Part shown: piece after piece, positions 1-64,000 of the stretch | Layout of the letters: each line of letters starts with the position of its first letter | Position numbering within the stretch: position 1 is the stretch's first letter | Source of the DNA: Azoarcus sp. | GTDB lineage: Bacteria; Pseudomonadota; Gammaproteobacteria; Burkholderiales; Rhodocyclaceae | Assembly (NCBI GenBank): GCA_030604735.1 | Contig: JAUVVG010000021.1 | Location: 1 to 64,000, forward strand | Reading direction: 5' to 3' | Length of the DNA stretch: 64,000 bases | Position numbers and translations under genes: made by a program | The notes under the pieces: generated by a model | Seen by the model: only the letters and a program-made list of their open reading frames with translations | What the model was told of the DNA's origin: nothing | Databases searched by the model: none

Positions 1-57
1 AAGAGCGTCGGGGCCGATGGCCAGGCGGTGCTGGACGCCTATCGCGCCGCCCGCTGA
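1..57 (+). CDS. C-terminal end of an upstream CDS, probably TRAP DctP (partial)
   Basis: The window opens inside a reading frame that ends with ...AVLDAYRAAR and a TGA stop. Only 18 residues are visible, too few to assign by sequence. A strong hairpin and then dctQ/dctM follow in the same direction. TRAP operons usually start with the periplasmic substrate-binding gene dctP, so a DctP C-terminus is the likely identity, from context only. Confidence 0.4.
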   Translation, partial: KSVGADGQAVLDAYRAAR

Positions 58-80
58 CCGCAGCCGGGCTTGTTCGTCCC

Positions 81-111
81 GCAGGGAGCCCGCTAGCCGG
101 GGGCTCCCTGC
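81..111 (+). terminator. Hairpin between upstream CDS and dctQ
   Basis: GCAGGGAGCCC and GGGCTCCCTGC form a perfect 11-bp stem around a 9-nt loop. No T-run follows. It may be a factor-dependent terminator, or an mRNA-stabilising hairpin that keeps a binding-protein transcript more abundant than the permease message, as is common between dctP and dctQ. Confidence 0.6.
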
Positions 112-170
112 GCTGTAATCGTCCGCAGCGGCCGTCCGTTGCGGCGCCAAACCACCGGAGGATGGCCGGG

Positions 171-689
171 ATGAGAGCCGTACTCGATTTTCTATACCGC
201 ATGACCGGCGCGCTGGCCGCGATCGGGATGGTAGGCACCTTGATTTTCGTCGCGACCGGCATCGTCGCGCGTCCTCTCGGGCTCTATCTGCGCGGCACCG
301 ACGCCTATGCCGGCTACACCATGGCCGCGTGTGGTTTTCTGGCGCTGGCCTACACCTTCAAGTATGGCGAGCATATCCGGGTCAGCCTGCTGCTGGACCG
401 GCTGGGTGCGCGCCTGCGCCTGGTCACCGAATGGTTCGCATTGCTGGTCGGCGTCGCGGTGACCGGCATGCTGGCCTTCTACAGCGCCCGAATGGCGTGG
501 TTCTCCTACGAATTCGGGGATAGATCCCAAGGCATAGACGCGACCCCCTTGTGGATGCCGCAGATGCTGATGGTGATCGGCACCACCGTTTTATTCATTG
601 CCTTGCTCGACGATCTGGTGATGCGGGCCATGGGGCGTGAGCCTGCACGACTGGCTGGGGCCGGTCAGAACCAGAGCCGGATGGAGTAG
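171..689 (+). CDS. TRAP transporter small permease subunit (DctQ family), system 1
   Basis: This 172-aa inner-membrane protein has four hydrophobic segments, the size and pattern of DctQ proteins, which couple the periplasmic binding protein to the DctM permease. It contains the family-like stretch TFKYGEHIRVSLLLDRL between segments 2 and 3. The ORF track starts at 162, but GGAGGA overlaps that ATG. The ATG at 171 has the same GGAGGA at good spacing and is preferred. dctM follows after 9 bp. The substrate is unknown; TRAP systems import organic acids and related solutes using Na+ or H+ gradients. Confidence 0.9.
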   Translation: MRAVLDFLYRMTGALAAIGMVGTLIFVATGIVARPLGLYLRGTDAYAGYTMAACGFLALAYTFKYGEHIRVSLLLDRLGARLRLVTEWFALLVGVAVTGMLAFYSARMAWFSYEFGDRSQGIDATPLWMPQMLMVIGTTVLFIALLDDLVMRAMGREPARLAGAGQNQSRME

Positions 690-698
690 GGAGCAGGC

Positions 699-1997
699 AT
701 GGACATCCTCGTTGCACTTTCTCTCGTCGCCGCGATGCTGCTCATGCTCGCCGGTGGCGTCTGGATCGGAATGGCCCTGATGGCGGTCGGCATCCTCGGC
801 ATGCTTGGATTCACCTCGCGTGCGCCTGGCGACGGCATGGCGATGAGCATCTGGGGCATGGGGTCGAGCTGGACGCTGACCGCGTTGCCGTTGTTCTTGT
901 GGATGGGCGAGATCCTGTTCCGTACCCGGCTCTCGTCCGACATGTTCAAGGGCCTCGCGCCGTGGCTGGAGCGTCTGCCCGGGCGTCTGCTGCACACCAA
1001 CATCATCGGCTGTACGCTGTTCGCGGCGGTGTCCGGTTCGTCTGCGGCGACTTGCGCGACCATCGGCAAGATCAATCTGCCCGAGCTGTCCAAGCGCGGT
1101 TATCCCGAATCGATGGTGATCGGGACGCTGGCCGGCGCCGGTACGCTGGGATTGCTGATCCCACCATCCATCATCATGATCGTCTACGGCGTGGCCGCGG
1201 ACGTATCGATCGCGCGCCTGTTCATCGGGGGCGTGCTGCCGGGCCTACTGCTGGCGACCTTGTTCATGGGCTGGGTGGTCGTGTGGTCGCTGATGCATCG
1301 CGACCAGATTCCCAAGGCCGACCTGCGTTCGACTTTCATCGAGAAAATTCGGGCCTCGCGTAACCTGATCCCGGTGGTGGCCCTGATCGGTGCGGTGCTG
1401 GGCGGCATCTACTCGGGTATCGCGACCGCGACCGAAGCCGCCGCACTGGGCGTGATCGGCGCGCTGGTGATCGCTGCCAGCCAGGGTGCGCTGAGTCGTC
1501 GAACCTTCATCGACAGCCTGATGGGCGCGACCCGGCTGTACTGCATGATCGCGCTGATCCTGGCCGGCTCGGCCTTTCTGACGCTGGCGATGGGCTACAT
1601 CGGCCTGCCGCGTCACCTCGCCACCTGGATAGGCGAGCTGGGCTTGTCGCCGGCGGCGCTGCTGCTCGCGCTGACGCTGTTCTTCATCCTGCTCGGCTGC
1701 TTCCTCGATGCGATTTCCATCGTCGTGCTGACCATGGCGGTGCTGATGCCGACGATACAGGTGGCCGGCATCGATCCGCTGTGGTTCGGGATTTTCGTCG
1801 TGGTGGTGGTCGAGATGGCGCAGATCACCCCGCCGGTCGGCTTCAACCTGTTCGTGCTGCAAGGCATCACCGGGCGCGAGATCACGCGCGTGGCGGTCTA
1901 TGCGCTGCCGTACTTCATCCTCATGTGCGTGGCGGTGGTGCTGCTGTACCTGTTCCCCGGGATCGTGACCTGGCTGCCTGGGCACATGATGGGCTGA
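699..1997 (+). CDS. TRAP transporter large permease subunit (DctM family), system 1
   Basis: The 432-aa polytopic membrane protein has the usual DctM length and about 12 hydrophobic segments. Family-typical segments include SGSSAATCATIG, LLIPPSIIMIVYG and MAQITPPVGFNLFVLQGI near the C-terminus. It forms the ion-coupled translocation channel with DctQ. The start ATG is preceded by GGGAGCAGG and lies 9 bp after dctQ, so the two genes are cotranscribed. The operon ends here; the next gene is convergent. Confidence 0.93.
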   Translation: MDILVALSLVAAMLLMLAGGVWIGMALMAVGILGMLGFTSRAPGDGMAMSIWGMGSSWTLTALPLFLWMGEILFRTRLSSDMFKGLAPWLERLPGRLLHTNIIGCTLFAAVSGSSAATCATIGKINLPELSKRGYPESMVIGTLAGAGTLGLLIPPSIIMIVYGVAADVSIARLFIGGVLPGLLLATLFMGWVVVWSLMHRDQIPKADLRSTFIEKIRASRNLIPVVALIGAVLGGIYSGIATATEAAALGVIGALVIAASQGALSRRTFIDSLMGATRLYCMIALILAGSAFLTLAMGYIGLPRHLATWIGELGLSPAALLLALTLFFILLGCFLDAISIVVLTMAVLMPTIQVAGIDPLWFGIFVVVVVEMAQITPPVGFNLFVLQGITGREITRVAVYALPYFILMCVAVVLLYLFPGIVTWLPGHMMG

Positions 1998-2061
1998 GAT
2001 TCATCGGTCGAGATGCGGGAGGGCCAAGCGGGTTCGGATGCCATGACCACAGCGCCGCGCC

Positions 2062-2415
2062 CTATGTCGTGGCGATGACGGTGACTTCCACAAGCAGGTT
2101 CGGCCCGGCGAGCGAGGCCTCCACCGTGGTTCTTGCCGGTGCAGCTCCCTTCGGCAGCCACGCCTCCCAAACAAGGTTCATGCCGTCGTAATCGCTCATA
2201 TCCTTCAGGTGGATGCAGGCGGACAGCATTCGGTCGTGGTCGGAGCCGGCCTCACGAAGCAGTTCCGTGACGCGCCTGAGTGTCTCGTGCGTCTGCTCCT
2301 CGATGGTAACTGCGGACGAACCCATGGATGTCTGGCCACAGAGAAAGATCAAGTTGCCGATCTTGACGATCTTGGACATGCGTGAGTTGGTGTGAATGCG
2401 TTGGATATCACTCAT
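2062..2415 (-). CDS. RidA/YjgF/UK114-family imine deaminase
   Basis: The 117-aa protein has standard RidA length. RidA proteins form cytosolic trimers and hydrolyse reactive enamine/imine intermediates to ketoacids and ammonia. The family active-site arginine is present in APARTTVEA, and the conserved glutamate in LLVEVTVIA. It overlaps the stop of the HcnB-like flavoprotein gene by 8 bp and is last in the four-gene minus-strand unit. A RidA enzyme directly after an amine or amino-acid dehydrogenase makes sense, because flavin oxidation of an amine yields an imine. The subfamily (RidA versus Rid1-7) was not resolved. Confidence 0.9.
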   Translation of the reverse strand: MSDIQRIHTNSRMSKIVKIGNLIFLCGQTSMGSSAVTIEEQTHETLRRVTELLREAGSDHDRMLSACIHLKDMSDYDGMNLVWEAWLPKGAAPARTTVEASLAGPNLLVEVTVIATT

Positions 2416-3841
2416 GGGTCGGGTCCTCGTTTGGTTGTGAGTTGCGCTCGGTTCCGGCGGATCGGGCTACCCGCGCCTGTGAAAGAGCAAGCAACGGAAT
2501 GGGTTTCAATGGAGGGCGGATGCGGTAATAGCCGGTCTCCTCGATTGAGACACCGTTTTCGGCTGCCAGGATTGACGAGACTGTCAGGCCGCACATCCTG
2601 CCCTGGCAGGGGCCCATGCCGCTCCGGCTGAAAAACTTGGTTTGATTGGGGCCTTTGCAGCCCAGCCTCGCCATTTCTCGGATCTGGCCTGCCGTGACTT
2701 CCTCGCAGCGGCATACGACGGTCTCGTCCAGCGGGGCACTCAGCCATTCTGGCGCTCGATAGAGCGTATCGAGGAACGGGCGAATGCGCAGCTGGCGTCG
2801 ATGCGCGCGAGCGGGGCGTCGGACCAGTTTTTGGCGTTCACCTTCCGATAGATTTCCGAGTGCGAAGCACGCGTCCAGCCCCGCTATCGCACCGCTTGCC
2901 TCGGCCGCGAGCGCACCGGCAATGCCCGCGCCATCCCCGCAGATCGTGATCGACGGGTTGGAACTGCGTCCATGCCCGTCGCAGCAGGGTTTCCAGGTTT
3001 GCTGATCCACGTCCCAGCGATGTTCCAACCGGAGCATTCTGGTGATCTGCACGTTCGGGATGACGCCGTGATGAAGCAGCACGGTATCTACCGTCAATTC
3101 GATACGCTGCCCCTTGTGGATGAAGCTTACTCCGCGGACGCGATCGGAGCCCAGGATGTTGACCGCTTCGTCAGTCCTGAAAAAGGGTACGCGTCCCGCC
3201 CTCAAATGCGTGAGCAGGCGCAGACCCTTGATCAGGTAGCCTGGAGCGAGCAGAGCCTTGGGCAGATGCCGCATGGCCTTGCCTGCCTGCGCGATCGGTG
3301 AAGTCTGGATCAAGCCTTTTATCGACGCGCCTGCATCGAGCAATTGCTTGCCGACCAGAAGCAGCAGCGGTCCATCGCCCACCAGAACGACATCGCCACT
3401 CGGGACGGCCGCAGCGGTTTTCATCATGATCTGCGCAGCGCCGGCGTTCATCACGCCCGGCAGGGTCCAGCCCGGCATCGGTGAAGGCCGCTCCATTGCA
3501 CCCGTGGCGAGAATCAGATGACGGGCGCTGAGCGTCTTGGATACCCCCGCCTGCAGGTACGCGATTTCAAGATCATCGCTGATCTGCCAGACAGAGGCGC
3601 CCTGAATGCGCGTGACCGTCGAATGCTGGAGTCGGGTCGTCAGGGTTCGGCCGTGCAGGTACTCCGGTCCGAGAATCGTTTGCATTCCATTGTCGACCGC
3701 GTCGACGTTTCGGTAGATCTGTCCGCCGGGTGACAACTGCTCGTCGATCAAGGCCGTACGGAGGCCCCGATTGGCAGCCGTGAGGGCGGCAGTGATGCCG
3801 CTTGGCCCTGCACCGATCACCACTACATCGAAGGTGCTCAC
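2408..3841 (-). CDS. FAD/NAD(P)-binding oxidoreductase with BFD-like [2Fe-2S] domain (HcnB/OoxA-like)
   Basis: The 477-aa protein starts with the dinucleotide motif VVVIGAGPSG and has a second Rossmann motif, VLVGDGP, about 150 residues later. Near residues 375-420 it has CRCEEVT followed by GPCQGRMC, the four-cysteine pattern of a BFD-like [2Fe-2S] domain. This matches the larger flavoprotein of HcnABC/opine-oxidase-type amino-acid dehydrogenases. The ORF track extends to 3988, but a GTG at 3841 overlaps the stop of the ferredoxin-like gene (GTGA) and gives a clean N-terminus directly before the FAD motif, so I use it. The subunit is expected to pass electrons from the substrate-oxidising partner to an acceptor. 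Confidence 0.88.
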   Translation of the reverse strand: MSTFDVVVIGAGPSGITAALTAANRGLRTALIDEQLSPGGQIYRNVDAVDNGMQTILGPEYLHGRTLTTRLQHSTVTRIQGASVWQISDDLEIAYLQAGVSKTLSARHLILATGAMERPSPMPGWTLPGVMNAGAAQIMMKTAAAVPSGDVVLVGDGPLLLLVGKQLLDAGASIKGLIQTSPIAQAGKAMRHLPKALLAPGYLIKGLRLLTHLRAGRVPFFRTDEAVNILGSDRVRGVSFIHKGQRIELTVDTVLLHHGVIPNVQITRMLRLEHRWDVDQQTWKPCCDGHGRSSNPSITICGDGAGIAGALAAEASGAIAGLDACFALGNLSEGERQKLVRRPARAHRRQLRIRPFLDTLYRAPEWLSAPLDETVVCRCEEVTAGQIREMARLGCKGPNQTKFFSRSGMGPCQGRMCGLTVSSILAAENGVSIEETGYYRIRPPLKPIPLLALSQARVARSAGTERNSQPNEDPTHE

Positions 3842-4161
3842 TGGGCTGCTCCGCCGAGTTGTCCGATCGAACGTGCCCCATGGATCAAGCGAACATGCAT
3901 GCCCTCGCGAACCGGGGTGGCGCAGGCCTGCACGTTGGGTGTGCCGTCGACCTCCACCAGGCACTCGAAGCACACGCCCATCATGCAAAGGGGCGCGCGC
4001 GGTGCTCCGCTAACCGGCGTGTATCGCATCGGCACGCAATTCGCCTTCAGCAACGCAGCTGCAAGCGGCTCACCGATCATGGCCTGGCAGGGTTCCCCGT
4101 CGACGAATATTTCGCAGATGCGCCGCCGTTGCGGTGCATCCGACTCAATGAGCTTGAACAT
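3838..4161 (-). CDS. (2Fe-2S)-binding small subunit (HcnA/SoxA-like ferredoxin domain)
   Basis: This 107-aa protein carries C59, C64, C67 and C80 in the segment LCMMGVCFECLVEVDG plus a downstream VQAC, the spacing of plant-type [2Fe-2S] domains in HcnA and SoxA-like subunits. It overlaps the upstream HcnC-like gene by 17 bp and the downstream HcnB-like gene by 4 bp, implying translational coupling and a three-subunit enzyme. The likely role is electron relay between the two flavoproteins. The length agrees with HcnA-type proteins (about 100 aa). Confidence 0.88.
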   Translation of the reverse strand: MFKLIESDAPQRRRICEIFVDGEPCQAMIGEPLAAALLKANCVPMRYTPVSGAPRAPLCMMGVCFECLVEVDGTPNVQACATPVREGMHVRLIHGARSIGQLGGAAQ

Positions 4162-5260
4162 CGAAGCGCTCCGCGTTGAAGCCCGTGATCAGGTCCGGCT
4201 TGGGGTTTCCGCACAACCAGTGGACAAGCACTTCTGCGTGCATGGCGGCGAGCGTGATGCCGCTATGGCAACTGATGACGAATGCTCCGGGTTGGTCGGA
4301 GGATTCCTCGTAGATGGGCAATCCATCGCCTGTCATCACTCGCAATGCGCCCCAGGCACGAACGACGTTCAGATTACCAATATCCGGGAAGCAGCGGACC
4401 GCACGGGCCGCGATCTGTGACATCTGCTCGAGGCTTGTCCCGTCATCGAACCCGACATCTTCTTTGGAGTCGCCGATCTGGATGCCGCCATCGCCCGTCT
4501 GTCGAACATGCAACGTGGGCAGATCGAGAAAAGGCAAGGCCCGCTCGCAAACCAGTACCTGACCCCTGATCGGTTCGACCGGTGCGCGAAGGCCTACCAT
4601 CGGGGCCAGTTGACGGTTGCCCAGGCCTGCCGCAAGCACGATGCGCGGTGCCCGAAATCGTGCGTGGGGCGTCTTCAGTTCGTAAGCGCCACTGCGGTAC
4701 TCGATCATCTCTACGTGATGTCCCGGCACGTGGGTCCCTCCCAACATGTGGACGGCGGCGTGCATTGCTTTCAGCAGTCTGAGCGGATTGGCGTGACCAT
4801 CCATCGGGCAGAACGATCCGCCCACGACGTCCGGGCCTACGCCTAGCACACGATGCTGCACTGCTTTGCGGTCGAGAATCTCATACGGGTAGGGCTCACC
4901 GATCGTCGACGCAATGCCCTTCAGCTCCTCGTCGCGCCGGGCCAGCTCGGAGTTGTCGAGGCACAGATGCAGACCGCCGCGCTGTTGCAATTGGACGTCT
5001 ATGCCGGTCAATGCGGCGAGCGCACTCGAGAAGCTCTGCCACCGGGCGGCAGCCTGTACGGTCCAGCGTGCATATGCTGTGCTGTTCGCGCCCTTGCCCT
5101 GAACCCACACCAGACCGAAATTGCCGCGTGCGGCGCGAAAGGCGTCGTCCCCTTCGTCAAGCAGGTTGACAGTCAGGCCGCGTCTGAGGAGACCGTACGC
5201 AATCGACGCCCCGACCACGCCGCCTCCGACGACGATGAAATCTGTTTCGTGCTTTGTCAT
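4145..5260 (-). CDS. FAD-dependent amino-acid/amine oxidoreductase (DadA/HcnC/OoxB-like)
   Basis: The 371-aa flavoprotein begins with the FAD motif FIVVGGGVVGASIAYGLLRRG and ends with the DAO-type region TGDGLPIYEES...SCHSGITLAAMHAEVL. The family oxidises the C-N bond of glycine, D-amino acids, opines or proline analogues. The ORF track starts at 5341. The ATG at 5260 is preferred because it has AGGA at correct spacing and puts the FAD motif at residue ~7. It is the first gene of the dehydrogenase unit, downstream of the conserved element at 5341-5388. The true substrate cannot be read from sequence; the co-localised TRAP transporter suggests a small carboxylated amine. Confidence 0.88.
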   Translation of the reverse strand: MTKHETDFIVVGGGVVGASIAYGLLRRGLTVNLLDEGDDAFRAARGNFGLVWVQGKGANSTAYARWTVQAAARWQSFSSALAALTGIDVQLQQRGGLHLCLDNSELARRDEELKGIASTIGEPYPYEILDRKAVQHRVLGVGPDVVGGSFCPMDGHANPLRLLKAMHAAVHMLGGTHVPGHHVEMIEYRSGAYELKTPHARFRAPRIVLAAGLGNRQLAPMVGLRAPVEPIRGQVLVCERALPFLDLPTLHVRQTGDGGIQIGDSKEDVGFDDGTSLEQMSQIAARAVRCFPDIGNLNVVRAWGALRVMTGDGLPIYEESSDQPGAFVISCHSGITLAAMHAEVLVHWLCGNPKPDLITGFNAERFDVQAH

Positions 5261-5340
5261 TTGCGATTCCTGTTCTGTCGGACAGATGGAGCCACGGCAC
5301 GGACGGTGATCCATCGACCTCAAGATTAGGAAGGTCGGCA

Positions 5341-5388
5341 AATAAGATCAAATCAAGTCTTACATGTGATGCATGTGTAAATGTTATG
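5341..5388 (-). promoter_or_regulatory. Conserved operator-like element upstream of the HcnC-like gene
   Basis: On the plus strand this reads AATAA-N2-TCAAATCA-N4-TTA...GCATGTGTAAATGTTATG. The last 18 bases match 9605-9622 at 17 of 18 positions, and the AATAA, TCAAATCA and TTA blocks keep identical spacing there. The core TTACA-N11-TGTAA (5361-5381) is a dyad of the kind bound by LysR-type regulators. It sits about 80 bp before the HcnC-like start. The LysR gene lies just upstream on the same strand, so it is the candidate ligand-responsive activator (inference). Confidence 0.75.
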
Positions 5389-5427
5389 CGCAAAGCAGGG
5401 AGCGCTTCGGTTGCCTTGCTGAGCCGC

Positions 5428-6339
5428 TCACGAGCCAGCGTTGAGCAGGGGGTATGTGTCGAGCTCCTGTTGAAGCCGAGTCAGAAAGGGTTCGAGCAGC
5501 CTTGAGGCCGGTCTGTGACGGGGTTTCAGAAGGTGATATGTATAACGGATGGAGGGCAGAAACGGTTTTGCAACGACGCCCTTGTCTGTGTATTCCAGTG
5601 CGCCGATCGGCTCGACAAGCGCCACCCCCGCACCTTCTCGGACAAAGGCGCAGGCGCATGACGTGAGCTGGGCTTCGATAACGATCTGCCGCCTCACACC
5701 ATGATTCTCGAAAACCCGGCTGATCTGGTAGCGGACGCCGACCTCCGGTCCGAGGGTGATGAAGGGTTCGTCGTTCAGGTCCTCGACGCGAATGACGTCG
5801 CGGTTTGCCAGGCGATGGTTCATCGGCAATACGCAGCAGAGTGACGTTTCCAGCAAGGGCGAAACGTCGACGGCAGGATGGCTTGACTGGGTTGCGGCGA
5901 ATCCGATGTCGATCTGCTGGCTCGCGATCAATTCGAGCAGTTCGTCCGATGGCCTCGTTATCAGATGGACGCGAATGCGTGGATAGCTGAGGCGAAAGCG
6001 GGTTATGACACGGGGCAGAAAGGAAAGCGCCATTGCGGGGAGACTCGCAATGCTCAGCGTGCCAATCTGATAGTTGCGGATGCCTTCCGAGAATCGCGCG
6101 ATCTTCTCGATGCCAGAGAAGGAGCGTTCGACCTCGTCATACAGCAGCTTGGCCTCCAAGGTTGGATTCAGCCGTCCCTTCACGCGTGCGAAGAGCTGAA
6201 AGCCGACTGCGTGTTCCAAGTCCGACAACAGGCGGCTGACTGCCGGTTGTGTGATGCACAGCAGGTCCGCGGCGCGGGTTACCATGCCCGTTTGCATGGT
6301 GGCGCGAAAGGCTTCAAGTTGTCGGTGGTTCAGTCTCAT
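5428..6339 (-). CDS. LysR-family transcriptional regulator
   Basis: The 303-aa protein has the normal LysR length. Its N-terminal winged helix-turn-helix includes RQLEAFRATMQTGMVTRAA and ITQPAVSRLLSDLEHAVG, followed by a periplasmic-binding-like effector domain from about residue 90. It lies between the TRAP operon and the dehydrogenase genes, all on the minus strand, 40 bp upstream of one conserved element. It probably controls both units through the element copies at 5341-5388 and 9575-9622, with the TRAP substrate or its oxidation product as co-inducer. No good copy of the element was seen in front of lysR itself. Confidence 0.93.
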   Translation of the reverse strand: MRLNHRQLEAFRATMQTGMVTRAADLLCITQPAVSRLLSDLEHAVGFQLFARVKGRLNPTLEAKLLYDEVERSFSGIEKIARFSEGIRNYQIGTLSIASLPAMALSFLPRVITRFRLSYPRIRVHLITRPSDELLELIASQQIDIGFAATQSSHPAVDVSPLLETSLCCVLPMNHRLANRDVIRVEDLNDEPFITLGPEVGVRYQISRVFENHGVRRQIVIEAQLTSCACAFVREGAGVALVEPIGALEYTDKGVVAKPFLPSIRYTYHLLKPRHRPASRLLEPFLTRLQQELDTYPLLNAGS

Positions 6340-6555
6340 GGCTGCCTCTGATACGCGCGAACAAGTGCAACTTTAACGCGCGGATTGCAGCACGGACACC
6401 AACTTCTCCGACGAGATGATTATCACCGCAGCGCTCCCGTCACGCGATTGCGATCGTCAATCCGCTGGAAACGATGATCCTTGCCGGGCGCGGTTTAGCG
6501 ACCCAGCAAGGATTCGATGTGGATCAGGCTTCGATTGCGCGGCGTTGCGCCCGAG

Positions 6556-7554
6556 TCAACGCGTGAGCGTTGCGTCGAGAATCGGCTTTGCCCAGCGATC
6601 ACCCATGTCCTTCATGATCTCCGGCCAGACGGTGGCTCGGGCCTTGGTCGCATGGGCTTCGAGCCCCGCCGCGTCGACCGGGATCAGTGTGGCGCCGATG
6701 TCGACCAGACGTTGCTCGTTGACAGCCTGGTCCGCCTCGGCAGCCGTCCAGCGAGCAGATTCGAACGCCTGAGCCGCTGCCTCTATTGCTTGTTGCTGTT
6801 CCGCCGGGAGCTTTGCAAACGTCTCGGCGTTGACGAGCAGGTACCAGACCTCGAAGTGAGTGTTCAGCGGCACGTAGTATTTGGTCACGTCCCGGAAAGA
6901 GGCGTAGTAACCTTCGGCGCCCGAACCGATGACGCCATCGACGACACCGGTTTGGACCGCTGTGAAGGCCTCGGAGAAAGGTAGCGGCGAGCCGATGTAA
7001 CCGACGTTGTCCGCGAGGAGCTGGAACGACTTGATCGGCGGAACGCGCAGCTTCAGACCCTTGCTCGCATCGGGGTCACCGACGTTCGTCGGTTCCTTGT
7101 TCAGCGATACGCCGCCGAAGTAAAGCGGATAGGCCGCCAGAACCTTGATGTCCTGCTGGCCGTAAAGTTCTTCGATGGTCTCCCGTACTGGAGACCCCTT
7201 TGAGTAGACCTTCTGCGCCTCTTCCCAGTTGGTCGCAAGATAGGGCAGCAGAGCAATCTGAAGCCGGCGGTTGGCGCCGGTGGCAATCGGTTGAAGCGCC
7301 ATTTCGACCGCGCCGACCGAAACTCGCTCCTGCACGACCGTGTAGTCGCCCAGGGCGTTCGCCGGGAAGATGTCGAACTTCAGGGCGCCATTGGTAGCAG
7401 CCCCGACCGCATCGGCAAAGGCCCTTACATCCGTGTCTGCGGTGGTGCCCTGGGGTCTGACGTGGGACAACTTCAGCGTCGTCGCCACGGCGTCCGCCGC
7501 CGCCAGAGCGATGCACGCGCCAAACGCGATGGATCCGATAGATCTGAGTTTCAT
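6556..7554 (-). CDS. TRAP transporter substrate-binding protein (DctP family), system 2
   Basis: The 332-aa periplasmic protein starts with a signal peptide (MKLRSIGSIAFGACIALAAADAVA) and then the binding fold beginning TLKLSHVRPQG. The segments GLKLRVPP and QTGVVDGVIG are typical of DctP proteins, where the conserved arginine of the first binds the ligand carboxylate. The ORF track starts at 7662, but the ATG at 7554 has AAAGGAG upstream and opens the signal peptide. It is third in the order dctQ-dctM-dctP, 97 bp after dctM. The ligand is presumably a carboxylated compound oxidised by the neighbouring HcnABC-like enzyme. Confidence 0.92.
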   Translation of the reverse strand: MKLRSIGSIAFGACIALAAADAVATTLKLSHVRPQGTTADTDVRAFADAVGAATNGALKFDIFPANALGDYTVVQERVSVGAVEMALQPIATGANRRLQIALLPYLATNWEEAQKVYSKGSPVRETIEELYGQQDIKVLAAYPLYFGGVSLNKEPTNVGDPDASKGLKLRVPPIKSFQLLADNVGYIGSPLPFSEAFTAVQTGVVDGVIGSGAEGYYASFRDVTKYYVPLNTHFEVWYLLVNAETFAKLPAEQQQAIEAAAQAFESARWTAAEADQAVNEQRLVDIGATLIPVDAAGLEAHATKARATVWPEIMKDMGDRWAKPILDATLTR

Positions 7555-7651
7555 GAAAGTCTCCTTTGTGGGTGCAGCGATTGGATCGAGGGATTGCTCG
7601 TGGCCTGTGCGACTGCCGTTCGAGCGTGATGAAGCGATTTCAGGCAATGGA

Positions 7652-8950
7652 TCAGTAGCCAAATAGACGCGGGAAGAACATCGACAAGTCCTCCCAGAAC
7701 AGCGTCAGAACTGCGATCGGCACATAGCCGGTCAGCAGCAATACCATGGCAGGTCGAATAACCTGGGTCACCGGCACCTGCCCGATTCGAGCTCCCAAGT
7801 ACAGGATGCTTGCGTAGGGTGGCGTGACGCCGCCCATGGCGGTGCTGACGCCGATGATCGCCGCGAAATGGATCCGATCCACACCGATTGCATCCACGAG
7901 CGGAAGCAGTAGCGGCGCGACGAGAATGATGGCGGTGATGTCGTTCACCACCATGCCGAGCAAGAACAGCAGCACCATGATGAGAATCAAAAGCAGCGTC
8001 CTGTCGGTCGTGATCTCAAAGATGAAATTGACGAGCTTCTGCGGTACGTTTTCCATCACGAACATTTGACTAAGGATCAAACTGAACAGGATCATGATCA
8101 TGATCGAACCGACCGAGGTTCCGGCCTCCCGTCCGGCTGCGAGCAGACTTTGAAGGGTCAGGCCCTTGTAGATGAGGAACCCGACCGGCAGCGCGTAGAT
8201 CACAGAGATCGCGGCCGCCTCCGTGGGTGTCATGATTCCGCCGTAGATTCCGCCCAGAATCACGATCGGCATCAGCAGGGCCGGAATCGCATAGGTGGTT
8301 CGGCGACTGGTTTCCTTGATCAGTTGCTTTAAGGGCGTCGGATCGTCGAGAACCAGCGGGAATCGTCTGGCCATGAACAGGTTTACGATCGAGAACGAGA
8401 GCATCACGGCGAGACCGGGTCCCAGCGTGGCAAGAAAGCTTGCCAGGATCGAAGTTTCAGTTACCCAGCCGTACACGATCATCGTGACGCTGGGTGGAAT
8501 CAGTAGGCCGAGAATCGAGGAGTTCGCCACCAATGCAGTTGCATAGGCTCGGGGATAGCCCTTGCGCTCCATCTCGGGAATCAGGATCGGACCGATCGCG
8601 GCCACGCCAGTCAAGCCGCTGCCTGAGATGGCTCCGATGATCGCGCAGCTGACGGTTGCGACAACGCCGAGACCACCGCGGATGCGTCCGACGAAGATGT
8701 TAACGAAGCGCAGGAGCGCCGCCGCGATCCCGCTGGAACTCATGATGGTCCCGGCGAGTACGAATAGTGGAATGGCAAGCAAGACCGGCGAGGCGAGTTG
8801 CCCGAAACCCCACATCATGGCCCCCTTCATCGTGGCGCCGCCGACGAAGACCATGACCATGATGCCGCCGCCGAAGCAGTAGGGCAGCGGTACGCCGATG
8901 GTGAGGAGCAGTACCAGGAGTCCGAACGCGAGTGCAGCGGATTCAAGCAT
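7652..8950 (-). CDS. TRAP transporter large permease subunit (DctM family), system 2
   Basis: The 432-aa membrane protein contains the DctM-type segments CAIIGAISGSGLTGVAAIG, LLIPPSVTMIVYGWV and GVTPPYASILYLGARIG. Its start overlaps the dctQ stop by 8 bp. It forms the ion-coupled channel of the second TRAP system and is only distantly similar to the DctM at 699-1997, so the two systems are not a recent duplication. The gene order dctQMP differs from system 1, where a binding-protein gene seems to come first. Confidence 0.93.
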   Translation of the reverse strand: MLESAALAFGLLVLLLTIGVPLPYCFGGGIMVMVFVGGATMKGAMMWGFGQLASPVLLAIPLFVLAGTIMSSSGIAAALLRFVNIFVGRIRGGLGVVATVSCAIIGAISGSGLTGVAAIGPILIPEMERKGYPRAYATALVANSSILGLLIPPSVTMIVYGWVTETSILASFLATLGPGLAVMLSFSIVNLFMARRFPLVLDDPTPLKQLIKETSRRTTYAIPALLMPIVILGGIYGGIMTPTEAAAISVIYALPVGFLIYKGLTLQSLLAAGREAGTSVGSIMIMILFSLILSQMFVMENVPQKLVNFIFEITTDRTLLLILIMVLLFLLGMVVNDITAIILVAPLLLPLVDAIGVDRIHFAAIIGVSTAMGGVTPPYASILYLGARIGQVPVTQVIRPAMVLLLTGYVPIAVLTLFWEDLSMFFPRLFGY

Positions 8951-9437
8951 GGTTCGTTCCCCGACCGTCGCTGAAATTCTCGGAGAAGAGTCTGCGACAG
9001 TGCCTGAAGAGATGGAACAGGGTCCATACGCACATCAGGAACAGTCCGATGAAGAGGGCCGCGTCGGAGTAGATGGTCGGGATGTAAAGAGTTGGACTTT
9101 CCTTGCCGACCCGGATGGAGTACTGGAGAAAATCCCATGCCCAGTGCGTCAGCCAGAGGGCGATGGCCAGGCTGATCGATTCAGTCACGATCGCAAGAAC
9201 GACCTTGGCACGCTGAGTGCCGAGGAAGATCTCGAGCACGTTCGCGCGGATCTGGGTGTCTTCCCGTGAAGCATTGACGCTGCCCAGCATGTAGAGCCAC
9301 AGTGCCGGATACATCAGCACCTCCTCCAGACCCATCACAGGTATCTGGAGGACGTATCGCGTGACGACCTGAACGCACTGAAGGGCTGCAACGGCGAGTA
9401 GCAGCATCGTCAGTGTGTACTTGAAGAGCCGTTCCAT
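8943..9437 (-). CDS. TRAP transporter small permease subunit (DctQ family), system 2
   Basis: The 164-aa protein has four hydrophobic segments and the DctQ hallmark MGLEEVLMYPALWLYMLGSV between segments 1 and 2. It is the first gene of the dctQMP unit. The ATG is followed by the short basic stretch ERLFKYT before the first membrane helix. The conserved element at 9575-9622 lies about 138 bp upstream, so this promoter is probably controlled together with the dehydrogenase genes. Confidence 0.91.
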   Translation of the reverse strand: MERLFKYTLTMLLLAVAALQCVQVVTRYVLQIPVMGLEEVLMYPALWLYMLGSVNASREDTQIRANVLEIFLGTQRAKVVLAIVTESISLAIALWLTHWAWDFLQYSIRVGKESPTLYIPTIYSDAALFIGLFLMCVWTLFHLFRHCRRLFSENFSDGRGTNHA

Positions 9438-9574
9438 ATCCGACTGTCTCCTGTTTCAACTAACCTGAACCCTTGTGATCCCGTACCGCCCGTGGCCTGA
9501 TCGGCTACCGGACGGCGCCAGCGCGTCCCTGGCCAAGTTGTTGATTTTGTTAATTGCATTATCGGCAGCTCATG

Positions 9575-9622
9575 AATAAATTCAAATCAGTAATTAGTGT
9601 GGTTGCATGCGTAAATGTTATG
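9575..9622 (-). promoter_or_regulatory. Second copy of the conserved operator-like element, upstream of dctQMP
   Basis: The block AATAA-N2-TCAAATCA-N4-TTA...GCATGCGTAAATGTTATG repeats the arrangement at 5341-5388 with the same internal spacing. Between the conserved blocks the bases differ, which argues for functional conservation rather than a recent duplication. It lies in the 265-bp gap that also precedes the divergent Mut7-C gene. A LysR-type dyad (TTA-N15-TAA) is retained. Confidence 0.75.
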
Positions 9623-9702
9623 TAATGCCTTGCTGAGTTCGATTTGATCTGCACTGCCGCCTAACTTCATGAATGACTTTTTGTGCTGAAAGCCCGGCTG
9701 CC

Positions 9703-10446
9703 ATGGTCACCGCCACGTTTCGCTTCTACGAGGTACTGAACGACTTCCTCGCGCCGCATCATCGGTGGCGCGAGTTCGACGCGCCGTGCGCGCGGGCTGC
9801 GAGCTTGAAGCACATGATCGAGGCGCTCGGGGTGCCGCATACCGAGGTGGAGTTGGTGCTGGTGAATGGAGAGTCGGTGGGCTTCGACCGGCTGTTGCGG
9901 CATGGCGACCGGGTGGCGGTGTACCCGAAGTTCGAGGCGCTCGACATCACGCCCTTGCTGTGCGTGCGCGACCAGCCGCTACGCCGGACGCGCTTCGTCG
10001 CCGACGCGCATCTGGGCGGGCTTGCGCGACTGCTGCGCCTGACCGGTTTCGATACGCTTTACGACAACGGCTTCGCGGACGACGAGATCGTCGCGATCGC
10101 GTTGCGGGATGAACGCATCGTGCTCACCCGCGATCGGGAGCTGCTGAAGCGTCGAAGCGTCACGCACGGGTGTTTCGTGCACGCGCTGAAGCCAAGACTG
10201 CAAGTGCGCGAGATATTCGACCGGCTCGACCTGGCCGGTAGCGCACGCCCGTTCACGCTGTGTCTCGACTGCAACGTGCCGTTGCGCCCGATCGACAGGG
10301 CGCAGGCCGAGGCACGGATTCCGCCGATGGTTCGCGAACGCCAACAGCGATTCAGTACCTGCGACGTCTGCCGGCGGGTGTTCTGGGAGGGCTCGCACTG
10401 GCAGCACATGCGCGAACTCGTGGATGAACTGCTTGACCGCGGTTGA
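9703..10446 (+). CDS. Mut7-C RNase domain protein with N-terminal ubiquitin-like domain
   Basis: The 247-aa protein begins with a beta-grasp (ThiS/MoaD-like) region of about 80 residues, VTATFRFYEVLNDFL to RLLRHGDRVAVYP. The Mut7-C/PIN-like domain follows: FVADAHLGGLARLLRLTGFDT, then DDEIVAIALRDERIVLTRDRELL. A zinc ribbon near the C-terminus has CLDCNVPL and CDVCRRVFW. The Mut7-C fold is predicted to be a nuclease; the biological role in bacteria is uncertain. The ORF begins at 9673, but the ATG at 9703 places the beta-grasp domain at the N-terminus; neither start has a clear ribosome-binding site. It is divergent from the TRAP operon. Confidence 0.85.
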   Translation: MVTATFRFYEVLNDFLAPHHRWREFDAPCARAASLKHMIEALGVPHTEVELVLVNGESVGFDRLLRHGDRVAVYPKFEALDITPLLCVRDQPLRRTRFVADAHLGGLARLLRLTGFDTLYDNGFADDEIVAIALRDERIVLTRDRELLKRRSVTHGCFVHALKPRLQVREIFDRLDLAGSARPFTLCLDCNVPLRPIDRAQAEARIPPMVRERQQRFSTCDVCRRVFWEGSHWQHMRELVDELLDRG

Positions 10447-10487
10447 AGCGAGCTACGGCAAATGCGGCCCTACACGGCCGACATCCT

Positions 10488-10496
10488 TGGTAAAAT
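10488..10496 (+). promoter_or_regulatory. Possible extended -10 promoter for prfC
   Basis: TGGTAAAAT matches an extended -10 (TGn-TAAAAT). There is no good -35 at normal spacing, as is usual for extended -10 promoters. Transcription would start near 10503, immediately before the hairpin at 10506-10532. Confidence 0.4.
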
Positions 10497-10505
10497 GACG
10501 ACTTT

Positions 10506-10532
10506 GCCGCCATCCGGGTTCGGGTCGGCGGC
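10506..10532 (+). terminator. Hairpin with T-rich tail in the prfC leader
   Basis: GCCGCC and GGCGGC pair around a 15-nt loop and are followed by TTCTTCATTTT. It may terminate the Mut7-C transcript. It may also act as a 5' leader structure of prfC if the extended -10 just upstream is the real promoter. Confidence 0.45.
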
Positions 10533-10555
10533 TTCTTCATTTTGCGGCCGAAACG

Positions 10556-12190
10556 ATGAGCACCCCCTCTTTCCCCCCCGACCTCCTGCGCGACGTCGCC
10601 AAGCGCCGCACCTTCGGCATCATCTCCCACCCCGACGCGGGCAAGACAACGCTGACAGAGAAGCTGTTGCTGTTCGGTGGCGCGATCCAACTCGCCGGAA
10701 CGGTCAAGGCCAGGAAGAGCGCACGCCATGCGACCTCGGACTGGATGGAGGTCGAGAAGCAGCGTGGCATTTCGGTGACCAGCTCGGTGATGCAGTTCGA
10801 GTACGAGGACCACACCATCAACCTGCTCGACACCCCGGGCCACCAGGATTTCTCCGAGGATACCTACCGGGTGCTGACCGCGGTCGACGCGGCGGTGATG
10901 GTGATCGACGCGGCCAAGGGCGTCGAGGCGCAGACGATCAAGCTGCTCGAGGTGTGCCGGCTGCGCAACACGCCCATCATCACCTTCGTGAACAAGATGG
11001 ACCGCGAGGTGCGCGAGCCTTTCGAGTTGTTGTCCGAGATCGAGGATGTGCTCAAGATCGAATGCGCGCCTATCACCTGGCCGGTGGGCATGGGCAAGAC
11101 CTTCCGCGGCGTGTATCACCTGCTCGAGGACCAGGTGCTGCGCTTCACGCCGGGCGAGGAGCGACGCTCCGAGGCCGAGGTGATCAAGGGCATCGCCAAC
11201 CCCCAGCTTGATGCGCTTTTTCCGCTGGAGATCGGACAGGTGCGCGAGGATGTGGACTTGATCGGAGGTGCGTCGGCACCGTTCTCGTTGGAAGCGTTTC
11301 TCGCCGGCCGCCAGACGCCGGTGTTCTTCGGTTCGGGGATCAACAACTTCGGCGTGCAGGAGATCCTGCAGGCGCTGCTCGACTGGGCGCCGCCGCCCCA
11401 GCCGCGCATCGCCGGGCTCGTCTCGGGCTCCGGCGACAACGGGACCCGCGCGGTGCAGCCTGCCGAGGCGCCGTTCACCGGTTTCGTGTTCAAGATCCAG
11501 GCCAACATGGACCCCAAGCACCGTGACCGGATCGCGTTCTTCCGCATCTGTTCCGGTCGATACACGTCGGGGATGAAGGTCAGACATGTTCGCCTCGGGC
11601 GCGAGATGAAGCTCGCCAATGCGCTGACCTTCATGGCCAACGAGCGGGTGCACAAGGAAGACGGTGTCGCCGGCGACATCATCGGTATCCACAACCACGG
11701 CCAGCTGCAGATCGGCGACACGCTCACCGAAGGCGAGGGCCTCGGTTACAAGGGTATTCCTTACTTCTCGCCGGAGCTCTTCCGTGCGGCGCGGCTGCGC
11801 GACCCGCTCAAGACCAAGCAGTTGCAAAAGGGCTTGCAGGAACTGGGCGAGGAGGGCGCGATCCAGGTCTTCGAGCAAGAGGGCGGCAACATGCTGCTAG
11901 GCGCGGTCGGTACCCTGCAGTTCGAGGTCGTCGCACAACGGCTGAAGGACGAGTACAAGGTCGACGCGATCTTCGAGTCGGCCGACATCTACACCGCGCG
12001 CTGGCTGACCTTCCCGGACGAACTGACCCGCCGCAACTTCGAGCGCGAGCAATCGATCCGGCTCGGCAAGGATGTCGATGGCAATCCGGTGTATCTGGCC
12101 AGCACCCGCTACAACCTCGATGTCACGATGGAGAAGTGGCCCAAGGTCGGATTCCACGCCACCCGCGAGCATGGACAGGTGCTGGGCTGA
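10556..12190 (+). CDS. prfC: Peptide chain release factor 3
   Basis: The 544-aa GTPase has the normal RF3 length. The G1 motif is in [19 protein letters not shown]3 in [16 protein letters not shown] and G4 in [12 protein letters not shown]3 promotes release of RF1/RF2 from the ribosome after peptide hydrolysis and takes part in post-peptidyl-transfer quality control. Domain II ([20 protein letters not shown]) and the conserved region [21 protein letters not shown] are RF3-like and distinguish it from EF-G. It appears to be monocistronic. The ATG lies after the leader hairpin and lacks a strong Shine-Dalgarno sequence. Confidence 0.97.
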
Positions 12191-12236
12191 CGCTGGCCGG
12201 TAGAACGTCTGCCCGGTGCGCATGGTCCGAACCCGG

Positions 12237-12755
12237 ATGAGCGAACCCATTCAAACCCAGCGTCGCCTCGGGCGCGGCATGATCGTGATGGCCTGGCTGG
12301 CGGCCATCGCCCTGCTGTGGCTGTTCTTCGACGATGCGCTGGACCGACGGGACAATCCCAACCGCAACCTGAGCGTGCAGCCGGGGGCGTCCGAGCTGGT
12401 GCTCAAGCGCAACCGCGCCGGGCATTATGTCGCGCCCGGAACGATCAACGGCCAGCCGGTGGTGTTCCTGCTCGATACCGGTGCAACCCAGGTGTCGGTG
12501 CCGGCCCACCTCGGGCCGGCGCTCGGGCTGTCACCGGGGGCGCCGATGCAAGTGATGACCGCCAACGGCACCGTGACGGTGCGTGCGACCGTCATCGACG
12601 AACTCGGCCTCGGGCCCTTCCGCATCCAGAACGTGCGCAGCCATCTGAACCCCGGTTTCCGCGACGAACAAGTGCTGCTGGGAATGAGCGTATTGCGCCA
12701 TCTCGAGTTCACCCAGCGGGGCGACACCCTGATCCTCAGGCCACACGGCGGTTGA
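12237..12755 (+). CDS. Membrane-anchored retropepsin-like aspartic protease (TIGR02281-like)
   Basis: The protein (172 aa from the ATG at 12237) has one N-terminal membrane segment, MIVMAWLAAIALLWLFF, and then a periplasmic clan AA domain. The active-site triad is in VVFLLDTGATQVSV and the closing motif in VLLGMSVLRHLEF. This fits the bacterial single-domain retropepsin-like family with a signal anchor. The ORF track starts at a GTG (12216) and another ATG lies at 12222; the choice between them is uncertain. It follows prfC by 46 bp and may be cotranscribed. The substrate is unknown. Confidence 0.8.
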   Translation: MSEPIQTQRRLGRGMIVMAWLAAIALLWLFFDDALDRRDNPNRNLSVQPGASELVLKRNRAGHYVAPGTINGQPVVFLLDTGATQVSVPAHLGPALGLSPGAPMQVMTANGTVTVRATVIDELGLGPFRIQNVRSHLNPGFRDEQVLLGMSVLRHLEFTQRGDTLILRPHGG

Positions 12756-12917
12756 TCCGGCGCCTGCGGCTCAGCCGCGGTGACTTGCACGTCGGGCGGG
12801 CGAAAGCCGCTGTCAGTCAGGACAGTCGCAGCATGCGCGCGTCACCAGGCCGGACCGGGGCGCGACCCGAAATCCGGTGCGGCCTCGATGATTGGGTACA
12901 AGCGTTGCTCTCCGCGT

Positions 12918-13388
12918 TCAGGCTTCCAGCAGGCTGCGCAGCATCCACGCATTCTTTTCGTGGATCTGCATGCGCTGGGTCAGCAGGTCGGCGGTCGGCT
13001 CGTCGTTGGCCTTGTCCACCAGAGGCAGGATGCTGCGGGCGGTTTTCACCACCGCCTCCTGGCCCATGACCAGGTGGCTGATCATTTCCTTGGCATTCAT
13101 TCCGCCATCCGGCTCGGACAGGCTGCCGAGTTTCTGGAACTCCTTGTAGGTGCCGGGCGCCGGGAAACCCAGGGCGCGGATGCGTTCGGCGATCGAATCC
13201 ACCGCCAGCGCGAGCTCGTTGTACTGGCCCTCGAACATCAGATGCAGGGTGTTGAACATCGGGCCGGTGACGTTCCAGTGGAAATTGTGGGTGGTCAGAT
13301 ACAGGGTGTAGCTGTCGGCGAGCAGACGGGACAGGCCGTCCGCGATCTTGGCGCGATCCTTCTTGCTGATACCGATGTCGATTTCCAT
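12918..13388 (-). CDS. dps: Dps family DNA-binding ferritin-like protein
   Basis: The 156-aa protein has the Dps length and ferroxidase signature [29 protein letters not shown], with the His and Asp/Glu ligands characteristic of the inter-subunit iron site. Dps dodecamers oxidise and store iron and can coat DNA in stationary phase or oxidative stress. AAGGAG lies at good spacing before the ATG. A short dyad ACGAC-GAT-GTCGT (13424-13436) lies in the upstream region. The gene stands alone on the minus strand. Confidence 0.93.
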
Positions 13389-13769
13389 GTCGATTCTCCT
13401 TGGCTGTCGTGAGTGGGGTGGTTACGACGATGTCGTCATCCCTGTGTCGAGGCTAGGCATCAGACGCTGCTCGCGCCAATTGAATGCCGGCATGACGACG
13501 ATGAGGACATTCTATCGATGAAGCCGTCGCGGTGTGCTGATGCACCTCAATGTTGGCCGAAGAAGTGAGGCCTGCACCGCGCTGGTGCATGGTTCGCCAG
13601 ACAGGCCCAGTCCGCGTCGGCGATCCACCCGGACGTCAGTCGCGTATGAGGGACGCCCTGAGATGCCGTCGTCCGTGTTGATGACCACGATGCGGGTCTC
13701 ATCCGCAGCACCTAAAGTCAGGCACCGTTCTTGCGTCGAGGCTTGCATCGATTCCGACCCTTCGTGCCG
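13389..13769. other. Intergenic region between dps and the sensor kinase
   Basis: These 381 bp separate the divergent dps and kinase genes. Apart from the dps Shine-Dalgarno and the small dyad at 13424-13436, I see no gene, repeat or convincing promoter. An in-frame TTG extends the kinase ORF back to 13731. GACGACGATG occurs both near 13424 and near 13495, which may be chance. Confidence 0.5.
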
Positions 13770-14933
13770 ATGTTCGCCAATCTCCACCATCTGTCCCACC
13801 ATGCCGCCTGGCGTCGCCAACTCGAGATGCTGCTCGAGTCGGCCGGCGAAGGCATCTACGGCATCGATCTGAACGGGCGCTGCATCTTCATCAACGGCGC
13901 CGGCGCCAGCATGCTCGGCTATGACGCCGACGAGGTGCTCGGGCGGAACATGCACTACCTGATCCACCACTCGCACTCGAATTGCGAGCTGATGCCGGTT
14001 CACGATTGCCGGATCTTCAAGGCCTTCAAGGAAGGGGCGAGCTGCCGGGTGGACGACGAGGTGTTGTGGCGGCGCGATGGCAGTTCGTTTCCGGCCGAGT
14101 ACGCCTCCTACCCGATCCGGGACGGCGAGGCGGTGGTCGGCGCGGTGGTGACCTTCTCCGACATCACCGAACGCAAGCGCACCGAAGCGGCCCTGCATGC
14201 GGCGCGCAACGAACTCGAGCGTCGCGTGATCGAGCGTACCACCGAGCTGTCCTCGGCCAACCAGCAACTACGCCAGGCGCGCGACAGCCTGCGTCGGCTG
14301 TCGGCCCACATGAATTCGGTGCGCGAGGAGGAGCGGGCCCATATCGCCCGCGACATCCATGACGACCTCGGCGCCTCGCTGACCGCGATGCAGCTCGAGC
14401 TCAACTGGCTCAGGCAACGGCTTCGCAATGACGCGGTGGTGTGCGGCCATATCGATGCCGCGCTCGGGATCGGGCAGGGCGCGATGGGCGCGGTACGGCG
14501 CATCCTCAATGACCTGCGCCCCGGCGTACTGGACCATCTCGGCCTGTGGGCCGCGATCGAATCCTTGCTGGACGATACCCAGGCCCGTTCCGGCCTGCGC
14601 TGTGTGTTCGTCTGCCCGGGTGAGGTCGAACGCTGCCGTCTCGGCCGGGAGGCGGAGATCGCGGTCTATCGCATCGTGCAGGAGGTCCTGACCAATGTGC
14701 AGCGACATGCCGGCGCCGGGCGGGTGTCGGTGGTCGCGCGCGCGCTGGGCCGGGACCTGGTGCTGGAGGTCGAGGACGATGGCCGCGGCATGATCGTGCC
14801 GCTCGCGCCGACCAGTTTCGGCCTGCTCGGGATGAACGAGCGGGCCCGCGCGATCGGAGGCGAGCTGACCCTGGAAAGCAGTCCCGGCAACGGTACCACG
14901 GTGCGCCTGAGGCTGGCCGAGGTGATGACATGA
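13770..14933 (+). CDS. PAS sensor histidine kinase, NarX/UhpB (HisKA_3) type
   Basis: The cytosolic protein is 387 aa from the ATG at 13770. A PAS domain spans about residues 17-145 (ESAGEGIYGIDLNGRCIFIN) and ends in VVTFSDITERKR. A coiled coil and the HisKA_3 dimerisation box EEERAHIARDIHDDLGASL with the phospho-accepting His follow. The HATPase domain has VYRIVQEVLTNVQRHA and VEDDGRGM. No membrane segment is visible, so it senses an internal signal. The ORF track start at 13731 is a TTG; no start has a clear ribosome-binding site. It overlaps the response-regulator gene by 4 bp. Confidence 0.92.
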   Translation: MFANLHHLSHHAAWRRQLEMLLESAGEGIYGIDLNGRCIFINGAGASMLGYDADEVLGRNMHYLIHHSHSNCELMPVHDCRIFKAFKEGASCRVDDEVLWRRDGSSFPAEYASYPIRDGEAVVGAVVTFSDITERKRTEAALHAARNELERRVIERTTELSSANQQLRQARDSLRRLSAHMNSVREEERAHIARDIHDDLGASLTAMQLELNWLRQRLRNDAVVCGHIDAALGIGQGAMGAVRRILNDLRPGVLDHLGLWAAIESLLDDTQARSGLRCVFVCPGEVERCRLGREAEIAVYRIVQEVLTNVQRHAGAGRVSVVARALGRDLVLEVEDDGRGMIVPLAPTSFGLLGMNERARAIGGELTLESSPGNGTTVRLRLAEVMT

Positions 14934-15574
14934 ACCGTGGGGTACGGCTGCTGATCGTCGATGACCACATGATCATACGGCGCGGTCTGATCCAGATCCT
15001 GTCCGAAGAGGAGGCCATCGGCGAGATCCTCGAAGCGGCGGACGGACCCACGGCGATGCAGATCATGCGGCGCGTGGCGGCGGACGTGGTCGTGCTCGAT
15101 GTCGCGCTGGGCGAGCGCGATGGACTGGACGTGCTGAAGACGCTGCGGGCCGAGTTTCCGCAGGTCGGGGTGGTGATGTTGTCGGTCTATCCCGAGTCGC
15201 AGTTCGCGGTGCGGGCTATCCGGGCCGGTGCCGGCGCCTACCTGAACAAGGGCTGCGCCCCGGACGAACTGGTCGAAGCGATCCGCAAGGTGGCGATCGG
15301 GGGCGTGTTCGTGACCCCGTCGATCGCCGAACTGCTCGCGCGCAGCGTGCGCAACGACGCGGTCCGCCCGGCCCACGAGACGCTGTCGAATCGCGAGTTC
15401 CAGGTCTTGAAGCTGCTGGCGCAGGGGCGCAGCGTCTCCGATATCGCCACCAGTCTGTCGCTATCCGCGAACACCATTTCCACCTACCGTAGCCGCATCT
15501 TCGACAAACTCGGGGTGGCCAGCATGGTCGAGCTGCTGACCTATGCAGCGCGCCACGACATGCTCGAACACTGA
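14930..15574 (+). CDS. NarL/FixJ-family response regulator
   Basis: The 214-aa protein has a receiver domain (LLIVDDHMIIRRGL; phospho-acceptor Asp in VVLDVALGERDG; conserved Lys in YLNKGCAPDEL) and a C-terminal LuxR-type helix-turn-helix (LSNREFQVLKLLAQGRSVSDIA ... ISTYRSRIFDKLG). Its ATGA overlap with the kinase gene indicates translational coupling as a cognate pair. Regulated genes are not evident. The next gene cluster starts 265 bp downstream and has its own promoter signals. Confidence 0.94.
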   Translation: MNRGVRLLIVDDHMIIRRGLIQILSEEEAIGEILEAADGPTAMQIMRRVAADVVVLDVALGERDGLDVLKTLRAEFPQVGVVMLSVYPESQFAVRAIRAGAGAYLNKGCAPDELVEAIRKVAIGGVFVTPSIAELLARSVRNDAVRPAHETLSNREFQVLKLLAQGRSVSDIATSLSLSANTISTYRSRIFDKLGVASMVELLTYAARHDMLEH

Positions 15575-15716
15575 TCCGAGCGAGTTCAAGCTACAGGCTT
15601 TGAGCAGTCGGAGCTCCCAAGACGGACCGCGACACGTAACGCTTGCGGCTTAGGGTCGACTGGCCCGCCACGCCTATCCAGCCGCCCTTGATCATCGGAT
15701 TGCGCTGCCTGTCAAC

Positions 15717-15746
15717 TTGCGACAAGTGCTTGAATTCCGCTAACAT
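15717..15746 (+). promoter_or_regulatory. Candidate promoter of the DapA/UxaA-family operon
   Basis: TTGCGA (15717) and TAACAT (15741) are separated by 18 bp, a fair sigma-70 promoter. The -35 lies in TTGCGACA, which is perfectly inverted as TGTCGCAA at 15751-15758, so an additional regulator may bridge the -10. Transcription would start near 15753, just before the palindromes at 15761-15787. Confidence 0.45.
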
Positions 15747-15760
15747 CGTCTGTCGCAAAA

Positions 15761-15787
15761 ATTATCAATAATCTTATTCATAATAAG
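15761..15787 (+). promoter_or_regulatory. Adjacent palindromes ATTATCAATAAT and CTTATTCATAATAAG (operator candidates)
   Basis: ATTAT-CA-ATAAT (15761-15772) abuts CTTATT-CAT-AATAAG (15773-15787); both are perfect dyads. The first occurs again, as its reverse complement, at 21265-21276 between the IlvD-like and TctC genes. Its location just downstream of the predicted -10 fits repressor blockade. The GntR/FCD protein at 24618-25406 is the candidate binder (inference). Confidence 0.65.
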
Positions 15788-15839
15788 CTGCAGGCTATCC
15801 GTGCGATCGGGTGGTGTGCGTGACCAAAGCGAGGGTGTG

Positions 15840-16754
15840 ATGACAGCGAAACGTATGCAAGGGGTGCTTTCCCCGGTGGTGACTCCGTTCGATCAGGATC
15901 TTCGTCCGAACGGACAAAAGCTGGTGCGCCAGTGCCGTTGGTTGCTGGACAACAATGTGGGGCTGGCCGTGTTCGGCACCAACTCAGAGGCCAACTCGCT
16001 GTCGGTCGGCGAGAAGCGGGCCCTGCTCCAGCAACTGGTCGAGGCGGGGCTGCCGCCCGAGCGGATGATGCCGGGCACCGGCTGTTGCGCGCTGACCGAT
16101 TCGGTCGAGCTGACCCGCGAGGCGGTCGGCCTGGGCTGTGGCGGTGTGCTGATGCTGCCGCCCTTCTATTACAAGGGCGTGTCCGACGACGGGCTGTTCC
16201 GCAGCTACGCCGAGATCATCGAGCGGGTCGGCGACGCGCGCCTGCGCATCTATCTGTATCACATCCCGCCGGTCGCGCAGGTCGGCATCAGTCTGGGTCT
16301 GATCGAGCGCCTGCTCAAGGCCTATCCGGGCACGATCGCCGGCATCAAGGACAGCTCCGGCAACTGGGACAACACCAAGGCGATGCTGGATACCTTCCAG
16401 CCGGAAGGCTTCGACGTGTTCGCCGGCAGCGAGACTTTCCTGCTCGCGACCAAACGCGCTGGCGGCGCCGGCTGCATCAGTGCGACCGCCAACGTCAATC
16501 CGGCCGCGATCTCGGCGCTGGCCGACAACTGGCAGGCCGAGGATGCCGATGCCCGGCAGGCCGCGCTGGACACGGTACGGCAGATCTTCCAGCGCTATCC
16601 GATGATTCCGGCGCTGAAGGCAGCGGTAGCACTCTACGGCGGCGACGCTGACTGGGCGATTGTCCGGCCGCCACTGGTGGCGCTGGAGGCCGCCCAACGC
16701 GACGCCTTGCGGGCCGACCTCGACGCAGTCGGGTTCTCGATGCCGGGTCTATGA
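15840..16754 (+). CDS. Dihydrodipicolinate synthase/N-acetylneuraminate lyase (DapA) superfamily enzyme
   Basis: The 304-aa class I aldolase-fold protein has the DapA-family motifs GTNSEANSLS (the GTTGE position), a catalytic Tyr in LYHIPPVAQVG and the Schiff-base Lys in TIAGIKDSSGNW. Members cleave or dehydrate 2-keto-3-deoxy acids, for example 5-keto-4-deoxyglucarate dehydratase and KDG aldolase. The active-site loop differs from true DapA, and the context is catabolic, so lysine synthesis is unlikely. The ATG at 15840, with GAGGG upstream, is preferred over 15801. The UxaA-family gene follows after 12 bp. Confidence 0.88.
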   Translation: MTAKRMQGVLSPVVTPFDQDLRPNGQKLVRQCRWLLDNNVGLAVFGTNSEANSLSVGEKRALLQQLVEAGLPPERMMPGTGCCALTDSVELTREAVGLGCGGVLMLPPFYYKGVSDDGLFRSYAEIIERVGDARLRIYLYHIPPVAQVGISLGLIERLLKAYPGTIAGIKDSSGNWDNTKAMLDTFQPEGFDVFAGSETFLLATKRAGGAGCISATANVNPAAISALADNWQAEDADARQAALDTVRQIFQRYPMIPALKAAVALYGGDADWAIVRPPLVALEAAQRDALRADLDAVGFSMPGL

Positions 16755-16766
16755 AAGGTGAATGAC

Positions 16767-18311
16767 ATGACGGAAGTAATCAGCAAGCCCGCCGCACCGG
16801 TGATCCGGCTCCATCCGGACGACAACGTCGTGATCGCTCGCGGTGATGTCGCGATCGGCACCGAGATCCCGGGTGAAGGCGTGACCAGCCGCAGCCAGGT
16901 GCCGGCCGGCCACAAGATCGCGTCGTGCGCGATCGCCAAGGGCGAACCGATCCGCAAGTACAACGTGGTGATCGGCTTCGCATTGAACGACATCGCGCCG
17001 GGTACGATGGTCCATGGCCACAACATGTTGTTCCGCGAATACGACCGGGACTACGCGCATTCCAGCGAATATCGCCCGGTCGAGATGCTGCCGGAGCCGG
17101 CCCGGGCGACTTTCCAGGGCATCGTCCGGGCCGATGGCCAGGTCGCGACCCGCAACTATGTCGGCATCCTGTCCACGGTGAACTGTTCGGCGACCGTGGT
17201 GCACCGGATCGCGGAGTGGTTCACGCCCGAGCGCCTGGCCGAGTACCCGAACATCGACGGCGTGGTCGCGTTCAGCCACGGCATCGGCTGTGGCATGGAG
17301 ATGAGCGGCGAGCCTATGGATCTGCTGCGCCGGACCATCGCCGGCTATGCCCGCCACCCCAACATGGCAGCGTCGCTGATCATCGGTCTGGGTTGCGAGC
17401 GCAACCAGATCAAGGACCTGGTTGCGGCGGAGAGCCTGAACACCAGTGCCCGGCTGCACACATTCACGATGCAGGACGAGGGGGGCACCCGCAAGACCAT
17501 CGAGGCCGGCATCGCCGCGGTCCAGGCCTTGCTGCCCGAGGCCAACAAGGTCGTGCGCGAGACCGTGCCGGCCAGCCATCTGATGCTGGGCTTGCAGTGC
17601 GGCGGTTCGGACAGCTTTTCATCGATTTCCGCCAACCCGGCGCTCGGTGCGGCGGTGGACATCCTGGTCCGTCACGGCGGCACCGCGATCCTGTCGGAAA
17701 CGCCGGAGATCTATGGGGTCGAGCACACCCTGACCCGACGCGCGGTATCGCGCGAAGTCGGCGAGAAACTGGTAGAGCGCGTCCGCTGGTGGAAGGAGGA
17801 ATACTCGGTCGGGCGTGACGTGCAGATCAACGGCAAGGTCAGCCCGGGCAACCAGGCTGGCGGGCTGGCCAACATTTTCGAGAAGTCGCTCGGCTCGTCG
17901 ATGAAGGGCGGCACCGGCCCGTTGATGGAGGTCTACAAGTACGCCGAGCCGGTGCGTGCGAAAGGCCTGGTGTTCATGGACACGCCGGGTTTCGACCCGG
18001 TCTCGATTACCGGCCAGATCGCCGGCGGGGCCAACCTCATCGCCTTCACCACCGGCCGCGGTTCGATGTTCGGCGCAAAACCGTCACCCAGCCTGAAGCT
18101 CGCGACCAACTCGCCGATGTTCCACCGTCTCGAAGAAGACATGGACATCAACTGCGGGGAGATCCTCGATGGCACGCTCAGTGTGCAGGAGATGGGGCAG
18201 CGCATCTTCGAGCAACTGTTGCGCACCGCCTCGGGCGAACGGACCAAGAGCGAGCTGCTAGGGTTGGGTGATCACGAATTCGCGCCGTGGAGCATCGGCA
18301 TCATGAGTTGA
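16767..18311 (+). CDS. UxaA-family dehydratase (altronate/galactarate dehydratase-like)
   Basis: The 514-aa protein has an N-terminal SAF domain (about residues 15-95, RLHPDDNVVIARGDVAIGTEI) followed by the full UxaA region with FSHGIGCGMEMSG, LIIGLGCERNQIKDL and GLQCGGSDSFSSISANPALG. Such iron-dependent enzymes remove water from sugar acids such as altronate or galactarate to give 2-keto-3-deoxy acids. The start at 16767 is chosen because GAAAGGTG lies 6 bp upstream; the ORF track begins at a GTG (16758). It probably supplies the substrate of the DapA-family enzyme encoded just before it. Exact substrate not determined. Confidence 0.9.
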   Translation: MTEVISKPAAPVIRLHPDDNVVIARGDVAIGTEIPGEGVTSRSQVPAGHKIASCAIAKGEPIRKYNVVIGFALNDIAPGTMVHGHNMLFREYDRDYAHSSEYRPVEMLPEPARATFQGIVRADGQVATRNYVGILSTVNCSATVVHRIAEWFTPERLAEYPNIDGVVAFSHGIGCGMEMSGEPMDLLRRTIAGYARHPNMAASLIIGLGCERNQIKDLVAAESLNTSARLHTFTMQDEGGTRKTIEAGIAAVQALLPEANKVVRETVPASHLMLGLQCGGSDSFSSISANPALGAAVDILVRHGGTAILSETPEIYGVEHTLTRRAVSREVGEKLVERVRWWKEEYSVGRDVQINGKVSPGNQAGGLANIFEKSLGSSMKGGTGPLMEVYKYAEPVRAKGLVFMDTPGFDPVSITGQIAGGANLIAFTTGRGSMFGAKPSPSLKLATNSPMFHRLEEDMDINCGEILDGTLSVQEMGQRIFEQLLRTASGERTKSELLGLGDHEFAPWSIGIMS

Positions 18312-18320
18312 TGAAGAGGT

Positions 18321-18346
18321 GCCCCGCTCTCTTGCGAGGGCGGGGC
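18321..18346 (+). terminator. Hairpin after the UxaA-family gene
   Basis: GCCCCGCTCTC and GAGGGCGGGGC form an 11-bp stem with one G-T pair and a TTGC tetraloop. It starts 9 bp after the stop codon. The T-run of a classical intrinsic terminator is missing, but the stem is very stable. Confidence 0.6.
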
Positions 18347-18348
18347 GA

Positions 18349-18384
18349 TTCACCGTCCGGGGAGGAGGTAGGACGGACGGTGAA
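18349..18384. repeat. Perfect 10-bp inverted repeat after the terminator hairpin
   Basis: TTCACCGTCC and GGACGGTGAA flank a purine-rich 16-nt spacer. This second hairpin follows the first by 2 bp. Its function is not known; it may reinforce termination or protect the 3' end. Confidence 0.6.
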
Positions 18385-18461
18385 GCCGGTAGCCGAGAAA
18401 GCCAGGCGGTTGCCTGACGGCACCCGACGATGAACAGGCTCCCATCATGCACGGCAGTCAA

Positions 18462-18644
18462 ATCGGTGGAGGCGGCCGTCCTCGCGGCGACTCAGCCCGA
18501 GCGCATGCCGCTGTTGGTGCGCGTAGCGGCCGCGATCCCTGCTGTCTGAGGCCGAAGGCCGAGTTCAGGGATCGCAGCGAAGCGCGCCTTACAGCGGCAG
18601 CGCGAGTGGCTGTCGGAGCCGCGAGGACGGCCGCCTCCACCGAT
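18462..18644. repeat. 183-nt long imperfect hairpin element
   Basis: The outer 27-bp arms ATCGGTGGAGGCGGCCGTCC... (18462-18488) and 18618-18644 are perfect reverse complements. Inside, GCGATCCCTG (18532-18541) pairs exactly with CAGGGATCGC (18566-18575), the regions between are also largely complementary, and the tip is GGCC-GAA-GGCC. The whole region can fold into one long rod. No reading frame here resembles a protein. It may be a REP/BIME-like or other non-autonomous repeat, or a structured RNA; copy number in the genome would decide. Confidence 0.75.
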
Positions 18645-18736
18645 CGGCAGTGCGTGCGCACGCATGCTGCCGTTCCGGCCCGGACGACCTCCGGCTCAGC
18701 GCGATGCGATTCACTCCACAACCGATAGGCAGTGCG
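18639..18736. repeat. 16-nt near-identical direct repeat (ACCGATCGGCAGTGCG / ACCGATAGGCAGTGCG)
   Basis: Copies at 18639-18654 and 18721-18736 differ at one position. The first overlaps the right arm of the long hairpin and starts a smaller hairpin (CGGCAGTGCG...TGCTGCCG, 18645-18672). The repeat could mark a target-site or internal module boundary of the element. Confidence 0.5.
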
Positions 18737-18761
18737 CATTCGCGAAAGCTGCCCTTCTGGT

Positions 18762-19469
18762 TCAAACGACAGTCAGACTCAGCTCCGCGACGCCCTCCAC
18801 GCCTCCGCTGATCCTGTCTCCTCGCTGCACCGGCCCGACACCGGCCGGCGTGCCGGTGAAGATGAGGTCGCCCGGCGCGAGGGTGAACAGCGCGGACAGC
18901 GTTGCGATCACCTCCGGAACCTTCCAGATCAACTGATTCAGATCGCCACTCTGGCGGCGCTCGCCGTTGACGTCCAGCCAGATCAGGCCCGCCGCAGGGT
19001 GGCCGATCCGCTCCGCCGGGACGATCGCGGAGCAGGGCGCCGAGGCCTCGAAGGCCTTGTCGACCTCCCACGGACGGCCCTGTTTTTTTGCCTCGGCCTG
19101 CAGGTCGCGACGGGTCATGTCGATGCCGACCGCGTAACCGTAGACACAGTCCAGCGCGGACTCGAGCGGGATGTCGCGACCGCCCATGGCCAGCGCCACC
19201 ACCAATTCGATCTCGTGATGGACGTCGGTGCTCATCACAGGGTACGGAAAGCGTCCGTCGGGAACCTCCACCGCGTCCGGATTCTTCTGGAAGAAGAACG
19301 GGCTCTCGCGGTTGGGATCATGGCCCATCTCGATCGCATGGTCGGCGTAATTGCGACCGACGCAGTAGATCCGGCGTACCGGGAAGCGCGCCGATTCGCC
19401 CTGCACCGGCAGCGCGGGCTGCCTCGGTGCCGGGATGACCCAGTCGGTGCTGTTCGTGGCGTCGCTCAT
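18762..19469 (-). CDS. Fumarylacetoacetate hydrolase (FAH) family protein
   Basis: The 235-aa single-domain FAH protein has the core motifs RRIYCVGRNYADHA, the acidic metal-binding motif VHHEIELVVAL, and GDLIFTGTPAGVGPV near the C-terminus. The family cleaves C-C bonds in or hydrates 2-keto acids and diketo acids, and includes acylpyruvases and 2-keto-3-deoxy acid hydrolases. The ATG overlaps the stop of the IlvD/Edd-family gene by 4 bp, so the two are translated together. In sugar-acid pathways an FAH enzyme can hydrolyse a diketo-deoxy intermediate to pyruvate and a hydroxyacid. The specific reaction here is inferred only. Confidence 0.88.
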   Translation of the reverse strand: MSDATNSTDWVIPAPRQPALPVQGESARFPVRRIYCVGRNYADHAIEMGHDPNRESPFFFQKNPDAVEVPDGRFPYPVMSTDVHHEIELVVALAMGGRDIPLESALDCVYGYAVGIDMTRRDLQAEAKKQGRPWEVDKAFEASAPCSAIVPAERIGHPAAGLIWLDVNGERRQSGDLNQLIWKVPEVIATLSALFTLAPGDLIFTGTPAGVGPVQRGDRISGGVEGVAELSLTVV

Positions 19470-21247
19470 GCCTTGTCCTCGGGTTGGGCAGGTTTGGCCG
19501 GCACGGTCTCCCGGATCTCGACCGCACGCAGGAAATCGAAGTCGCAGCCGGCGTCGGCCTGGGTGACCGTCGACAGGAAGAGCTTGCGATAGCCGCGCTG
19601 GTCTTCCGCTCTCGGCGGGGCAGGCGGCATTGCGGCGCGGCGGCGCGCCAGCTCGGTCTCATCGACCAGCAGGGTCAGACTGCGCTCGGAAACGCTCAGG
19701 CGGATGCGATCGCCGGATTGTACCAAGGCGAGCGGGCCACCCATCGCCGATTCCGGCGTCACATGCAGGACGATGCTGCCCGAGGCGGTGCCGCTCATCC
19801 TGCCGTCCGAAATGCGCACCATGTCCTTGACGCCTAGGCGGCCGATCTTCTTGGGAATCGGCATGTAGCCGGCTTCCGGCATGCCGGGCGCCCCGATCGG
19901 GCCGATGTTCTTCAGCACCAGCACGTCTTCCGGGTTGACGTCCAGATCCGGGTCATCGATGCGCTTGGCGAGGTCTTCCAGGTTCTCGAACACGACTGCG
20001 CGGCCTTCGTGCTCCATCAAGTCCTTGGACGCGGCCGATTGCTTGATGATCGCGCCGCCCGGGGCGAGGTTGCCACGCAGGAAGGCGATGCCGCCCTGCG
20101 GGTAGATCGGGTTTTCTCGGCTCCTCACGACATCCTGAGGGAAGCCCGGACCGGCCGCGTCGAGCTCCTCGCCCAGGGTGCGGCCCGTCACAGTCAGGGT
20201 GTCCAGATGCAGCAGCGGACGCAATTCGCGCAGCACTGCGGCCAATCCACCGGCCTTGTGGAGGTCTTCCATGTAGTGCTGGCCGGACGGCTTGAGGTCG
20301 ACCAGCACCGGGGTTTCCTTGCTGATCCTGTCGAGCCCGTCCAGGTCGATCGCGATGCCGAGTCGGCCGGCGATCGCGGTCAGGTGAATGATGGCGTTGG
20401 TCGAGCCGCCGATCGCGAGCAAGACCCGCAAGGCGTTCTCGAAGGCCTTGCCGGTCAGGATGCGGTCCGGGGTCAGGCCGGCGCCTATCATCGCCACCGC
20501 CTGGGTGCCGGTGCGTTCGGCGACCCGAATCCGGTCCGCGGTCACCGCAGGCGGCGTGGCGCCGCCGGGCACCATCATGCCCAGCGCCTCGGTGATGCAG
20601 GCCATGGTACTGGCGGTGCCCATCACCGAGCAGGTGCCGACGCTGGCCACCAGCTGATTGTTGACGTCGGCGATCTCCTGCGCGTCGATCTCGTCGCCAC
20701 GGTAGCTCGCCCAGAAGCGGCGACAGTCGGTGCAGGCGCCGACCCGGGTGCCACGGTGAGAGCCCGTCAGCATCGAACCGGTGACCAGCTGGATGGCCGG
20801 GATGCCGGCGCTGGCCGCGCCCATGAGCTGGGCCGGTACGGTCTTGTCGCAACCGCCGATCAAGACCACCGCGTCCATGGGCTGGGCCCGGATCAGTTCC
20901 TCGGTGTCCATCGCCATCAGATTGCGCAGGAACATGCTGGTCGGATGGGCGAAGCTCTCGTGGATGGAGATGGTCGGAAACTCAACCGGCAGGCCACCGG
21001 CCAGCATCACGCCGCGCTTGACCGCCTCGATCAGCTGCGGCGCATTGCCATGGCAGGGGTTGAAACCGCTGCCGGTGTTGGCGATCCCGACGATGGGCTT
21101 GGACAGGGCGTCGTCGGTGTAGCCGGCCCCCTTGATGAAGGCCTTGCGCAGGAACAGGGAGAACTCGCGATCGCCATAATTGGTGAGCGCCTTGCTCATG
21201 CCCTGGGCGGCTTGTGGTTTGGGACTGCTGTTGTCGGATGAAGCCAC
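19466..21247 (-). CDS. IlvD/Edd-family dehydratase (sugar-acid dehydratase-like)
   Basis: The 593-aa protein has the IlvD/Edd Fe-S ligand motifs NPCHGN, GGCDKTVPA and VGTCSVMGTASTMA, plus DGRMSGTASGSIVLHVTPESA near the C-terminus. The family dehydrates 2,3-dihydroxy acids: valine/isoleucine precursors, 6-phosphogluconate, or sugar acids such as arabinonate and xylonate. Coupling to an FAH hydrolase and a TctCBA transporter argues for a sugar-acid role rather than amino-acid synthesis. The start is GTG at 21247 with GGAGG 6 bp upstream. The ATTATTGATAAT palindrome lies 18 bp before the start codon. Confidence 0.9.
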   Translation of the reverse strand: MASSDNSSPKPQAAQGMSKALTNYGDREFSLFLRKAFIKGAGYTDDALSKPIVGIANTGSGFNPCHGNAPQLIEAVKRGVMLAGGLPVEFPTISIHESFAHPTSMFLRNLMAMDTEELIRAQPMDAVVLIGGCDKTVPAQLMGAASAGIPAIQLVTGSMLTGSHRGTRVGACTDCRRFWASYRGDEIDAQEIADVNNQLVASVGTCSVMGTASTMACITEALGMMVPGGATPPAVTADRIRVAERTGTQAVAMIGAGLTPDRILTGKAFENALRVLLAIGGSTNAIIHLTAIAGRLGIAIDLDGLDRISKETPVLVDLKPSGQHYMEDLHKAGGLAAVLRELRPLLHLDTLTVTGRTLGEELDAAGPGFPQDVVRSRENPIYPQGGIAFLRGNLAPGGAIIKQSAASKDLMEHEGRAVVFENLEDLAKRIDDPDLDVNPEDVLVLKNIGPIGAPGMPEAGYMPIPKKIGRLGVKDMVRISDGRMSGTASGSIVLHVTPESAMGGPLALVQSGDRIRLSVSERSLTLLVDETELARRRAAMPPAPPRAEDQRGYRKLFLSTVTQADAGCDFDFLRAVEIRETVPAKPAQPEDKA

Positions 21248-21264
21248 CTTATACCTCCGGTAAT

Positions 21265-21276
21265 ATTATTGATAAT
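21265..21276. promoter_or_regulatory. Palindrome ATTATTGATAAT between the divergent IlvD-like and TctC genes
   Basis: This is the reverse complement of the dyad at 15761-15772, with identical arms and centre. It separates two divergent units of the same catabolic locus. Binding by the local GntR/FCD regulator would co-regulate enzymes and transporter (inference). Confidence 0.65.
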
Positions 21277-21280
21277 CTTG

Positions 21281-21310
21281 TTGACGATGCGATCTTAGCT
21301 GAGTTAGATT
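21281..21310 (+). promoter_or_regulatory. Candidate tctC promoter
   Basis: TTGACG (21281) and TAGATT (21305) are 18 bp apart. The palindrome at 21265-21276 lies immediately upstream of the -35. Confidence 0.4.
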
Positions 21311-21387
21311 GGCCCCGCAACTCGCGAAACGAGCCGCCACATTCCGTTTTCCGGATTTGTTGAATCAAGCACGAGGAGACCTCCAAG

Positions 21388-22365
21388 ATGAATAGCAAGT
21401 CACTGAAGAAAAAAGCATTGATCATCGCTGCCGCGCTCGCACTGCCGTTCGGCGCAGCGGCCCAGCAGTATTCGGCCGGCAGTGAAGTGACGGTTCTGCA
21501 GGGCTTTTCGCCCGGTGGCGGCAGCGACGCGCTGGCCCAACTGGTCCAGCCCTATCTGTCCAAGGAGTTGGGTGCCAACTTCGTCAACCAGTATCAGCCG
21601 GGCGCGACCGGTGCGATCGCCTGGACCCGTCTGGCCAAGCAGACCCGCGCCGATGGCCGCACCATCAGCATCACCAATACCCCGATGCTGATGACCAACT
21701 ACATCATGAACCCGACGATCACCTACAGCATCGACGAGATCACGCCGTTGGCCAACGTCGTGACCGACCCGGGCGTGATCGTGGTGCGTGCCGAGAGCCC
21801 GTACCAGACCGTCGAGGAGCTGTTCGAGGCGGCTCGTGCCAACCCGGAAACCATCACCATCGGCAACTCCGGCGTCGGCGGCGATGATTATTTCTCGACC
21901 ATCATGGTCGAGAAGGCCACCGGCTTGAAGTTCATCAAGGTGCCGTTCCAGGGTGACGGTCCGTCGTGGGCGGCCGCACTGGCTGGCACGATCGACGCCA
22001 GCTTCAACAATCTCGGCATCACCTTCCCGCAAATCCAGGCCGGCAACCTGCGCGTCCTGGCCGTGTTCACCGAGGACCGTCTGCCGGAGATCCCCGATGT
22101 GCCGACCTTGCGTGAGAAGGGCATCGATGTCGTGGCCGGTTCCTCGCGTGGTTACAGCGGCCCGAAAGGCATGTCGGCCGAGCATGTGCAGCAGTTCATC
22201 GCTGCGATGGACCGTGTGATCGCCAATCCGGACTTCCTGCGCGATGCCCGCGAGCGTGCGTTCGTGATCGACTACCGGTCGGGTGATGACTACATGACCT
22301 TCCTCAAGAACCAGGAAGTCACCTTCAAGGCGATCTGGGAAGAAGTCAAGGATCAGGCCCAGTAA
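21388..22365 (+). CDS. Tripartite tricarboxylate transporter substrate-binding protein (TctC/Bug family)
   Basis: The 325-aa periplasmic protein has a signal peptide MNSKSLKKKALIIAAALALPFGAAA and the Bug-family pattern, including GFSPGGGSDALAQLVQPYL and NQYQPGATGAIAWTRLA. Bug proteins bind carboxylated solutes and deliver them to TctAB. GAGGAG lies before the ATG. It is the first gene of the plus-strand tctC-tctB-tctA-gntR-dehydrogenase unit. The ligand is most likely the sugar acid degraded by the flanking enzymes. Confidence 0.92.
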   Translation: MNSKSLKKKALIIAAALALPFGAAAQQYSAGSEVTVLQGFSPGGGSDALAQLVQPYLSKELGANFVNQYQPGATGAIAWTRLAKQTRADGRTISITNTPMLMTNYIMNPTITYSIDEITPLANVVTDPGVIVVRAESPYQTVEELFEAARANPETITIGNSGVGGDDYFSTIMVEKATGLKFIKVPFQGDGPSWAAALAGTIDASFNNLGITFPQIQAGNLRVLAVFTEDRLPEIPDVPTLREKGIDVVAGSSRGYSGPKGMSAEHVQQFIAAMDRVIANPDFLRDARERAFVIDYRSGDDYMTFLKNQEVTFKAIWEEVKDQAQ

Positions 22366-22538
22366 GCGCCCGATCGCTCCTTCTCGCGGGCCTGAACTTC
22401 GACGCCTCTGTGCCCGGAGCCGGGCCCGCAGTCGATTGAGGCTCGGGTGGGGCGCCCTCACGATGGCGCCCCCGCTCGATGCCGTGTGTCCGTCTCAGTC
22501 TGTCAGCGCCGTTCCAGCGGTTTTGCGGGAGAGCTTCT

Positions 22539-23066
22539 GTGTACAGTTCGATCATCATCAGCGTGGCCTCGATAGGGCTGGCCGTGCTGTTTTACTCTCA
22601 GGCGTCCGCCTATCCCCTCGCGGCCAGTCGTCTGCCGATGCTGCTCGCCTGGGCGGTCGGTGGCCTCGCGACGCTGGTCATCGTGGAAGAATTGTTCAAG
22701 GCGCGTCGTCGCAACAAGATTGCGCAGGCGGCACCCGAGGCCGCTCCAGCTCCCGACGACAATGCCGTCCTCGATTCGGCCATGATTCCGCCCATCCTCG
22801 AGGCTGAAGACGAGGGCCCCAAGCCCATCGTCTGGAGTGCCGCGTTGCCTTTCGCCGCCGGCATCATCGCCTATGTGACCCTGATTCCGTATGTTGGCTA
22901 TCTCCTGGTCACACCGGTTTTCATCGCGCTTGGCCTAGCCATCAGCGGCACGCTGCGCTGGGTGCCCGCGATCCTGGTCGCACTTGGCATGACCGCGCTG
23001 GTGTGGGTGGTGTTCATCTGGGCGCTCTACATGCCGATACAACTCGTGCCGGCCTTCTTCGAATGA
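22539..23066 (+). CDS. Tripartite tricarboxylate transporter small membrane subunit (TctB family)
   Basis: The protein is 175 aa from a GTG at 22539 that has GGGAGAG 5 bp upstream; the ORF track extends to 22479 without translation signals. Four hydrophobic segments are visible, two before and two after a long Ala/Pro/Glu-rich cytosolic loop (about residues 50-90). The size and topology are those of TctB, the poorly conserved small subunit. It lies between tctC and tctA. Confidence 0.85.
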   Translation: MYSSIIISVASIGLAVLFYSQASAYPLAASRLPMLLAWAVGGLATLVIVEELFKARRRNKIAQAAPEAAPAPDDNAVLDSAMIPPILEAEDEGPKPIVWSAALPFAAGIIAYVTLIPYVGYLLVTPVFIALGLAISGTLRWVPAILVALGMTALVWVVFIWALYMPIQLVPAFFE

Positions 23067-23085
23067 TGTCGCATCGGATCTGACC

Positions 23086-24621
23086 ATGGAAACCTCCTTC
23101 ATTGCCATCGGCTTCGCCAACGCGCTGACGCCCACCAATCTGATGTTCATGACGCTCGGTACCGCGCTCGGCCTGATGGTCGGCGCCCTGCCGGGACTGT
23201 CTGCGACGATGGCGCTTGCGCTGTTGTTGCCGCTGACCTTCTCGCTGCCGCCGGAAACCGGGCTGTGCATGCTCGCGTCGCTGTATCTGGCCGCGATGTA
23301 CGGCGGCTCGATCGCCGCGATCCTGCTCAGGACGCCGGGCACCCCGGCCGCCGCCGCGACCCTGCTGGACGGTTTTCCGATGGCTTCGCGTGGCGAGGCC
23401 GGTCGGGCGCTGGGCATTTCGCTGACCTCGTCGCTGGTTGGCGGCATCATCAGTGGCATTGCCTTGCTCACCATCGCCCCTTTCCTCGGCAAGCTGGTGT
23501 TGTTGTTCGGACCGGTCGAACTGTTCGCGATCGCGGTGCTGGGCATCACCATGATAGGCACGCTGGCCAAGGGCTCGCCGATGAAAGGCCTGCTGGCCGG
23601 CGCGCTCGGCCTGTTGCTGGCGATGGTCGGCATGGATCCGACCACCGGCACCGCCCGCTTCACAGCGGGCAACATCAACCTGTTCTCCGGGGTTCCGTTC
23701 ACCGTCGCGCTGATCGGCCTGTTCTCGATCCCGCAGGCGATTGCGCTGGCCGAGCAGGCGCGCGGCAAGCAGCCTCGCCCGGCGCAGATCAGCGACCGGG
23801 TCATTCCGCGCCTGCCCGAGTTCCTGCGCCTGTTGCCGAACTCGATGCGCTCGGCCGTGATCGGTGTCGTCACTGGCCTGATTCCCGGCACCGGTGGGGA
23901 TACCGCGAGCTGGTTCGCCTACAACGAGGCCAAGCGCTTCGCCAAGGACAAGTCCCGCTTCGGCAAGGGCGACCCGGCCGGGGTCGCGGCGCCGGAAGCG
24001 GCCAACAATGCCGTGGTCGGCGGCGCGCTGGTGCCCACGATCGCCCTCGGCATCCCGGGTAGCTCCGCCACCGCGGTCCTGCTCGGCGGTCTGATGGTTC
24101 ACGGCATCCTGCCCGGCCCGACCCTGCTGACCGATTACGGTGACGTGACCTACACCCTGATCTGGGCGATCCTGCTGGCGAACATTCCGCTGTTCCTGCT
24201 CGGCCTGCTGTTCACCCGCTTCAGCGTGATCGTGATGCGGGTGCCACGCATGGCGGTGGCGGTGGCGATCGTGGTGATGAGCATCGTCGGTTCGTTCGCG
24301 ATCAACAACAACCTGTTCGACGTCTGGCTGATGCTCGGGTTCGGCCTGCTCGGCTACATCTTCGAACGCGCCGGCATCCCGACCGCACCGATGGTGATCG
24401 GCCTGGTGCTGGGCATGCTGCTCGACGTCAGCCTGAATCAGTCTTTGCTGATTGGTCGTGGCAACTGGGGCATCTTCCTCGAGAGCAAGATCTCGCTGGT
24501 ACTGCTGGCGATCGCGGCCCTGTCCATTCTCCAGGCCACTCCGTTCTTCCGCCTGGTCTTCGGCCGCTTCGGGCGGCGAAAGGCGGTGCCGCAGGCGGGT
24601 ACAATGGCGGGAGATTCATGA
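23086..24621 (+). CDS. Tripartite tricarboxylate transporter large permease (TctA family)
   Basis: The 511-aa polytopic membrane protein has about 12 segments and TctA signatures: GTALGLMVGALPGLSATMALALLLP near the N-terminus and GVVTGLIPGTGGDTASWFAYN in the middle, the duplicated loop motif of the family. It transports carboxylates with ion gradients together with TctB and TctC. The last 4 bp overlap the GntR gene, so regulator and transporter are translationally linked. Confidence 0.94.
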   Translation: METSFIAIGFANALTPTNLMFMTLGTALGLMVGALPGLSATMALALLLPLTFSLPPETGLCMLASLYLAAMYGGSIAAILLRTPGTPAAAATLLDGFPMASRGEAGRALGISLTSSLVGGIISGIALLTIAPFLGKLVLLFGPVELFAIAVLGITMIGTLAKGSPMKGLLAGALGLLLAMVGMDPTTGTARFTAGNINLFSGVPFTVALIGLFSIPQAIALAEQARGKQPRPAQISDRVIPRLPEFLRLLPNSMRSAVIGVVTGLIPGTGGDTASWFAYNEAKRFAKDKSRFGKGDPAGVAAPEAANNAVVGGALVPTIALGIPGSSATAVLLGGLMVHGILPGPTLLTDYGDVTYTLIWAILLANIPLFLLGLLFTRFSVIVMRVPRMAVAVAIVVMSIVGSFAINNNLFDVWLMLGFGLLGYIFERAGIPTAPMVIGLVLGMLLDVSLNQSLLIGRGNWGIFLESKISLVLLAIAALSILQATPFFRLVFGRFGRRKAVPQAGTMAGDS

Positions 24622-25406
24622 CCTTTGCAAGGAGCGAGATCGTGTCCCAGCCAAGCCACTCTCCGGTCGATCTGGCCCCGGCCAGGTTGCGGGTTGCCCC
24701 GGTCGCGCGCGATCGCGATGTCGAGCCGCTGGTCCGACAGACGGTCGCGACGCTGGAGGAGGACATCGTCCTCGGCTTCCTGAATCCGCGCGAGCGCCTG
24801 GTCGAGGACGATTTGCGCAATCGCTTCGGGCAAAAGCGGCATGTGGTTCGCCAGGTGCTGACCGAACTGGAACGGATGGGGCTGGTCGAGCGGCGCAAGA
24901 ACGTCGGTGCCCTGGTCAAGGCCTACTCGGCCAAGGAAGTGCATGATCTTTACGAGGTGCGCGAGATCCTGGAGACCAGCGCGGCGAAGCGGATTCCGCT
25001 ACCGGTCCCGCCCGAGCGGCTGGAGCAGTTGGTCGCGATTCAGCGCGCCCATGATGAAGCGGTCGCCGCGTCCGATCTGCGCGCCGCCTATCGGGCCAAC
25101 GTCGCCTTCCACAAGGCGCTGTTCTCGCTGGTGGACAATGACACCTTGTCCAGCGCGATCGAGGACTATGCCCAGCGGGCGAACTCGATCCGGTCCTCGT
25201 CCATGGTCTTCCCGGCGCATCTCGAGCGCGCGCGCCGCGAGCACTGGGAGATCATCGAGGCCTTGAAGGAGGGCAATCGCGACACACTGGTCGAACTGTG
25301 CCGCAGGCACCTGATCCCGTCGCGCGACGCTTATGTAGAGCGTTACCAGCGGCGTCACCGAGAGCGTGCCGACAGCGAAAAAGGGATACGGGGCAATGCA
25401 GTCTGA
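24618..25406 (+). CDS. GntR-family regulator with FCD ligand-binding domain
   Basis: The 262-aa protein has a winged helix-turn-helix (residues about 40-105: NPRERLVEDDLRNRFG, VRQVLTELERMGLVERR) and an all-helical FCD domain with YEVREILETSAAKR and the metal/ligand histidines in NVAFHKALFSL and REHWEIIEALKEGN. FCD-type GntR proteins usually repress carboxylic-acid catabolic genes and release DNA upon binding the substrate. It overlaps tctA by 4 bp and the next gene by 11 bp. The duplicated palindrome ATTATCAATAAT in this locus is the proposed operator. Confidence 0.93.
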   Translation: MTFARSEIVSQPSHSPVDLAPARLRVAPVARDRDVEPLVRQTVATLEEDIVLGFLNPRERLVEDDLRNRFGQKRHVVRQVLTELERMGLVERRKNVGALVKAYSAKEVHDLYEVREILETSAAKRIPLPVPPERLEQLVAIQRAHDEAVAASDLRAAYRANVAFHKALFSLVDNDTLSSAIEDYAQRANSIRSSSMVFPAHLERARREHWEIIEALKEGNRDTLVELCRRHLIPSRDAYVERYQRRHRERADSEKGIRGNAV

Positions 25407-26334
25407 GTCCCGCCCCGAAGTCCTCAAGGTCGGGGTCTTCCCGCCCGAAATGCAGCGCCTGGTCGATGCCGAACTGATCGCGTACGAGCCCGCCGAGCTC
25501 GAGCATGATCCGGCACTGGCGCCTCGCCTGAAGGCGGTCATCACCCGTAGCAACTGCGCGGTACCGGCGAGCCTGATCGAGAGGCTGCCGAATCTGGGCA
25601 TCATCGCGACCTGCGGGGTCGGCTACGACCTGATCCCGGTCGATTGGGCGCGCGAGCGCGGGATCGTCGTCACCCACACGCCCAATGTGCTCAACGCCGC
25701 GGTCACCGAGCTGACCATCGGGCTGGTGCTGGCGATGCTGAGGCGGCTACCGCAGGGCGATCGTTTCGTGCGGGCCGGGCATTGGAAGAGCGGGGCCTTC
25801 CCACTCGCCACCAGCCTGCAGGGCCGGAAGGTCGGCATCGTCGGGCTTGGTCGCATCGGCAAGTCGATCGCGCACTGCCTGGAGGCTTTCGGCGTATCGA
25901 TCGCCTACACCGGCCGGACCGACCAGCGGCTGGATTGGCCTTATCACCCGAGCGCGGTGGCTCTTGCCGACGCGTCAGACATCCTGATCGTAGTCGCCCC
26001 GGCGACCCCGGATACCGCGCGCATGATCGATGCCGAGGTGCTGGCCGCGCTGGGGCCGCAAGGCTACCTGGTCAATGTGGCGCGCGGTTCGCTGGTGGAT
26101 GAGCCTGCCTTGATTGCGGCGCTGACCGAAGGTCGGATCGCCGGCGCCGCGCTCGACGTGTTCGACAACGAACCGGACATCGACGCCCGCTTCTTCGCGC
26201 TCGACAACGTCGTGCTCGCCCCGCATGTCGGTAGCGCCACCACCGAAACCCGGGTCGCGATGGCCCGCATGACGCTGGACAACCTGCACGCTTTCTTCCG
26301 CGGCACGGAACTCCTGACGCCCGTTCGACCCTGA
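25396..26334 (+). CDS. D-isomer-specific 2-hydroxyacid dehydrogenase (glyoxylate/hydroxypyruvate reductase-like)
   Basis: The 312-aa NAD(P)-dependent enzyme has the nucleotide motif VGIVGLGRIGKSIA and the catalytic triad: Arg in VNVARGSLVDEPAL, Glu in FDNEPDIDARF and His in LAPHVGSATTET. It reduces a 2-keto acid such as hydroxypyruvate, glyoxylate or tartronate semialdehyde, or the reverse. The ATG at 25396 is preferred over 25366 and lies inside the GntR gene end. It is the final gene of the sugar-acid-like locus and could process the small fragment left by aldol cleavage. Confidence 0.9.
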   Translation: MQSESRPEVLKVGVFPPEMQRLVDAELIAYEPAELEHDPALAPRLKAVITRSNCAVPASLIERLPNLGIIATCGVGYDLIPVDWARERGIVVTHTPNVLNAAVTELTIGLVLAMLRRLPQGDRFVRAGHWKSGAFPLATSLQGRKVGIVGLGRIGKSIAHCLEAFGVSIAYTGRTDQRLDWPYHPSAVALADASDILIVVAPATPDTARMIDAEVLAALGPQGYLVNVARGSLVDEPALIAALTEGRIAGAALDVFDNEPDIDARFFALDNVVLAPHVGSATTETRVAMARMTLDNLHAFFRGTELLTPVRP

Positions 26335-26657
26335 GGACGGGCTTCGGCACCACGCCGGATGCCTGATCGGGCGGATCCGGGTGATGCCTTTAGGCCCGCC
26401 GGCAGCGGGCGCATCTTGTCGCCGTGTGGTAGCGCCGCCCCTGCCTATCCTCCCCGACCTCCGCCGGAGCTGCCTCCCCGCTCGCGATGCCCATGTGACG
26501 TTCCTCGTCGCGACCCGATCCGTTCCCCCCCCACCCCCCTGATCCACGACGGCATGTAGTGCCAGCACTACACGCGAATCACGACATCGGTGATACCGAC
26601 TTCCCAGTGCAATGCGCACACTCAGGGCCGTGAGCAATCGACGCGGGAAGCATCGTG
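26335..26657. other. Intergenic region before the cyanate locus
   Basis: These 323 bp contain a pyrimidine-rich stretch with C8-A-C6 around 26523-26538 and the perfect 18-bp palindrome at 26555-26572. No coding frame is convincing. The palindrome is the main candidate control site for the downstream operon. Confidence 0.5.
26555..26572. promoter_or_regulatory. Perfect 18-bp palindrome TGTAGTGC-CA-GCACTACA
   Basis: Eight-bp arms flank a 2-bp centre, about 85 bp before the first gene of the cyanate operon. This geometry suits a dimeric helix-turn-helix regulator. No regulator gene is in the immediate operon, so the binder would be encoded elsewhere. Confidence 0.55.
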
Positions 26658-27353
26658 ATGCGCAAGCAAGGGTTCAGGTTGGGGGTGTATGTCTTCAAGG
26701 ACGCGGAGATCGTCGATTACGCCGCGCCCTGCGGCGTGTTCTCGGTGGCGCGCCGCTTCGATCCTTCGCTGGACGTTTTCCTTGTGGCCGACGCGCTGCG
26801 CCCGGTACAGACCCAGGCTGGCCTCACCGTGCTACCCAACTATGCCCTCGACGACAGGCCGGCGCTGGATGCCTTCCTGATCCCCGGCGGATTCGGCACC
26901 CGCCAGGAAATGTACAACCGCAAGCTCGCCGACTACATCCGCAACCTGCCGGAAGACTGCCTGCTGACCAGCGTGTGCACCGGCTCGTGGATCTATGCCG
27001 CGATGGGCCTGCTCGACGGTTTGGTCGCGACCAATCGCAAGGAGCCGGACCGCATCGAGGCCTCGCATCTTGGCAAGACCCCGATCGACCGCCTGGCCGA
27101 GATCGCACCGGCCTGCCGGATCAGCCATGCGCGGGTAGTCGACGCCGGCCGGATCATCACCGGCGGCGGCATCAGCGCCGGCATGGAAGTCGGTTTCCAT
27201 CTGCTCCGACGCGCCGGCTACGACGACGCCTTCGTGCGCGAGGTCGCACGGGTCATGGAGTACCAGCGTGCCTGGGCGCAGTACGAGCACGACATCGAAT
27301 ACGCCTCACCCTCTGCGGCACCGCTCGCCGCGTCCCGTCTCAAGACCGCCTGA
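26658..27353 (+). CDS. DJ-1/PfpI-family protein (isonitrile hydratase-like)
   Basis: The 231-aa protein has the DJ-1/PfpI fold with an N-terminal acidic residue in FKDAEIVDYAAPCGVF and nucleophile elbow TSVCTGS (C107). It resembles the GlxA-type amidotransferase domain without the AraC DNA-binding part, a class that includes isonitrile hydratase. The start ATG at 26658 follows a GTG codon counted in the ORF track. It is the first gene of the ABC-importer/cyanase operon, 20 bp before the binding-protein gene. A role in handling a nitrile, isonitrile or related C-N compound feeding cyanate is plausible but unproven. Confidence 0.82.
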   Translation: MRKQGFRLGVYVFKDAEIVDYAAPCGVFSVARRFDPSLDVFLVADALRPVQTQAGLTVLPNYALDDRPALDAFLIPGGFGTRQEMYNRKLADYIRNLPEDCLLTSVCTGSWIYAAMGLLDGLVATNRKEPDRIEASHLGKTPIDRLAEIAPACRISHARVVDAGRIITGGGISAGMEVGFHLLRRAGYDDAFVREVARVMEYQRAWAQYEHDIEYASPSAAPLAASRLKTA

Positions 27354-27373
27354 TTCCAATGAAGGAGTAAGCC

Positions 27374-28738
27374 ATGTCCGCCTTCCGCAATCCGTTCGAT
27401 CACAAGGTCCGTCTTCACCGCGGTGGCTGCAGCTGCGGCCATCATCACAGCCAGGCCGATCACGACAAGGCCGAACTGCTCGAAAAGCAGGCGCTGCAGG
27501 ACCGCGCGGTCGAAGGTGCGATCATGCGGGCCTTGTTTCCGCAGGACGAGGTTCGCCGCAGGTTCCTGAAGGCGGTCGGCGGCACGACCGCGATGGCGGC
27601 GATCGCGAGCCTCTTTCCGCTGGCCGCGGCCAAGGAAGCCTTCGCCGAGACGCTCGGACCCCTGGAGAAGACCAAGCTCAGCGTCGGCTTCATCCCCATC
27701 ACCTGCGCCACGCCCATCATCATGGCCCATCCGCTGGGCTACTACGCCAAGTACGGGCTGGATGTCGAGGTGGTCAAGACCGCCGGCTGGGCAGTGATCC
27801 GCGACAAGGCCCTGGCCAAGGAGTACGACGCCGCCCACATGCTGTCGCCGATGCCGCTGGCGATCTCGATCGGGGCCGGCTCCAACCCGATTCCCTGGAC
27901 CATGCCGGCGGTCGAGAACATCAACGGCCAGGCGATCACGCTGGCGATGAAGCACAAGGACAAGCGCGACCCCAAGGACTGGAAGGGCTTTCGTTTCGCG
28001 GTACCGTTTGACTACTCGATGCACAACTATCTGCTGCGCTACTACCTCGCCGAGCACGGTATCGACCCGGATCGCGATGTGTCTATCCGCTCGGTGCCGC
28101 CGCCGGAGATGGTGGCCAACCTGCGCGCCGACAACATCGATGGTTTTCTGGCGCCCGATCCGGTCAATCAGCGCGCGGTCTATGACGGCGTGGGTTTCAT
28201 CCACCTGCTGTCCAAGGAGATCTGGGAGGGTCATCCCTGCTGCGCCTTCTCGGCCAGCCGCGAGTTCGTCACCACCATGCCGAACACCTACCAGGCGCTG
28301 CTCAAGGCCATCCTCGACGCCACCGCCTATGCGCGCAAGCCCGAGAACCGCAAGGAGATCGCCGCTGCGATCGCGCCGACCAACTACCTCAACCAGCCGG
28401 TCACCGTGGTCGAGCAGGTGCTCACCGGGACTTATGCCGACGGCCTCGGCAACGTGGTGCGCGACCCGAACCGGATCGACTTCGATCCCTTCCCCTACGA
28501 ATCCTTCGCGATCTGGATCCTGACCCAGATGAAGCGCTGGGGGCAGATCAGCGGTGAGGTCGACTACGCCAAGGTCGCGAGCGACGTCTTCCTCGCCACC
28601 GATGCGACACGGCTGATGAAGGAAGTGGGCATGGAGCCGCCGACCGATCCGGTCAAGGCCTTCTCGGTGATGGGCAAGCCCTTCGATCCGTCCCAGCCGG
28701 AGGCCTACATCGACAGTTTCGCGATCAAGAGGGGCTGA
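27374..28738 (+). CDS. NrtA/CmpA-like ABC transporter substrate-binding protein with Tat signal (cyanate/nitrate type)
   Basis: The 454-aa protein has a long N-terminal region with a Cys/His cluster (RGGCSCGHHHSQADHD, about residues 16-31) and then the twin-arginine motif RRRFLKAVGG with a hydrophobic core at about residues 60-90. The mature part (KLSVGFIPITCATPIIMAHPLGYYAKYGL) matches NrtA/CmpA-type binding proteins for nitrate, bicarbonate and cyanate. With cyanase at the operon end, cyanate is the likely ligand. GAAGGAG precedes the ATG. The Cys/His tail ahead of the Tat motif would be removed with the signal peptide, which is odd and may serve assembly. Confidence 0.88.
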   Translation: MSAFRNPFDHKVRLHRGGCSCGHHHSQADHDKAELLEKQALQDRAVEGAIMRALFPQDEVRRRFLKAVGGTTAMAAIASLFPLAAAKEAFAETLGPLEKTKLSVGFIPITCATPIIMAHPLGYYAKYGLDVEVVKTAGWAVIRDKALAKEYDAAHMLSPMPLAISIGAGSNPIPWTMPAVENINGQAITLAMKHKDKRDPKDWKGFRFAVPFDYSMHNYLLRYYLAEHGIDPDRDVSIRSVPPPEMVANLRADNIDGFLAPDPVNQRAVYDGVGFIHLLSKEIWEGHPCCAFSASREFVTTMPNTYQALLKAILDATAYARKPENRKEIAAAIAPTNYLNQPVTVVEQVLTGTYADGLGNVVRDPNRIDFDPFPYESFAIWILTQMKRWGQISGEVDYAKVASDVFLATDATRLMKEVGMEPPTDPVKAFSVMGKPFDPSQPEAYIDSFAIKRG

Positions 28739-28741
28739 ACC

Positions 28742-29584
28742 ATGAGTGGCAATCGACCCTGGCTGGCGCCGCTGCTGTCGCTGGTCTTTCTCGCGGTTTT
28801 CGTCGGCCTGTGGCATCTCGGTACGCGGACCTCGGTGGGCGAGGTCATCGTCGATCCCGAGTACGCCGCGCTGATCGGCGCGGCGGCCGCCACCGGTGGC
28901 CAGTCGGCGATGCCCGGACCGGGCGATGTGGTGGCCAAGTTGTGGGAGCACGTCACCGATCCGTTCTACGACCGTGGCACCAACGACAAGGGCATCGGCA
29001 TCCAGTTGGGCCATTCGATCGCGCGGGTGCTGATCGGCTTCGGCCTGGCGGCACTGGTGGCCGTGCCGCTCGGTTTCGTGATCGGGATGTCGCCACTGGT
29101 GTACAAGGCCCTCGACCCCTTCATCCAGATCCTGAAGCCGATCTCGCCGCTGGCGTGGATGCCTTTGGCGCTCTACACGATCAAGGACTCGAACATCTCC
29201 GCGATCTTCGTGATCTTCATCTGCTCGCTGTGGCCGATGCTGATCAACACCGCCTTCGGCGTCGCGTCGGTCCGGCGTGACTGGCTCAACGTGGCCCGCA
29301 CGCTGGAAGTGTCGCGACTGCGTACCGCCTTCCAGGTCATCCTGCCGGCCGCCGCACCGACCATCATGACCGGCATGCGGATCTCGGTCGGCATCGCCTG
29401 GCTGGTCATCGTCGCAGCCGAAATGCTGGTCGGTGGCACCGGCATCGGCTACTTCGTCTGGAACGAGTGGAACAACCTGTCGATCGCCAACATCATCAGC
29501 GCCATCCTGTTCATCGGCCTGATCGGGATGGTGCTCGACAATTCGCTGGCCCGCCTCGGCCGTGCGGTCACCTACAAGGAGTAA
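28742..29584 (+). CDS. ABC transporter permease (NrtB/CynB type)
   Basis: The 280-aa inner-membrane protein has about six segments and the permease EAA-type loop NVARTLEVSRLRTAFQVILPAAAPTIMTG. It belongs to the nitrate/sulfonate/bicarbonate/cyanate permease group. Its start lies 3 bp after the binding-protein stop and the ATPase follows after 5 bp, indicating tight coupling. Confidence 0.92.
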   Translation: MSGNRPWLAPLLSLVFLAVFVGLWHLGTRTSVGEVIVDPEYAALIGAAAATGGQSAMPGPGDVVAKLWEHVTDPFYDRGTNDKGIGIQLGHSIARVLIGFGLAALVAVPLGFVIGMSPLVYKALDPFIQILKPISPLAWMPLALYTIKDSNISAIFVIFICSLWPMLINTAFGVASVRRDWLNVARTLEVSRLRTAFQVILPAAAPTIMTGMRISVGIAWLVIVAAEMLVGGTGIGYFVWNEWNNLSIANIISAILFIGLIGMVLDNSLARLGRAVTYKE

Positions 29585-29589
29585 GTCCG

Positions 29590-30540
29590 ATGACCCAGCA
29601 TTTTCTTCAGGTCGAGGGTCTGGCCAAGCGCTTTCCCGGCGCGCGCGGCAAGGACGACCTGACCGTATTCGAGAACATCCACTTCGGCATCGAGAAAGGC
29701 GAGTTCGCCTGCATCATCGGCCATTCCGGCTGCGGCAAGACCACCATCCTGAACGTGCTGGCCGGGCTGGACCAGGCCAGCGACGGGGTGGTGATCATGG
29801 ACGGCAAGGAGATATCCGGGCCGTCGCTCGACCGTGGCGTGGTGTTCCAGGGCCATGCGCTGCTGCCGTGGCTGAGCACCCTGAAGAACGTGGAGTTCGG
29901 CGTACGCTCGCGCTGGCCCGGCTGGAGCGCGAAGGAGGTCGAGGCGCACAGCACCCGCTACCTCGAGATGGTCGGCCTCGGCCAGGCCTTGCACAAGAAG
30001 CCGTCCGAGCTGTCCGGTGGCATGAAACAACGGGTCGGCATCGCCCGCGCCTTCGCGATCCAGCCCAAGATGCTGCTGCTGGACGAACCCTTTGGCGCGC
30101 TCGATGCGCTGACCCGCGGCACCATCCAGGACGAGCTGCTTTCCATCGTACAGGCGACCCATCAGACCGTGTTCATGATCACCCACGATGTGGACGAGGC
30201 GATCCTGCTCGCCGACAAGATCCTGCTGATGAGCAACGGCCCCTACGCCAGGATCGCCGAGATCGTCGAAGTCACGATGCCGCGCGACCGCACCCGCAGC
30301 ACCATCCACCACGACCCGCAGTACTACCGCATCCGCAACCATCTGGTGGACTTCCTGGTGAATCGCTCGGCCGACTATGCCGGCGCCTCGCTGGAAGGGC
30401 ACGACCCACGCCATCCGCCGGTAGTCCGTCCCGGACTGGGCGGAGGAGGGCAGGTTGCCCAGGTGGTCGAACTGCCCAGACCTGCTCACCAGGGCGACAA
30501 GCTGTCGCCCAAACCCAGCGTTTCTCACGCCTCACTCTGA
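29590..30540 (+). CDS. ABC transporter ATP-binding protein (NrtD/CynD type)
   Basis: The ATPase is 316 aa from the ATG at 29590; the ORF track's 29467 start lies within the permease gene. It has Walker A GHSGCGKTTI, signature LSGGMKQRVGIARA, Walker B MLLLDEPFGALDA and H-loop MITHDVDEAI. The C-terminal ~60 residues (from about 255) extend beyond a minimal ATPase and are Pro/Gly-rich. It energises cyanate-type import; cyanase follows after 11 bp. Confidence 0.92.
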   Translation: MTQHFLQVEGLAKRFPGARGKDDLTVFENIHFGIEKGEFACIIGHSGCGKTTILNVLAGLDQASDGVVIMDGKEISGPSLDRGVVFQGHALLPWLSTLKNVEFGVRSRWPGWSAKEVEAHSTRYLEMVGLGQALHKKPSELSGGMKQRVGIARAFAIQPKMLLLDEPFGALDALTRGTIQDELLSIVQATHQTVFMITHDVDEAILLADKILLMSNGPYARIAEIVEVTMPRDRTRSTIHHDPQYYRIRNHLVDFLVNRSADYAGASLEGHDPRHPPVVRPGLGGGGQVAQVVELPRPAHQGDKLSPKPSVSHASL

Positions 30541-30551
30541 AGGAGTTCATC

Positions 30552-30995
30552 ATGACCCGTGAAGAAGTTACCGCCCTGATCCTGAATGCGAAAATCAAGA
30601 AGAAGCTGAGCTGGGCGCAGCTCGCCGAAGTCGTCGGTTTCAGCAAGGAATGGAGCACCGCCGCCCTGCTTGGCCAGATGACGCTGACCGAGGCCCAGGC
30701 CAACGCGGTCGGCGACCTGCTCGAATTGCCCGAAGAGGCGATCGCCCAGCTACAGGTTGTCCCCTACAAGGGCTCGCTCCCGACTTCGGTCCCGACCGAT
30801 CCGCTGATCTACCGCTTCTACGAGTTGGTCAACGTTTACGGCACGACCTTCAAGGAGCTGATCCACGAGGAGTTCGGCGACGGCATCATGAGCGCCATCG
30901 ACTTCAAGATGGACTTGCAGCGCGAGCCCAACCCGGCCGGTGACCGGGTCAGCATCACGATGAGCGGCAAGTTCCTGCCGTACAAGACTTATTGA
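30552..30995 (+). CDS. cynS: Cyanase (cyanate hydratase)
   Basis: The 147-aa enzyme converts cyanate and bicarbonate to ammonia and CO2 via carbamate. The catalytic residues of E. coli CynS (R96, E99, S122) correspond here to R88, E91 and S114 in YRFYELVNVYGTT and FGDGIMSAIDFK. The N-terminal helical DNA-binding-like domain and the C-terminal dimerisation domain are complete. AGGAG lies 6 bp before the ATG. It ends the operon, giving the cell nitrogen and protection from cyanate. No cynT carbonic anhydrase or cynR regulator is next to it. It appears in the ORF track only as the C-terminal part of a longer shadow frame (29562-30995). Confidence 0.96.
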   Translation: MTREEVTALILNAKIKKKLSWAQLAEVVGFSKEWSTAALLGQMTLTEAQANAVGDLLELPEEAIAQLQVVPYKGSLPTSVPTDPLIYRFYELVNVYGTTFKELIHEEFGDGIMSAIDFKMDLQREPNPAGDRVSITMSGKFLPYKTY

Positions 30996-31006
30996 GCTTC
31001 CGAACC

Positions 31007-31027
31007 GGCTGCTACGGCGGCAGCCGT
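31007..31027 (+). terminator. Hairpin downstream of cynS
   Basis: CGGCTGC and GCAGCCG form a 7-bp stem with a 7-nt loop, 11 bp after the cynS stop. No T-run follows, so it is a weak terminator candidate. Confidence 0.4.
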
Positions 31028-31192
31028 TCTCGGTAGCGCAAGGCGTCACGGCGCGTGCTGTTGAATGCGGTCGTATCGTGTTGACCGACCAACGGCGCCT
31101 TCAGTGAGAGTTTTGATCCGGGCCGCGCGCGCCGCGTGCGGCCGCTTGGCATGCCGGTTGGCGAGGACGACATGCGCCGCCCTCGCCAACGC

Positions 31193-32671
31193 TCAACCAT
31201 GTACCGCCGAGAACCCCGGTTCACCGTCGAACAGGTAGAGATTTTCCGATTTCACCACGTCGAGCCCGGCTTCGATCACCCTGCGTTGCAGGTCGGCGGG
31301 CGCCGTTGCGTCCGGGTGTTCCCCGCGGAAACGGCAGCGCCAGTGATCGACGCAGAAGGTTTCCGGGAATCCGTTGGGCCATACCCGGACGCCGCGGTTG
31401 GTGATGACCTCCAGTGCGAGCCCAGAGCCCTGTTGCGTTTGTTCCAGCCGCGTCGCCAGCGCGCCGATGTCGTGGCCGCGCCAGTGCAGGAACAGGTCGG
31501 TGCCGACGAGCTGTTTGTGTGCGATCGGGATCAGTGGCATGAGCCGGGTCGCGGGGCTTCTTGGCAGGGTCGGTACGCTTTCATAACGGACGCTAGTCAG
31601 TTCCTCGGGTTTGTGGCCGAGACGGCCGACTACCGCGTCGGCGAACGCCTGCGTTCCGACCAGCTTGCGGCTGGATTTCGGGCCGAAGATGTCGCGGGTG
31701 TGAATGCCGCGCTCGATCGTGCTCAGCCACGCGTTGTGGATTCGCGCAGCGACTTCGGCCTGACCGATATGCAGCAGCATCAGGATCGCACCATGGATCA
31801 ACCCTGACGGGTTGGCCACATCCTTGGCGGCGAGCGGTGGCGCCGAACCGTGGATGGCCTCGAACATCGCACACTGGTCGCCGATGTTGGCCGACCCGGC
31901 CATGCCGACCGAGCCGGCGATCTGGGCGGTGATGTCCGACACGATATCGCCGTAAAGATTGGGCGTCACGATGACGTCGAACAATTCGGGCCGGTCGGCG
32001 AGCATCGCCGCACCGATATCGATGATCATCGTGTCACGCTCGAGATCGCCGTACTGGGCGCCGATCTCGTCGAACACCTGGCGGAACAGCCCGTCGGTCA
32101 GCTTCATGATGTTGTCCTTGATCATGCAGGTGACCTTCTTCCGACCGTGGCGACGCGCGTATTCGAAGGCATAGCGCACGATGCGTTCGCACCCCGGGCG
32201 GGTGATCAGCTTAAGGCACTGCACCACATCATGGGTCTGGCGATGCTCGATACCGGCATAGAGGTCCTCTTCGTTCTCGCGGATGACGACCACGTCCATG
32301 CCGGGGTGCCGGGTCGGTACGAAAGGCGCGTAGGCGACGCAGGGGCGCACGTTGGCGTAGAGGCCCAGGGCCTTGCGGGTGGTGACGTTCAGACTCTTGA
32401 AGCCGCCGCCACAGGGCGTGGTGATCGGTGCCTTCAGAAATACCCGTGTGTCGCGCAGCGATGTCCAGGCGGCCTCGGGCATCCCGGTCTTCACGCCGGC
32501 GAGATAGCTGCGCTCGCCGATCTCTACCTGCTGGATGTCCAGCTTCGCACCGGCTGCATCGAGAATGCGCAAGGTCGCCTGCATGATCTCGGGCCCGATG
32601 CCGTCGCCTTCCGCGACGGTGATCGCTGTGCTGGTTTCTACCGAATGGGCAGGAAGGTCGTTGGGGTGCAT
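31193..32671 (-). CDS. icd: NADP-dependent isocitrate dehydrogenase-like enzyme (type with C-terminal extension)
   Basis: The 492-aa protein belongs to the beta-decarboxylating dehydrogenases. The N-terminus has ITVAEGDGIGPEIM, the isocitrate-binding region SLNVTTRKALGLYANVRPC and RENEEDLYAGIEHR, and the metal/cofactor part NLYGDIVSDITAQ and EAIHGSAPPLAAKDVANP. An extra domain of about 130 residues at the C-terminus matches the Thermus/Rickettsia-type NADP-IDH. It converts isocitrate to 2-oxoglutarate. It is divergent from a LysR gene, unusual for a housekeeping icd, so it may be a second conditionally expressed isozyme. Tartrate or isopropylmalate dehydrogenase are less likely given the extension. 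Confidence 0.85.
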   Translation of the reverse strand: MHPNDLPAHSVETSTAITVAEGDGIGPEIMQATLRILDAAGAKLDIQQVEIGERSYLAGVKTGMPEAAWTSLRDTRVFLKAPITTPCGGGFKSLNVTTRKALGLYANVRPCVAYAPFVPTRHPGMDVVVIRENEEDLYAGIEHRQTHDVVQCLKLITRPGCERIVRYAFEYARRHGRKKVTCMIKDNIMKLTDGLFRQVFDEIGAQYGDLERDTMIIDIGAAMLADRPELFDVIVTPNLYGDIVSDITAQIAGSVGMAGSANIGDQCAMFEAIHGSAPPLAAKDVANPSGLIHGAILMLLHIGQAEVAARIHNAWLSTIERGIHTRDIFGPKSSRKLVGTQAFADAVVGRLGHKPEELTSVRYESVPTLPRSPATRLMPLIPIAHKQLVGTDLFLHWRGHDIGALATRLEQTQQGSGLALEVITNRGVRVWPNGFPETFCVDHWRCRFRGEHPDATAPADLQRRVIEAGLDVVKSENLYLFDGEPGFSAVHG

Positions 32672-32744
32672 GGTGTTTCTCCTCGACTGTCGGCCGCCGG
32701 GTTGGCGGCGCTGCAGGACCGATATTGAAACAACCGGAAAATTT

Positions 32745-32780
32745 AATAAAATAGATTATTACCTGATGTTTAATCGACAT
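32745..32780. promoter_or_regulatory. AT-rich divergent promoter region with two short dyads (LysR site candidates)
   Basis: AATAA-N6-TTATT (32745-32760) and ATGT-N7-ACAT (32766-32780) lie between icd and lysR in a strikingly AT-rich stretch. Two adjacent dyads in a divergent gap are the usual arrangement of recognition and activation sites for a LysR protein that controls its neighbour and itself. Confidence 0.45.
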
Positions 32781-32790
32781 TTATAAATAT

Positions 32791-33753
32791 ATGAAGCCTT
32801 CTTCAGATGCGTCCCCCGAGCCGGCTACGGCATCCCGCCTGCGCTTTCATACCCGCCAGACCACTTTCCGGCAGTTGGAGATCTTTCGCGAGGTGGCTCG
32901 TCGGGGCAGTGTCACCGAGGCGGCGCGCGCGCTTCACCTGGCGCAGCCGACCGTCTCGACCCAGCTTGCGCGGCTGCAGGAAACCCTGGACGAGACGCTG
33001 TTCGAGCAGATCGGACGGCGCCTCGATTTGACCAGCGCCGGGGAGATTCTGCGGTCAGGCTGCGAGGACTTGTTCGAGGTGCTCGAAAGGATCGACAGCC
33101 GCCTCGGTGCGCTGCATGGCTTGACTGCCGGCACGCTCAGGCTGGGGGTGGTGACCACCGCGAAGTACCTGATGCCGGCCTACCTCGGCGCCTTCTGTCG
33201 CCAGTTTCCGGAGGTCGAGGTGCAATTCAGCATCTGCAACCGGAATGAGCTGGTGTCGCGGCTGGAAGCGAACCAGGATGATTTCTATGTGTTCAGCCAT
33301 CCGCCCATCGAGCTCGACATCACGTCGCATCCGTTTGCGGATAACCCGCTGGTGTTCATCGCGCCGGCTGAGCACCCCCTGGCGGGCAAGGCTGGCTTGA
33401 CCTGGCATGAACTGGCACCTTGGCCTTTTCTGGTGCGCGAGGCCGGCTCGGGAACCCGCCTTGCGATCGAGCGGGCATTTCGCGTCAGAGACTGGCCTTT
33501 CGCGCCCAAGATGGTGATCGCGAGCAACGAGGCGATCAAGGAGTCGGTGATCGCAGGCCTCGGCATCGCGGTCTTGTCGCGCCACACCCTGCACCATGGG
33601 GGCGGAGAGAGCCTGGTCGAGCTCGATGTCGAGGGCTTCCCGATCCGGACCGAATGGTCCGTGGTTCATTGGCGGCAGAAGGTCTTTGCGCCGGCCGCCG
33701 AGGCCTTCCTGGCGCATCTCGGTGTTGCGGCTGGGGGCGACAACCCGCGCTGA
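32791..33753 (+). CDS. LysR-family transcriptional regulator (CbbR-like)
   Basis: The 320-aa protein has a longer N-terminus (about 25 residues) before the helix-turn-helix FRQLEIFREVARRGSVTEAARALHLAQPTVSTQL, then the effector domain beginning GTLRLGVVTTAKYLMPAYLGAF, typical of the CbbR/CysB-like branch. It is transcribed divergently from the isocitrate dehydrogenase gene with 119 bp between them, so it probably regulates that gene. No Shine-Dalgarno is seen before the ATG, which lies in AT-rich sequence. Confidence 0.92.
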   Translation: MKPSSDASPEPATASRLRFHTRQTTFRQLEIFREVARRGSVTEAARALHLAQPTVSTQLARLQETLDETLFEQIGRRLDLTSAGEILRSGCEDLFEVLERIDSRLGALHGLTAGTLRLGVVTTAKYLMPAYLGAFCRQFPEVEVQFSICNRNELVSRLEANQDDFYVFSHPPIELDITSHPFADNPLVFIAPAEHPLAGKAGLTWHELAPWPFLVREAGSGTRLAIERAFRVRDWPFAPKMVIASNEAIKESVIAGLGIAVLSRHTLHHGGGESLVELDVEGFPIRTEWSVVHWRQKVFAPAAEAFLAHLGVAAGGDNPR

Positions 33754-33767
33754 CCCGCGCCGACCTC

Positions 33768-34859
33768 TCATTCGGTCAACCAGCGCAGCCCGTCCAGGGT
33801 GTGCTCGAACAGTCGCCATTCGCCCGCTCCGTTGCACAGGCCGTAGCGGAAGGGCAGGCGGCCTCGACCGGGGGTGTCGAAACGCAGGTCGCGGAAGCTC
33901 ACGCAGTCGCCGTTTTCTGCGCCGCCGGTGTCCACCCGGTCAAGCACCGGGAACATGGCGAACCAGCGGAAGAACTCGAACTCCTGTGCATGCCAGACGG
34001 TGCGCGCGAGTTCTGCGGTGCTACCGTTGCCGAAGCGGCTGGCGGTCTGCCAGTGGGCCATGGTGACGGGTTGGTACGGTGCCGAGAAGCGACGTATGAA
34101 GTTGTCGTCCGGGGTCGCGATCAGCGGCTCGGTGCGCCGGGTGTTGAGGTGGGCATAGTGGTAGGACTCGCCATCGAACAGGATCGCGGTCCAGTTGAAA
34201 GGTGAAGCCGGGCGGGGCGAGGCATCCACGCTGACGACCGGGATGTTCTCACGTTCGGCCCAGGCCCGTGCTGCGTCGATCGCCTCGCTGCGCGCGATCG
34301 CGCTGTTGCCTATCCAGGCCACCAGTGCGATCGAGGCAAGCGCGGCAGGAACCCGGCTCCGGCGCCATAGGGCGCTGGCGATGAGGCCGGCGACGATGAT
34401 GCCGCTGACCCCGAGGTCGATGATGAAGGTGGTCCCTAATCCGAAGCGCCGATCGGACAATGGCGCGAGAATCATCGTGCCGAACTGGGTGATCAGGTCG
34501 CCGAGGATGTGGACCAGCAGTGCCACGCAGGCGACCATGTAGTAGTGCTTCCAGCCGAATGCCGGCCTGTCGGGTTGCCGTGGCAGCATCCGGAACAGCC
34601 CAGCCATCGCCCAGGCCACGAGCAGGCCCCACAACGGCAGTAATAGAACGGAGTGGGTCACCCCTCGGTGGCCGCGCAAATAGGCGAGCTCGGAGACATA
34701 ACCGAGCACGAAATCGAGGTCGGGAAAGCCGCCTGCTGCGGTTCCGACGGCGACCATCTGCCAGACGGGCGGCGAGGGATTCCGGGCGTAGGTTTCGTGG
34801 GGGCGCGCCAGCAGACGGCCGGCAAGCGCACCCGAGAGGGCGTGGGTCAGCGTATCCAT
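33768..34859 (-). CDS. Membrane-bound metal-dependent hydrolase family protein (YdjM/DUF457-like)
   Basis: The protein is 363 aa from the ATG at 34859 (MDTLTHALSGALAGRL), a typical start for the family; the ORF track's extra 90 residues upstream look non-coding. Conserved His/Asp motifs are THALSGALAG, GGFPDLDF and LRGHRGVTHSVLLLP, with about five membrane segments in the first 200 residues and a soluble C-terminal part of about 150 residues. Family members are annotated as hydrolases, but reactions are not well established. It converges with the LysR gene and lies downstream of the diguanylate cyclase. Confidence 0.85.
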   Translation of the reverse strand: MDTLTHALSGALAGRLLARPHETYARNPSPPVWQMVAVGTAAGGFPDLDFVLGYVSELAYLRGHRGVTHSVLLLPLWGLLVAWAMAGLFRMLPRQPDRPAFGWKHYYMVACVALLVHILGDLITQFGTMILAPLSDRRFGLGTTFIIDLGVSGIIVAGLIASALWRRSRVPAALASIALVAWIGNSAIARSEAIDAARAWAERENIPVVSVDASPRPASPFNWTAILFDGESYHYAHLNTRRTEPLIATPDDNFIRRFSAPYQPVTMAHWQTASRFGNGSTAELARTVWHAQEFEFFRWFAMFPVLDRVDTGGAENGDCVSFRDLRFDTPGRGRLPFRYGLCNGAGEWRLFEHTLDGLRWLTE

Positions 34860-34959
34860 GGGCCGTTCGAATGCGGTATCGGGGGTTTCGTTCCCCGGGT
34901 GGATCCGGGCTCCTTGACCAGGTGCGGAGGGCGTAGGGAGCGCTGCGCCAGAATGGAAA

Positions 34960-36642
34960 CTATCGATCCGGCGCCGAGTGGGCAACGACCCGGTTCCGGC
35001 CTGTTTCCTTGGCACGATACAGCGCTGCATCCGCGAGACGGACCACCGCCTGTTCGTCTTCTTCGGCTTCATTGGACGTCGCGGCGCCGATGCTGAGCGT
35101 GACATGGCCTGCCGGCGGGATGTCCGCACGATTGAGCGTGCGGCGCAGCTTCTCGGCGACCTCTACTGCTCCGAGCCGGTCGGTTTCCGGAAGGATGGCG
35201 ATGAACTCCTCGCCGCCGAAACGGGCGAGGAAATCGGTTTCGCGCATCGCACTCTGTAAAAGCGCGGCAACCGCCTGTAAGGCCCGATCACCGCCTTCAT
35301 GGCCGTGCCTGTCGTTGATCTGCTTGAAGTGATCGAGGTCCATCAGCAGTACCGAGTACTCCGATTTGCTTCGCTTGCTACGCAGGAACTCGGCACGCAA
35401 TCGCTCGTCCGCCGCCAAGCGGTTGTTCAGCTCGGTCAGGGCGTCGGTCCGTGCCAGGCGCTCAAGCCGTTTGTTCGCAGCCAGGAGTTGCGAGGTGCGT
35501 TCCAGTACGGTCTGTTCCAGCTGGGCATTGATGTCTTCGACCTTGCGCTTGCGTCCGATCAGGGTGTGAGTCATGGCCTGTAGCGCGTCGGTCAATTCCT
35601 CGACCTCTTTCACAGAGCTGCCGCAGTTGATTGGGGCGGCCTCGTTTCCTTCGCTGATTCGCCGTGCCGCTCGATGGAGTCGTTCGATCGGGCGGCTCAC
35701 AGCGACAGCCAGACGATAGGCGATCGCCATGAACAGGATTGCCGCGATGGCGCTGATGAGGAGCAGGGTGTGATGGAGATTCGTGACCGGTGCCAGCGCG
35801 GTCTCGACCGGCTGCCTGACGATGACGCGCCATCCCAGATCGGTCACCGTAGCGGATTGAACCGGGCTGGCGCTGGTCAGGTAGCGACCTTGCCCGCCCC
35901 ATTCGATCACGGCATGGTCATTCAGCGGAATGCCACCTGACGGAATCGGCAGCGTACCGATGGTGCCGTAAGGGTACAGAATCTCGCCGGCCCCGTTGAT
36001 CACCAGGACTTCCATCCCGATTCTCTCGCTGTCGTCGGGCAGGGAGTCGCGAACGGTTTCGGTCACCCAGGTCCAGTGGGCATGGGTGGCGAGCACGCCC
36101 CGCAACTCGCCGGCTTCGTCCAGAATCGGTGTTGCGAAATCGACGAAGCGTAGCGGTTCGGTGGGATCCGGCTGCTCCAGCAGTTTGGCCAGCAAAACCG
36201 CCTCATGGACGTCGCCGAGGAACGGGCCCTCACGCCCCTTCGCATACCACGGGCGCTGGCTGACGTCCTGCCCTTGCAACAGCCCCCGTGCGCTCGACCG
36301 CACGATGCCCTTGTCGTCGGTGATCCCGACCCAGGCGTAGTAGCGATAGGCTGCCATGATCCGGTCGAGCGCGTCGCGTACCTCCTGGCTACCCAGGTCG
36401 CCCTGCATCAAGAAAGGCGACTGACTCAGCAACACCACTTCCCGCTCACGCTCGGTCAGGTTGGCCGCGAGCGCACTGGCAATGGCACGGGTCACACCGT
36501 CTATGACTTCGCCTCGCGCCTCGGTGACCCGCGCCGAGGCGACCTGGTTCACGTAGAAGGCGAGCCCGAGCCCCAGAATCAGCGCCATCCCGCCGAAGAG
36601 AATGGTAAGGCGAATGCGGAAAGTGTTGAACCAGTGTGTCAT
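34960..36642 (-). CDS. Diguanylate cyclase with periplasmic Cache sensor and HAMP domain
   Basis: The protein is 560 aa from the ATG at 36642. A membrane helix (TILFGGMALILGLGLAFYV) is followed by a periplasmic dCache region to about residue 285, a second membrane helix, HAMP (RPIERLHRAARRISEG), a coiled coil and a C-terminal GGDEF domain. The active-site motif is GGEEF, and an RxxD inhibitory site (RETD) lies five residues before it, so both c-di-GMP synthesis and product inhibition should work. It probably responds to a periplasmic small ligand. The neighbouring REC-HD-GYP protein would degrade the product. Confidence 0.94.
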   Translation of the reverse strand: MTHWFNTFRIRLTILFGGMALILGLGLAFYVNQVASARVTEARGEVIDGVTRAIASALAANLTEREREVVLLSQSPFLMQGDLGSQEVRDALDRIMAAYRYYAWVGITDDKGIVRSSARGLLQGQDVSQRPWYAKGREGPFLGDVHEAVLLAKLLEQPDPTEPLRFVDFATPILDEAGELRGVLATHAHWTWVTETVRDSLPDDSERIGMEVLVINGAGEILYPYGTIGTLPIPSGGIPLNDHAVIEWGGQGRYLTSASPVQSATVTDLGWRVIVRQPVETALAPVTNLHHTLLLISAIAAILFMAIAYRLAVAVSRPIERLHRAARRISEGNEAAPINCGSSVKEVEELTDALQAMTHTLIGRKRKVEDINAQLEQTVLERTSQLLAANKRLERLARTDALTELNNRLAADERLRAEFLRSKRSKSEYSVLLMDLDHFKQINDRHGHEGGDRALQAVAALLQSAMRETDFLARFGGEEFIAILPETDRLGAVEVAEKLRRTLNRADIPPAGHVTLSIGAATSNEAEEDEQAVVRLADAALYRAKETGRNRVVAHSAPDR

Positions 36643-36925
36643 GACTATCGATGTCGGAGGTCGGAGGTCGGTCAGCGGACAGGATGACGAACTATCCCGG
36701 CTCCGTGAATTACTCACGCCGCTCGTCCGAACGGGTCACGGTCCTGTGCCGGCATTGCCCTGAGACCAACTCGGGGCGAGAGGGGGCGGTAGCTTCAAGG
36801 GCAGGGTACACAAATTCGCCTGTCCCTGAGAGTGGACCTGCTGGGCCAGCCGGGAAGTATGGCACGGACTGACCGTCATCGTCCGGGCGCAGATCATGTC
36901 CAAAGCCATTCCGACCGGCTGGCCC

Positions 36926-37993
36926 TCAGACGGTCTCGGGGTCCAGGTTGCGCGCCCGGATGCCGAGGATATCGGGGAGTGCGGCGAGGAAGTGCTCCAC
37001 CACCTCGGGGTCGAAATGGCTGCCGGCACCGTCCCGGACAAGGGCTATGGCTTGCTCGACCGGCCAGGCCTTCTTGTACGGGCGGCTCGAGGTCAGTGCG
37101 TCGAACACGTCGGCCACCGCAACGATGCGACCGGCCTGTGGAATCGCCTCACCCTCGAGTCCGTTGGGATAGCCACTGCCGTCCCACTTCTCATGGTGTG
37201 TCAAGGCAATGCTGCGGGCCAGGTCAAGCAGTGCGGAATCGTCGCCTGCCAGCAGTTCGGCGCCGATCTCGGCGTGGGTCTGCATCACCGCCCACTCGTC
37301 TGGATCGAGCTTGCCGGGCTTGAGCAGGATGGTATCCGGGATGCCGATCTTGCCGATGTCGTGCATAGGGCTGGCGTTGAGCATCAGTTCGCAGTCGGCG
37401 TCGTTCCAGCCCATGCGCTGGGCGAGCAGCGCCGACATCTTGCTCATGCGGATGATGTGCAGCCCGGTCTCGTTGTCCCGGTACTCGGCGGCACGGCCCA
37501 GGCGGCGGATGATCTGGAGACGGGTCTGGAGGAGTTCCTCGGTGCGCGCCTGCACCATCTCCGCGAGTGTGCGCTTCTGATCGTGCACCATGCGGTGCGC
37601 AATGTGGGCCTCGAGGAGGTTGCGCACCCGCATCAGCAGCTCGATGTTATCGAAGGGTTTGGCGACGAAATCACGCGCGCCAAGGGCCAGCCCACGCAGC
37701 AGATAGTCGCGGCCGTGCTGGGCGGTGAGGATGACGATGGGTGGCAGCAGTGGGTCTTCGAGCGCCTGCAGCTGCGACATGACCTCGAAGCCGTCCAGGT
37801 GGGGCATGTTGAGGTCGAGCAGGATCAGGTCGGGGCGTTGGGCCTGGTAATGCGACAGCACCTCGCGCGGATCCTCGATCAGGACGCGGTTGGTGTAGGC
37901 CTGGCTGGCCAGGATCTTGTCCAGTAGCTTGAGATTGGCCTGCTCGTCGTCGACGATCAGGATGCGGGCGTTGAAACCTAGCTGGGCGATCAT
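36926..37993 (-). CDS. Response regulator with HD-GYP domain (c-di-GMP phosphodiesterase)
   Basis: The protein is 355 aa from the ATG at 37993. The receiver domain includes ILIVDDEQANLKLLD and the phospho-Asp in LILLDLNMPHLDG. The HD-GYP domain has ASPMHDIGKIGIPD and LTHHEKWDGSGYP, with all metal ligands and the GYP motif that marks active c-di-GMP hydrolases. It starts 7 bp after the hybrid-kinase stop, so the kinase is its likely phosphodonor. With the adjacent GGDEF gene it forms a synthesis/degradation pair. Confidence 0.94.
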   Translation of the reverse strand: MIAQLGFNARILIVDDEQANLKLLDKILASQAYTNRVLIEDPREVLSHYQAQRPDLILLDLNMPHLDGFEVMSQLQALEDPLLPPIVILTAQHGRDYLLRGLALGARDFVAKPFDNIELLMRVRNLLEAHIAHRMVHDQKRTLAEMVQARTEELLQTRLQIIRRLGRAAEYRDNETGLHIIRMSKMSALLAQRMGWNDADCELMLNASPMHDIGKIGIPDTILLKPGKLDPDEWAVMQTHAEIGAELLAGDDSALLDLARSIALTHHEKWDGSGYPNGLEGEAIPQAGRIVAVADVFDALTSSRPYKKAWPVEQAIALVRDGAGSHFDPEVVEHFLAALPDILGIRARNLDPETV

Positions 37994-38000
37994 GTCCGTT

Positions 38001-40340
38001 TCATTCTCCAATGACGGGCGAGCCGTTTGGCGCAGCACGATTCAGGCCGGCATCGATCGCGTCGAGGAAGCGCTGCAGCTCCAGTGGTTTGGTGAGATAG
38101 TCGGTGAAACCGGCGGCCAGTCCGCGCTCGATGTCGCGGGGCATGGCGTTGGCCGTGACTGCGATGACCGGCGTGGCGTCGAGACCCGGCGCTTCGCGCA
38201 GGGAGCGCAGTACCTGGTAGCCATCCAGGCCGGGCATGTTGATATCGACCAGGATCAGGTCCGGTCGGTGGGCACGCGCCAGGTCTATGCCGAGTTCCGG
38301 TGCGTGCGCGCTGAGCAGGCGGATGTTGCGGCGCTGCCCCAGCATCTGGGTGATCAGCTTGAGGTTGACCGGGTTGTCGTCTATGCACAGGATGCAGCGC
38401 GAAAGTGCGGGCGTGTGCGTGACGGTGCTGTCGATCGCCACGTCACCGGAGGGGAGAGGGGCGTCGCTGGTTTCGAGCGGAAGCTCGACCCAGAAGGTGG
38501 TGCCGCTGCCCGGTGTGCTGTCTGCGCCGATCCGGCCTCCCATCATCTCGGTTAGACGGCGGGTAATGGTGAGTCCGATGCCGGTGCCTTCCACCTCGGT
38601 GTGCTCGGCTCCCAGCCGGTTGAAGGGCTGGAACAGATCGCCCAACCGCTCGGGGGCGATGCCGGGACCGGTATCACTGACTTGCAGGCGCAGCCTACCG
38701 CTCTCGCCGGGGGCGGTCCCCACCATGATCGAACCGCCTTCACGGTTGTACTTCACCGCGTTCGAGAGCAGGTTGAGCAGCACCTGCTTGAGCCGGGTGC
38801 GATCGGCGCGCACTGTGCTGCCGTCCTCGGGCGCGGCTTGCAGGCGGATGGCCCGCGCGGCGGCCAGTGGATGGATCAACTGGGCGCACTCGGCGACAAG
38901 GTCGGGCAGGGGCACCGGTTCGAGTGACAGGTTGATGTGGCCCGATTCGATGCGGGCGAGGTCCAGCACCTCGTTGATCAGGTCCAGCAGATGGCGGCCG
39001 GCCTTGATGATCTCGCGCACGTTGTCGTGCTGATCGGCGTCCAATGCGGCGTCGTATCCCAGCAACTGGGCGAAACCCAGAATGGCGTTCATCGGTGTGC
39101 GCAGCTCGTGGCTCATGCTGGACAGGAAGTCAGATTTGGCCTGGTTGGCGCGTTCCGCCTCTTCCCTGGCCTGCGCCAGTTCGTTGCGGCGAGCGAGTTC
39201 GTCGGTGAAGTCGGTGAAAATGTTGAACAGGTAGCGGGTTTCGCCGCGGGCGTCCTTGACGAAACCGATGTTGCTGAAAGAGGTGAACACCTCACCGTTC
39301 TTGCGCCGCAGGGGCAGTTGCCCGACCAGGGCCTCACCGTTCTGAACCATCTGGAAAATCCGGCTGGCCAGTTGTTCCGCGCTCTCCTGCGGCAGCAATT
39401 CGGTGAATGGTTTGCCCCTTGCTTCCTCGTCGGCATAGCCCAGCAGTGCCACCGTGGCGCGATTCTGGTAAAGCAGGAAACCCTGAGCGTCGGCAATGCT
39501 CACGCATTGACTGCTGGCGTCGAACACTTGGCGAAACAGCGCCAGGTGTTCTTCGGCCGCGACTCGTTCCGTGATGTCCTGGACCACGCCCAGCATGCGT
39601 AACGCCCGACCCTCGCTGTCGCGGGTCACGGCCCCGCGTTCGAGCAGCCAGCGTATCGTGCCGTCCGGCCACACCACGCGGTGCTCGATCTCGTAAGGCC
39701 GGTCGCCTTGCAGGCTGGCATCGACCGCGGCGGCAACCGCTTCACGATCGTCCGGGTGGATGGCATTCACGAAGTTCTCGTAGGATGTCGCCAGGCTTCC
39801 GGGGGCATGGCCGAACAGAGGGGCGATGCGCTCGGACCAGTACAGTTCGCCGGTCTGGATGTTCCAGTCCCAGGTGCCGATGTTGCCGAATTCCTGGGCG
39901 CGGCGCTGACGGTCCTCGCTGATTACGAGCGCCGTCTCGTGGGCCTTGACCGAGGTGATGTCGGTCCGGATAGAAATGTACTGTTCCGGTAGACCGTGCG
40001 CGTCCAGGAAGGGCACGATCGTGGAGCGTACCCAATACTCGCTGCCATCCTTGCGCCGGTTGCACACCTCGCCGTGCCAGGTTTGTCCGGACGTGATGGT
40101 GGCCCACATGGATTCGTAGAAGGCAGGCGGGTGACGGTTGGACTTCAACAGATTGTGATTACGGCCGATCAGTTCTTCGCGGCTGTAACCGCTGATCTCG
40201 CAGAACAAGTCATTGGCCGCGGTAATGCATCCGCCGGCGTCGGCTACGCTGAAGATGGCGTGCTGGTCAAGCGCGGTGATCAGCCGTTGCATCTGGCTGT
40301 TGGCCCAGGGCGCGGTGGATCGGGGCAAGTGTCCAGGCAT
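38001..40340 (-). CDS. Multi-PAS hybrid sensor histidine kinase
   Basis: The 779-aa cytosolic protein has three PAS domains (about residues 17-135, 150-265 and 275-390), HisKA with FLSSMSHELRTPMNAILGF, HATPase with LLNLLSNAVKYN, DTGPGIAPE and GTGIGLTITRRL, and a C-terminal receiver with phospho-Asp in LILVDINMPGLDG. The lack of membrane segments means an internal signal, possibly redox or oxygen via PAS, although no cofactor-binding residue could be assigned. It is immediately upstream of the REC-HD-GYP gene, giving a phosphorelay into c-di-GMP turnover. Confidence 0.94.
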   Translation of the reverse strand: MPGHLPRSTAPWANSQMQRLITALDQHAIFSVADAGGCITAANDLFCEISGYSREELIGRNHNLLKSNRHPPAFYESMWATITSGQTWHGEVCNRRKDGSEYWVRSTIVPFLDAHGLPEQYISIRTDITSVKAHETALVISEDRQRRAQEFGNIGTWDWNIQTGELYWSERIAPLFGHAPGSLATSYENFVNAIHPDDREAVAAAVDASLQGDRPYEIEHRVVWPDGTIRWLLERGAVTRDSEGRALRMLGVVQDITERVAAEEHLALFRQVFDASSQCVSIADAQGFLLYQNRATVALLGYADEEARGKPFTELLPQESAEQLASRIFQMVQNGEALVGQLPLRRKNGEVFTSFSNIGFVKDARGETRYLFNIFTDFTDELARRNELAQAREEAERANQAKSDFLSSMSHELRTPMNAILGFAQLLGYDAALDADQHDNVREIIKAGRHLLDLINEVLDLARIESGHINLSLEPVPLPDLVAECAQLIHPLAAARAIRLQAAPEDGSTVRADRTRLKQVLLNLLSNAVKYNREGGSIMVGTAPGESGRLRLQVSDTGPGIAPERLGDLFQPFNRLGAEHTEVEGTGIGLTITRRLTEMMGGRIGADSTPGSGTTFWVELPLETSDAPLPSGDVAIDSTVTHTPALSRCILCIDDNPVNLKLITQMLGQRRNIRLLSAHAPELGIDLARAHRPDLILVDINMPGLDGYQVLRSLREAPGLDATPVIAVTANAMPRDIERGLAAGFTDYLTKPLELQRFLDAIDAGLNRAAPNGSPVIGE

Positions 40341-40448
40341 GCGTTCAAGCGGTCGTCAGTATGACGCCATTATAAGAACAGGTGCGACTCTTCTCGATGC
40401 GTGATGCCGGACTTTGGCGGCAAAGATGTGCTTCGGTGGGTGAAGACT

Positions 40449-42083
40449 TCATACGGTGAACTGCCCCACGGCGACGCGCATGCGATCGACCGCCTTGTCC
40501 AGTTGGCCGACGGCGCCGTGGGTCTGGGTGACCACGGCCATGTTCTGCTCGGTCATCGAGGCCACACGCTCGACGCTTTGCGCCATCAGGATCATGGCGT
40601 TCTGCTGCTCCGTGGAGGAGTGGCTGATGTCATTGACCATACCCAGGGTACGGGTCATCTGAGCGTTGATCTCGCGCAGCGAGTCCTGGGCGTTCTGCAC
40701 CAGTTGCACGCCGTTCTCGACCTGGGTGGCGCCCGAACGCATGCCTGCGACGGCCTTGTCGGTTTCACCCTGAATGGTGCCGACCATGCTGCTGATCTGT
40801 TGGGTGGCCTGGCCGGTCCGCTCGGCGAGTTTGCGCACCTCGTCGGCCACGACGGCGAATCCACGGCCCTGTTCGCCGGCGCGTGCGGCTTCGATGGCGG
40901 CGTTCAGCGCGAGCAGGTTGGTCTGGTCGGCGATCTCCTTGATCACGCCGGTGATGCGGGAGATCTCGACAGACTGCTGGCCGAGCAGCTCGACCTGCGC
41001 GGCCGCATGCTTGACCGTTTCCGCTAGGGCCAGGATGGTGGCGCAGGCCTTGGCGGAGAGTGCAGTACCTTGTTCGGAGGCTTGGTTGGCGACTTCGGCG
41101 GCAGTGCGGGTGGCGGTCGCATGTTCGGCGACCTCCCCGATCGAGACCGAGATCTGCTCGATGCCGGCCGCGGCCGATGAGGTCGCGTCGCTCTGGATGC
41201 GCGCCGTCTCGTTGGCGCTGCCCACGCCGGCCGATACCTCGGATGACACGACCGCCACCTGGCGGGCCGTGTCGCCCATGCCCTGGATGGTGGCCTGCAC
41301 CGAGGAGACGAAGCGATCGGTGTCCTGTCCAATCCGTCCCAGCAAGTCACTGCGGGACAGGTCGAAGCGCTGGCGCAGGTCACCCGAGGACAGCAATTGA
41401 CCCAAATGCCCATGCAGCTTGGCGAGGTCGCCTTGCAGACGCGGTACGAAAGCCAGCATGAAGAACGTTGCCCATAGCAGCGCCAGGGCGCCGAGCGCGA
41501 GTTGGGCGGCGTCGAGCATCGCATGCTGGGTGAAGTACCCACCCACCGATGCCGCACCGGTCAGCAATAGGAGGAGTCCGACCCCACCCAGTTGCACTGG
41601 CTGCGAGGCGAACACTGCCCACACCGGGGTGCGGGCCGGTACTACACGGCCATGTTCGATACGGATCGAACGGTCACCGGCGCGGATGCGACGATAGGCT
41701 GACTCCGCAGCTGCCACCTCCTCACGGCTGGGGCGGGACCGCACCGATTGGTAGCCGATGATGCGGCCTTGTTCCCTTACCGGAGAAGCGTTGGCGGCCA
41801 CCCAGTAGTAGCCGCCGTCGCGGCGCCGGTTCTTCACCAGACCGCGCCAAGGGCGTCCGGCCTTGAGATCACGCCACATATCGGCAAAAGCCTCGGAGGG
41901 CATGTCGGGGTGGCGCACCATGTTGTGGGGTTGGCCGATCATGTCTTCGCGCCGGTAGGCGCTGATGTCGGCGAAGGCGGCGTTGGCTTCGACGATATTG
42001 CCGTTCAGGTCGGTGCGCGAGTAGATGAACTCGCCCTCCGGAAGCAGGGTTTCGACGTTGGTGACGGGGTGGTTGTTGCGCAT
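40449..42083 (-). CDS. Aer-like PAS methyl-accepting chemotaxis protein
   Basis: The 544-aa receptor has an N-terminal PAS domain of the Aer type (GEFIYSRTDLNGNIVEANAAF ... MVRHPDMPSEAFADMW), two close membrane helices at about residues 170-215, a short HAMP-like link and an MCP signalling domain with the highly conserved tip ALNAAIEAARAGEQGRGFAVVADEVRKLAERT. Aer receptors bind FAD in PAS and sense electron-transport state for aerotaxis. It stands 108 bp upstream of the hybrid-kinase gene on the same strand. Confidence 0.93.
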   Translation of the reverse strand: MRNNHPVTNVETLLPEGEFIYSRTDLNGNIVEANAAFADISAYRREDMIGQPHNMVRHPDMPSEAFADMWRDLKAGRPWRGLVKNRRRDGGYYWVAANASPVREQGRIIGYQSVRSRPSREEVAAAESAYRRIRAGDRSIRIEHGRVVPARTPVWAVFASQPVQLGGVGLLLLLTGAASVGGYFTQHAMLDAAQLALGALALLWATFFMLAFVPRLQGDLAKLHGHLGQLLSSGDLRQRFDLSRSDLLGRIGQDTDRFVSSVQATIQGMGDTARQVAVVSSEVSAGVGSANETARIQSDATSSAAAGIEQISVSIGEVAEHATATRTAAEVANQASEQGTALSAKACATILALAETVKHAAAQVELLGQQSVEISRITGVIKEIADQTNLLALNAAIEAARAGEQGRGFAVVADEVRKLAERTGQATQQISSMVGTIQGETDKAVAGMRSGATQVENGVQLVQNAQDSLREINAQMTRTLGMVNDISHSSTEQQNAMILMAQSVERVASMTEQNMAVVTQTHGAVGQLDKAVDRMRVAVGQFTV

Positions 42084-42465
42084 GGCGGGTCCTGGGTCTA
42101 AAGAACTGCGGTAAGGGCGAGTGGCGTAGTCCTGTTCCGGCGGGGTGCTCTGGCACGCTGAAGGGCATGGACGCCACCCGGAAAGCTGCTTACTGCGGTC
42201 GAACCGATATACTCAGGACCATTAAATCAATGTTGATAGTAGGGTATTTTAAGCATGGATAGTTCATTACGCCGGAGAGTTTTTCCGCTATGGGCGGATC
42301 TGCAACAATCACTTGATTGGGAAGGCGCTGAACTTCAAAGTCGTTCCGCCAGCATTGTTAAGCAAGAGAAATGCCTTTGTGTTGAGAGGGGTTGTCCGGA
42401 CTGAGCGCGACCTGTCAAAACACGCATGGGCGCGAATCCCGTGCGGGATCCGCGCCTGGCTTGAC
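42084..42465. other. Intergenic region between the Aer-like gene and the di-iron protein gene
   Basis: In this 382-bp, locally AT-rich gap, the minus-strand terminator of the di-iron gene lies at 42429-42456. A short dyad ATCAA-TG-TTGAT occurs at 42226-42237, about 140 bp upstream of the Aer-like start. A 49-codon plus-strand ORF at 42255-42404 has no clear ribosome-binding site or recognised motif; I do not call it as a gene. Confidence 0.5.
42429..42456 (-). terminator. Terminator of the di-iron protein gene
   Basis: GGCGCG-A-ATCCC-GTGC-GGGAT-C-CGCGCC forms a two-part stem interrupted by one A/C mismatch. On the minus strand it is followed shortly by GCGTGTTTTG. It begins about 10 bp after the stop codon. 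Confidence 0.6.
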
Positions 42466-43458
42466 TCAATGTCTGGTTCGATTGACGTCCTCGACGAGGG
42501 GCGTCAATGCCGCCACGATGCGTCCAAATTGTGCATCGTCGATCATCGCGCCGAGCACGCCCTGGAAGCGCTCGCCCTGCACCCCCGACACGATGTACTG
42601 CCAGCGGTAGGCGCGCAGAACGGTTGCGCGGATGCGGGCGACCTCATCCGGCGAGAAGCTCCGGCTGGCATTGGCGACGAAATAGTCGGCGTCGGCTTTG
42701 GCCTGGACCTGCAGGATGCCATCGACCGCGCCGACCAGTCCGATCAGATCATTGACCGCCGCGTCACGCTCGGCCGGGCTCAGCCGGTCGTCCTCGCGCC
42801 GCCATTCGATCTCGTCCAGGATCGCGTGCTGGGACTCCTCGCGGGCGTGGTGCAGGAACACGTCCTTCCACAGTTCCGACAGATTGTCGTCCGGGTCGAT
42901 ACTGCTGTGATAGTGCTGCAGCACGAAGATCTCGATGTGGCAGATCAGCCCCAGCACCGCCCATTTCGAGGCCGACAGCACCGCGCGCGCGACGTCGTTC
43001 GGATCAGGCAGGAATACATAGCCCGCTGGCATGCCGGCCGCGGCCATGCGCTCGAGCCGGCGGAACATCTCCTGATGCTTGATCTCCTCGTCGGTGAAGC
43101 GCACCAGAGCCTCCAGTGCGAGCTGGTCGCCGAACCAGTGGTCACGACTTACGTCCAGGATCTGGGCGCTGATGAAGCGCTCGACCAGACCGAAGATGTT
43201 GGCATAGGAGCGGCCCTGGACCTGGGACAGAAAGCGCTTCTCGGCCGGCAGCAGGAACGGCAGTTCGTCTACCCGCGACAGACCGTCCGGCAGGAACTTC
43301 TTGTTGAAGTCGAACTGACGGCCGCGGATCACGTCGCGATCGATGTCGAAACGGACCCGCTTCGAGATCTCGACCGCCTTGGCATAGCGCTGGGCATCCA
43401 GTTGCTGACGACGTGCGGTGTCGGCGAGAACGGTGTTTTCGGTGGGGGTGGTGTGCAT
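42466..43458 (-). CDS. Ferritin-like di-iron protein of unassigned function (AurF-like architecture)
   Basis: The helical protein is 330 aa from the ATG at 43458, which has AAGGAG upstream; the ORF track's 557-aa version starts at 44139 and crosses the DUF1127 gene and its promoter. Two EExxH motifs, FTDEEIKHQEMF and HAREESQHAILDEIEW, plus further Glu/His (VERFISAQ, CHIEIFVLQHY) give the ligand set of a carboxylate-bridged di-iron site. This resembles AurF-type N-oxygenases and other ferritin-like oxygenases, but I cannot name the family. It is 29 bp downstream of a DUF1127 gene and likely in one operon. Confidence 0.75.
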   Translation of the reverse strand: MHTTPTENTVLADTARRQQLDAQRYAKAVEISKRVRFDIDRDVIRGRQFDFNKKFLPDGLSRVDELPFLLPAEKRFLSQVQGRSYANIFGLVERFISAQILDVSRDHWFGDQLALEALVRFTDEEIKHQEMFRRLERMAAAGMPAGYVFLPDPNDVARAVLSASKWAVLGLICHIEIFVLQHYHSSIDPDDNLSELWKDVFLHHAREESQHAILDEIEWRREDDRLSPAERDAAVNDLIGLVGAVDGILQVQAKADADYFVANASRSFSPDEVARIRATVLRAYRWQYIVSGVQGERFQGVLGAMIDDAQFGRIVAALTPLVEDVNRTRH

Positions 43459-43487
43459 GATGTGACTCCTTCTGGGTGGGTGAAAAA

Positions 43488-43811
43488 TCAGTACAGCGGT
43501 GCGACCGAGTCCTTGTGGGCGCGGCGGCGGGTGGGAGGCTGGTCGCTTTCGATTTCGGCGACCAGCGAGTCGATCTCGCTGCGATGCAGTCCGATGTCCT
43601 TGAGGGTGCGCTCGTCGAGCTCGGCCAGCATGCGACGCTGGGCACGCAGCGCCCGTCGGGCACGGTGGCGCCGGACCATGGCGCGCACGGTGTCGGCAAT
43701 GAAGTCCGACAGTTCGAGGCTGTTGCGCATGGCCTTGCGCAGTCCATCCAGGCCTCGCTCGTGGCGGGTGCCGACCTTGCCGCCGAGGGCGTCTTCCGAG
43801 TAGGTTTTCAT
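43488..43811 (-). CDS. DUF1127 (YjiS-like) domain protein
   Basis: The basic 107-aa protein has a C-terminal DUF1127 motif, MLAELDERTLKDIGLHRSEIDSLVAEI, preceded by an arginine-rich stretch VRRHRARRALRAQRR. It is longer than the common ~50-aa members. DUF1127 proteins often bind RNA or respond to stress and phosphate, but no function can be read here. GGAGATATCTC upstream supplies a ribosome-binding site. It is probably cotranscribed with the di-iron gene and divergent from the OmpR regulator. Confidence 0.85.
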   Translation of the reverse strand: MKTYSEDALGGKVGTRHERGLDGLRKAMRNSLELSDFIADTVRAMVRRHRARRALRAQRRMLAELDERTLKDIGLHRSEIDSLVAEIESDQPPTRRRAHKDSVAPLY

Positions 43812-44058
43812 GAGATATCTCCTTTGTCCGATGCAGGGTTTTGCCTAGATGTCGCCGATGGCGCCGGGCTGTTCGGGCGCTTCGTCGATGGCTGCATCCT
43901 AAGCAGCGTTGGTATCCGCGATCTTTCGCTTCGGTGCGACTTGGTTTCGGTTTTGTAGCGCGCGGGTATCCGCCGATCCGGCGACTTGCGCAGCGGACCT
44001 TGAACATGCCGTTGTCAGCATCCAAACTGAATCGTGTTCGACCGATGAGGGGGCAGGG

Positions 44059-44793
44059 ATGGCGGCGATCGGCCAGATACTCGTGGTGGATGACGATCCG
44101 GATGTTCGGGCGATGCTCGCCGAGTACCTCGAACTCCATGGTCTTGCGGTCACCGCGGTCGATAGCGGTGCGGCGATGCGCGATTCACTCGCGTCCGCGG
44201 TCCCCGATGTCGTGCTGCTGGACCTGCGCTTGCCGGGCGAGGACGGGTTGAGCCTGCTGCGCTACCTGCGCGACAACCATGCCCTGGGCGTGGTGATGGT
44301 GACCGGCGCCGGTGAAGTGGTGGACCGCATCGTCGGGCTGGAGATGGGCGCCGACGACTACATCTCCAAGCCGTTCGAGCCGCGCGAACTGGTGGCCCGG
44401 GTCAAGAGCGTGTTGCGCCGGGTCCAGGCCGTGGCGCCGGACCCCACCGACCGACAGGGCGTCGGCGCTGCGACCGAGCGCGCCAGCGGAGAGCGGATCG
44501 CGGTGGGCGCATGCCGGCTGGACCTGCGTGCGCATCGCCTTTTCGATGCCGATGGCGAGGAGCTGATGCTCACCTCGATGGAGTTCGATCTGTTGAAAAC
44601 CTTCGTCGAGCACCCCAACCAGGTGCTGTCCCGCGATCAGTTGTTGACGCTGACCCGCAATCGCGAGTGGGAGCCTTTCGACCGCTCGATCGATATCCGC
44701 ATCGCCCGACTCAGGCGCAAGATCGAGCCCGATCCGGAGCATCCCCGCATCATCCGCACGGTGCGCGGTGCCGGCTACATGTACGTGCCCTGA
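44059..44793 (+). CDS. OmpR/PhoB-family response regulator
   Basis: The protein is 244 aa from the ATG at 44059, with an upstream purine-rich GAGGGGGCAGGG; the ORF track's 43909 start adds a non-homologous leader. The receiver has [14 protein letters not shown], phospho-Asp in [13 protein letters not shown] and [11 protein letters not shown]. The winged helix has [23 protein letters not shown] and [17 protein letters not shown] large hybrid kinase gene follows after 103 bp and is the likely partner. It is similar in organisation to the regulator at 51309-52043. Confidence 0.93.
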
Positions 44794-44896
44794 TGCAGGC
44801 GTCCGGCGCATTTTTGTAACCGGCGTGTTTCGATGGTAATTGCGCGGTAACAGTTCAATGTGCCCGCGCCGGGCTTGGCTAGACTGGAAGCGACCC

Positions 44897-47731
44897 ATGG
44901 ATCCGATGAGGCCGGAGATGAAACGCGAGACTCGGCGACGGAGTGCCGACCGGATGCCGCATCAAGTGCTGGATCAGACCCATGCGGTGGTGTTCTGGAA
45001 GGATCTCGACGGGCGCTACCTGTTCGTCAATCGCGAGTTTTGCCGCCTGGTGGACAAGACCCCGGCGGAGGTGATCGGCCATCGCGACAGCGACGTAATG
45101 CCGGCCATGATCGCGGCGCGGCTGCGCGCCAACGACGAGCAGGTGCTGTCGGCGGGCCGGACCGTCACCTTCGAGGAAGAGGTCATCTTCCAGGGTGAGC
45201 TACGCACTTATCTGGTCGACAAGTTTCCGCTGTTCGATCCGGATGGCAGTCCGACCGCGGTGTGCGGCATCGCGACCGACATCACCGCCCGCAAGCGGGT
45301 TGAGGAGGCCTTGCAGGGGGCCTCGTTGGCGGTATCGGGAGCGCACGGCGGCAGCCTGTTCCAGGAGCTTGCCCGCTATCTCGCGACCATCGTCGACGCC
45401 GACTGGGTTTTCGTGGCGGAGCGGGCTTCGGAGGCCGCGGCCCGCATGCGCGTGCTCGCGCTGTGGAAGAACGGCGTGCTCGCCGAGAACTTCGAGTACG
45501 ACCTTCGCGGCACCCCCTGCGAGACCGTGGTCGGTCAGCGGTTCCGGATCTATCCGGATCATCTGTGCGATCACTTCCCCAACGACATCGACTTTCTGCG
45601 CATGCGGATGCAAAGCTATGCCGGGTATCCGCTGACCGACTCCCGTGGTAGCCCGCTCGGCCTGATGGCGGTGGTCTCGCGCAAACCGATGGGGGATGCG
45701 GGTTTCATCGAGTCGGTCATGAAGATCTTTGCCGCCAGGGCCGCGGCGGAACTCGAGCGCGGCCGCATGGAGAAGGAACTGCGGTATTCGGAGGCCAGCT
45801 ACCGCGCCATCTTCGAAGCCTCCGAGGACTGCATTTTCATCCACGATATCGACAGCGGCGCCTTTGTGGATGTCAATCCACGGGCTTGCTCCGTCTATGG
45901 CTATGACCATGAAGCCTTGATGAGAATGGCGCCGGCCGATCTCAGCACCGGTGTCGTGCCCTATTCGAACCAGGATGCGATGCGGTGGCTGGCGCGCGCG
46001 CGCGCGGGCGAAGTCGTCCGATTCGAATGGCGCCGCCGCAATGCCGACGGGTCCCTGCACTGGGACGAGGTCTGTCTGAAGCGGATTTGCCTAGCCGGCG
46101 TGGACCGCATTCTGGCCGTGACGCGGGACATTACCGAACGCAAGGAGTCGGCCGAAGCGATCGCCCATAGCGAAAACCGACTCAGGGCGACGGTCGAGGC
46201 CGCCCTCGATTGCATCATCACGATGGACGAGCAGGGCAATGTCTGTGGTTTCAATCCGGCCGCGGAACGCTGCTTCGATTACCGCAGCGAGCAGGTCATC
46301 GGTCGCAACCTGGCCGATGTGCTGATTCCCGAGCGTTTCCGGGCGGCGCACCGGGACGGCATGACGCGCTTCCTGGCCGAGGGGCACGGCCCCTTCGTCG
46401 GGCGTCGTGTCGAAGTCGTGGCGCAGCGTTCGGATGGCAGCGAGTTTCCGGCCGAGCTTGCGATTGCGGTCGCCGAGGGGATTTCGGGCCGCCTCTTCGT
46501 CGGTTACCTGCGCGACATCACTGCCGTGAAGCGTGCCCAGGAAGAGGGCGAGCGTCTCGAGGCACAATTGCGCCAGGCGCAGAAGATGGAAGCCATCGGG
46601 CATCTCGCAGGAGGAATTGCGCACGATTTCAACAACATCCTGACCAGCATCACCGGCTACCTGGCGCTGGCGGGAGAGCGCCAGTCGGAACTGGGTGACC
46701 CGCGGTTAGAACGGTACCTGGACCAGGCCGGTATCGCCGCCCGGCGCGCGCGCGATCTGGTCCGGCAGCTGCTGACCTTCAGCCGCGGTCAGCGCGGTGC
46801 GCACCGCACCCTCTCGCTGCGTTCGCTGGTCGAAGAGCTGGCCCATTTTCTGCGGCCGATGCTGCCTTCCTCGGTGAAGTTCGAGGTCGATCCCGGGCTC
46901 GATCCGGCCTGCGTGGTCGCCGATCCGGTGCAGATCGAGCAGGTCGTGATGAATCTGTGCATCAATGCGCGCGATGCCCTGGACGGTCGCGGCCGGATCC
47001 GCATCGCGATCGAGCGGTCGGTGCCGGATGGGGCGGTCTGTGCATCCTGTCGCGCCTCTGTCGCGCCGGCCGGTCATGTCGCGCTGGTGGTCAGCGACGA
47101 CGGGCCCGGAATTCCGCCGGACGCCAGCGAGAGGATGTTCGAGCCGTTCTTTACCACCAAGCCGGTAGGCAAGGGCAGTGGCATGGGGCTGGCCATCGTG
47201 CACGGCATCATCCATGAGCATGGCGGCCATGTCGTGATCGAGTCCTCGCCGCAGACCGGCACCTCTTTCCGGGTGCTGCTGCCGGCTGCGCCACAAGGGG
47301 ATGCGGATTGCGGTGTTCGTCCGCCGGCTTCGCGGGCCGCGTCCAGGCCGAGCCTTTCCGGACGTGTTCTGGTGGTCGACGACGAGGAGATGGTGACCGC
47401 CTTTCTCGAGGAGCTTCTGCAAGGCTGGGGCCTGGACGTGGTCATCGCGCGGGATGGCCTCGCCGCCTGGCAGTGCTTCGCCAGCGATCCGGCCGCATTC
47501 GACCTGGTGTTGACCGACCAGACCATGCCGCGCAAGACCGGGCTGGAACTGGCGGCAGAGGTCCGGCGCTTGAATCCGGCTGTCCCCATCCTGTTGTTCT
47601 CGGGTTTCGCCGACGGGGTCTCCGATCGCGACCTGGCCTCGGCCGGCGTGAGTGCGTTGCTCGTGAAGCCGGTCGAACCGGAGACCTTGCTGGCGTGGCT
47701 GTCCAGGCTGCTTACGCCGCAACCGTCCTGA
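44897..47731 (+). CDS. PAS/GAF hybrid sensor histidine kinase with C-terminal receiver
   Basis: The protein is 944 aa from the ATG at 44897, which has GGAAG upstream; the ORF track starts at 44840. The order is PAS (about residues 20-130), GAF (140-300), PAS (310-430), PAS (435-560), HisKA with [23 protein letters not shown], HATPase with [22 protein letters not shown] and [18 protein letters not shown], and a receiver with phospho-Asp in [17 protein letters not shown]. The HDFNN box marks NtrB-like kinases. No membrane segment is seen. The 3' end overlaps the convergent MFS gene by 20 bp. Confidence 0.94.
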
Positions 47732-48962
47732 GCGGGGTGGCCGGGGCTGCGGTGTCACGGGATGGCGCGACCGTACCGACCAAGGACTGCTCCCGGAGCG
47801 GAACATGCAGCGCGACTGCAAGCAGCGCCAGTGCGATGTCGCCATACCAGATCCAGTCGTAGCTTCCGCTGATCGTCATCGCGATGCCGCCCAGCCAGAC
47901 ACCCAGGAAAGCCCCAAGCTGATGGACCAGCATCACCACCCCGAGCAGCGTCGCCATATGCCGCAGGCCGAACAGTTTTCCGACCAGGCCGGCCGTCGGC
48001 GGCAGCGTCGCCATGTAGGTCAGACCCATCCAGCCGGCGAAGCCGAGCAAGACCCACTCGGTCTTGGGCAAGGTCAGAAACAGCGTCACCCCGACCGCGC
48101 GCAGGGCATACAGCAGCATCAGCGCATGCCGCATCGAACCGCGCCGGATCATTGCACCGGCGCCGATGCTGCCGACGATGTTGCAGACACCGACGATCGC
48201 GATCCACCAACCGGATATGTCGGCCGGCAGACCGCAGGCGGCGATCACGCCGGGCATGTGCGACATCAGGAAGGACACATGGAAGCCGCACACGAAGAAG
48301 CCGCCGGCGATGTACCAGAAGTCGCGTGTGGCCAGCGCTTCCCCGACCGCCATGCCGTCATGCGTCTGGGCTTGCGTGGCATCCACTGACGGCCGGTGGC
48401 GGAACACCCATGCGAGCGGAACGGCCAGCAGCGCGAGTGCCGCCAGACCGAACAAGGCAGCCTGCCAGCCCGCCCAGGAGATCATGCCCTGCGTACCCGG
48501 GCCGAGCAGCAACTGCCCGACCGAGCCGCCGGCACCGACGATACCGATGGCCAGGCCGCGGCGGTCGGGGCCGACCCGGCGGCTGACTTCACCGAGCAGA
48601 AGCCCGTTGCTGCCCACCGCGGCGCCGGTCACCGCGAGCAGCGACAAGGCCATGACCAACTCCGGCCCGGTTCGCACGAAGGGCAGCAGCGCGGTACCGG
48701 CCCCGAAGGTCAACGCGCCGACCGCGATCACGCGAACCACCCCGTAGCGGTCGGCGATCAGACCGACCACCGGCTGCGCGAGACCCCACAACAAATGGTT
48801 GAGTGCGGCGGCGAAGCTGATCGTCACCAGTCCCAGGCCGGTGGCGGTATTGAGGGGGGAGACGAAAAGGCCGAACGACGAGCGCGAGCCCATCGTGAGC
48901 GCCATCAGCGTCGCCGCCGCGAGTGCGACGGCGATGGCGGGTGTGTGTCGAGTGCCGTTCAT
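47712..48962 (-). CDS. Major facilitator superfamily transporter
   Basis: The 416-aa protein has 12 predicted helices and the MFS loop motif GLIADRYGVVRV between helices 2 and 3. The first helix region TMGSRSSFGLFVSPLNTATGLGL is common in monocarboxylate/oxalate-formate-like MFS carriers, but the substrate is not defined. It is downstream of and parallel to the Crp/Fnr regulator gene (168-bp gap) and may be under its control. Confidence 0.88.
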   Translation of the reverse strand: MNGTRHTPAIAVALAAATLMALTMGSRSSFGLFVSPLNTATGLGLVTISFAAALNHLLWGLAQPVVGLIADRYGVVRVIAVGALTFGAGTALLPFVRTGPELVMALSLLAVTGAAVGSNGLLLGEVSRRVGPDRRGLAIGIVGAGGSVGQLLLGPGTQGMISWAGWQAALFGLAALALLAVPLAWVFRHRPSVDATQAQTHDGMAVGEALATRDFWYIAGGFFVCGFHVSFLMSHMPGVIAACGLPADISGWWIAIVGVCNIVGSIGAGAMIRRGSMRHALMLLYALRAVGVTLFLTLPKTEWVLLGFAGWMGLTYMATLPPTAGLVGKLFGLRHMATLLGVVMLVHQLGAFLGVWLGGIAMTISGSYDWIWYGDIALALLAVALHVPLREQSLVGTVAPSRDTAAPATPLRTVAA

Positions 48963-49130
48963 GGGGGGCTCCGTGATGTTGCCTGACCGGGAGGGTGTTC
49001 CCTGTCTTGTCGGAGCCCATGCTAGGCCGCGGGTGTAGTGGCCCTATTTCGCTGCGATGCTGATTTGTTGCCGGTTTGTTTCCATCGTTACCGGTGTGAG
49101 TACGGGGAGGGCGGTTCGTGGTGGAGACGC

Positions 49131-49901
49131 TCAGGGCGCGCGCCCGATGCGGCCGTGGCGGGCGTCGTGGGTTGGGGTCGGCTGTGGCGCGGCGACGAAG
49201 GCCGAGCGTGCCGCGGAGCGTTCGGCGACCGCCCTGAGGTTGAGTTGGACCAGTCTCCCGCGCACTTCGACCACTTCATCGTCGATCAGCCTGCGCAGGG
49301 TGCGCGACAGTGTTTCCGGCGTCATGTCCAGGTGCGAGGCCAGGACCTGCTTGGAAATGCCCAGGTGCAGGGTCGCGGTTTCGCCGCTCGGGTCGTCGCT
49401 GGCGAGCTCGCACAAGTAGTCGAGGACCCGGTCGGCGGTACTCTGGAAGCGGCGCGCGACGATGTCCCGCTCCAGCGCATAGAGCCGGTTTGCGACCGAG
49501 CGCAGCATCCGGGACGCGATCTCGCTGCCATTCGACACCCTCTCGGCGAGGGCGCGGTGTCCGATCTGCAAAACCCGGCTGTCTGCGGTCGTTTCGGCCC
49601 GCGACAGGTAAAGGCGGTCACTGAAGAGCTCTACCTCGCCGAAGTACTGACGAGGGCAATAGACGTCGAGCACCTTCTCGTCGCCGTCCTGGGAGCAGAC
49701 CGAACGCTTGATCTGGCCCTGCAGCAGGTAGTACATCGCGATCGGACGGTCGCCCTCGCGAAAGATCACCGCCCCCTTTCCGAGTTCGCGGATCTTGCAC
49801 TCGCGACTGATTTCGCCCCGACTGTCCGGGCCCAGATCCGCGAACAGTGGAATGCCCGCCAGCAGTTCTTCAATGTCGATATCTATCCTTGCTTTCATCA
49901 C
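49131..49901 (-). CDS. Crp/Fnr-family transcriptional regulator lacking an FeS cysteine cluster
   Basis: The 256-aa protein has a cyclic-nucleotide-binding-like barrel (ELGKGAVIFREGDRP ... YYLLQGQIKRSV) and a C-terminal helix-turn-helix SKQVLASHLDMTPETLSRTLRRL. The E-x2-SR arrangement (ETLSR) in the recognition helix is that of FNR-type proteins that read TTGAT half-sites. The N-terminal CxxC-type cluster of oxygen-sensing FNR is absent; cysteines are scattered (C35, C69, C82). It may sense NO/heme (DNR-like) or another ligand. An FNR-like dyad is present at 52198-52217. The Ala/Pro-rich C-terminal tail is unusual. Confidence 0.9.
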   Translation of the reverse strand: MMKARIDIDIEELLAGIPLFADLGPDSRGEISRECKIRELGKGAVIFREGDRPIAMYYLLQGQIKRSVCSQDGDEKVLDVYCPRQYFGEVELFSDRLYLSRAETTADSRVLQIGHRALAERVSNGSEIASRMLRSVANRLYALERDIVARRFQSTADRVLDYLCELASDDPSGETATLHLGISKQVLASHLDMTPETLSRTLRRLIDDEVVEVRGRLVQLNLRAVAERSAARSAFVAAPQPTPTHDARHGRIGRAP

Positions 49902-50018
49902 GTCTGTCTCCTGACCTGCGCCGGCATGGATGCCATGTCTTGTGTCCGGCGCGAAGCACCGGTGGTGCTCATGTTCCGGTGGTCGCGTAACGTGACAATG
50001 TCCTCAATGGAACGGTGC

Positions 50019-50033
50019 GTTACCGACCGTAAC
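50019..50033. promoter_or_regulatory. Dyad GTTAC-CGACC-GTAAC upstream of the Crp/Fnr gene
   Basis: The 5-bp arms are perfect and the 5-bp spacer matches that of GTTAC-AAGCT-GTGAC at 52100-52114. Another CGTAACG lies at 49986-49992. It may be a site for the OmpR regulator encoded at 51309-52043. Confidence 0.4.
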
Positions 50034-50139
50034 AAGGCATTGCAGTGGGGCGGTGATGTGCAGAGAGCCGCCCCGGTCTGTTTGGCGCGCGCTCAGCTAG
50101 AGCTTGTGGCTGTCGAGCAGCGCGTGCAGGGCAGGCGGA

Positions 50140-51309
50140 TCAAGAGATGGTGCGTGTGCGCGGAAAATGCAGCGTGACGGTGGTACCACTACCTGGTTGG
50201 CTTTCTATCGACAAGTAGCCATCGGCCTCCTTGATACAACGATAGACCATCGGCACGCCCAGGCCGGTGCCCTTGCCCGACTGCTTGGTGGTGAAGAAGG
50301 GCTCTAGCACGTGGGCCAGCGTGTCCTCGCTCATCCCGGCGCCGGTGTCCTGGACCGAGAGTGTCACGTAGTCGCCGGGAGGGATGGTTTCGATCAGGCT
50401 GGCAACCGGTTCGTCCACCGTGTGGTTGCGGACCTCGATCAGGAGTCGCCCGCCCGCGGTCATCGCGTCGCGCGCGTTGATTGCCAGATTCAACAGTGCC
50501 GATTCCAGCCGGGCCAGCTCGACCGAGACCGCCCATGGTTGCGGGTCGCCGTCGAGCCGGACCGCGATATCCTCACCCAGGGTGCGTTCGAACAGAGGGA
50601 GCAAGTCGCGGCAGACCGTCATCAGATTGACCGACTGCGCATCCGAGACCTGTTTGCGTGCCAGCGACAGCAGGCCCCTAACCAGATCGCCACCGCGGTT
50701 TGCCGCATTGGTTGCAGAGGTGATCAGGGCCCGGTTGGGGTCGTCCGGCGCGAGGCGTTCTTCGAGCAGTTGCAGGTTGCCGCCGATCACGGTCAGCAGG
50801 TTGTTGAAGTCATGGGCGATGCCGCCGGTGAGCTGGCCGATCGCGTCCATCTTCTGCGCCTGCAGCAGGGCCTGTTCGGCACTGCGACGGGCGCTGATGT
50901 CGATCACGGTGGTGGCGACCATCAGTCCGTGCTCGGTCGGCAAGGGGCTGAGGCCCGCTTCGAGCGGGAACTCGGACCCGTCACGGCGACGACCGTAAAG
51001 CGTCACGCCGGTGCAGATGGCGCGTGATTTCGGGGCCTGCATGTAGGCGTGCCGGTGCGCCACATGGCCTGTGCGCAGCCGTTCCGGGATCAGCAGCTCG
51101 ACCGTCTGTCCGATCAACTCGCTTGCGCTGTAGCCGAACAGGCGCCCGGCTTCCTTGTTGACCAGGCGTATCGTGCCCTCTTCGTCGGTGATCACGATGC
51201 CGACCGTGGAGACCTCCATCAGCCAGTCGCAGCCTATCGCCGACGCCTGGCCGCCGAGGAGCGCGTCGATCGCCTCCTGCTTGAGCACGGGTTGGCGATG
51301 GGTATCCAT
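50140..51309 (-). CDS. PAS sensor histidine kinase (NtrB-like HDFNN type)
   Basis: The 389-aa cytosolic kinase has one PAS domain (about residues 30-140, STVGIVITDEEGTIRLVNKEAGRLFGYS), a HisKA box [21 protein letters not shown], and HATPase motifs LLNLAINARDAM, DTGAGMSED and GKGTGLGVPMVYRCIKEADG. The start ATG overlaps the stop of the OmpR regulator gene, so they are a cognate pair. The PAS type with FGYSASELIGQTVELLIPERLR is seen in FixL-like proteins, but no heme ligand could be assigned with confidence. Confidence 0.92.
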   Translation of the reverse strand: MDTHRQPVLKQEAIDALLGGQASAIGCDWLMEVSTVGIVITDEEGTIRLVNKEAGRLFGYSASELIGQTVELLIPERLRTGHVAHRHAYMQAPKSRAICTGVTLYGRRRDGSEFPLEAGLSPLPTEHGLMVATTVIDISARRSAEQALLQAQKMDAIGQLTGGIAHDFNNLLTVIGGNLQLLEERLAPDDPNRALITSATNAANRGGDLVRGLLSLARKQVSDAQSVNLMTVCRDLLPLFERTLGEDIAVRLDGDPQPWAVSVELARLESALLNLAINARDAMTAGGRLLIEVRNHTVDEPVASLIETIPPGDYVTLSVQDTGAGMSEDTLAHVLEPFFTTKQSGKGTGLGVPMVYRCIKEADGYLSIESQPGSGTTVTLHFPRTRTIS

Positions 51310-52043
51310 CAGGGTTTGCTCACCGCTGCCGCCAGGACGTAACCGGCGCCGCGCACCGACTTGATCAAAACCGGTCGGTCGGGGTCTGTTTCGATCTTGC
51401 GCCGCAAACGACTGACCTGGACATCGATGCTGCGATCGTAGGGGCCGGCGCTACGGCCATGCAGCCGCTCCATCAAGTCATCCCGGCTCAGGACATGGTT
51501 GGGCGCCAGCACAAACTCGCGCAGCAGGTTGAACTCGCCGGTGCTCAGTGCCACAGGGCGTCCGTCCGGCGCAGCGAGTTCGCGGGCCCGCAGGTCGAGT
51601 CGCCACCCGGCGAACTGGCGGATGTCGGAGGTCGTGTCTGTCGGGAGGGCCTCGTCCGCCACCGGGTGACGGGTGCGGCGGAGCAGGCTGCGTACCCGGG
51701 CGAGCAGTTCGCGCAGGTCGAAGGGTTTGGGAAGGTAGTCGTCCGCGCCGACCTCCAGGCCGATCACCCGGTCGACCGTGTCGCCCTTACCGCTCGCGAT
51801 CAGGATGCCGACATCGTGATGCGCGCGCAGGTAACGGGTCAGTGACAAGCCGTCTTCTCCAGGCAGGCCCAAATCCAGGATGACGACATCGGGTGTAGGC
51901 ACCCGCCCGATCGCCGCCCGGAGCGCCTCGCCGTCGCCGAGCGCGGTCACCGAGAAACCTTCGCCACCGAGATAGGTCTGGATCAGCTGCCGCATTTCCG
52001 GATTGTCATCCACCACCCATACATGGCCGGCGCTGGCCGTCAT
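51309..52043 (-). CDS. OmpR-family response regulator
   Basis: The 244-aa protein has a receiver with VWVVDDNPEMRQLIQ, phospho-Asp in VVILDLGLPGEDG and YLPKPFDLREL, and a winged helix with TGEFNLLREFVLAPNHVLSRDDLM and IDVQVSRLRRKIETDP. It is translationally coupled to the PAS kinase gene downstream. Two dyads lie in its promoter (52087-52102 and 52100-52114). Similarity in length and motifs to the regulator at 44059-44793 suggests an older duplication within this signalling region. Confidence 0.93.
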   Translation of the reverse strand: MTASAGHVWVVDDNPEMRQLIQTYLGGEGFSVTALGDGEALRAAIGRVPTPDVVILDLGLPGEDGLSLTRYLRAHHDVGILIASGKGDTVDRVIGLEVGADDYLPKPFDLRELLARVRSLLRRTRHPVADEALPTDTTSDIRQFAGWRLDLRARELAAPDGRPVALSTGEFNLLREFVLAPNHVLSRDDLMERLHGRSAGPYDRSIDVQVSRLRRKIETDPDRPVLIKSVRGAGYVLAAAVSKP

Positions 52044-52086
52044 GCCGTCGCCTCCAGGGCAGCTTCGGCCGTCGCTCCGCGCTGTG

Positions 52087-52114
52087 AACGTTGCACAACG
52101 TTACAAGCTGTGAC
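52087..52114 (-). promoter_or_regulatory. Overlapping dyads upstream of the OmpR/PAS-kinase pair
   Basis: AACGTTG-CA-CAACGTT (52087-52102) is a perfect 7-bp dyad. GTTAC-AAGCT-GTGAC (52100-52114) resembles the dyad at 50019-50033 with one arm mismatch. They lie 44-71 bp before the start codon and are good candidates for autoregulation. Confidence 0.45.
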
Positions 52115-52197
52115 GGAAGCGGAATGGAGGTGTGGTTGGCCCGTTACTTCGACCATGTAGTCTGATCCTGGCACGCTTGGAGCGATACTCTACGCAA

Positions 52198-52217
52198 AAT
52201 TTGATATGGGTCAAATT
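52198..52217. promoter_or_regulatory. FNR/DNR-like dyad AATTTGA-TATGGG-TCAAATT overlapping a start codon
   Basis: Seven-bp perfect arms give the core TTGAT-N4-GTCAA, one base from the FNR consensus TTGAT-N4-ATCAA. It covers the ATG of the receiver protein (52206). A Crp/Fnr protein with the matching recognition-helix residues is encoded 2.3 kb away. Position over the start codon suggests repression, or activation of a transcript whose start has been misplaced. Confidence 0.6.
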
Positions 52218-52607
52218 CTATACCCATCTTCACCCGGACCGACGCGGGGTGTATGCATCATCGATGATGAGGCGGCCATCTGCGAGCTGCTCCGGATCGT
52301 ATGCGAGTCCATGGGACTTCAGGTGCGCACATTCGATTCGGCCGACAGCTTTCTGGCTTTCTGCCAACCGCTGCAAAGTGGCTGTGCCGTGTTGCTGCTC
52401 GATCTGGATTTGCCCGGAATGAGCGGTCTGGGGCTGATTCGGTACCTGAAATCGGTGGGTTTCGACCGGCCGATCATCGTGCTGACTGCGCATTCGGTAC
52501 CTGGCCTGAACAAGATGCTCGCACGACTCGGCACTGCCGCGTTCATCCAGAAGCCGTTCCAGATCGCCGATGTACGTGAGCAGATCGCGGCGGCGCTGCG
52601 ATCCTGA
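52206..52607 (+). CDS. Stand-alone receiver-domain protein (FixJ/CheY-like)
   Basis: The 133-aa protein is essentially one receiver: VCIIDDEAAICELLRIVC, phospho-Asp in VLLLDLDLPGMSGLG, Thr in IIVLTAHSVPG and Lys in FIQKPFQIADV. It has no output domain, so it would act by protein contact or in a phosphorelay. The only usable start is the ATG inside the FNR-like dyad. It is divergent from the OmpR/PAS-kinase pair and followed by a strong terminator. Confidence 0.87.
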   Translation: MGQILYPSSPGPTRGVCIIDDEAAICELLRIVCESMGLQVRTFDSADSFLAFCQPLQSGCAVLLLDLDLPGMSGLGLIRYLKSVGFDRPIIVLTAHSVPGLNKMLARLGTAAFIQKPFQIADVREQIAAALRS

Positions 52608-52634
52608 GAGAGGCGTTGTGTTTCGGAAAAACAC

Positions 52635-52664
52635 GGGCCGGCCCCGTATCCACGGGGCCGGCCC
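52635..52664. terminator. 13-bp GC-rich bidirectional terminator hairpin
   Basis: GGGCCGGCCCCGT and ACGGGGCCGGCCC form a perfect 13-bp stem with a 4-nt loop. It separates the convergent receiver and livK genes (28 bp after one stop, 24 bp before the other) and can serve both strands. Confidence 0.75.
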
Positions 52665-52687
52665 GGCACGACCGACGTCTCGAATGC

Positions 52688-53893
52688 TTACTTCATGTCG
52701 GCGATGGCTTCATAGGTGTCGCCACTGACCTTGAAGAAGGCGTAGTTGCCGGCCACGTCGCCGGCCTGGTTGAACTCGTGGTCGCCGGCGGCGCCCTTGT
52801 AGTCGATGTCCTTGCCTTCGGCGATCAATTGCTTGGCCTTGGCCCATTCACCCGGCAGGATCGGCTCGCCCGGTGCCGAAGCGACCGCGCGCAGCGACTC
52901 GGAAAGCTTGGCGCGATCACCGCCCGCCTTCTCGATCGCGAGCGCCATCAGGAAGGCCGCGTCGTACGCGGTGGTGGTGAAGATCGCATCCGGGTTGCCG
53001 CCGGCGGCCGAGAATGCGGCACGGAAGTTTTCGAGCGATTCGGACGCTTCTCCGACCGGTGCCGAGGTGAAGAAGGTTTCGAGGTTGTCGGCCCCCAGCT
53101 CGCGGATTACCGCATCGGACTTCATGCCGTCGGCCCCGACATAGTTGGTGAAGAAGTTGTTCTCGAGGGCCTGGCGCAACAGGGTCAGGCCGGTACCGTC
53201 GCCATAGTCGAAGATCACCAGTGTATCGGCGCCGCCACGGGCGAGCTGGGCCAGGTCCGAACGGTAGGAGGCCTTGCCATCCTCGTGCGCGGAATAGCCG
53301 GCGATTTCGCCGCCCAGGGCCTCGAACTCGGCCTTGAACGATTCGGCCAGCCCCTTGCCGTAGTCGTTGTTCAGGTAGGCGACTGCGACCTTGGCCATGC
53401 CGCGCTCCTTGATCGTCCGTGCCAGCGCCCGGCCCTGGTAGTCGTCGGACGGCACGGTGCGGAACACCAGGTCCTTGTCGTCGATGGCGGTGATCTGTGG
53501 CGAGGTGCCGGACGGGGTGATCATCAGCACGCCGGCCGGGACCGCGACCGAGTTGGCCGCCGCGAGCACCGCGCCGGAGCAGTGCGGGCCGACGATGCCG
53601 ATCACGCGGTCGATGTTGACCGCCTTGGTGGCCGCATCGGTCGCGTTCTGCGGGTTACACGCGCTGTCGCCGACCACATGGCGAAGCGTACCGCCGTTGC
53701 CGATGCCACCCTGCTCATTGACCTGCTTGACCGCGAGCTCTGACGCCGCGATCATCGGCGGCGCCATGGCAGCGATCGGGCCGGAGATGCCGCCCAGCAG
53801 CGCGATCCGGGCGTCCTGCGCCTGGGCCGGTGCTGCGATCAGCGCGGCGCCCAGCAAAGAGGCGATGAGTCCTGCAGTCGTTTTCAGTTTCAC
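52688..53893 (-). CDS. Branched-chain amino-acid-type ABC transporter substrate-binding protein (LivK family)
   Basis: The 401-aa periplasmic protein has the signal peptide MKLKTTAGLIASLLGAALIAAPAQAQ and the type I binding fold: IALLGGISGPIAAMAPPM, VNEQGGI, IGIVGPHCSGAVLAAA and VAYLNNDYGKGLAESFKAEF. The family binds leucine-type amino acids but also amides, aromatic acids and other compounds. It is the last gene of the minus-strand livGFHMK order, 89 bp after livM. Confidence 0.92.
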   Translation of the reverse strand: MKLKTTAGLIASLLGAALIAAPAQAQDARIALLGGISGPIAAMAPPMIAASELAVKQVNEQGGIGNGGTLRHVVGDSACNPQNATDAATKAVNIDRVIGIVGPHCSGAVLAAANSVAVPAGVLMITPSGTSPQITAIDDKDLVFRTVPSDDYQGRALARTIKERGMAKVAVAYLNNDYGKGLAESFKAEFEALGGEIAGYSAHEDGKASYRSDLAQLARGGADTLVIFDYGDGTGLTLLRQALENNFFTNYVGADGMKSDAVIRELGADNLETFFTSAPVGEASESLENFRAAFSAAGGNPDAIFTTTAYDAAFLMALAIEKAGGDRAKLSESLRAVASAPGEPILPGEWAKAKQLIAEGKDIDYKGAAGDHEFNQAGDVAGNYAFFKVSGDTYEAIADMK

Positions 53894-53982
53894 GTCCTTA
53901 CCTCCGGTTGATGACCCTTCAGGGCCTTATTTGACATGCTTCGAATGGGCCGGGTTTCCGGCTGACGGTCGGACCGGGCGGC

Positions 53983-54930
53983 TTAGCCTGGTCCGACCGG
54001 ATTTCGCTTGCGTTCCTCGGGCAGAATGCCCTCCGGGCGGAAGCGCAACACCAGTTGCAGCATCAGGCCGATGATGAAGATACGGATGTACTTGGCCTGG
54101 ATCGCGACCTCGGTCGGCAGGCGGTCGGTGAGCAACTCGGACACCGACCAGATGATCCAGATCACCGCCGCGCCGAGGATCGCCCCACGGTTGTTGCCCG
54201 AGCCACCCAGGATCAGCATGATCCAGATCAGGAAGGTCGCGATCATCGGATCGATCGCCTCGGGCGTGATCGAGCGGTTGAAATGCACGAACAGCGCCCC
54301 GGCCAGCCCCATGATCGCCGAGCCGAAGATGAAGGCCTGCAGCCGGCGCGCCTCGACCTGCTTGCCCATTGCTGCGGCGGCCGCCTCGTTGTCGCGGATC
54401 GCCCGCATCATCCGGCCCCACGGCGCCTTGAGCTGGCGTTCGACCAGCAGATAGACCACCAGCACCGCGATGACCACCAGCGCCAGATAGGCGAGCTGGG
54501 ACTGGACATAGGGCAGGTCGCCAAAGGGGCGGGGGATGCCGGTGATGCCGCGCGAACCGCCGGTCAGCCAGTCCTCGGACTTGATGATCAGGCGGAAGAT
54601 CTCGGCCACGCCTATGGTCGCGATCGCCAGGTAATCCGATCGGAAACGCAGGCAGATCTTGCCGATCGGCCAGGCGATCATCGCCGCGACCAGCATCGCC
54701 GCCGCCCAGCCGAGCAGGATGGGCCATTCGAATCCGCCCATGCGATTGAGCGCAGGGGTGCTGGTCAGGATGGCCGAGGTATAGGCGCCGATCGCGAAGA
54801 AGCCCGCGACGCCGGCATTGAACAGGCCGGTGAAGCCCCACTGGATGTTCAGCGCGAGTGACAGCAGGGCATAGATCCCGATCAGGATCCCCATGAAGAT
54901 CGCGTAGTTGGCGAGTCCGATCAACTCCAT
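53983..54930 (-). CDS. Branched-chain amino-acid-type ABC transporter permease (LivM family)
   Basis: The protein is 315 aa from the ATG at 54930, whose A overlaps the stop codon of livH; the 412-aa ORF-track version runs into livH. It has 8-10 membrane segments and LivM motifs GFTGLFNAGVAGFFAIGAYTSAIL and MRAIRDNEAAAAAMGKQVEARRLQAF. It forms the channel with LivH. Confidence 0.92.
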   Translation of the reverse strand: MELIGLANYAIFMGILIGIYALLSLALNIQWGFTGLFNAGVAGFFAIGAYTSAILTSTPALNRMGGFEWPILLGWAAAMLVAAMIAWPIGKICLRFRSDYLAIATIGVAEIFRLIIKSEDWLTGGSRGITGIPRPFGDLPYVQSQLAYLALVVIAVLVVYLLVERQLKAPWGRMMRAIRDNEAAAAAMGKQVEARRLQAFIFGSAIMGLAGALFVHFNRSITPEAIDPMIATFLIWIMLILGGSGNNRGAILGAAVIWIIWSVSELLTDRLPTEVAIQAKYIRIFIIGLMLQLVLRFRPEGILPEERKRNPVGPG

Positions 54931-55802
54931 CACAGCACCTTGCCGTTGAGCAGGCCGCGCGGGCGGACCAGCAGGATGAGCAGCAGGATCACGAAGGCGG
55001 TAGCCGCCTTGTACTGACCGGGCATGACCAGTACCGACAATTCCTCGACCATGCCGACGATCAGGCCGCCCAGCACCGCCCCCTCGACCCGTCCGACCCC
55101 GCCCAGGATGGCGGCGGCGAACATGGGCAGCAGCAGGAACCAGCCCATCATCGGGGTCAGCTCGGTATTGATCGCCAGCATGAAGCCGGACGCTGCGCAC
55201 AGGGCACCGACGATGGTCCACAGCAGCAGGGTCACCATGCGGTTATCCACCCCGGACAGGCGCGCGAGATCCGGGTTGTCCGACATCGCCCGCATCGCCT
55301 TGCCCCACTTGGAGGCACGCAGGAAGATGGTGAGGGCGACCACGATCACGATCACCGACAGAAACGTGTAAAGCTCGCGTGGCCGGAGCAGGATGCCAAA
55401 GTAGGTGTCCGGCCGGACGATGCCGCGCTGGTAGGTCTGCGGGTCCACGCCCCAGATCACCTGCACCAGCGAGCGCAGCATCAGTGCGACCCCTAGCGAG
55501 GCCATCACGGTCAGGATGGCCGGGCGCTTGCGCAGGTAGTCGTAGAAGGTCCGGTCTATGCCGACCGCCAGGATCGCGGTCAGCACCATCGCGATCGGCA
55601 ACGCGGTCCAGGGCGTGACGCCGAACAGGCCGACCACGGCCAGCGCGATAAAGGCCCCCATGGTCGCCATGTCGCCATGGGCGAAGTGGGCGAAACGCAG
55701 GATGCCGAACACCATCGTGATGCCGATGGCGCCGACCGCGTAGATCGATCCGAGCAGCAGCCCGGGGACGATGTAGAAGTTGATGAAGTCGATGATGGCC
55801 AT
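54930..55802 (-). CDS. Branched-chain amino-acid-type ABC transporter permease (LivH family)
   Basis: The 290-aa protein has the LivH start region YIVPGLLLGSIYAVGAIGITMVFGILRFAHFAHGDMATMGAF and the loop KAMRAMSDNPDLARLSGVD with the permease coupling helix. About eight membrane segments are visible. It sits between livF (21 bp upstream) and livM (1-bp overlap). Confidence 0.93.
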   Translation of the reverse strand: MAIIDFINFYIVPGLLLGSIYAVGAIGITMVFGILRFAHFAHGDMATMGAFIALAVVGLFGVTPWTALPIAMVLTAILAVGIDRTFYDYLRKRPAILTVMASLGVALMLRSLVQVIWGVDPQTYQRGIVRPDTYFGILLRPRELYTFLSVIVIVVALTIFLRASKWGKAMRAMSDNPDLARLSGVDNRMVTLLLWTIVGALCAASGFMLAINTELTPMMGWFLLLPMFAAAILGGVGRVEGAVLGGLIVGMVEELSVLVMPGQYKAATAFVILLLILLVRPRGLLNGKVL

Positions 55803-55823
55803 TATCGGGTTCTTTTTGTCTTG

Positions 55824-56570
55824 TCAGCCGCCGAGGAACATGTGGGCGACCTCCTGATCGGCGAGCAAGGCTGCACCGGTGCCCTCGTGCCGGTTCGCCC
55901 CCGTGGCGAGCACATAGCCCCGGTCGCAAAACGCGAGCGCCTGCTTGGCATGTTGTTCGACCAGCATGATCGACACCCCGGTGTCGCGCACATCCCGGGT
56001 GATCTGGAAGATCTGCTCCATGTACTTGGGCGACAGGCCGGCGGTCGGTTCGTCCAGCAGCAGCAGCTTCGGGTCCAGCATCAGCGCCCGACCCATCGCC
56101 ACCATCTGGCGCTGCCCGCCGGAGAGATCGCCGGCCGGCGTCTTGCGCTTGGCCTTGAGGTCGGGGAAGAGTTGATAGACACGGTCGTAGGCGGCCGTGA
56201 GATCGCCCTTGCGCAGGAACGCGCCCATCTCGAAGTTCTCGTGCACGGTCATTTCGCGGAACACGTTCTCGACCTGAGGAACGTAACAGATGCCACGCTT
56301 GACGATGCGGTTGGGCGCCCAGCCGGTGATGTCCTCGCCGTCGAACACGACCGTGCCGCCGCGCACGATCAGCAGGCCGAAGACCGCCTTCATCGCGGTC
56401 GACTTGCCGGCGCCGTTGGGTCCGACGATGACGACGATCTCCCGGGGTGCGACCTTGATCGTCACGCCTTGCAGGATGTCCGCGTCGCCGTAGCCGCCGC
56501 GCACATTCTCCATCGCCAGCACGAAATCGTCCGCCGTTGCCGGTGACACGCTCATCGGTGAGTGGCTCAT
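55824..56570 (-). CDS. Branched-chain amino-acid-type ABC transporter ATP-binding protein (LivF family)
   Basis: The ATPase is 248 aa from the ATG at 56570 with GGAGGACAT just upstream; the ORF track's 56753 start lies within livG. It has Walker A GPNGAGKSTAMKAVFGL, signature LSGGQRQMVAMGRAL, Walker B LLLLDEPTAGLSP and H-loop ILMLVEQH-like MLVEQHAKQAL. It overlaps livG by 4 bp. Together with LivG it drives import. Confidence 0.93.
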   Translation of the reverse strand: MSHSPMSVSPATADDFVLAMENVRGGYGDADILQGVTIKVAPREIVVIVGPNGAGKSTAMKAVFGLLIVRGGTVVFDGEDITGWAPNRIVKRGICYVPQVENVFREMTVHENFEMGAFLRKGDLTAAYDRVYQLFPDLKAKRKTPAGDLSGGQRQMVAMGRALMLDPKLLLLDEPTAGLSPKYMEQIFQITRDVRDTGVSIMLVEQHAKQALAFCDRGYVLATGANRHEGTGAALLADQEVAHMFLGG

Positions 56571-57400
56571 ATGTCCTCCTTGCGGAGTTCTTCGCCACGG
56601 ACTTCCTCGACCACGGTGTCGTGCGAGGCCGCTTCGCGGGCGGCGGCGGTTTCGCCGAGATAGGCCTCGAGGACTCGCGGGTCGCTGCGCACCATATGGA
56701 AGTCGCCTTCGATCAAGACCCTGCCCTCGGCCATGCACACCACCGGATGGCAAAGTTTCTCGATCATTTCCATGTCGTGTTCGATCAGGATGAAGGTATA
56801 GCCGCGCTCGCGGTTGAGAATCTGGATTTTCTCCTCGAGCTTGCGCAACAGGGTGCGATTGACCCCGGCGGCCGGTTCGTCCAGCAGTACCAGCTTGGCA
56901 TTGGTCATCATGGTCCGGCCAAGCTCGAGCAGTTTTTTCTGCCCGCCCGAGAGATTGCCCGCCCGTTCGTCGGCGACATGGGTCAGTTCGAGGAAAGCCA
57001 GTGTATCCATCGCCAGCTGACGGACCTCCTCCTCGCGCCGTCGCACCGCACCCCAGTTGAGCCAGTTGGCGAACAGGTTCTCGCCGGGTTGCGCCGGCGG
57101 CACCATCATCAGGTTCTCGAGTACGGTCAGGCGGTGGAATTCATGCGGGATCTGGAAGGTCCGCACCAGGCCCTTGTGGAACAGCGCGTCGGTCGACAGC
57201 GGTGTGACGTCTTCGCCCAGAAAGGTGATTTTGCCGGAAGTGGGCTGGAGCGCACCGGCGATGACGTTGAACAGCGTCGTCTTTCCGGCGCCGTTCGGTC
57301 CGACCAGTCCCAGTATTTCGCCCTTGTTCACCTTGAGCGAACAACCGTCGACCGCGTGAAAACCTCCGAACGCCTTGACGATGTTGTCGAGTTCGAGCAT
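56567..57400 (-). CDS. Branched-chain amino-acid-type ABC transporter ATP-binding protein (LivG family)
   Basis: The ATPase is 277 aa from the ATG at 57400 (MLELDNIVKAFGG), the usual start of LivG. The ORF track's 57460 start is a TTG. Motifs are Walker A GPNGAGKTTLFNVIAG, signature LSGGQKKLLELGRTM, Walker B LVLLDEPAAGVN and H-loop ILIEHDMEMI. It is the first gene of the operon; the preceding hairpin at 57470-57504 terminates the upstream MFS transcript. Confidence 0.93.
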   Translation of the reverse strand: MLELDNIVKAFGGFHAVDGCSLKVNKGEILGLVGPNGAGKTTLFNVIAGALQPTSGKITFLGEDVTPLSTDALFHKGLVRTFQIPHEFHRLTVLENLMMVPPAQPGENLFANWLNWGAVRRREEEVRQLAMDTLAFLELTHVADERAGNLSGGQKKLLELGRTMMTNAKLVLLDEPAAGVNRTLLRKLEEKIQILNRERGYTFILIEHDMEMIEKLCHPVVCMAEGRVLIEGDFHMVRSDPRVLEAYLGETAAAREAASHDTVVEEVRGEELRKEDI

Positions 57401-57469
57401 TCCGTTCTCAGTTACGAATGTGTTGCCATTGTCGCCCGAATCACTGGATTTGCGGTTCAACGCAAAAAA

Positions 57470-57504
57470 ACTCTGCGCTAGCTGCCGTTCAGCTCACGCA
57501 GAGT
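57470..57504 (-). terminator. Intrinsic terminator of the MFS gene
   Basis: Read on the minus strand, ACTCTGCG pairs with CGCAGAGT, with an inner AGCT/AGCT pairing, and is followed directly by TTTTTTT. This is the clearest rho-independent terminator in the window. It isolates livG from the gene upstream. Confidence 0.85.
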
Positions 57505-57596
57505 GGATTGAGCCTGAATTGTTCGATGGGCCTAAGCTATACGATCGGGCGTGCCCGGGGAAGTCAGAGTTAACCCCATTGAATGTGCGACGGTCA

Positions 57597-59234
57597 TCAG
57601 GCAGGCGGTGCTCGATGGTCCTGATTGCGGTAGGGGGCAGGGCCTTCAGTGTCGGGGTCGTCGGTACGGGTCGTCCCGGGCGTGGTGGGAATCGTCACGT
57701 TCTCATCCGCGGGCGGGAGGGGACCGTCGATCCGCTTGTCTCCGTCCGCAGGGATGTCGGCGCTTGCCCGGTCACCCGTCTCGGGTTCCGACTTGGGCAA
57801 AGTTTCTCGCGACACTTCGGTACTTGCGGGCACTTCCAGCCCGGCATTCTCGGCTCGGTCGCTGGTTCGCGTCTTGGCGGCCTCGCCGGAAGCCGAGTCG
57901 AAGGCGGGCTCCTCGCGTTCGCCCTCGCCCCCGAGGGGTGCGCTCGTTGCCACTTCGGTCTGGGATTCTGCTTCGGCCTCGGCTGCCGTCTCGGCGACCA
58001 CCTCCAGTCGGTGCTCTTCGACTGCGGCAGCGATCTCCATTGCAGTGGGGGCGGTCCGAACCATCGGCACGAACTGCGCCGGCTCCTCGACGATCTCGTC
58101 GGTGGTGCGGCGGGACTGCAGGCCTACATAAAGTGCGAGCGGACCCAGCGCCGCAGCGAAGAAGATCGGCATGGCGGCGGGGCCGCCCAGCCCCATGAGC
58201 AGGCCTGCCAGGGTCGGGCCGACCACCGCGCCCAGCCCGTGCAACAGCAAGACCCCGGCGTTTCCGGACAGGATGTCGTCGTGCGAGAGATGATCCACCA
58301 GATGCGCGATCGCGATCGGATAGATCGCGAAGGCCATGCCGCCATAGAAAAAACAGGCGGCCAGCAACAGGTTGGCCGAGGCCCCCACTGCCGCCATGGC
58401 CGTCGCGGCGATGGCGGCCCCGCCAGCCGCCGTGGCTAGCGCATAACGTCGATCAGCCCGGTCCGAGAAGCGGCCCAGTGGCAACTGCATCAGGCCACCG
58501 CCCAGAATCGTGACCGTCATCAGCAGTGCCACCCCGCCAGCGTCCATCCCCAGGCGGGCAGCATAAAGCGGACCCATACTCCAGAAGGTCCCCATGGTCA
58601 GTCCCGATACCACTGCGGCGACGACGGCCGCCGGTGCGGCCCGCCACAAGCGCGCGATCGTGAGCCGGGGGACGGTTGAAACCAGCGGTTGCGGCAGTCT
58701 GGTCGAGGCCAGCGGTAGCACCGACAGGCAGACCATGATCGCTGCGACCGAGAAAAGGACGAAGGTCTCGGGTGAGGCAAAATGGAGGAACTGCTGCGCG
58801 GCCGCGAGCGCCAGCAGGTTGACCACCATGTAGAAGGCGAAGATCTGGCCACGTCGCTCCGCGACGGTCTGGGTGTTCAACCAGCTTTCGATGACGGTGT
58901 AGAAGCCGACCAGGGCGATGCCGGTCAGCAGTCGCAGCCCGATCCAGACGATCGGGTGCACAACCAAGGAATGCACCAGCACGATCGCGGCGATGCCGGC
59001 CGCGAAGAAATTGAAGGCACGAATGTGACCCATGCGCCGGATCAGCGGTGGCACCACGTAGGTGCCCAGGAAGAAGCCGACGAAGTAGGCAGAGCCCATG
59101 AAGCCGAGCACCTGGTCGCTATAGCCTTCGAGGCTGCCTCGTAGCGCGATCAGCGTGCTGAGCAGGCCGTTGCCCAGAAGCAGCAACGCAGTGCCGACCA
59201 TCAGCGAGCTGATTGGCAGTATGTGTGGAAGCAT
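57597..59234 (-). CDS. YcaD-like MFS transporter with long acidic C-terminal tail
   Basis: The protein is 545 aa from the ATG at 59234 (MLPHILPISSLMVGTALLLLG); the ORF track adds 12 residues. The first ~390 residues form a 12-helix MFS domain with GSAYFVGFFLGTYVVPPLIRRMGH and QLPLGRFSDRADRR, as in YcaD-type carriers. The C-terminal ~155 residues are hydrophilic, rich in Glu, Ala, Thr and Pro and probably disordered, much longer than in typical homologues. Substrate unknown. The gene is terminated by the hairpin at 57470-57504. Confidence 0.88.
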   Translation of the reverse strand: MLPHILPISSLMVGTALLLLGNGLLSTLIALRGSLEGYSDQVLGFMGSAYFVGFFLGTYVVPPLIRRMGHIRAFNFFAAGIAAIVLVHSLVVHPIVWIGLRLLTGIALVGFYTVIESWLNTQTVAERRGQIFAFYMVVNLLALAAAQQFLHFASPETFVLFSVAAIMVCLSVLPLASTRLPQPLVSTVPRLTIARLWRAAPAAVVAAVVSGLTMGTFWSMGPLYAARLGMDAGGVALLMTVTILGGGLMQLPLGRFSDRADRRYALATAAGGAAIAATAMAAVGASANLLLAACFFYGGMAFAIYPIAIAHLVDHLSHDDILSGNAGVLLLHGLGAVVGPTLAGLLMGLGGPAAMPIFFAAALGPLALYVGLQSRRTTDEIVEEPAQFVPMVRTAPTAMEIAAAVEEHRLEVVAETAAEAEAESQTEVATSAPLGGEGEREEPAFDSASGEAAKTRTSDRAENAGLEVPASTEVSRETLPKSEPETGDRASADIPADGDKRIDGPLPPADENVTIPTTPGTTRTDDPDTEGPAPYRNQDHRAPPA

Positions 59235-59475
59235 GTCGGCTAGTAGAACAAAAACCCCTCTCCATGCCAAGTTTGGTTGGGATATTGATGGCCAAGGCGG
59301 ATCCGCCGGATGACCTTGTCTGTGTTCGACCTCCTTGCCCGGGCCGGTCAGCTACTTCCCCTGGCACAGAGTTGTGTCAAGAGGTCTGGCGTGCTTGAAG
59401 AAGTCGGCGCTAAAGGCTATCTTAGTCGCCTAAAAACAGCTATTTCCCGCGTGCACCTGGCGCGATTCCCCGTTC

Positions 59476-59934
59476 GTGACGACCCCTCGCCCCAAGCTTC
59501 GCTCCTTCCCCGATCGGCTGCGCCAGATCACCTTCTTCGAGATCGGCGGACTCGCCTTGATCACGCCGCCGTTCGCCTGGGCGAGCGGGGTGCCGGTCAG
59601 CGAATCGATCGCCTTGCTCGCGACGCTGGCCCTGATCGCGGCGATCTGGAATGGTTGCTACAACACCTGTTTCGACTGGGCTGACGGTCGCCTCAGCGGC
59701 CGTACCGCCGACCGGCGCCCGTTCAGGCTGCGCGCGGTGCACGCGGTCGGCTTCGAGTGCGGCCTGTTGCTGATGAGTCTGCCTGTCATCATGTGGTGGA
59801 CCGGCATGGGCTTCGTCCAGGCCTTGATCGCTGACCTGGCGCTGGCCTCGGCCTACGTGGTCTATGCCTTCGCGTTCAACCTGGGCTACGACAAGGCTTT
59901 CCCTATCCAGGCGCGCGCACTCAATGCCGATTGA
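59476..59934 (+). CDS. PACE-family multidrug efflux transporter (AceI-like)
   Basis: The 152-aa protein has four membrane helices in two repeated pairs (bacterial transmembrane pair domain). Family hallmarks are the membrane Glu in [46 protein letters not shown] and [15 protein letters not shown] proteins such as AceI export chlorhexidine and other biocides by proton antiport; native substrates may be polyamines. It starts with GTG at 59476. The end overlaps murB by 11 bp. Confidence 0.88.
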
Positions 59935-60973
59935 GCCGCCCCTGACCGGGCAGGACGGCATCGCGACCCAGTTCGACCTCACCGCCAGCAATACCTTCGG
60001 CCTGCCTGCGATCGCGGCAGGCTATGTCGCCATCTCCGATACGGCCAGAATCGGCGACCTGATCGCCCGGGCAGACTGGGCTGGCACGCCCAAGCTCGTG
60101 CTCGGCGGCGGGAGCAATCTCATCCTCGCCGGCGATGTGGCCGGACTGGTCCTCAAGGTGGAGATAAAGGGGCGGCAACTGACTGGCGAGGACGAGTCAT
60201 TTCGCTATGTGCGGGCCGGAGCGGGTGAAAACTGGCATGAGTTCGTTCGCTGGACGCTGGCGCAGGGCTGGGGCGGGTTGGAGAACCTGTCGTTGATTCC
60301 GGGTACGGTGGGGGCAGCGCCTATCCAGAATATCGGGGCTTACGGGGTCGAACTGGAGCGGCGCTTCCACTCACTGGAGGCGGTGGCCCTCTCTGATGGC
60401 CGGCCGCGCACCTTCGACCGCGAGGCATGTGGTTTTGCTTACCGCGACAGCGTTTTCAAGCAGGGCGAGGCCGGATGCTGGCTGATCTCTTCGGTGACCT
60501 TTGCGCTGCCCAAGCAGTGGTCGCCCGACCTCGGCTATGCGGAACTGGCGCGGGAGTTGGCCGGGTCCGGCGTTCGGGCCCCGACCCCGCGACAGGTGTC
60601 GGACGCGGTGATCGCGATCCGACGGCGCAAACTGCCCGACCCAGCCGAAATCGGCAATGCCGGCAGCTTCTTCAAAAACCCGGTGGTCGATGCCCGGGAC
60701 TTTCAGGCCCTGATCGCCCGTTCGCCCGATATGCCGCACTATCCTCAGCCCGACGGCCGCCACAAGCTCGCCGCCGGCTGGCTCATCGAGCAGTGCGGCT
60801 GGAAAGGGCGCGACCTCGGCCCGGTGGGCTGTTTCGAGCGGCAGGCGCTGGTGCTGGTCAACCGCGGTGGCGCGCGTGGCGCCGATGTGCTGCGCTGCGC
60901 GGCTGCGATTCAGGCCGATGTGCGGGCCCGCTTCGGCGTGCGGCTCGAGCCCGAGCCCGTGTTCATCAGTTAG
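59924..60973 (+). CDS. murB: UDP-N-acetylmuramate dehydrogenase (UDP-N-acetylenolpyruvoylglucosamine reductase), type I
   Basis: The enzyme is 349 aa from the ATG at 59924, located inside the end of the PACE gene. It has the FAD-binding motif [15 protein letters not shown], the region [23 protein letters not shown], the catalytic Ser in [12 protein letters not shown] and a C-terminal Glu in LEPEPVFIS. The type I (E. coli-like) form with the extra insertion around FAYRDSVFK is clear. It catalyses the NADPH-dependent reduction that forms UDP-MurNAc. It lies outside a division/cell-wall cluster. Confidence 0.95.
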
Positions 60974-60993
60974 CGCGCTGCCGCGGGTTCGCA

Positions 60994-61737
60994 TCAACCC
61001 GGGGTGGTCAGGCAGGCGGCGAGGCCGGTCGCGATCGCGTCGGCCATCCTGGTCTGGCGTTCGGGGTCGCGCAGCAGAAGCTCTTCGTCCCGGTGCTTGA
61101 TCACGCCGGCCTCGAACAAGAGCGCCGGTTGCTGGGCGCGATAGAGCACGATCAGGTTGTCGAAGAAATGAACCGCGTGGAGCGAGTCGGCATAGTCGCG
61201 CCGCCGGGCGTTCTTTTCGGTCGGCACGAAACCCATGCGCTGCATCCGGGCGCCTATCGTCGATCCACACAGCAGGCTTCGCGCGAGATCCGGATTACGC
61301 CGCGACACGAACATCGAGTGGCCCTGCCATCGATCGGAGAAGGTCTGCTCGTGTCCCTGCCAGACCCAGGTCTCCAGTTCCCACTCGCTCACCGAATCAT
61401 GGTGAATGGACAGGAAAAAATCCGCATCCGGCACCGCTGCGGGCCGCGCCTCGAGCGAGGCTATCATCCCGTCCGCGTTGACCAGGCGTGCCCGCAGTCC
61501 GCGATCGCGCAGCGCCTGGACGACCCGCAGCGCCAACTCCAGATTGAACTCGCGCTCGGTCCGCCCGCGCGCGCTGATTGCCCCCGGTGCGCTCACGGTA
61601 TGTCCGATGTCGACCGCGATCAAGGGGGCCCTGGCATCGGCGGCCGATGCCGTCGTTACCACCCTGACGCTGGTCAGCAGCGCTGCCATTAGGCCTATCC
61701 GCCGCGCGAGAATCCACGGCGTGCTCGACAGTCTCAT
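60994..61737 (-). CDS. N-acetylmuramoyl-L-alanine amidase (Amidase_3/AmiC-like)
   Basis: The 247-aa secreted enzyme has a signal peptide (ARRIGLMAALLTSVRVVTTASAADA) and the zinc ligands of Amidase_3: His in VAVDIGHTVSAPG (H46), Glu in GRTEREFN and His in FLSIHHDSV. The catalytic Glu is in LLFEAGVIKHRDEE. There is no AMIN targeting domain or LysM/SPOR repeat, so it is a minimal catalytic form. It would cleave the bond between MurNAc and the stem peptide. It is convergent with murB (20-bp gap). Confidence 0.9.
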   Translation of the reverse strand: MRLSSTPWILARRIGLMAALLTSVRVVTTASAADARAPLIAVDIGHTVSAPGAISARGRTEREFNLELALRVVQALRDRGLRARLVNADGMIASLEARPAAVPDADFFLSIHHDSVSEWELETWVWQGHEQTFSDRWQGHSMFVSRRNPDLARSLLCGSTIGARMQRMGFVPTEKNARRRDYADSLHAVHFFDNLIVLYRAQQPALLFEAGVIKHRDEELLLRDPERQTRMADAIATGLAACLTTPG

Positions 61738-61753
61738 GCGGTCACCACACCCT

Positions 61754-62026
61754 TCAGCGTGCGGGCAGGCATGCGCGCAGGAAACGCTCCCACAGCGTGG
61801 GCAAGGGCGCCACGGCGGGACACAGTCCGTCCCGCGCCCCCGGGTCGTCCGACAATGCTTGCGCCGGGGCGTGCTGTTCGAACTTGACGGCCATGTAGGC
61901 CTCGAAGTCGGCCCGGCTCATGGTGTCCAGATCCCAGTGCGAGGTATGTCTGAGTTTCACCTCGTCCTGGTAGATGCGCATCCTGCGTTTCGACTTGTCG
62001 GTCACCTCAGGCCCCCATTGAAGCAT
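61754..62026 (-). CDS. Small hypothetical protein
   Basis: The 90-aa frame has a hydrophilic N-terminal half (RRMRIYQDEVKLRHTSHWDLDTMSRADFEAYMAVKFEQ) that looks protein-like, and no recognised domain. Other possible starts are GTG at 62005 and ATG at 61981, which would give about 83 or 75 aa. It ends 16 bp before the amidase start, so they may be cotranscribed. Confidence 0.45.
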   Translation of the reverse strand: MLQWGPEVTDKSKRRMRIYQDEVKLRHTSHWDLDTMSRADFEAYMAVKFEQHAPAQALSDDPGARDGLCPAVAPLPTLWERFLRACLPAR

Positions 62027-62365
62027 GTCGAATGGACCCGTACATCGGGTCGCGCGTTCCCTCGTGCCCTAAAGTCCAAGTGGGGGGTGGGTCGGTGGAG
62101 TCTGTTCGGCCAGGCTCGCTTGTCGAACGTCGTTTTCGCTATCGCCTTGAGTTGTCTGACAAATTTAATGCATTCCAAGTTGGATGGGCGCATCTTTGAC
62201 GTGCGACCACACCGCTGTTACAAGCTCATGAAATATCTTGTTTTTTCTTGAGAGCAGAATATGGGTTTACCTTGATTGTTCGCAGGGTGGGCAGTTGTTA
62301 ACCTCTCGACTCGCAGTTTTCCCGATGCTTGGCCACATTCCGATTAAACAGGAAGGAGACACACG
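62027..62365. other. Intergenic region before TRAP operon 3
   Basis: These 339 bp are clearly more AT-rich than the surroundings after about 62130 and probably hold the promoter of the TRAP operon. I see no reliable gene, and no copy of the element found before TRAP system 2. The binding-protein gene has a strong GGAAGGAG ribosome-binding site at its end. Confidence 0.5.
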
Positions 62366-63424
62366 ATGAAGAAGGCTCTTGGTGCAGTACTGTTGACCAC
62401 TTCGCTTGCGATCGCAGCACCCGCGTCGGCGGATTTCGATCGGGTACGCTGGCAGGTGCCGATGTCGTTCGCATCCTCCCTGACCGCGCTGGGCGACACG
62501 ATGCCGTGGGTCGCCGATCGACTGCGTGATGTCAGCGGCGGCCGGGTCAATCTGCAAGTGGTCGAGCCGGGTGCGTTGATCCCCGCCTTGGCGGTTTATG
62601 AAAACGTCAGCAGCGGTAACATCACCGCCGGTTATTCCTGGATGGGCTACGAATGGGGCCAGCTGCCGGTGTCCGCCCTGTTCGGTGCGACCCCGTTCGG
62701 TCTGGAGTCGAATGAATTCGTCGCGTGGATGTATTTCCACGGCGGTGATGCGTTGCTGAAGGAGGCGTTCGCGCCCTCGAATGTGTATCCGATCCTGTGC
62801 GGCACGATCAGCCCGGAAGCGGCTGGCTGGTTCCGTCAGGAAATCACCTCGGTCGATCAGTTCCGTGGCATGAAATTCCGCGCGGCCGGCGTCGGTGGCG
62901 AGATCATGGCCGAGTTCGGAAAGTCCGTGACCATGCTGCCGGGTGGTGAGCTTTATCAGGCGCTGGAGACCGGTGTGCTCGACGGAACCGAGTTTTCCCT
63001 GCCGACGGTGGATGAGCAGCTCGGTTTCCAACAGGTCGCCAAGTTCTATGCACTGCCGGGCTGGCACCAGCCTTCCACCAACCAGTACCTGTACGTGAAC
63101 CTGGATGAGTGGAACAAGCTCGGCGACCAGACCAAGGCGTTGATCGAGAATACCTGCATGGCCGGCAACATGTACGCCGTGGCGCGTGCCGAGGCCTTGC
63201 AGGGGGCGGTGCTCAAGCGTTTCCAGGAGCAGGGTGTGACGCTGGTCCAGTACAACGACGATATCCTGAACTCGTTTAAAGAAGCCACTGACCGCGTGAT
63301 GGAACGCCGTTCCGCGGCCGATCCGATGTGGGCCAAGGTCTATTCTTCGATGAAGGAATTCCAGGCTGAACACTCCACCTGGAAGGCGCTGGGTTATCTG
63401 CCGCGTGATTTCGGCATGAAGTGA
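62366..63424 (+). CDS. TRAP transporter substrate-binding protein (DctP/TakP-like), system 3
   Basis: The 352-aa periplasmic protein has a signal peptide MKKALGAVLLTTSLAIAAPASA and then VRWQVPMSFASSLTALGD. Motifs include ITAGYSWMGYEWGQ, PFGLESNEFVAWMYFHGG and FRGMKFRAAGVGGEI, with the carboxylate-binding Arg. This pattern recalls the TakP branch that binds 2-oxo acids and similar compounds. It is first in a dctP-dctQ order and 53 bp before dctQ. Confidence 0.92.
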   Translation: MKKALGAVLLTTSLAIAAPASADFDRVRWQVPMSFASSLTALGDTMPWVADRLRDVSGGRVNLQVVEPGALIPALAVYENVSSGNITAGYSWMGYEWGQLPVSALFGATPFGLESNEFVAWMYFHGGDALLKEAFAPSNVYPILCGTISPEAAGWFRQEITSVDQFRGMKFRAAGVGGEIMAEFGKSVTMLPGGELYQALETGVLDGTEFSLPTVDEQLGFQQVAKFYALPGWHQPSTNQYLYVNLDEWNKLGDQTKALIENTCMAGNMYAVARAEALQGAVLKRFQEQGVTLVQYNDDILNSFKEATDRVMERRSAADPMWAKVYSSMKEFQAEHSTWKALGYLPRDFGMK

Positions 63425-63477
63425 TCGCAGTCTGATGCGATCGGGCGGCCCCGGAAACCAGAAAAACGGCGATACAC

Positions 63478-64000
63478 ATGGCTGAAGTCAAAATCGAGCT
63501 CGACAAGATCGAGGAAGCGGTCACACACAGTTCGACCGCTGTTCAATACCCGCGAACCCTTCCTTCGGACATCCTGGAAGGAATCGTCGAGTTCTTCGGC
63601 AAGCTGTTTTCCTGGATCTGGGTGCCGCTGATGTTGCTGGTGGTCGGCAATGTCATTCTGCGCTACGCCATCGGCACCAACTACATCGCGCTCGAGGAGT
63701 TCCAGTGGCATCTTTACGCCGTTGGATTCATGATCGCGTTGTCCTACTGTTTCATTCATGACGGTCACGTCAGGGTCGATGTGTTCGCCGAGCGCCTCCG
63801 ACCGAAAACCCGGGCGTGGATCGAACTGGTCGGTACGACGGTGTTCTTCCTTCCGTTCTGCTACTTCATCCTGTCGTACGCCTGGCCATTCGTGGAGCGG
63901 TCCTACCGCATCAACGAGATTTCCGCCGCGCCGGGTGGATTGCCGATGCGATGGATCATCAAGTCATTCATCATTTACGCTTTCGCCTTGCTGGCCATGG
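63478..64000 (+). CDS. TRAP transporter small permease subunit (DctQ family), system 3 (partial)
   Basis: An open frame runs from the ATG at 63478 to the window edge (174 codons, no stop). About 40 hydrophilic residues precede the first membrane helix (WIWVPLMLLVVGNVILRYAIG), followed by LEEFQWHLYAVGFMIALSYCFIHDGHVRVDVF, the DctQ hallmark. The extended N-terminus and larger size fit the DctQ of TakPQM-type systems. It is not in the ORF track because the frame is open at the edge. dctM is expected next. Confidence 0.88.
   Translation, partial: MAEVKIELDKIEEAVTHSSTAVQYPRTLPSDILEGIVEFFGKLFSWIWVPLMLLVVGNVILRYAIGTNYIALEEFQWHLYAVGFMIALSYCFIHDGHVRVDVFAERLRPKTRAWIELVGTTVFFLPFCYFILSYAWPFVERSYRINEISAAPGGLPMRWIIKSFIIYAFALLAM

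What the first reader, a model, noticed from the sequence alone, without database searches (positions are those of the whole stretch)
5341..9622. A ~48-bp regulatory element is repeated before dctQMP and before the HcnC-like gene
AATAA-N2-TCAAATCA-N4-TTA...GCATGYGTAAATGTTATG occurs at 5341-5388 and 9575-9622 with identical spacing. The 18-bp core differs at one base, while linker bases vary. Both copies face minus-strand units flanking a LysR gene. This ties transporter and enzyme into one regulon and defines a testable operator.
Basis: seen in the sequence. Interest (0 to 1): 0.7.

Follow-up and report, generated by a model that had tools for sequence, protein, structure and literature searches.

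The report
Twin LysR operator-promoters around their regulator
The repeated 48-base element is real and is an ordinary type of switch site, the binding site plus promoter for a LysR-family activator, present twice because the regulator gene sits between the two gene groups it probably controls; related bacteria carry the same site in the expected places.

Summary
The element lies at 5341-5388 and 9575-9622 (35/48 identical, 18-base core 17/18) and nowhere else in the 4.06-Mb assembly.

Read in gene direction (minus strand), each copy is a LysR-type operator fused to a -35 box: CATAACATTTACRCATG (T-N11-A), 17 bases, then GATTTGA, whose TTGA starts a -35 hexamer 16-17 bases from a -10. Predicted site centres (about -64 and -33, 31 bp apart) equal those published for OccR.

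Independent support is strong. A matrix built only from operators beside LysR genes of other bacteria ranks the two copies 1st and 2nd of about 128,000 positions in the window (34.7 and 33.4; next 19.6). Another genus of the family (L051) has the same gene order, dctQMP-lysR-hcnCAB-ridA, with both operators in the same two places.

Elsewhere, e.g. Oceanisphaera, one operator in a divergent lysR/operon gap serves the whole cassette; here the regulator is embedded and the operator doubled. The 'one regulon, testable operator' reading is supported by comparison; binding, inducer and substrate are untested. It is a known kind of system in an unusual layout.

The parts
9575..9622 (-). Operator-promoter copy 2 (dctQ promoter): distal LysR site, 17-base linker, proximal site overlapping the -35
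   Evidence: sequence; motif rank 2 in window with an external matrix
9606..9622 (-). Distal LysR recognition site (IR1/RBS), CATAACATTTACGCATG, T-N11-A, predicted centre about -63
9558..9585 (-). Predicted sigma-70 promoter of dctQMP(-lysR): TTGAAT-16-GATAAT
5341..5388 (-). Operator-promoter copy 1 (hcnC promoter)
   Evidence: (motif rank 1 in window)
5372..5388 (-). Distal LysR recognition site (IR1/RBS), CATAACATTTACACATG, predicted centre about -64
5323..5351 (-). Predicted promoter of hcnCAB-ridA: TTGATC-17-TAATCT (weaker consensus match, below the scan threshold)
   Evidence: read; the orthologous promoter L051h has TTGTTG-17-TAGCAT at the same offset
8943..9437 (-). dctQ, TRAP transporter small permease
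   Evidence: PF04290
7652..8950 (-). dctM, TRAP transporter large permease
   Evidence: PF06808
6556..7662 (-). dctP, TRAP solute-binding protein (true start probably downstream of the listed TTG)
5428..6339 (-). LysR-type regulator embedded between the two target units
   Evidence: best solved relative OccR 5vvh, E 5.9e-24
4145..5260 (-). hcnC/odhB-like FAD beta subunit (DAO fold); start taken as the ATG at 5260, not the listed TTG at 5341
   Evidence: PF01266
3838..4161 (-). hcnA/odhC-like [2Fe-2S] gamma subunit
   Evidence: PF13510
2408..3988 (-). hcnB/odhA-like NAD(P)/FAD alpha subunit (listed ORF probably starts too early)
   Evidence: PF07992, PF17806, PF04324
2062..2415 (-). ridA-like enamine/imine deaminase, last gene of the unit
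   Evidence: PF01042

Best explanation
Each copy is the operator and -35 region of a promoter activated by the LysR-type protein encoded at 5428-6339. A regulator dimer holds the distal T-N11-A site (CATAACATTTACRCATG, about -64). A second dimer contacts the weaker proximal site (TGATTTGA..TTAT, about -33) that overlaps the -35 hexamer. When the transported substrate or a derivative binds, the tetramer shifts on the proximal site and recruits RNA polymerase. The two copies thus switch on dctQMP(-lysR) and hcnCAB-ridA together: uptake by a TRAP transporter, oxidation by a three-subunit flavin dehydrogenase, and imine clean-up by RidA. The operator is doubled because, unlike in relatives where lysR is divergent from one long operon, lysR here sits inside the cassette and hcnC needs its own regulated promoter. 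As lysR lies downstream of dctP with no operator of its own, it probably rides on the promoter it activates, giving positive feedback. Shown by sequence: the sites, their spacing, uniqueness and conservation. Inferred: binding, sliding-dimer activation, inducer, substrate (an opine-like or D-amino-acid-like secondary amine) and co-transcription of lysR.
For: Only two copies in the genome. An external matrix from 11 operator sites (8 groups) in other bacteria, without the window or L051, scores the copies 34.7 and 33.4 against 19.6 for the next position in 64 kb; all 15 sites rank 1 or 2 in their loci in a leave-group-out test. ATT[TG]G lies exactly 35 bases from the site start in 12 of the 15 operators used. 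L051, another genus with LysR 63% identical, has the same order and both copies, with the same -35/-10 spacings per promoter: 16 for dctQ, 17 for hcnC. Oceanisphaera plasmid L030 has the same cassette with one operator in the lysR/dctQ gap. Distance between site centres is 31 bp, as in OccR (-64 and -33; PMC5002191). Nearest solved structure of the regulator is OccR. No operator lies upstream of lysR (best score -2.3).
Against: No binding or expression data. The proximal site matches the ATAA-N7-TTAT pattern only 6 of 8. The hcnC promoter -10 (TAATCT) is weak. LysR families often share similar boxes, so another LysR protein of this genome could bind. A 15-pair hairpin between dctP and lysR (about 6477-6513) could limit read-through into lysR.
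Confidence: 0.88

Rival explanations
1. The copies are operators, but for a different regulator encoded elsewhere in the genome; the embedded LysR controls something else.
For: The genome has many LysR-like candidates (47 in the first look); LysR boxes are similar across the family.
Against: The motif occurs nowhere else in the genome, and in the related loci it stands beside a LysR gene of the same clade and an hcnCAB-type operon.
Confidence: 0.06
2. The repeat is a small mobile or recombined sequence, or a leftover of a rearrangement, kept by descent and not by function.
For: A 12-base block CTCAGCAAGGCA flanks both copies, which points to a segmental duplication or gene conversion in the window lineage.
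Against: Only two copies in the genome; the linker has diverged while the two half-sites and -35 are kept; the same sites recur at the same offsets in distant bacteria with other gene orders.
Confidence: 0.03
3. The conserved block is mainly the core promoter or an RNA leader element rather than a protein-binding site.
For: The GATTTGA half includes the -35 hexamer.
Against: The best conserved part is the distal CATAACATT..ATG half at about -64, upstream of the predicted transcript; it has the T-N11-A form and lies at the LysR spacing.
Confidence: 0.03

Closest known systems
OccR operator (occR-occQ, octopine catabolism, Agrobacterium)
   Same: Distal high-affinity inverted repeat at -64 and proximal repeat at -33, 31 bp apart (PMC5002191); OccR is the closest solved relative of the regulator; controls transport and breakdown of an amino-acid conjugate.
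   Different: Right half of the distal site is RCAT rather than TTAT; two operators instead of one; regulator gene embedded and co-oriented instead of divergent; TRAP instead of ABC transporter. The OccR ligand is not implied.
Cassette dctQMP-hcnCAB-ridA with divergent lysR on Oceanisphaera plasmid pA (L030)
   Same: All eight genes have counterparts (44-74% identity); operator with the same half-site spacing.
   Different: One operator in one divergent gap; the window has two operators and an internal lysR.
Flavin-containing opine dehydrogenase OdhBCA (PMC4575208) and D-hydroxyproline dehydrogenase
   Same: Beta-gamma-alpha gene order; DAO-type beta subunit with Arg-X-Trp; C-X4-C-X2-C-X12-C gamma subunit.
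   Different: Substrate unknown; published clusters are described with ABC-type transporters.
CynR and E. coli LysR operators
   Same: ATAA-N7-TTAT repeats at -66 and -34 (CynR, PMC5002191); the window regulator scores 283.6 against the PRK11013 LysR model (cut-off 288).
   Different: Different targets; below the curated cut-off.

Membership tests
LysR-type activator operator | T-N11-A distal recognition site near -65 | tested here: met
   CAT-N11-ATG in both copies; centre about -64/-63 relative to the predicted start. The start itself is predicted, not mapped.
LysR-type activator operator | Proximal activation site overlapping the -35, about 31 bp from the distal site | tested here: met
   6/8 match to ATAA-N7-TTAT at offset 31 in both copies, containing TTGAAT/TTGATC
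LysR-type activator operator | Conserved upstream of orthologous targets beside a LysR gene | tested here: met
   External matrix ranks 1 and 2 in window; sites rank 1-2 in all 15 leave-group-out cases; both copies in L051
LysR-type activator operator | Bound by the LysR protein, inducer-dependent activation | not testable with these tools
   needs gel shift, footprint, reporter fusion
Classical divergent lysR-target layout | lysR divergent from its target with overlapping promoters | tested here: not met
   lysR is co-oriented, between dctP and hcnC; L051 the same
OccR (octopine regulator) proper | Orthologous to OccR with octopine as ligand | tested here: inconclusive
   Closest solved structure is OccR, E 5.9e-24, ligand domain only; no ligand evidence; not filed as OccR
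Flavin-containing opine / D-hydroxyproline dehydrogenase superfamily | beta (DAO) - gamma ([2Fe-2S]) - alpha gene order with conserved cofactor motifs | tested here: met
   Domains; Cys and Arg-X-Trp motifs read from the translations; motifs as in PMC4575208
Flavin-containing opine / D-hydroxyproline dehydrogenase superfamily | Activity on opines or D-hydroxyproline | not testable with these tools
   needs enzyme assay

The most novel reading that the evidence does not exclude
An embedded LysR gene whose two flanking target promoters are kept matched by gene conversion as the regulator's DNA specificity drifts, with the regulator driven by its own activated promoter (positive feedback, possibly all-or-none induction) instead of the usual negative autoregulation of divergent LysR genes.
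Probability: 0.25. Interest if true: 0.5.

Novelty: new member of a known kind. Interest (0 to 1): 0.36.

Why it matters
It gives a sequence-defined operator for a clade of uncharacterised LysR regulators tied to three-subunit amine/opine-type dehydrogenases (consensus about CATAACATT-N4-gcATg, 18 bases, ATTtGa), so regulons and substrates of these cassettes can be searched for by motif. It is also a clean natural case of what happens to an operator when a regulator gene sits inside an operon rather than beside it.

Tried and rejected
Dispersed repeat: rejected. Core alone in 150 relatives with 3 mismatches: hits at control level, uninformative because the motif is short and few relatives have the cassette. 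Genome-contig scan with LysR found only a 24% relative, useless. Order, class and phylum samples found only distant relatives, so the cassette is rare and patchy; none of nine other species in L051's genus has it at the limit used. Extra regulon members: two further sites with 3 mismatches in the genome are chance-like. An operator upstream of lysR: none. Empty site in the same-genus genome G001: its Mut7-C relative is only 48-50% identical and its neighbourhood is unrelated, so nothing follows. In one script the proximal-half offset was wrong by one base; one search replaces its scoring part. No clear operator was found at L036, L043, L045 and L046; L032, L033 and L035 have only partial matches.

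Full report
Observation. Both copies are present exactly as described. They are 35/48 identical, the core 17/18. Shuffled versions of the two intergenic regions never gave more than 29/48 or 16/18 (2000 shuffles). The core with up to 3 mismatches, and a composite of core and GATTTGA with up to 3 mismatches, occur twice in the 4.06-Mb assembly and nowhere else. The assembly is 95% complete, so a further copy in the missing part cannot be excluded.

Surroundings. The enzyme genes have the beta-gamma-alpha order and cofactor motifs described for flavin-containing opine dehydrogenase and D-hydroxyproline dehydrogenase (PMC4575208; motifs read). The two elements stand directly upstream of dctQ and of hcnC.

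Anatomy. Read on the minus strand, each copy begins CATAACATTTACRCATG, that is CAT-N11-ATG, a T-N11-A box as LysR-type proteins bind. After a 17-base linker, mostly different between the copies, comes GATTTGA..TTATT. The TTGA in it begins a -35 hexamer: TTGAAT-16-GATAAT for dctQ (found by the promoter scan) and TTGATC-17-TAATCT for hcnC (read from the sequence, weaker). With a start about 7 bases after the -10, the distal site is centred near -64 and the proximal ATAA-N7-TTAT-like site near -33. The two centres are 31 bp apart. For OccR of Agrobacterium the published centres are -64 and -33 (PMC5002191). The classical model, with a distal recognition site, a proximal activation site and a sliding dimer on inducer binding, is summarised in PMC12609908.

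Comparative test. LysR relatives were fetched from plasmids and genomes, and their genes mapped by tblastn. In most loci with a linked hcnCAB-type operon the gap next to lysR holds the same bipartite site. Of the 15 operators used for the matrix, 12 have ATT[TG]G at exactly 35 bases from the site start; L037, L039 and L044 have variants there. A second Cupriavidus site (L038b) also lacks it and was not used in the matrix. A position matrix from sites outside the window and L051 scores the window copies 34.7 and 33.4; the next of about 128,000 positions in the window scores 19.6 and lies in an AT-rich stretch. In leave-group-out tests all 15 sites rank 1 or 2 in their own loci. The choice of sites was made by eye from the same gaps, after seeing the window motif, so the ranks of the relatives are somewhat favourable; for the two window copies no window sequence entered the matrix.

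Nearest relative. Among 399 genomes of the family one other genus (G665, L051) carries the cassette, with LysR 63%, DctM 78% and hcnC 65% identical. Its gene order is the same, lysR included, and it has both operators in the same places: L051 6769 upstream of dctQ, and 10882 between lysR and hcnC. The -35/-10 spacings match promoter by promoter, 16 for dctQ and 17 for hcnC. The layout is therefore older than the split of the two lineages or moved as a unit. The cassette was not found in nine other species of that genus or in the sampled same-genus genome of the window (at the E-value limits used), so it is patchy and probably moves horizontally.

Layout and history. In Oceanisphaera (L030) the same eight genes are ordered lysR | dctQMP-hcnCAB-ridA with lysR divergent and one operator in the gap. 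In the window lineage lysR sits between dctP and hcnC, so a second regulated promoter is needed for the enzyme genes. The LysR tree joins the window and L051 (93/88 support) but leaves deeper forks open, so which layout is ancestral is not proven. In the window the two copies are more alike (35/48) than either is to L051 (27-31/48), and they share a 12-base upstream block that L051 lacks; in L051 the two copies are only 27/48 alike. This suggests a later duplication or gene conversion of the operator segment in the window lineage. It rests on one genome.

Mechanism. Best reading: the embedded LysR protein activates both promoters in response to the transported substrate or a derivative, tying uptake and oxidation together. 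No operator lies before lysR and no terminator-like site with a T-run lies between dctP and lysR, although a strong hairpin does. So lysR may be carried by the dctQMP transcript, which would give positive feedback. That step is inference.

Verdict. The system is a known kind: a LysR activator with OccR-like operator geometry and a transporter-dehydrogenase cassette. The doubled operator around an embedded regulator is the unusual part. Taxonomic names of the window and G665 are not given by the tools and are not claimed. The occR-occQ sequence itself was not fetched; the comparison with it rests on the cited paper.

Noticed in passing
window 5412-5423 and 9626-9637 (TGCCTTGCTGAG on the + strand): A 12-base block CTCAGCAAGGCA (minus strand) lies upstream of both operator copies at different distances and occurs nowhere else in the window; absent from L051. 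Suggests segmental duplication or gene conversion.
   Followed up: partly
window about 6477-6513, - strand: Strong hairpin of about 15 pairs (AUCCUUGCUGGG...CCCGGCAAGGAU) between dctP and lysR, without a T-run; may process or attenuate the transcript before lysR.
   Followed up: no
window 162-1997, + strand: A second, unrelated TRAP transporter (dctQ, dctM) converges on ridA; its upstream region lies at the contig start and cannot be checked for an operator.
   Followed up: no
window 9673-10446, + strand: Mut7-C RNase/ubiquitin-like gene starts about 50 bases behind the dctQ operator, divergent from it; its promoter may overlap the operator.
   Followed up: no
window 15801-22365: Cluster of DHDPS-family, galactarate/altronate dehydratase, IlvD/EDD-type dehydratase and TctC receptor genes; looks like sugar-acid catabolism.
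   Followed up: no
L042 8974-9021: A genome of another family in the class has two tandem LysR genes divergent from a second hcnC paralog; the operator CATAACTTTTACGCATG differs from the window core at one base.
   Followed up: partly
L030 8245-9591: The Oceanisphaera cassette lies next to a gene annotated as DMSP lyase dddP; possible hint at substrate context.
   Followed up: no
L038 5592 and 5724: Cupriavidus plasmid pBB2 has two operator-like sites in one lysR-bug gap, the second with the proximal half shifted by about one base.
   Followed up: no
window about 32725-32815: Short AT-rich stretch in a 64% GC window.
   Followed up: no
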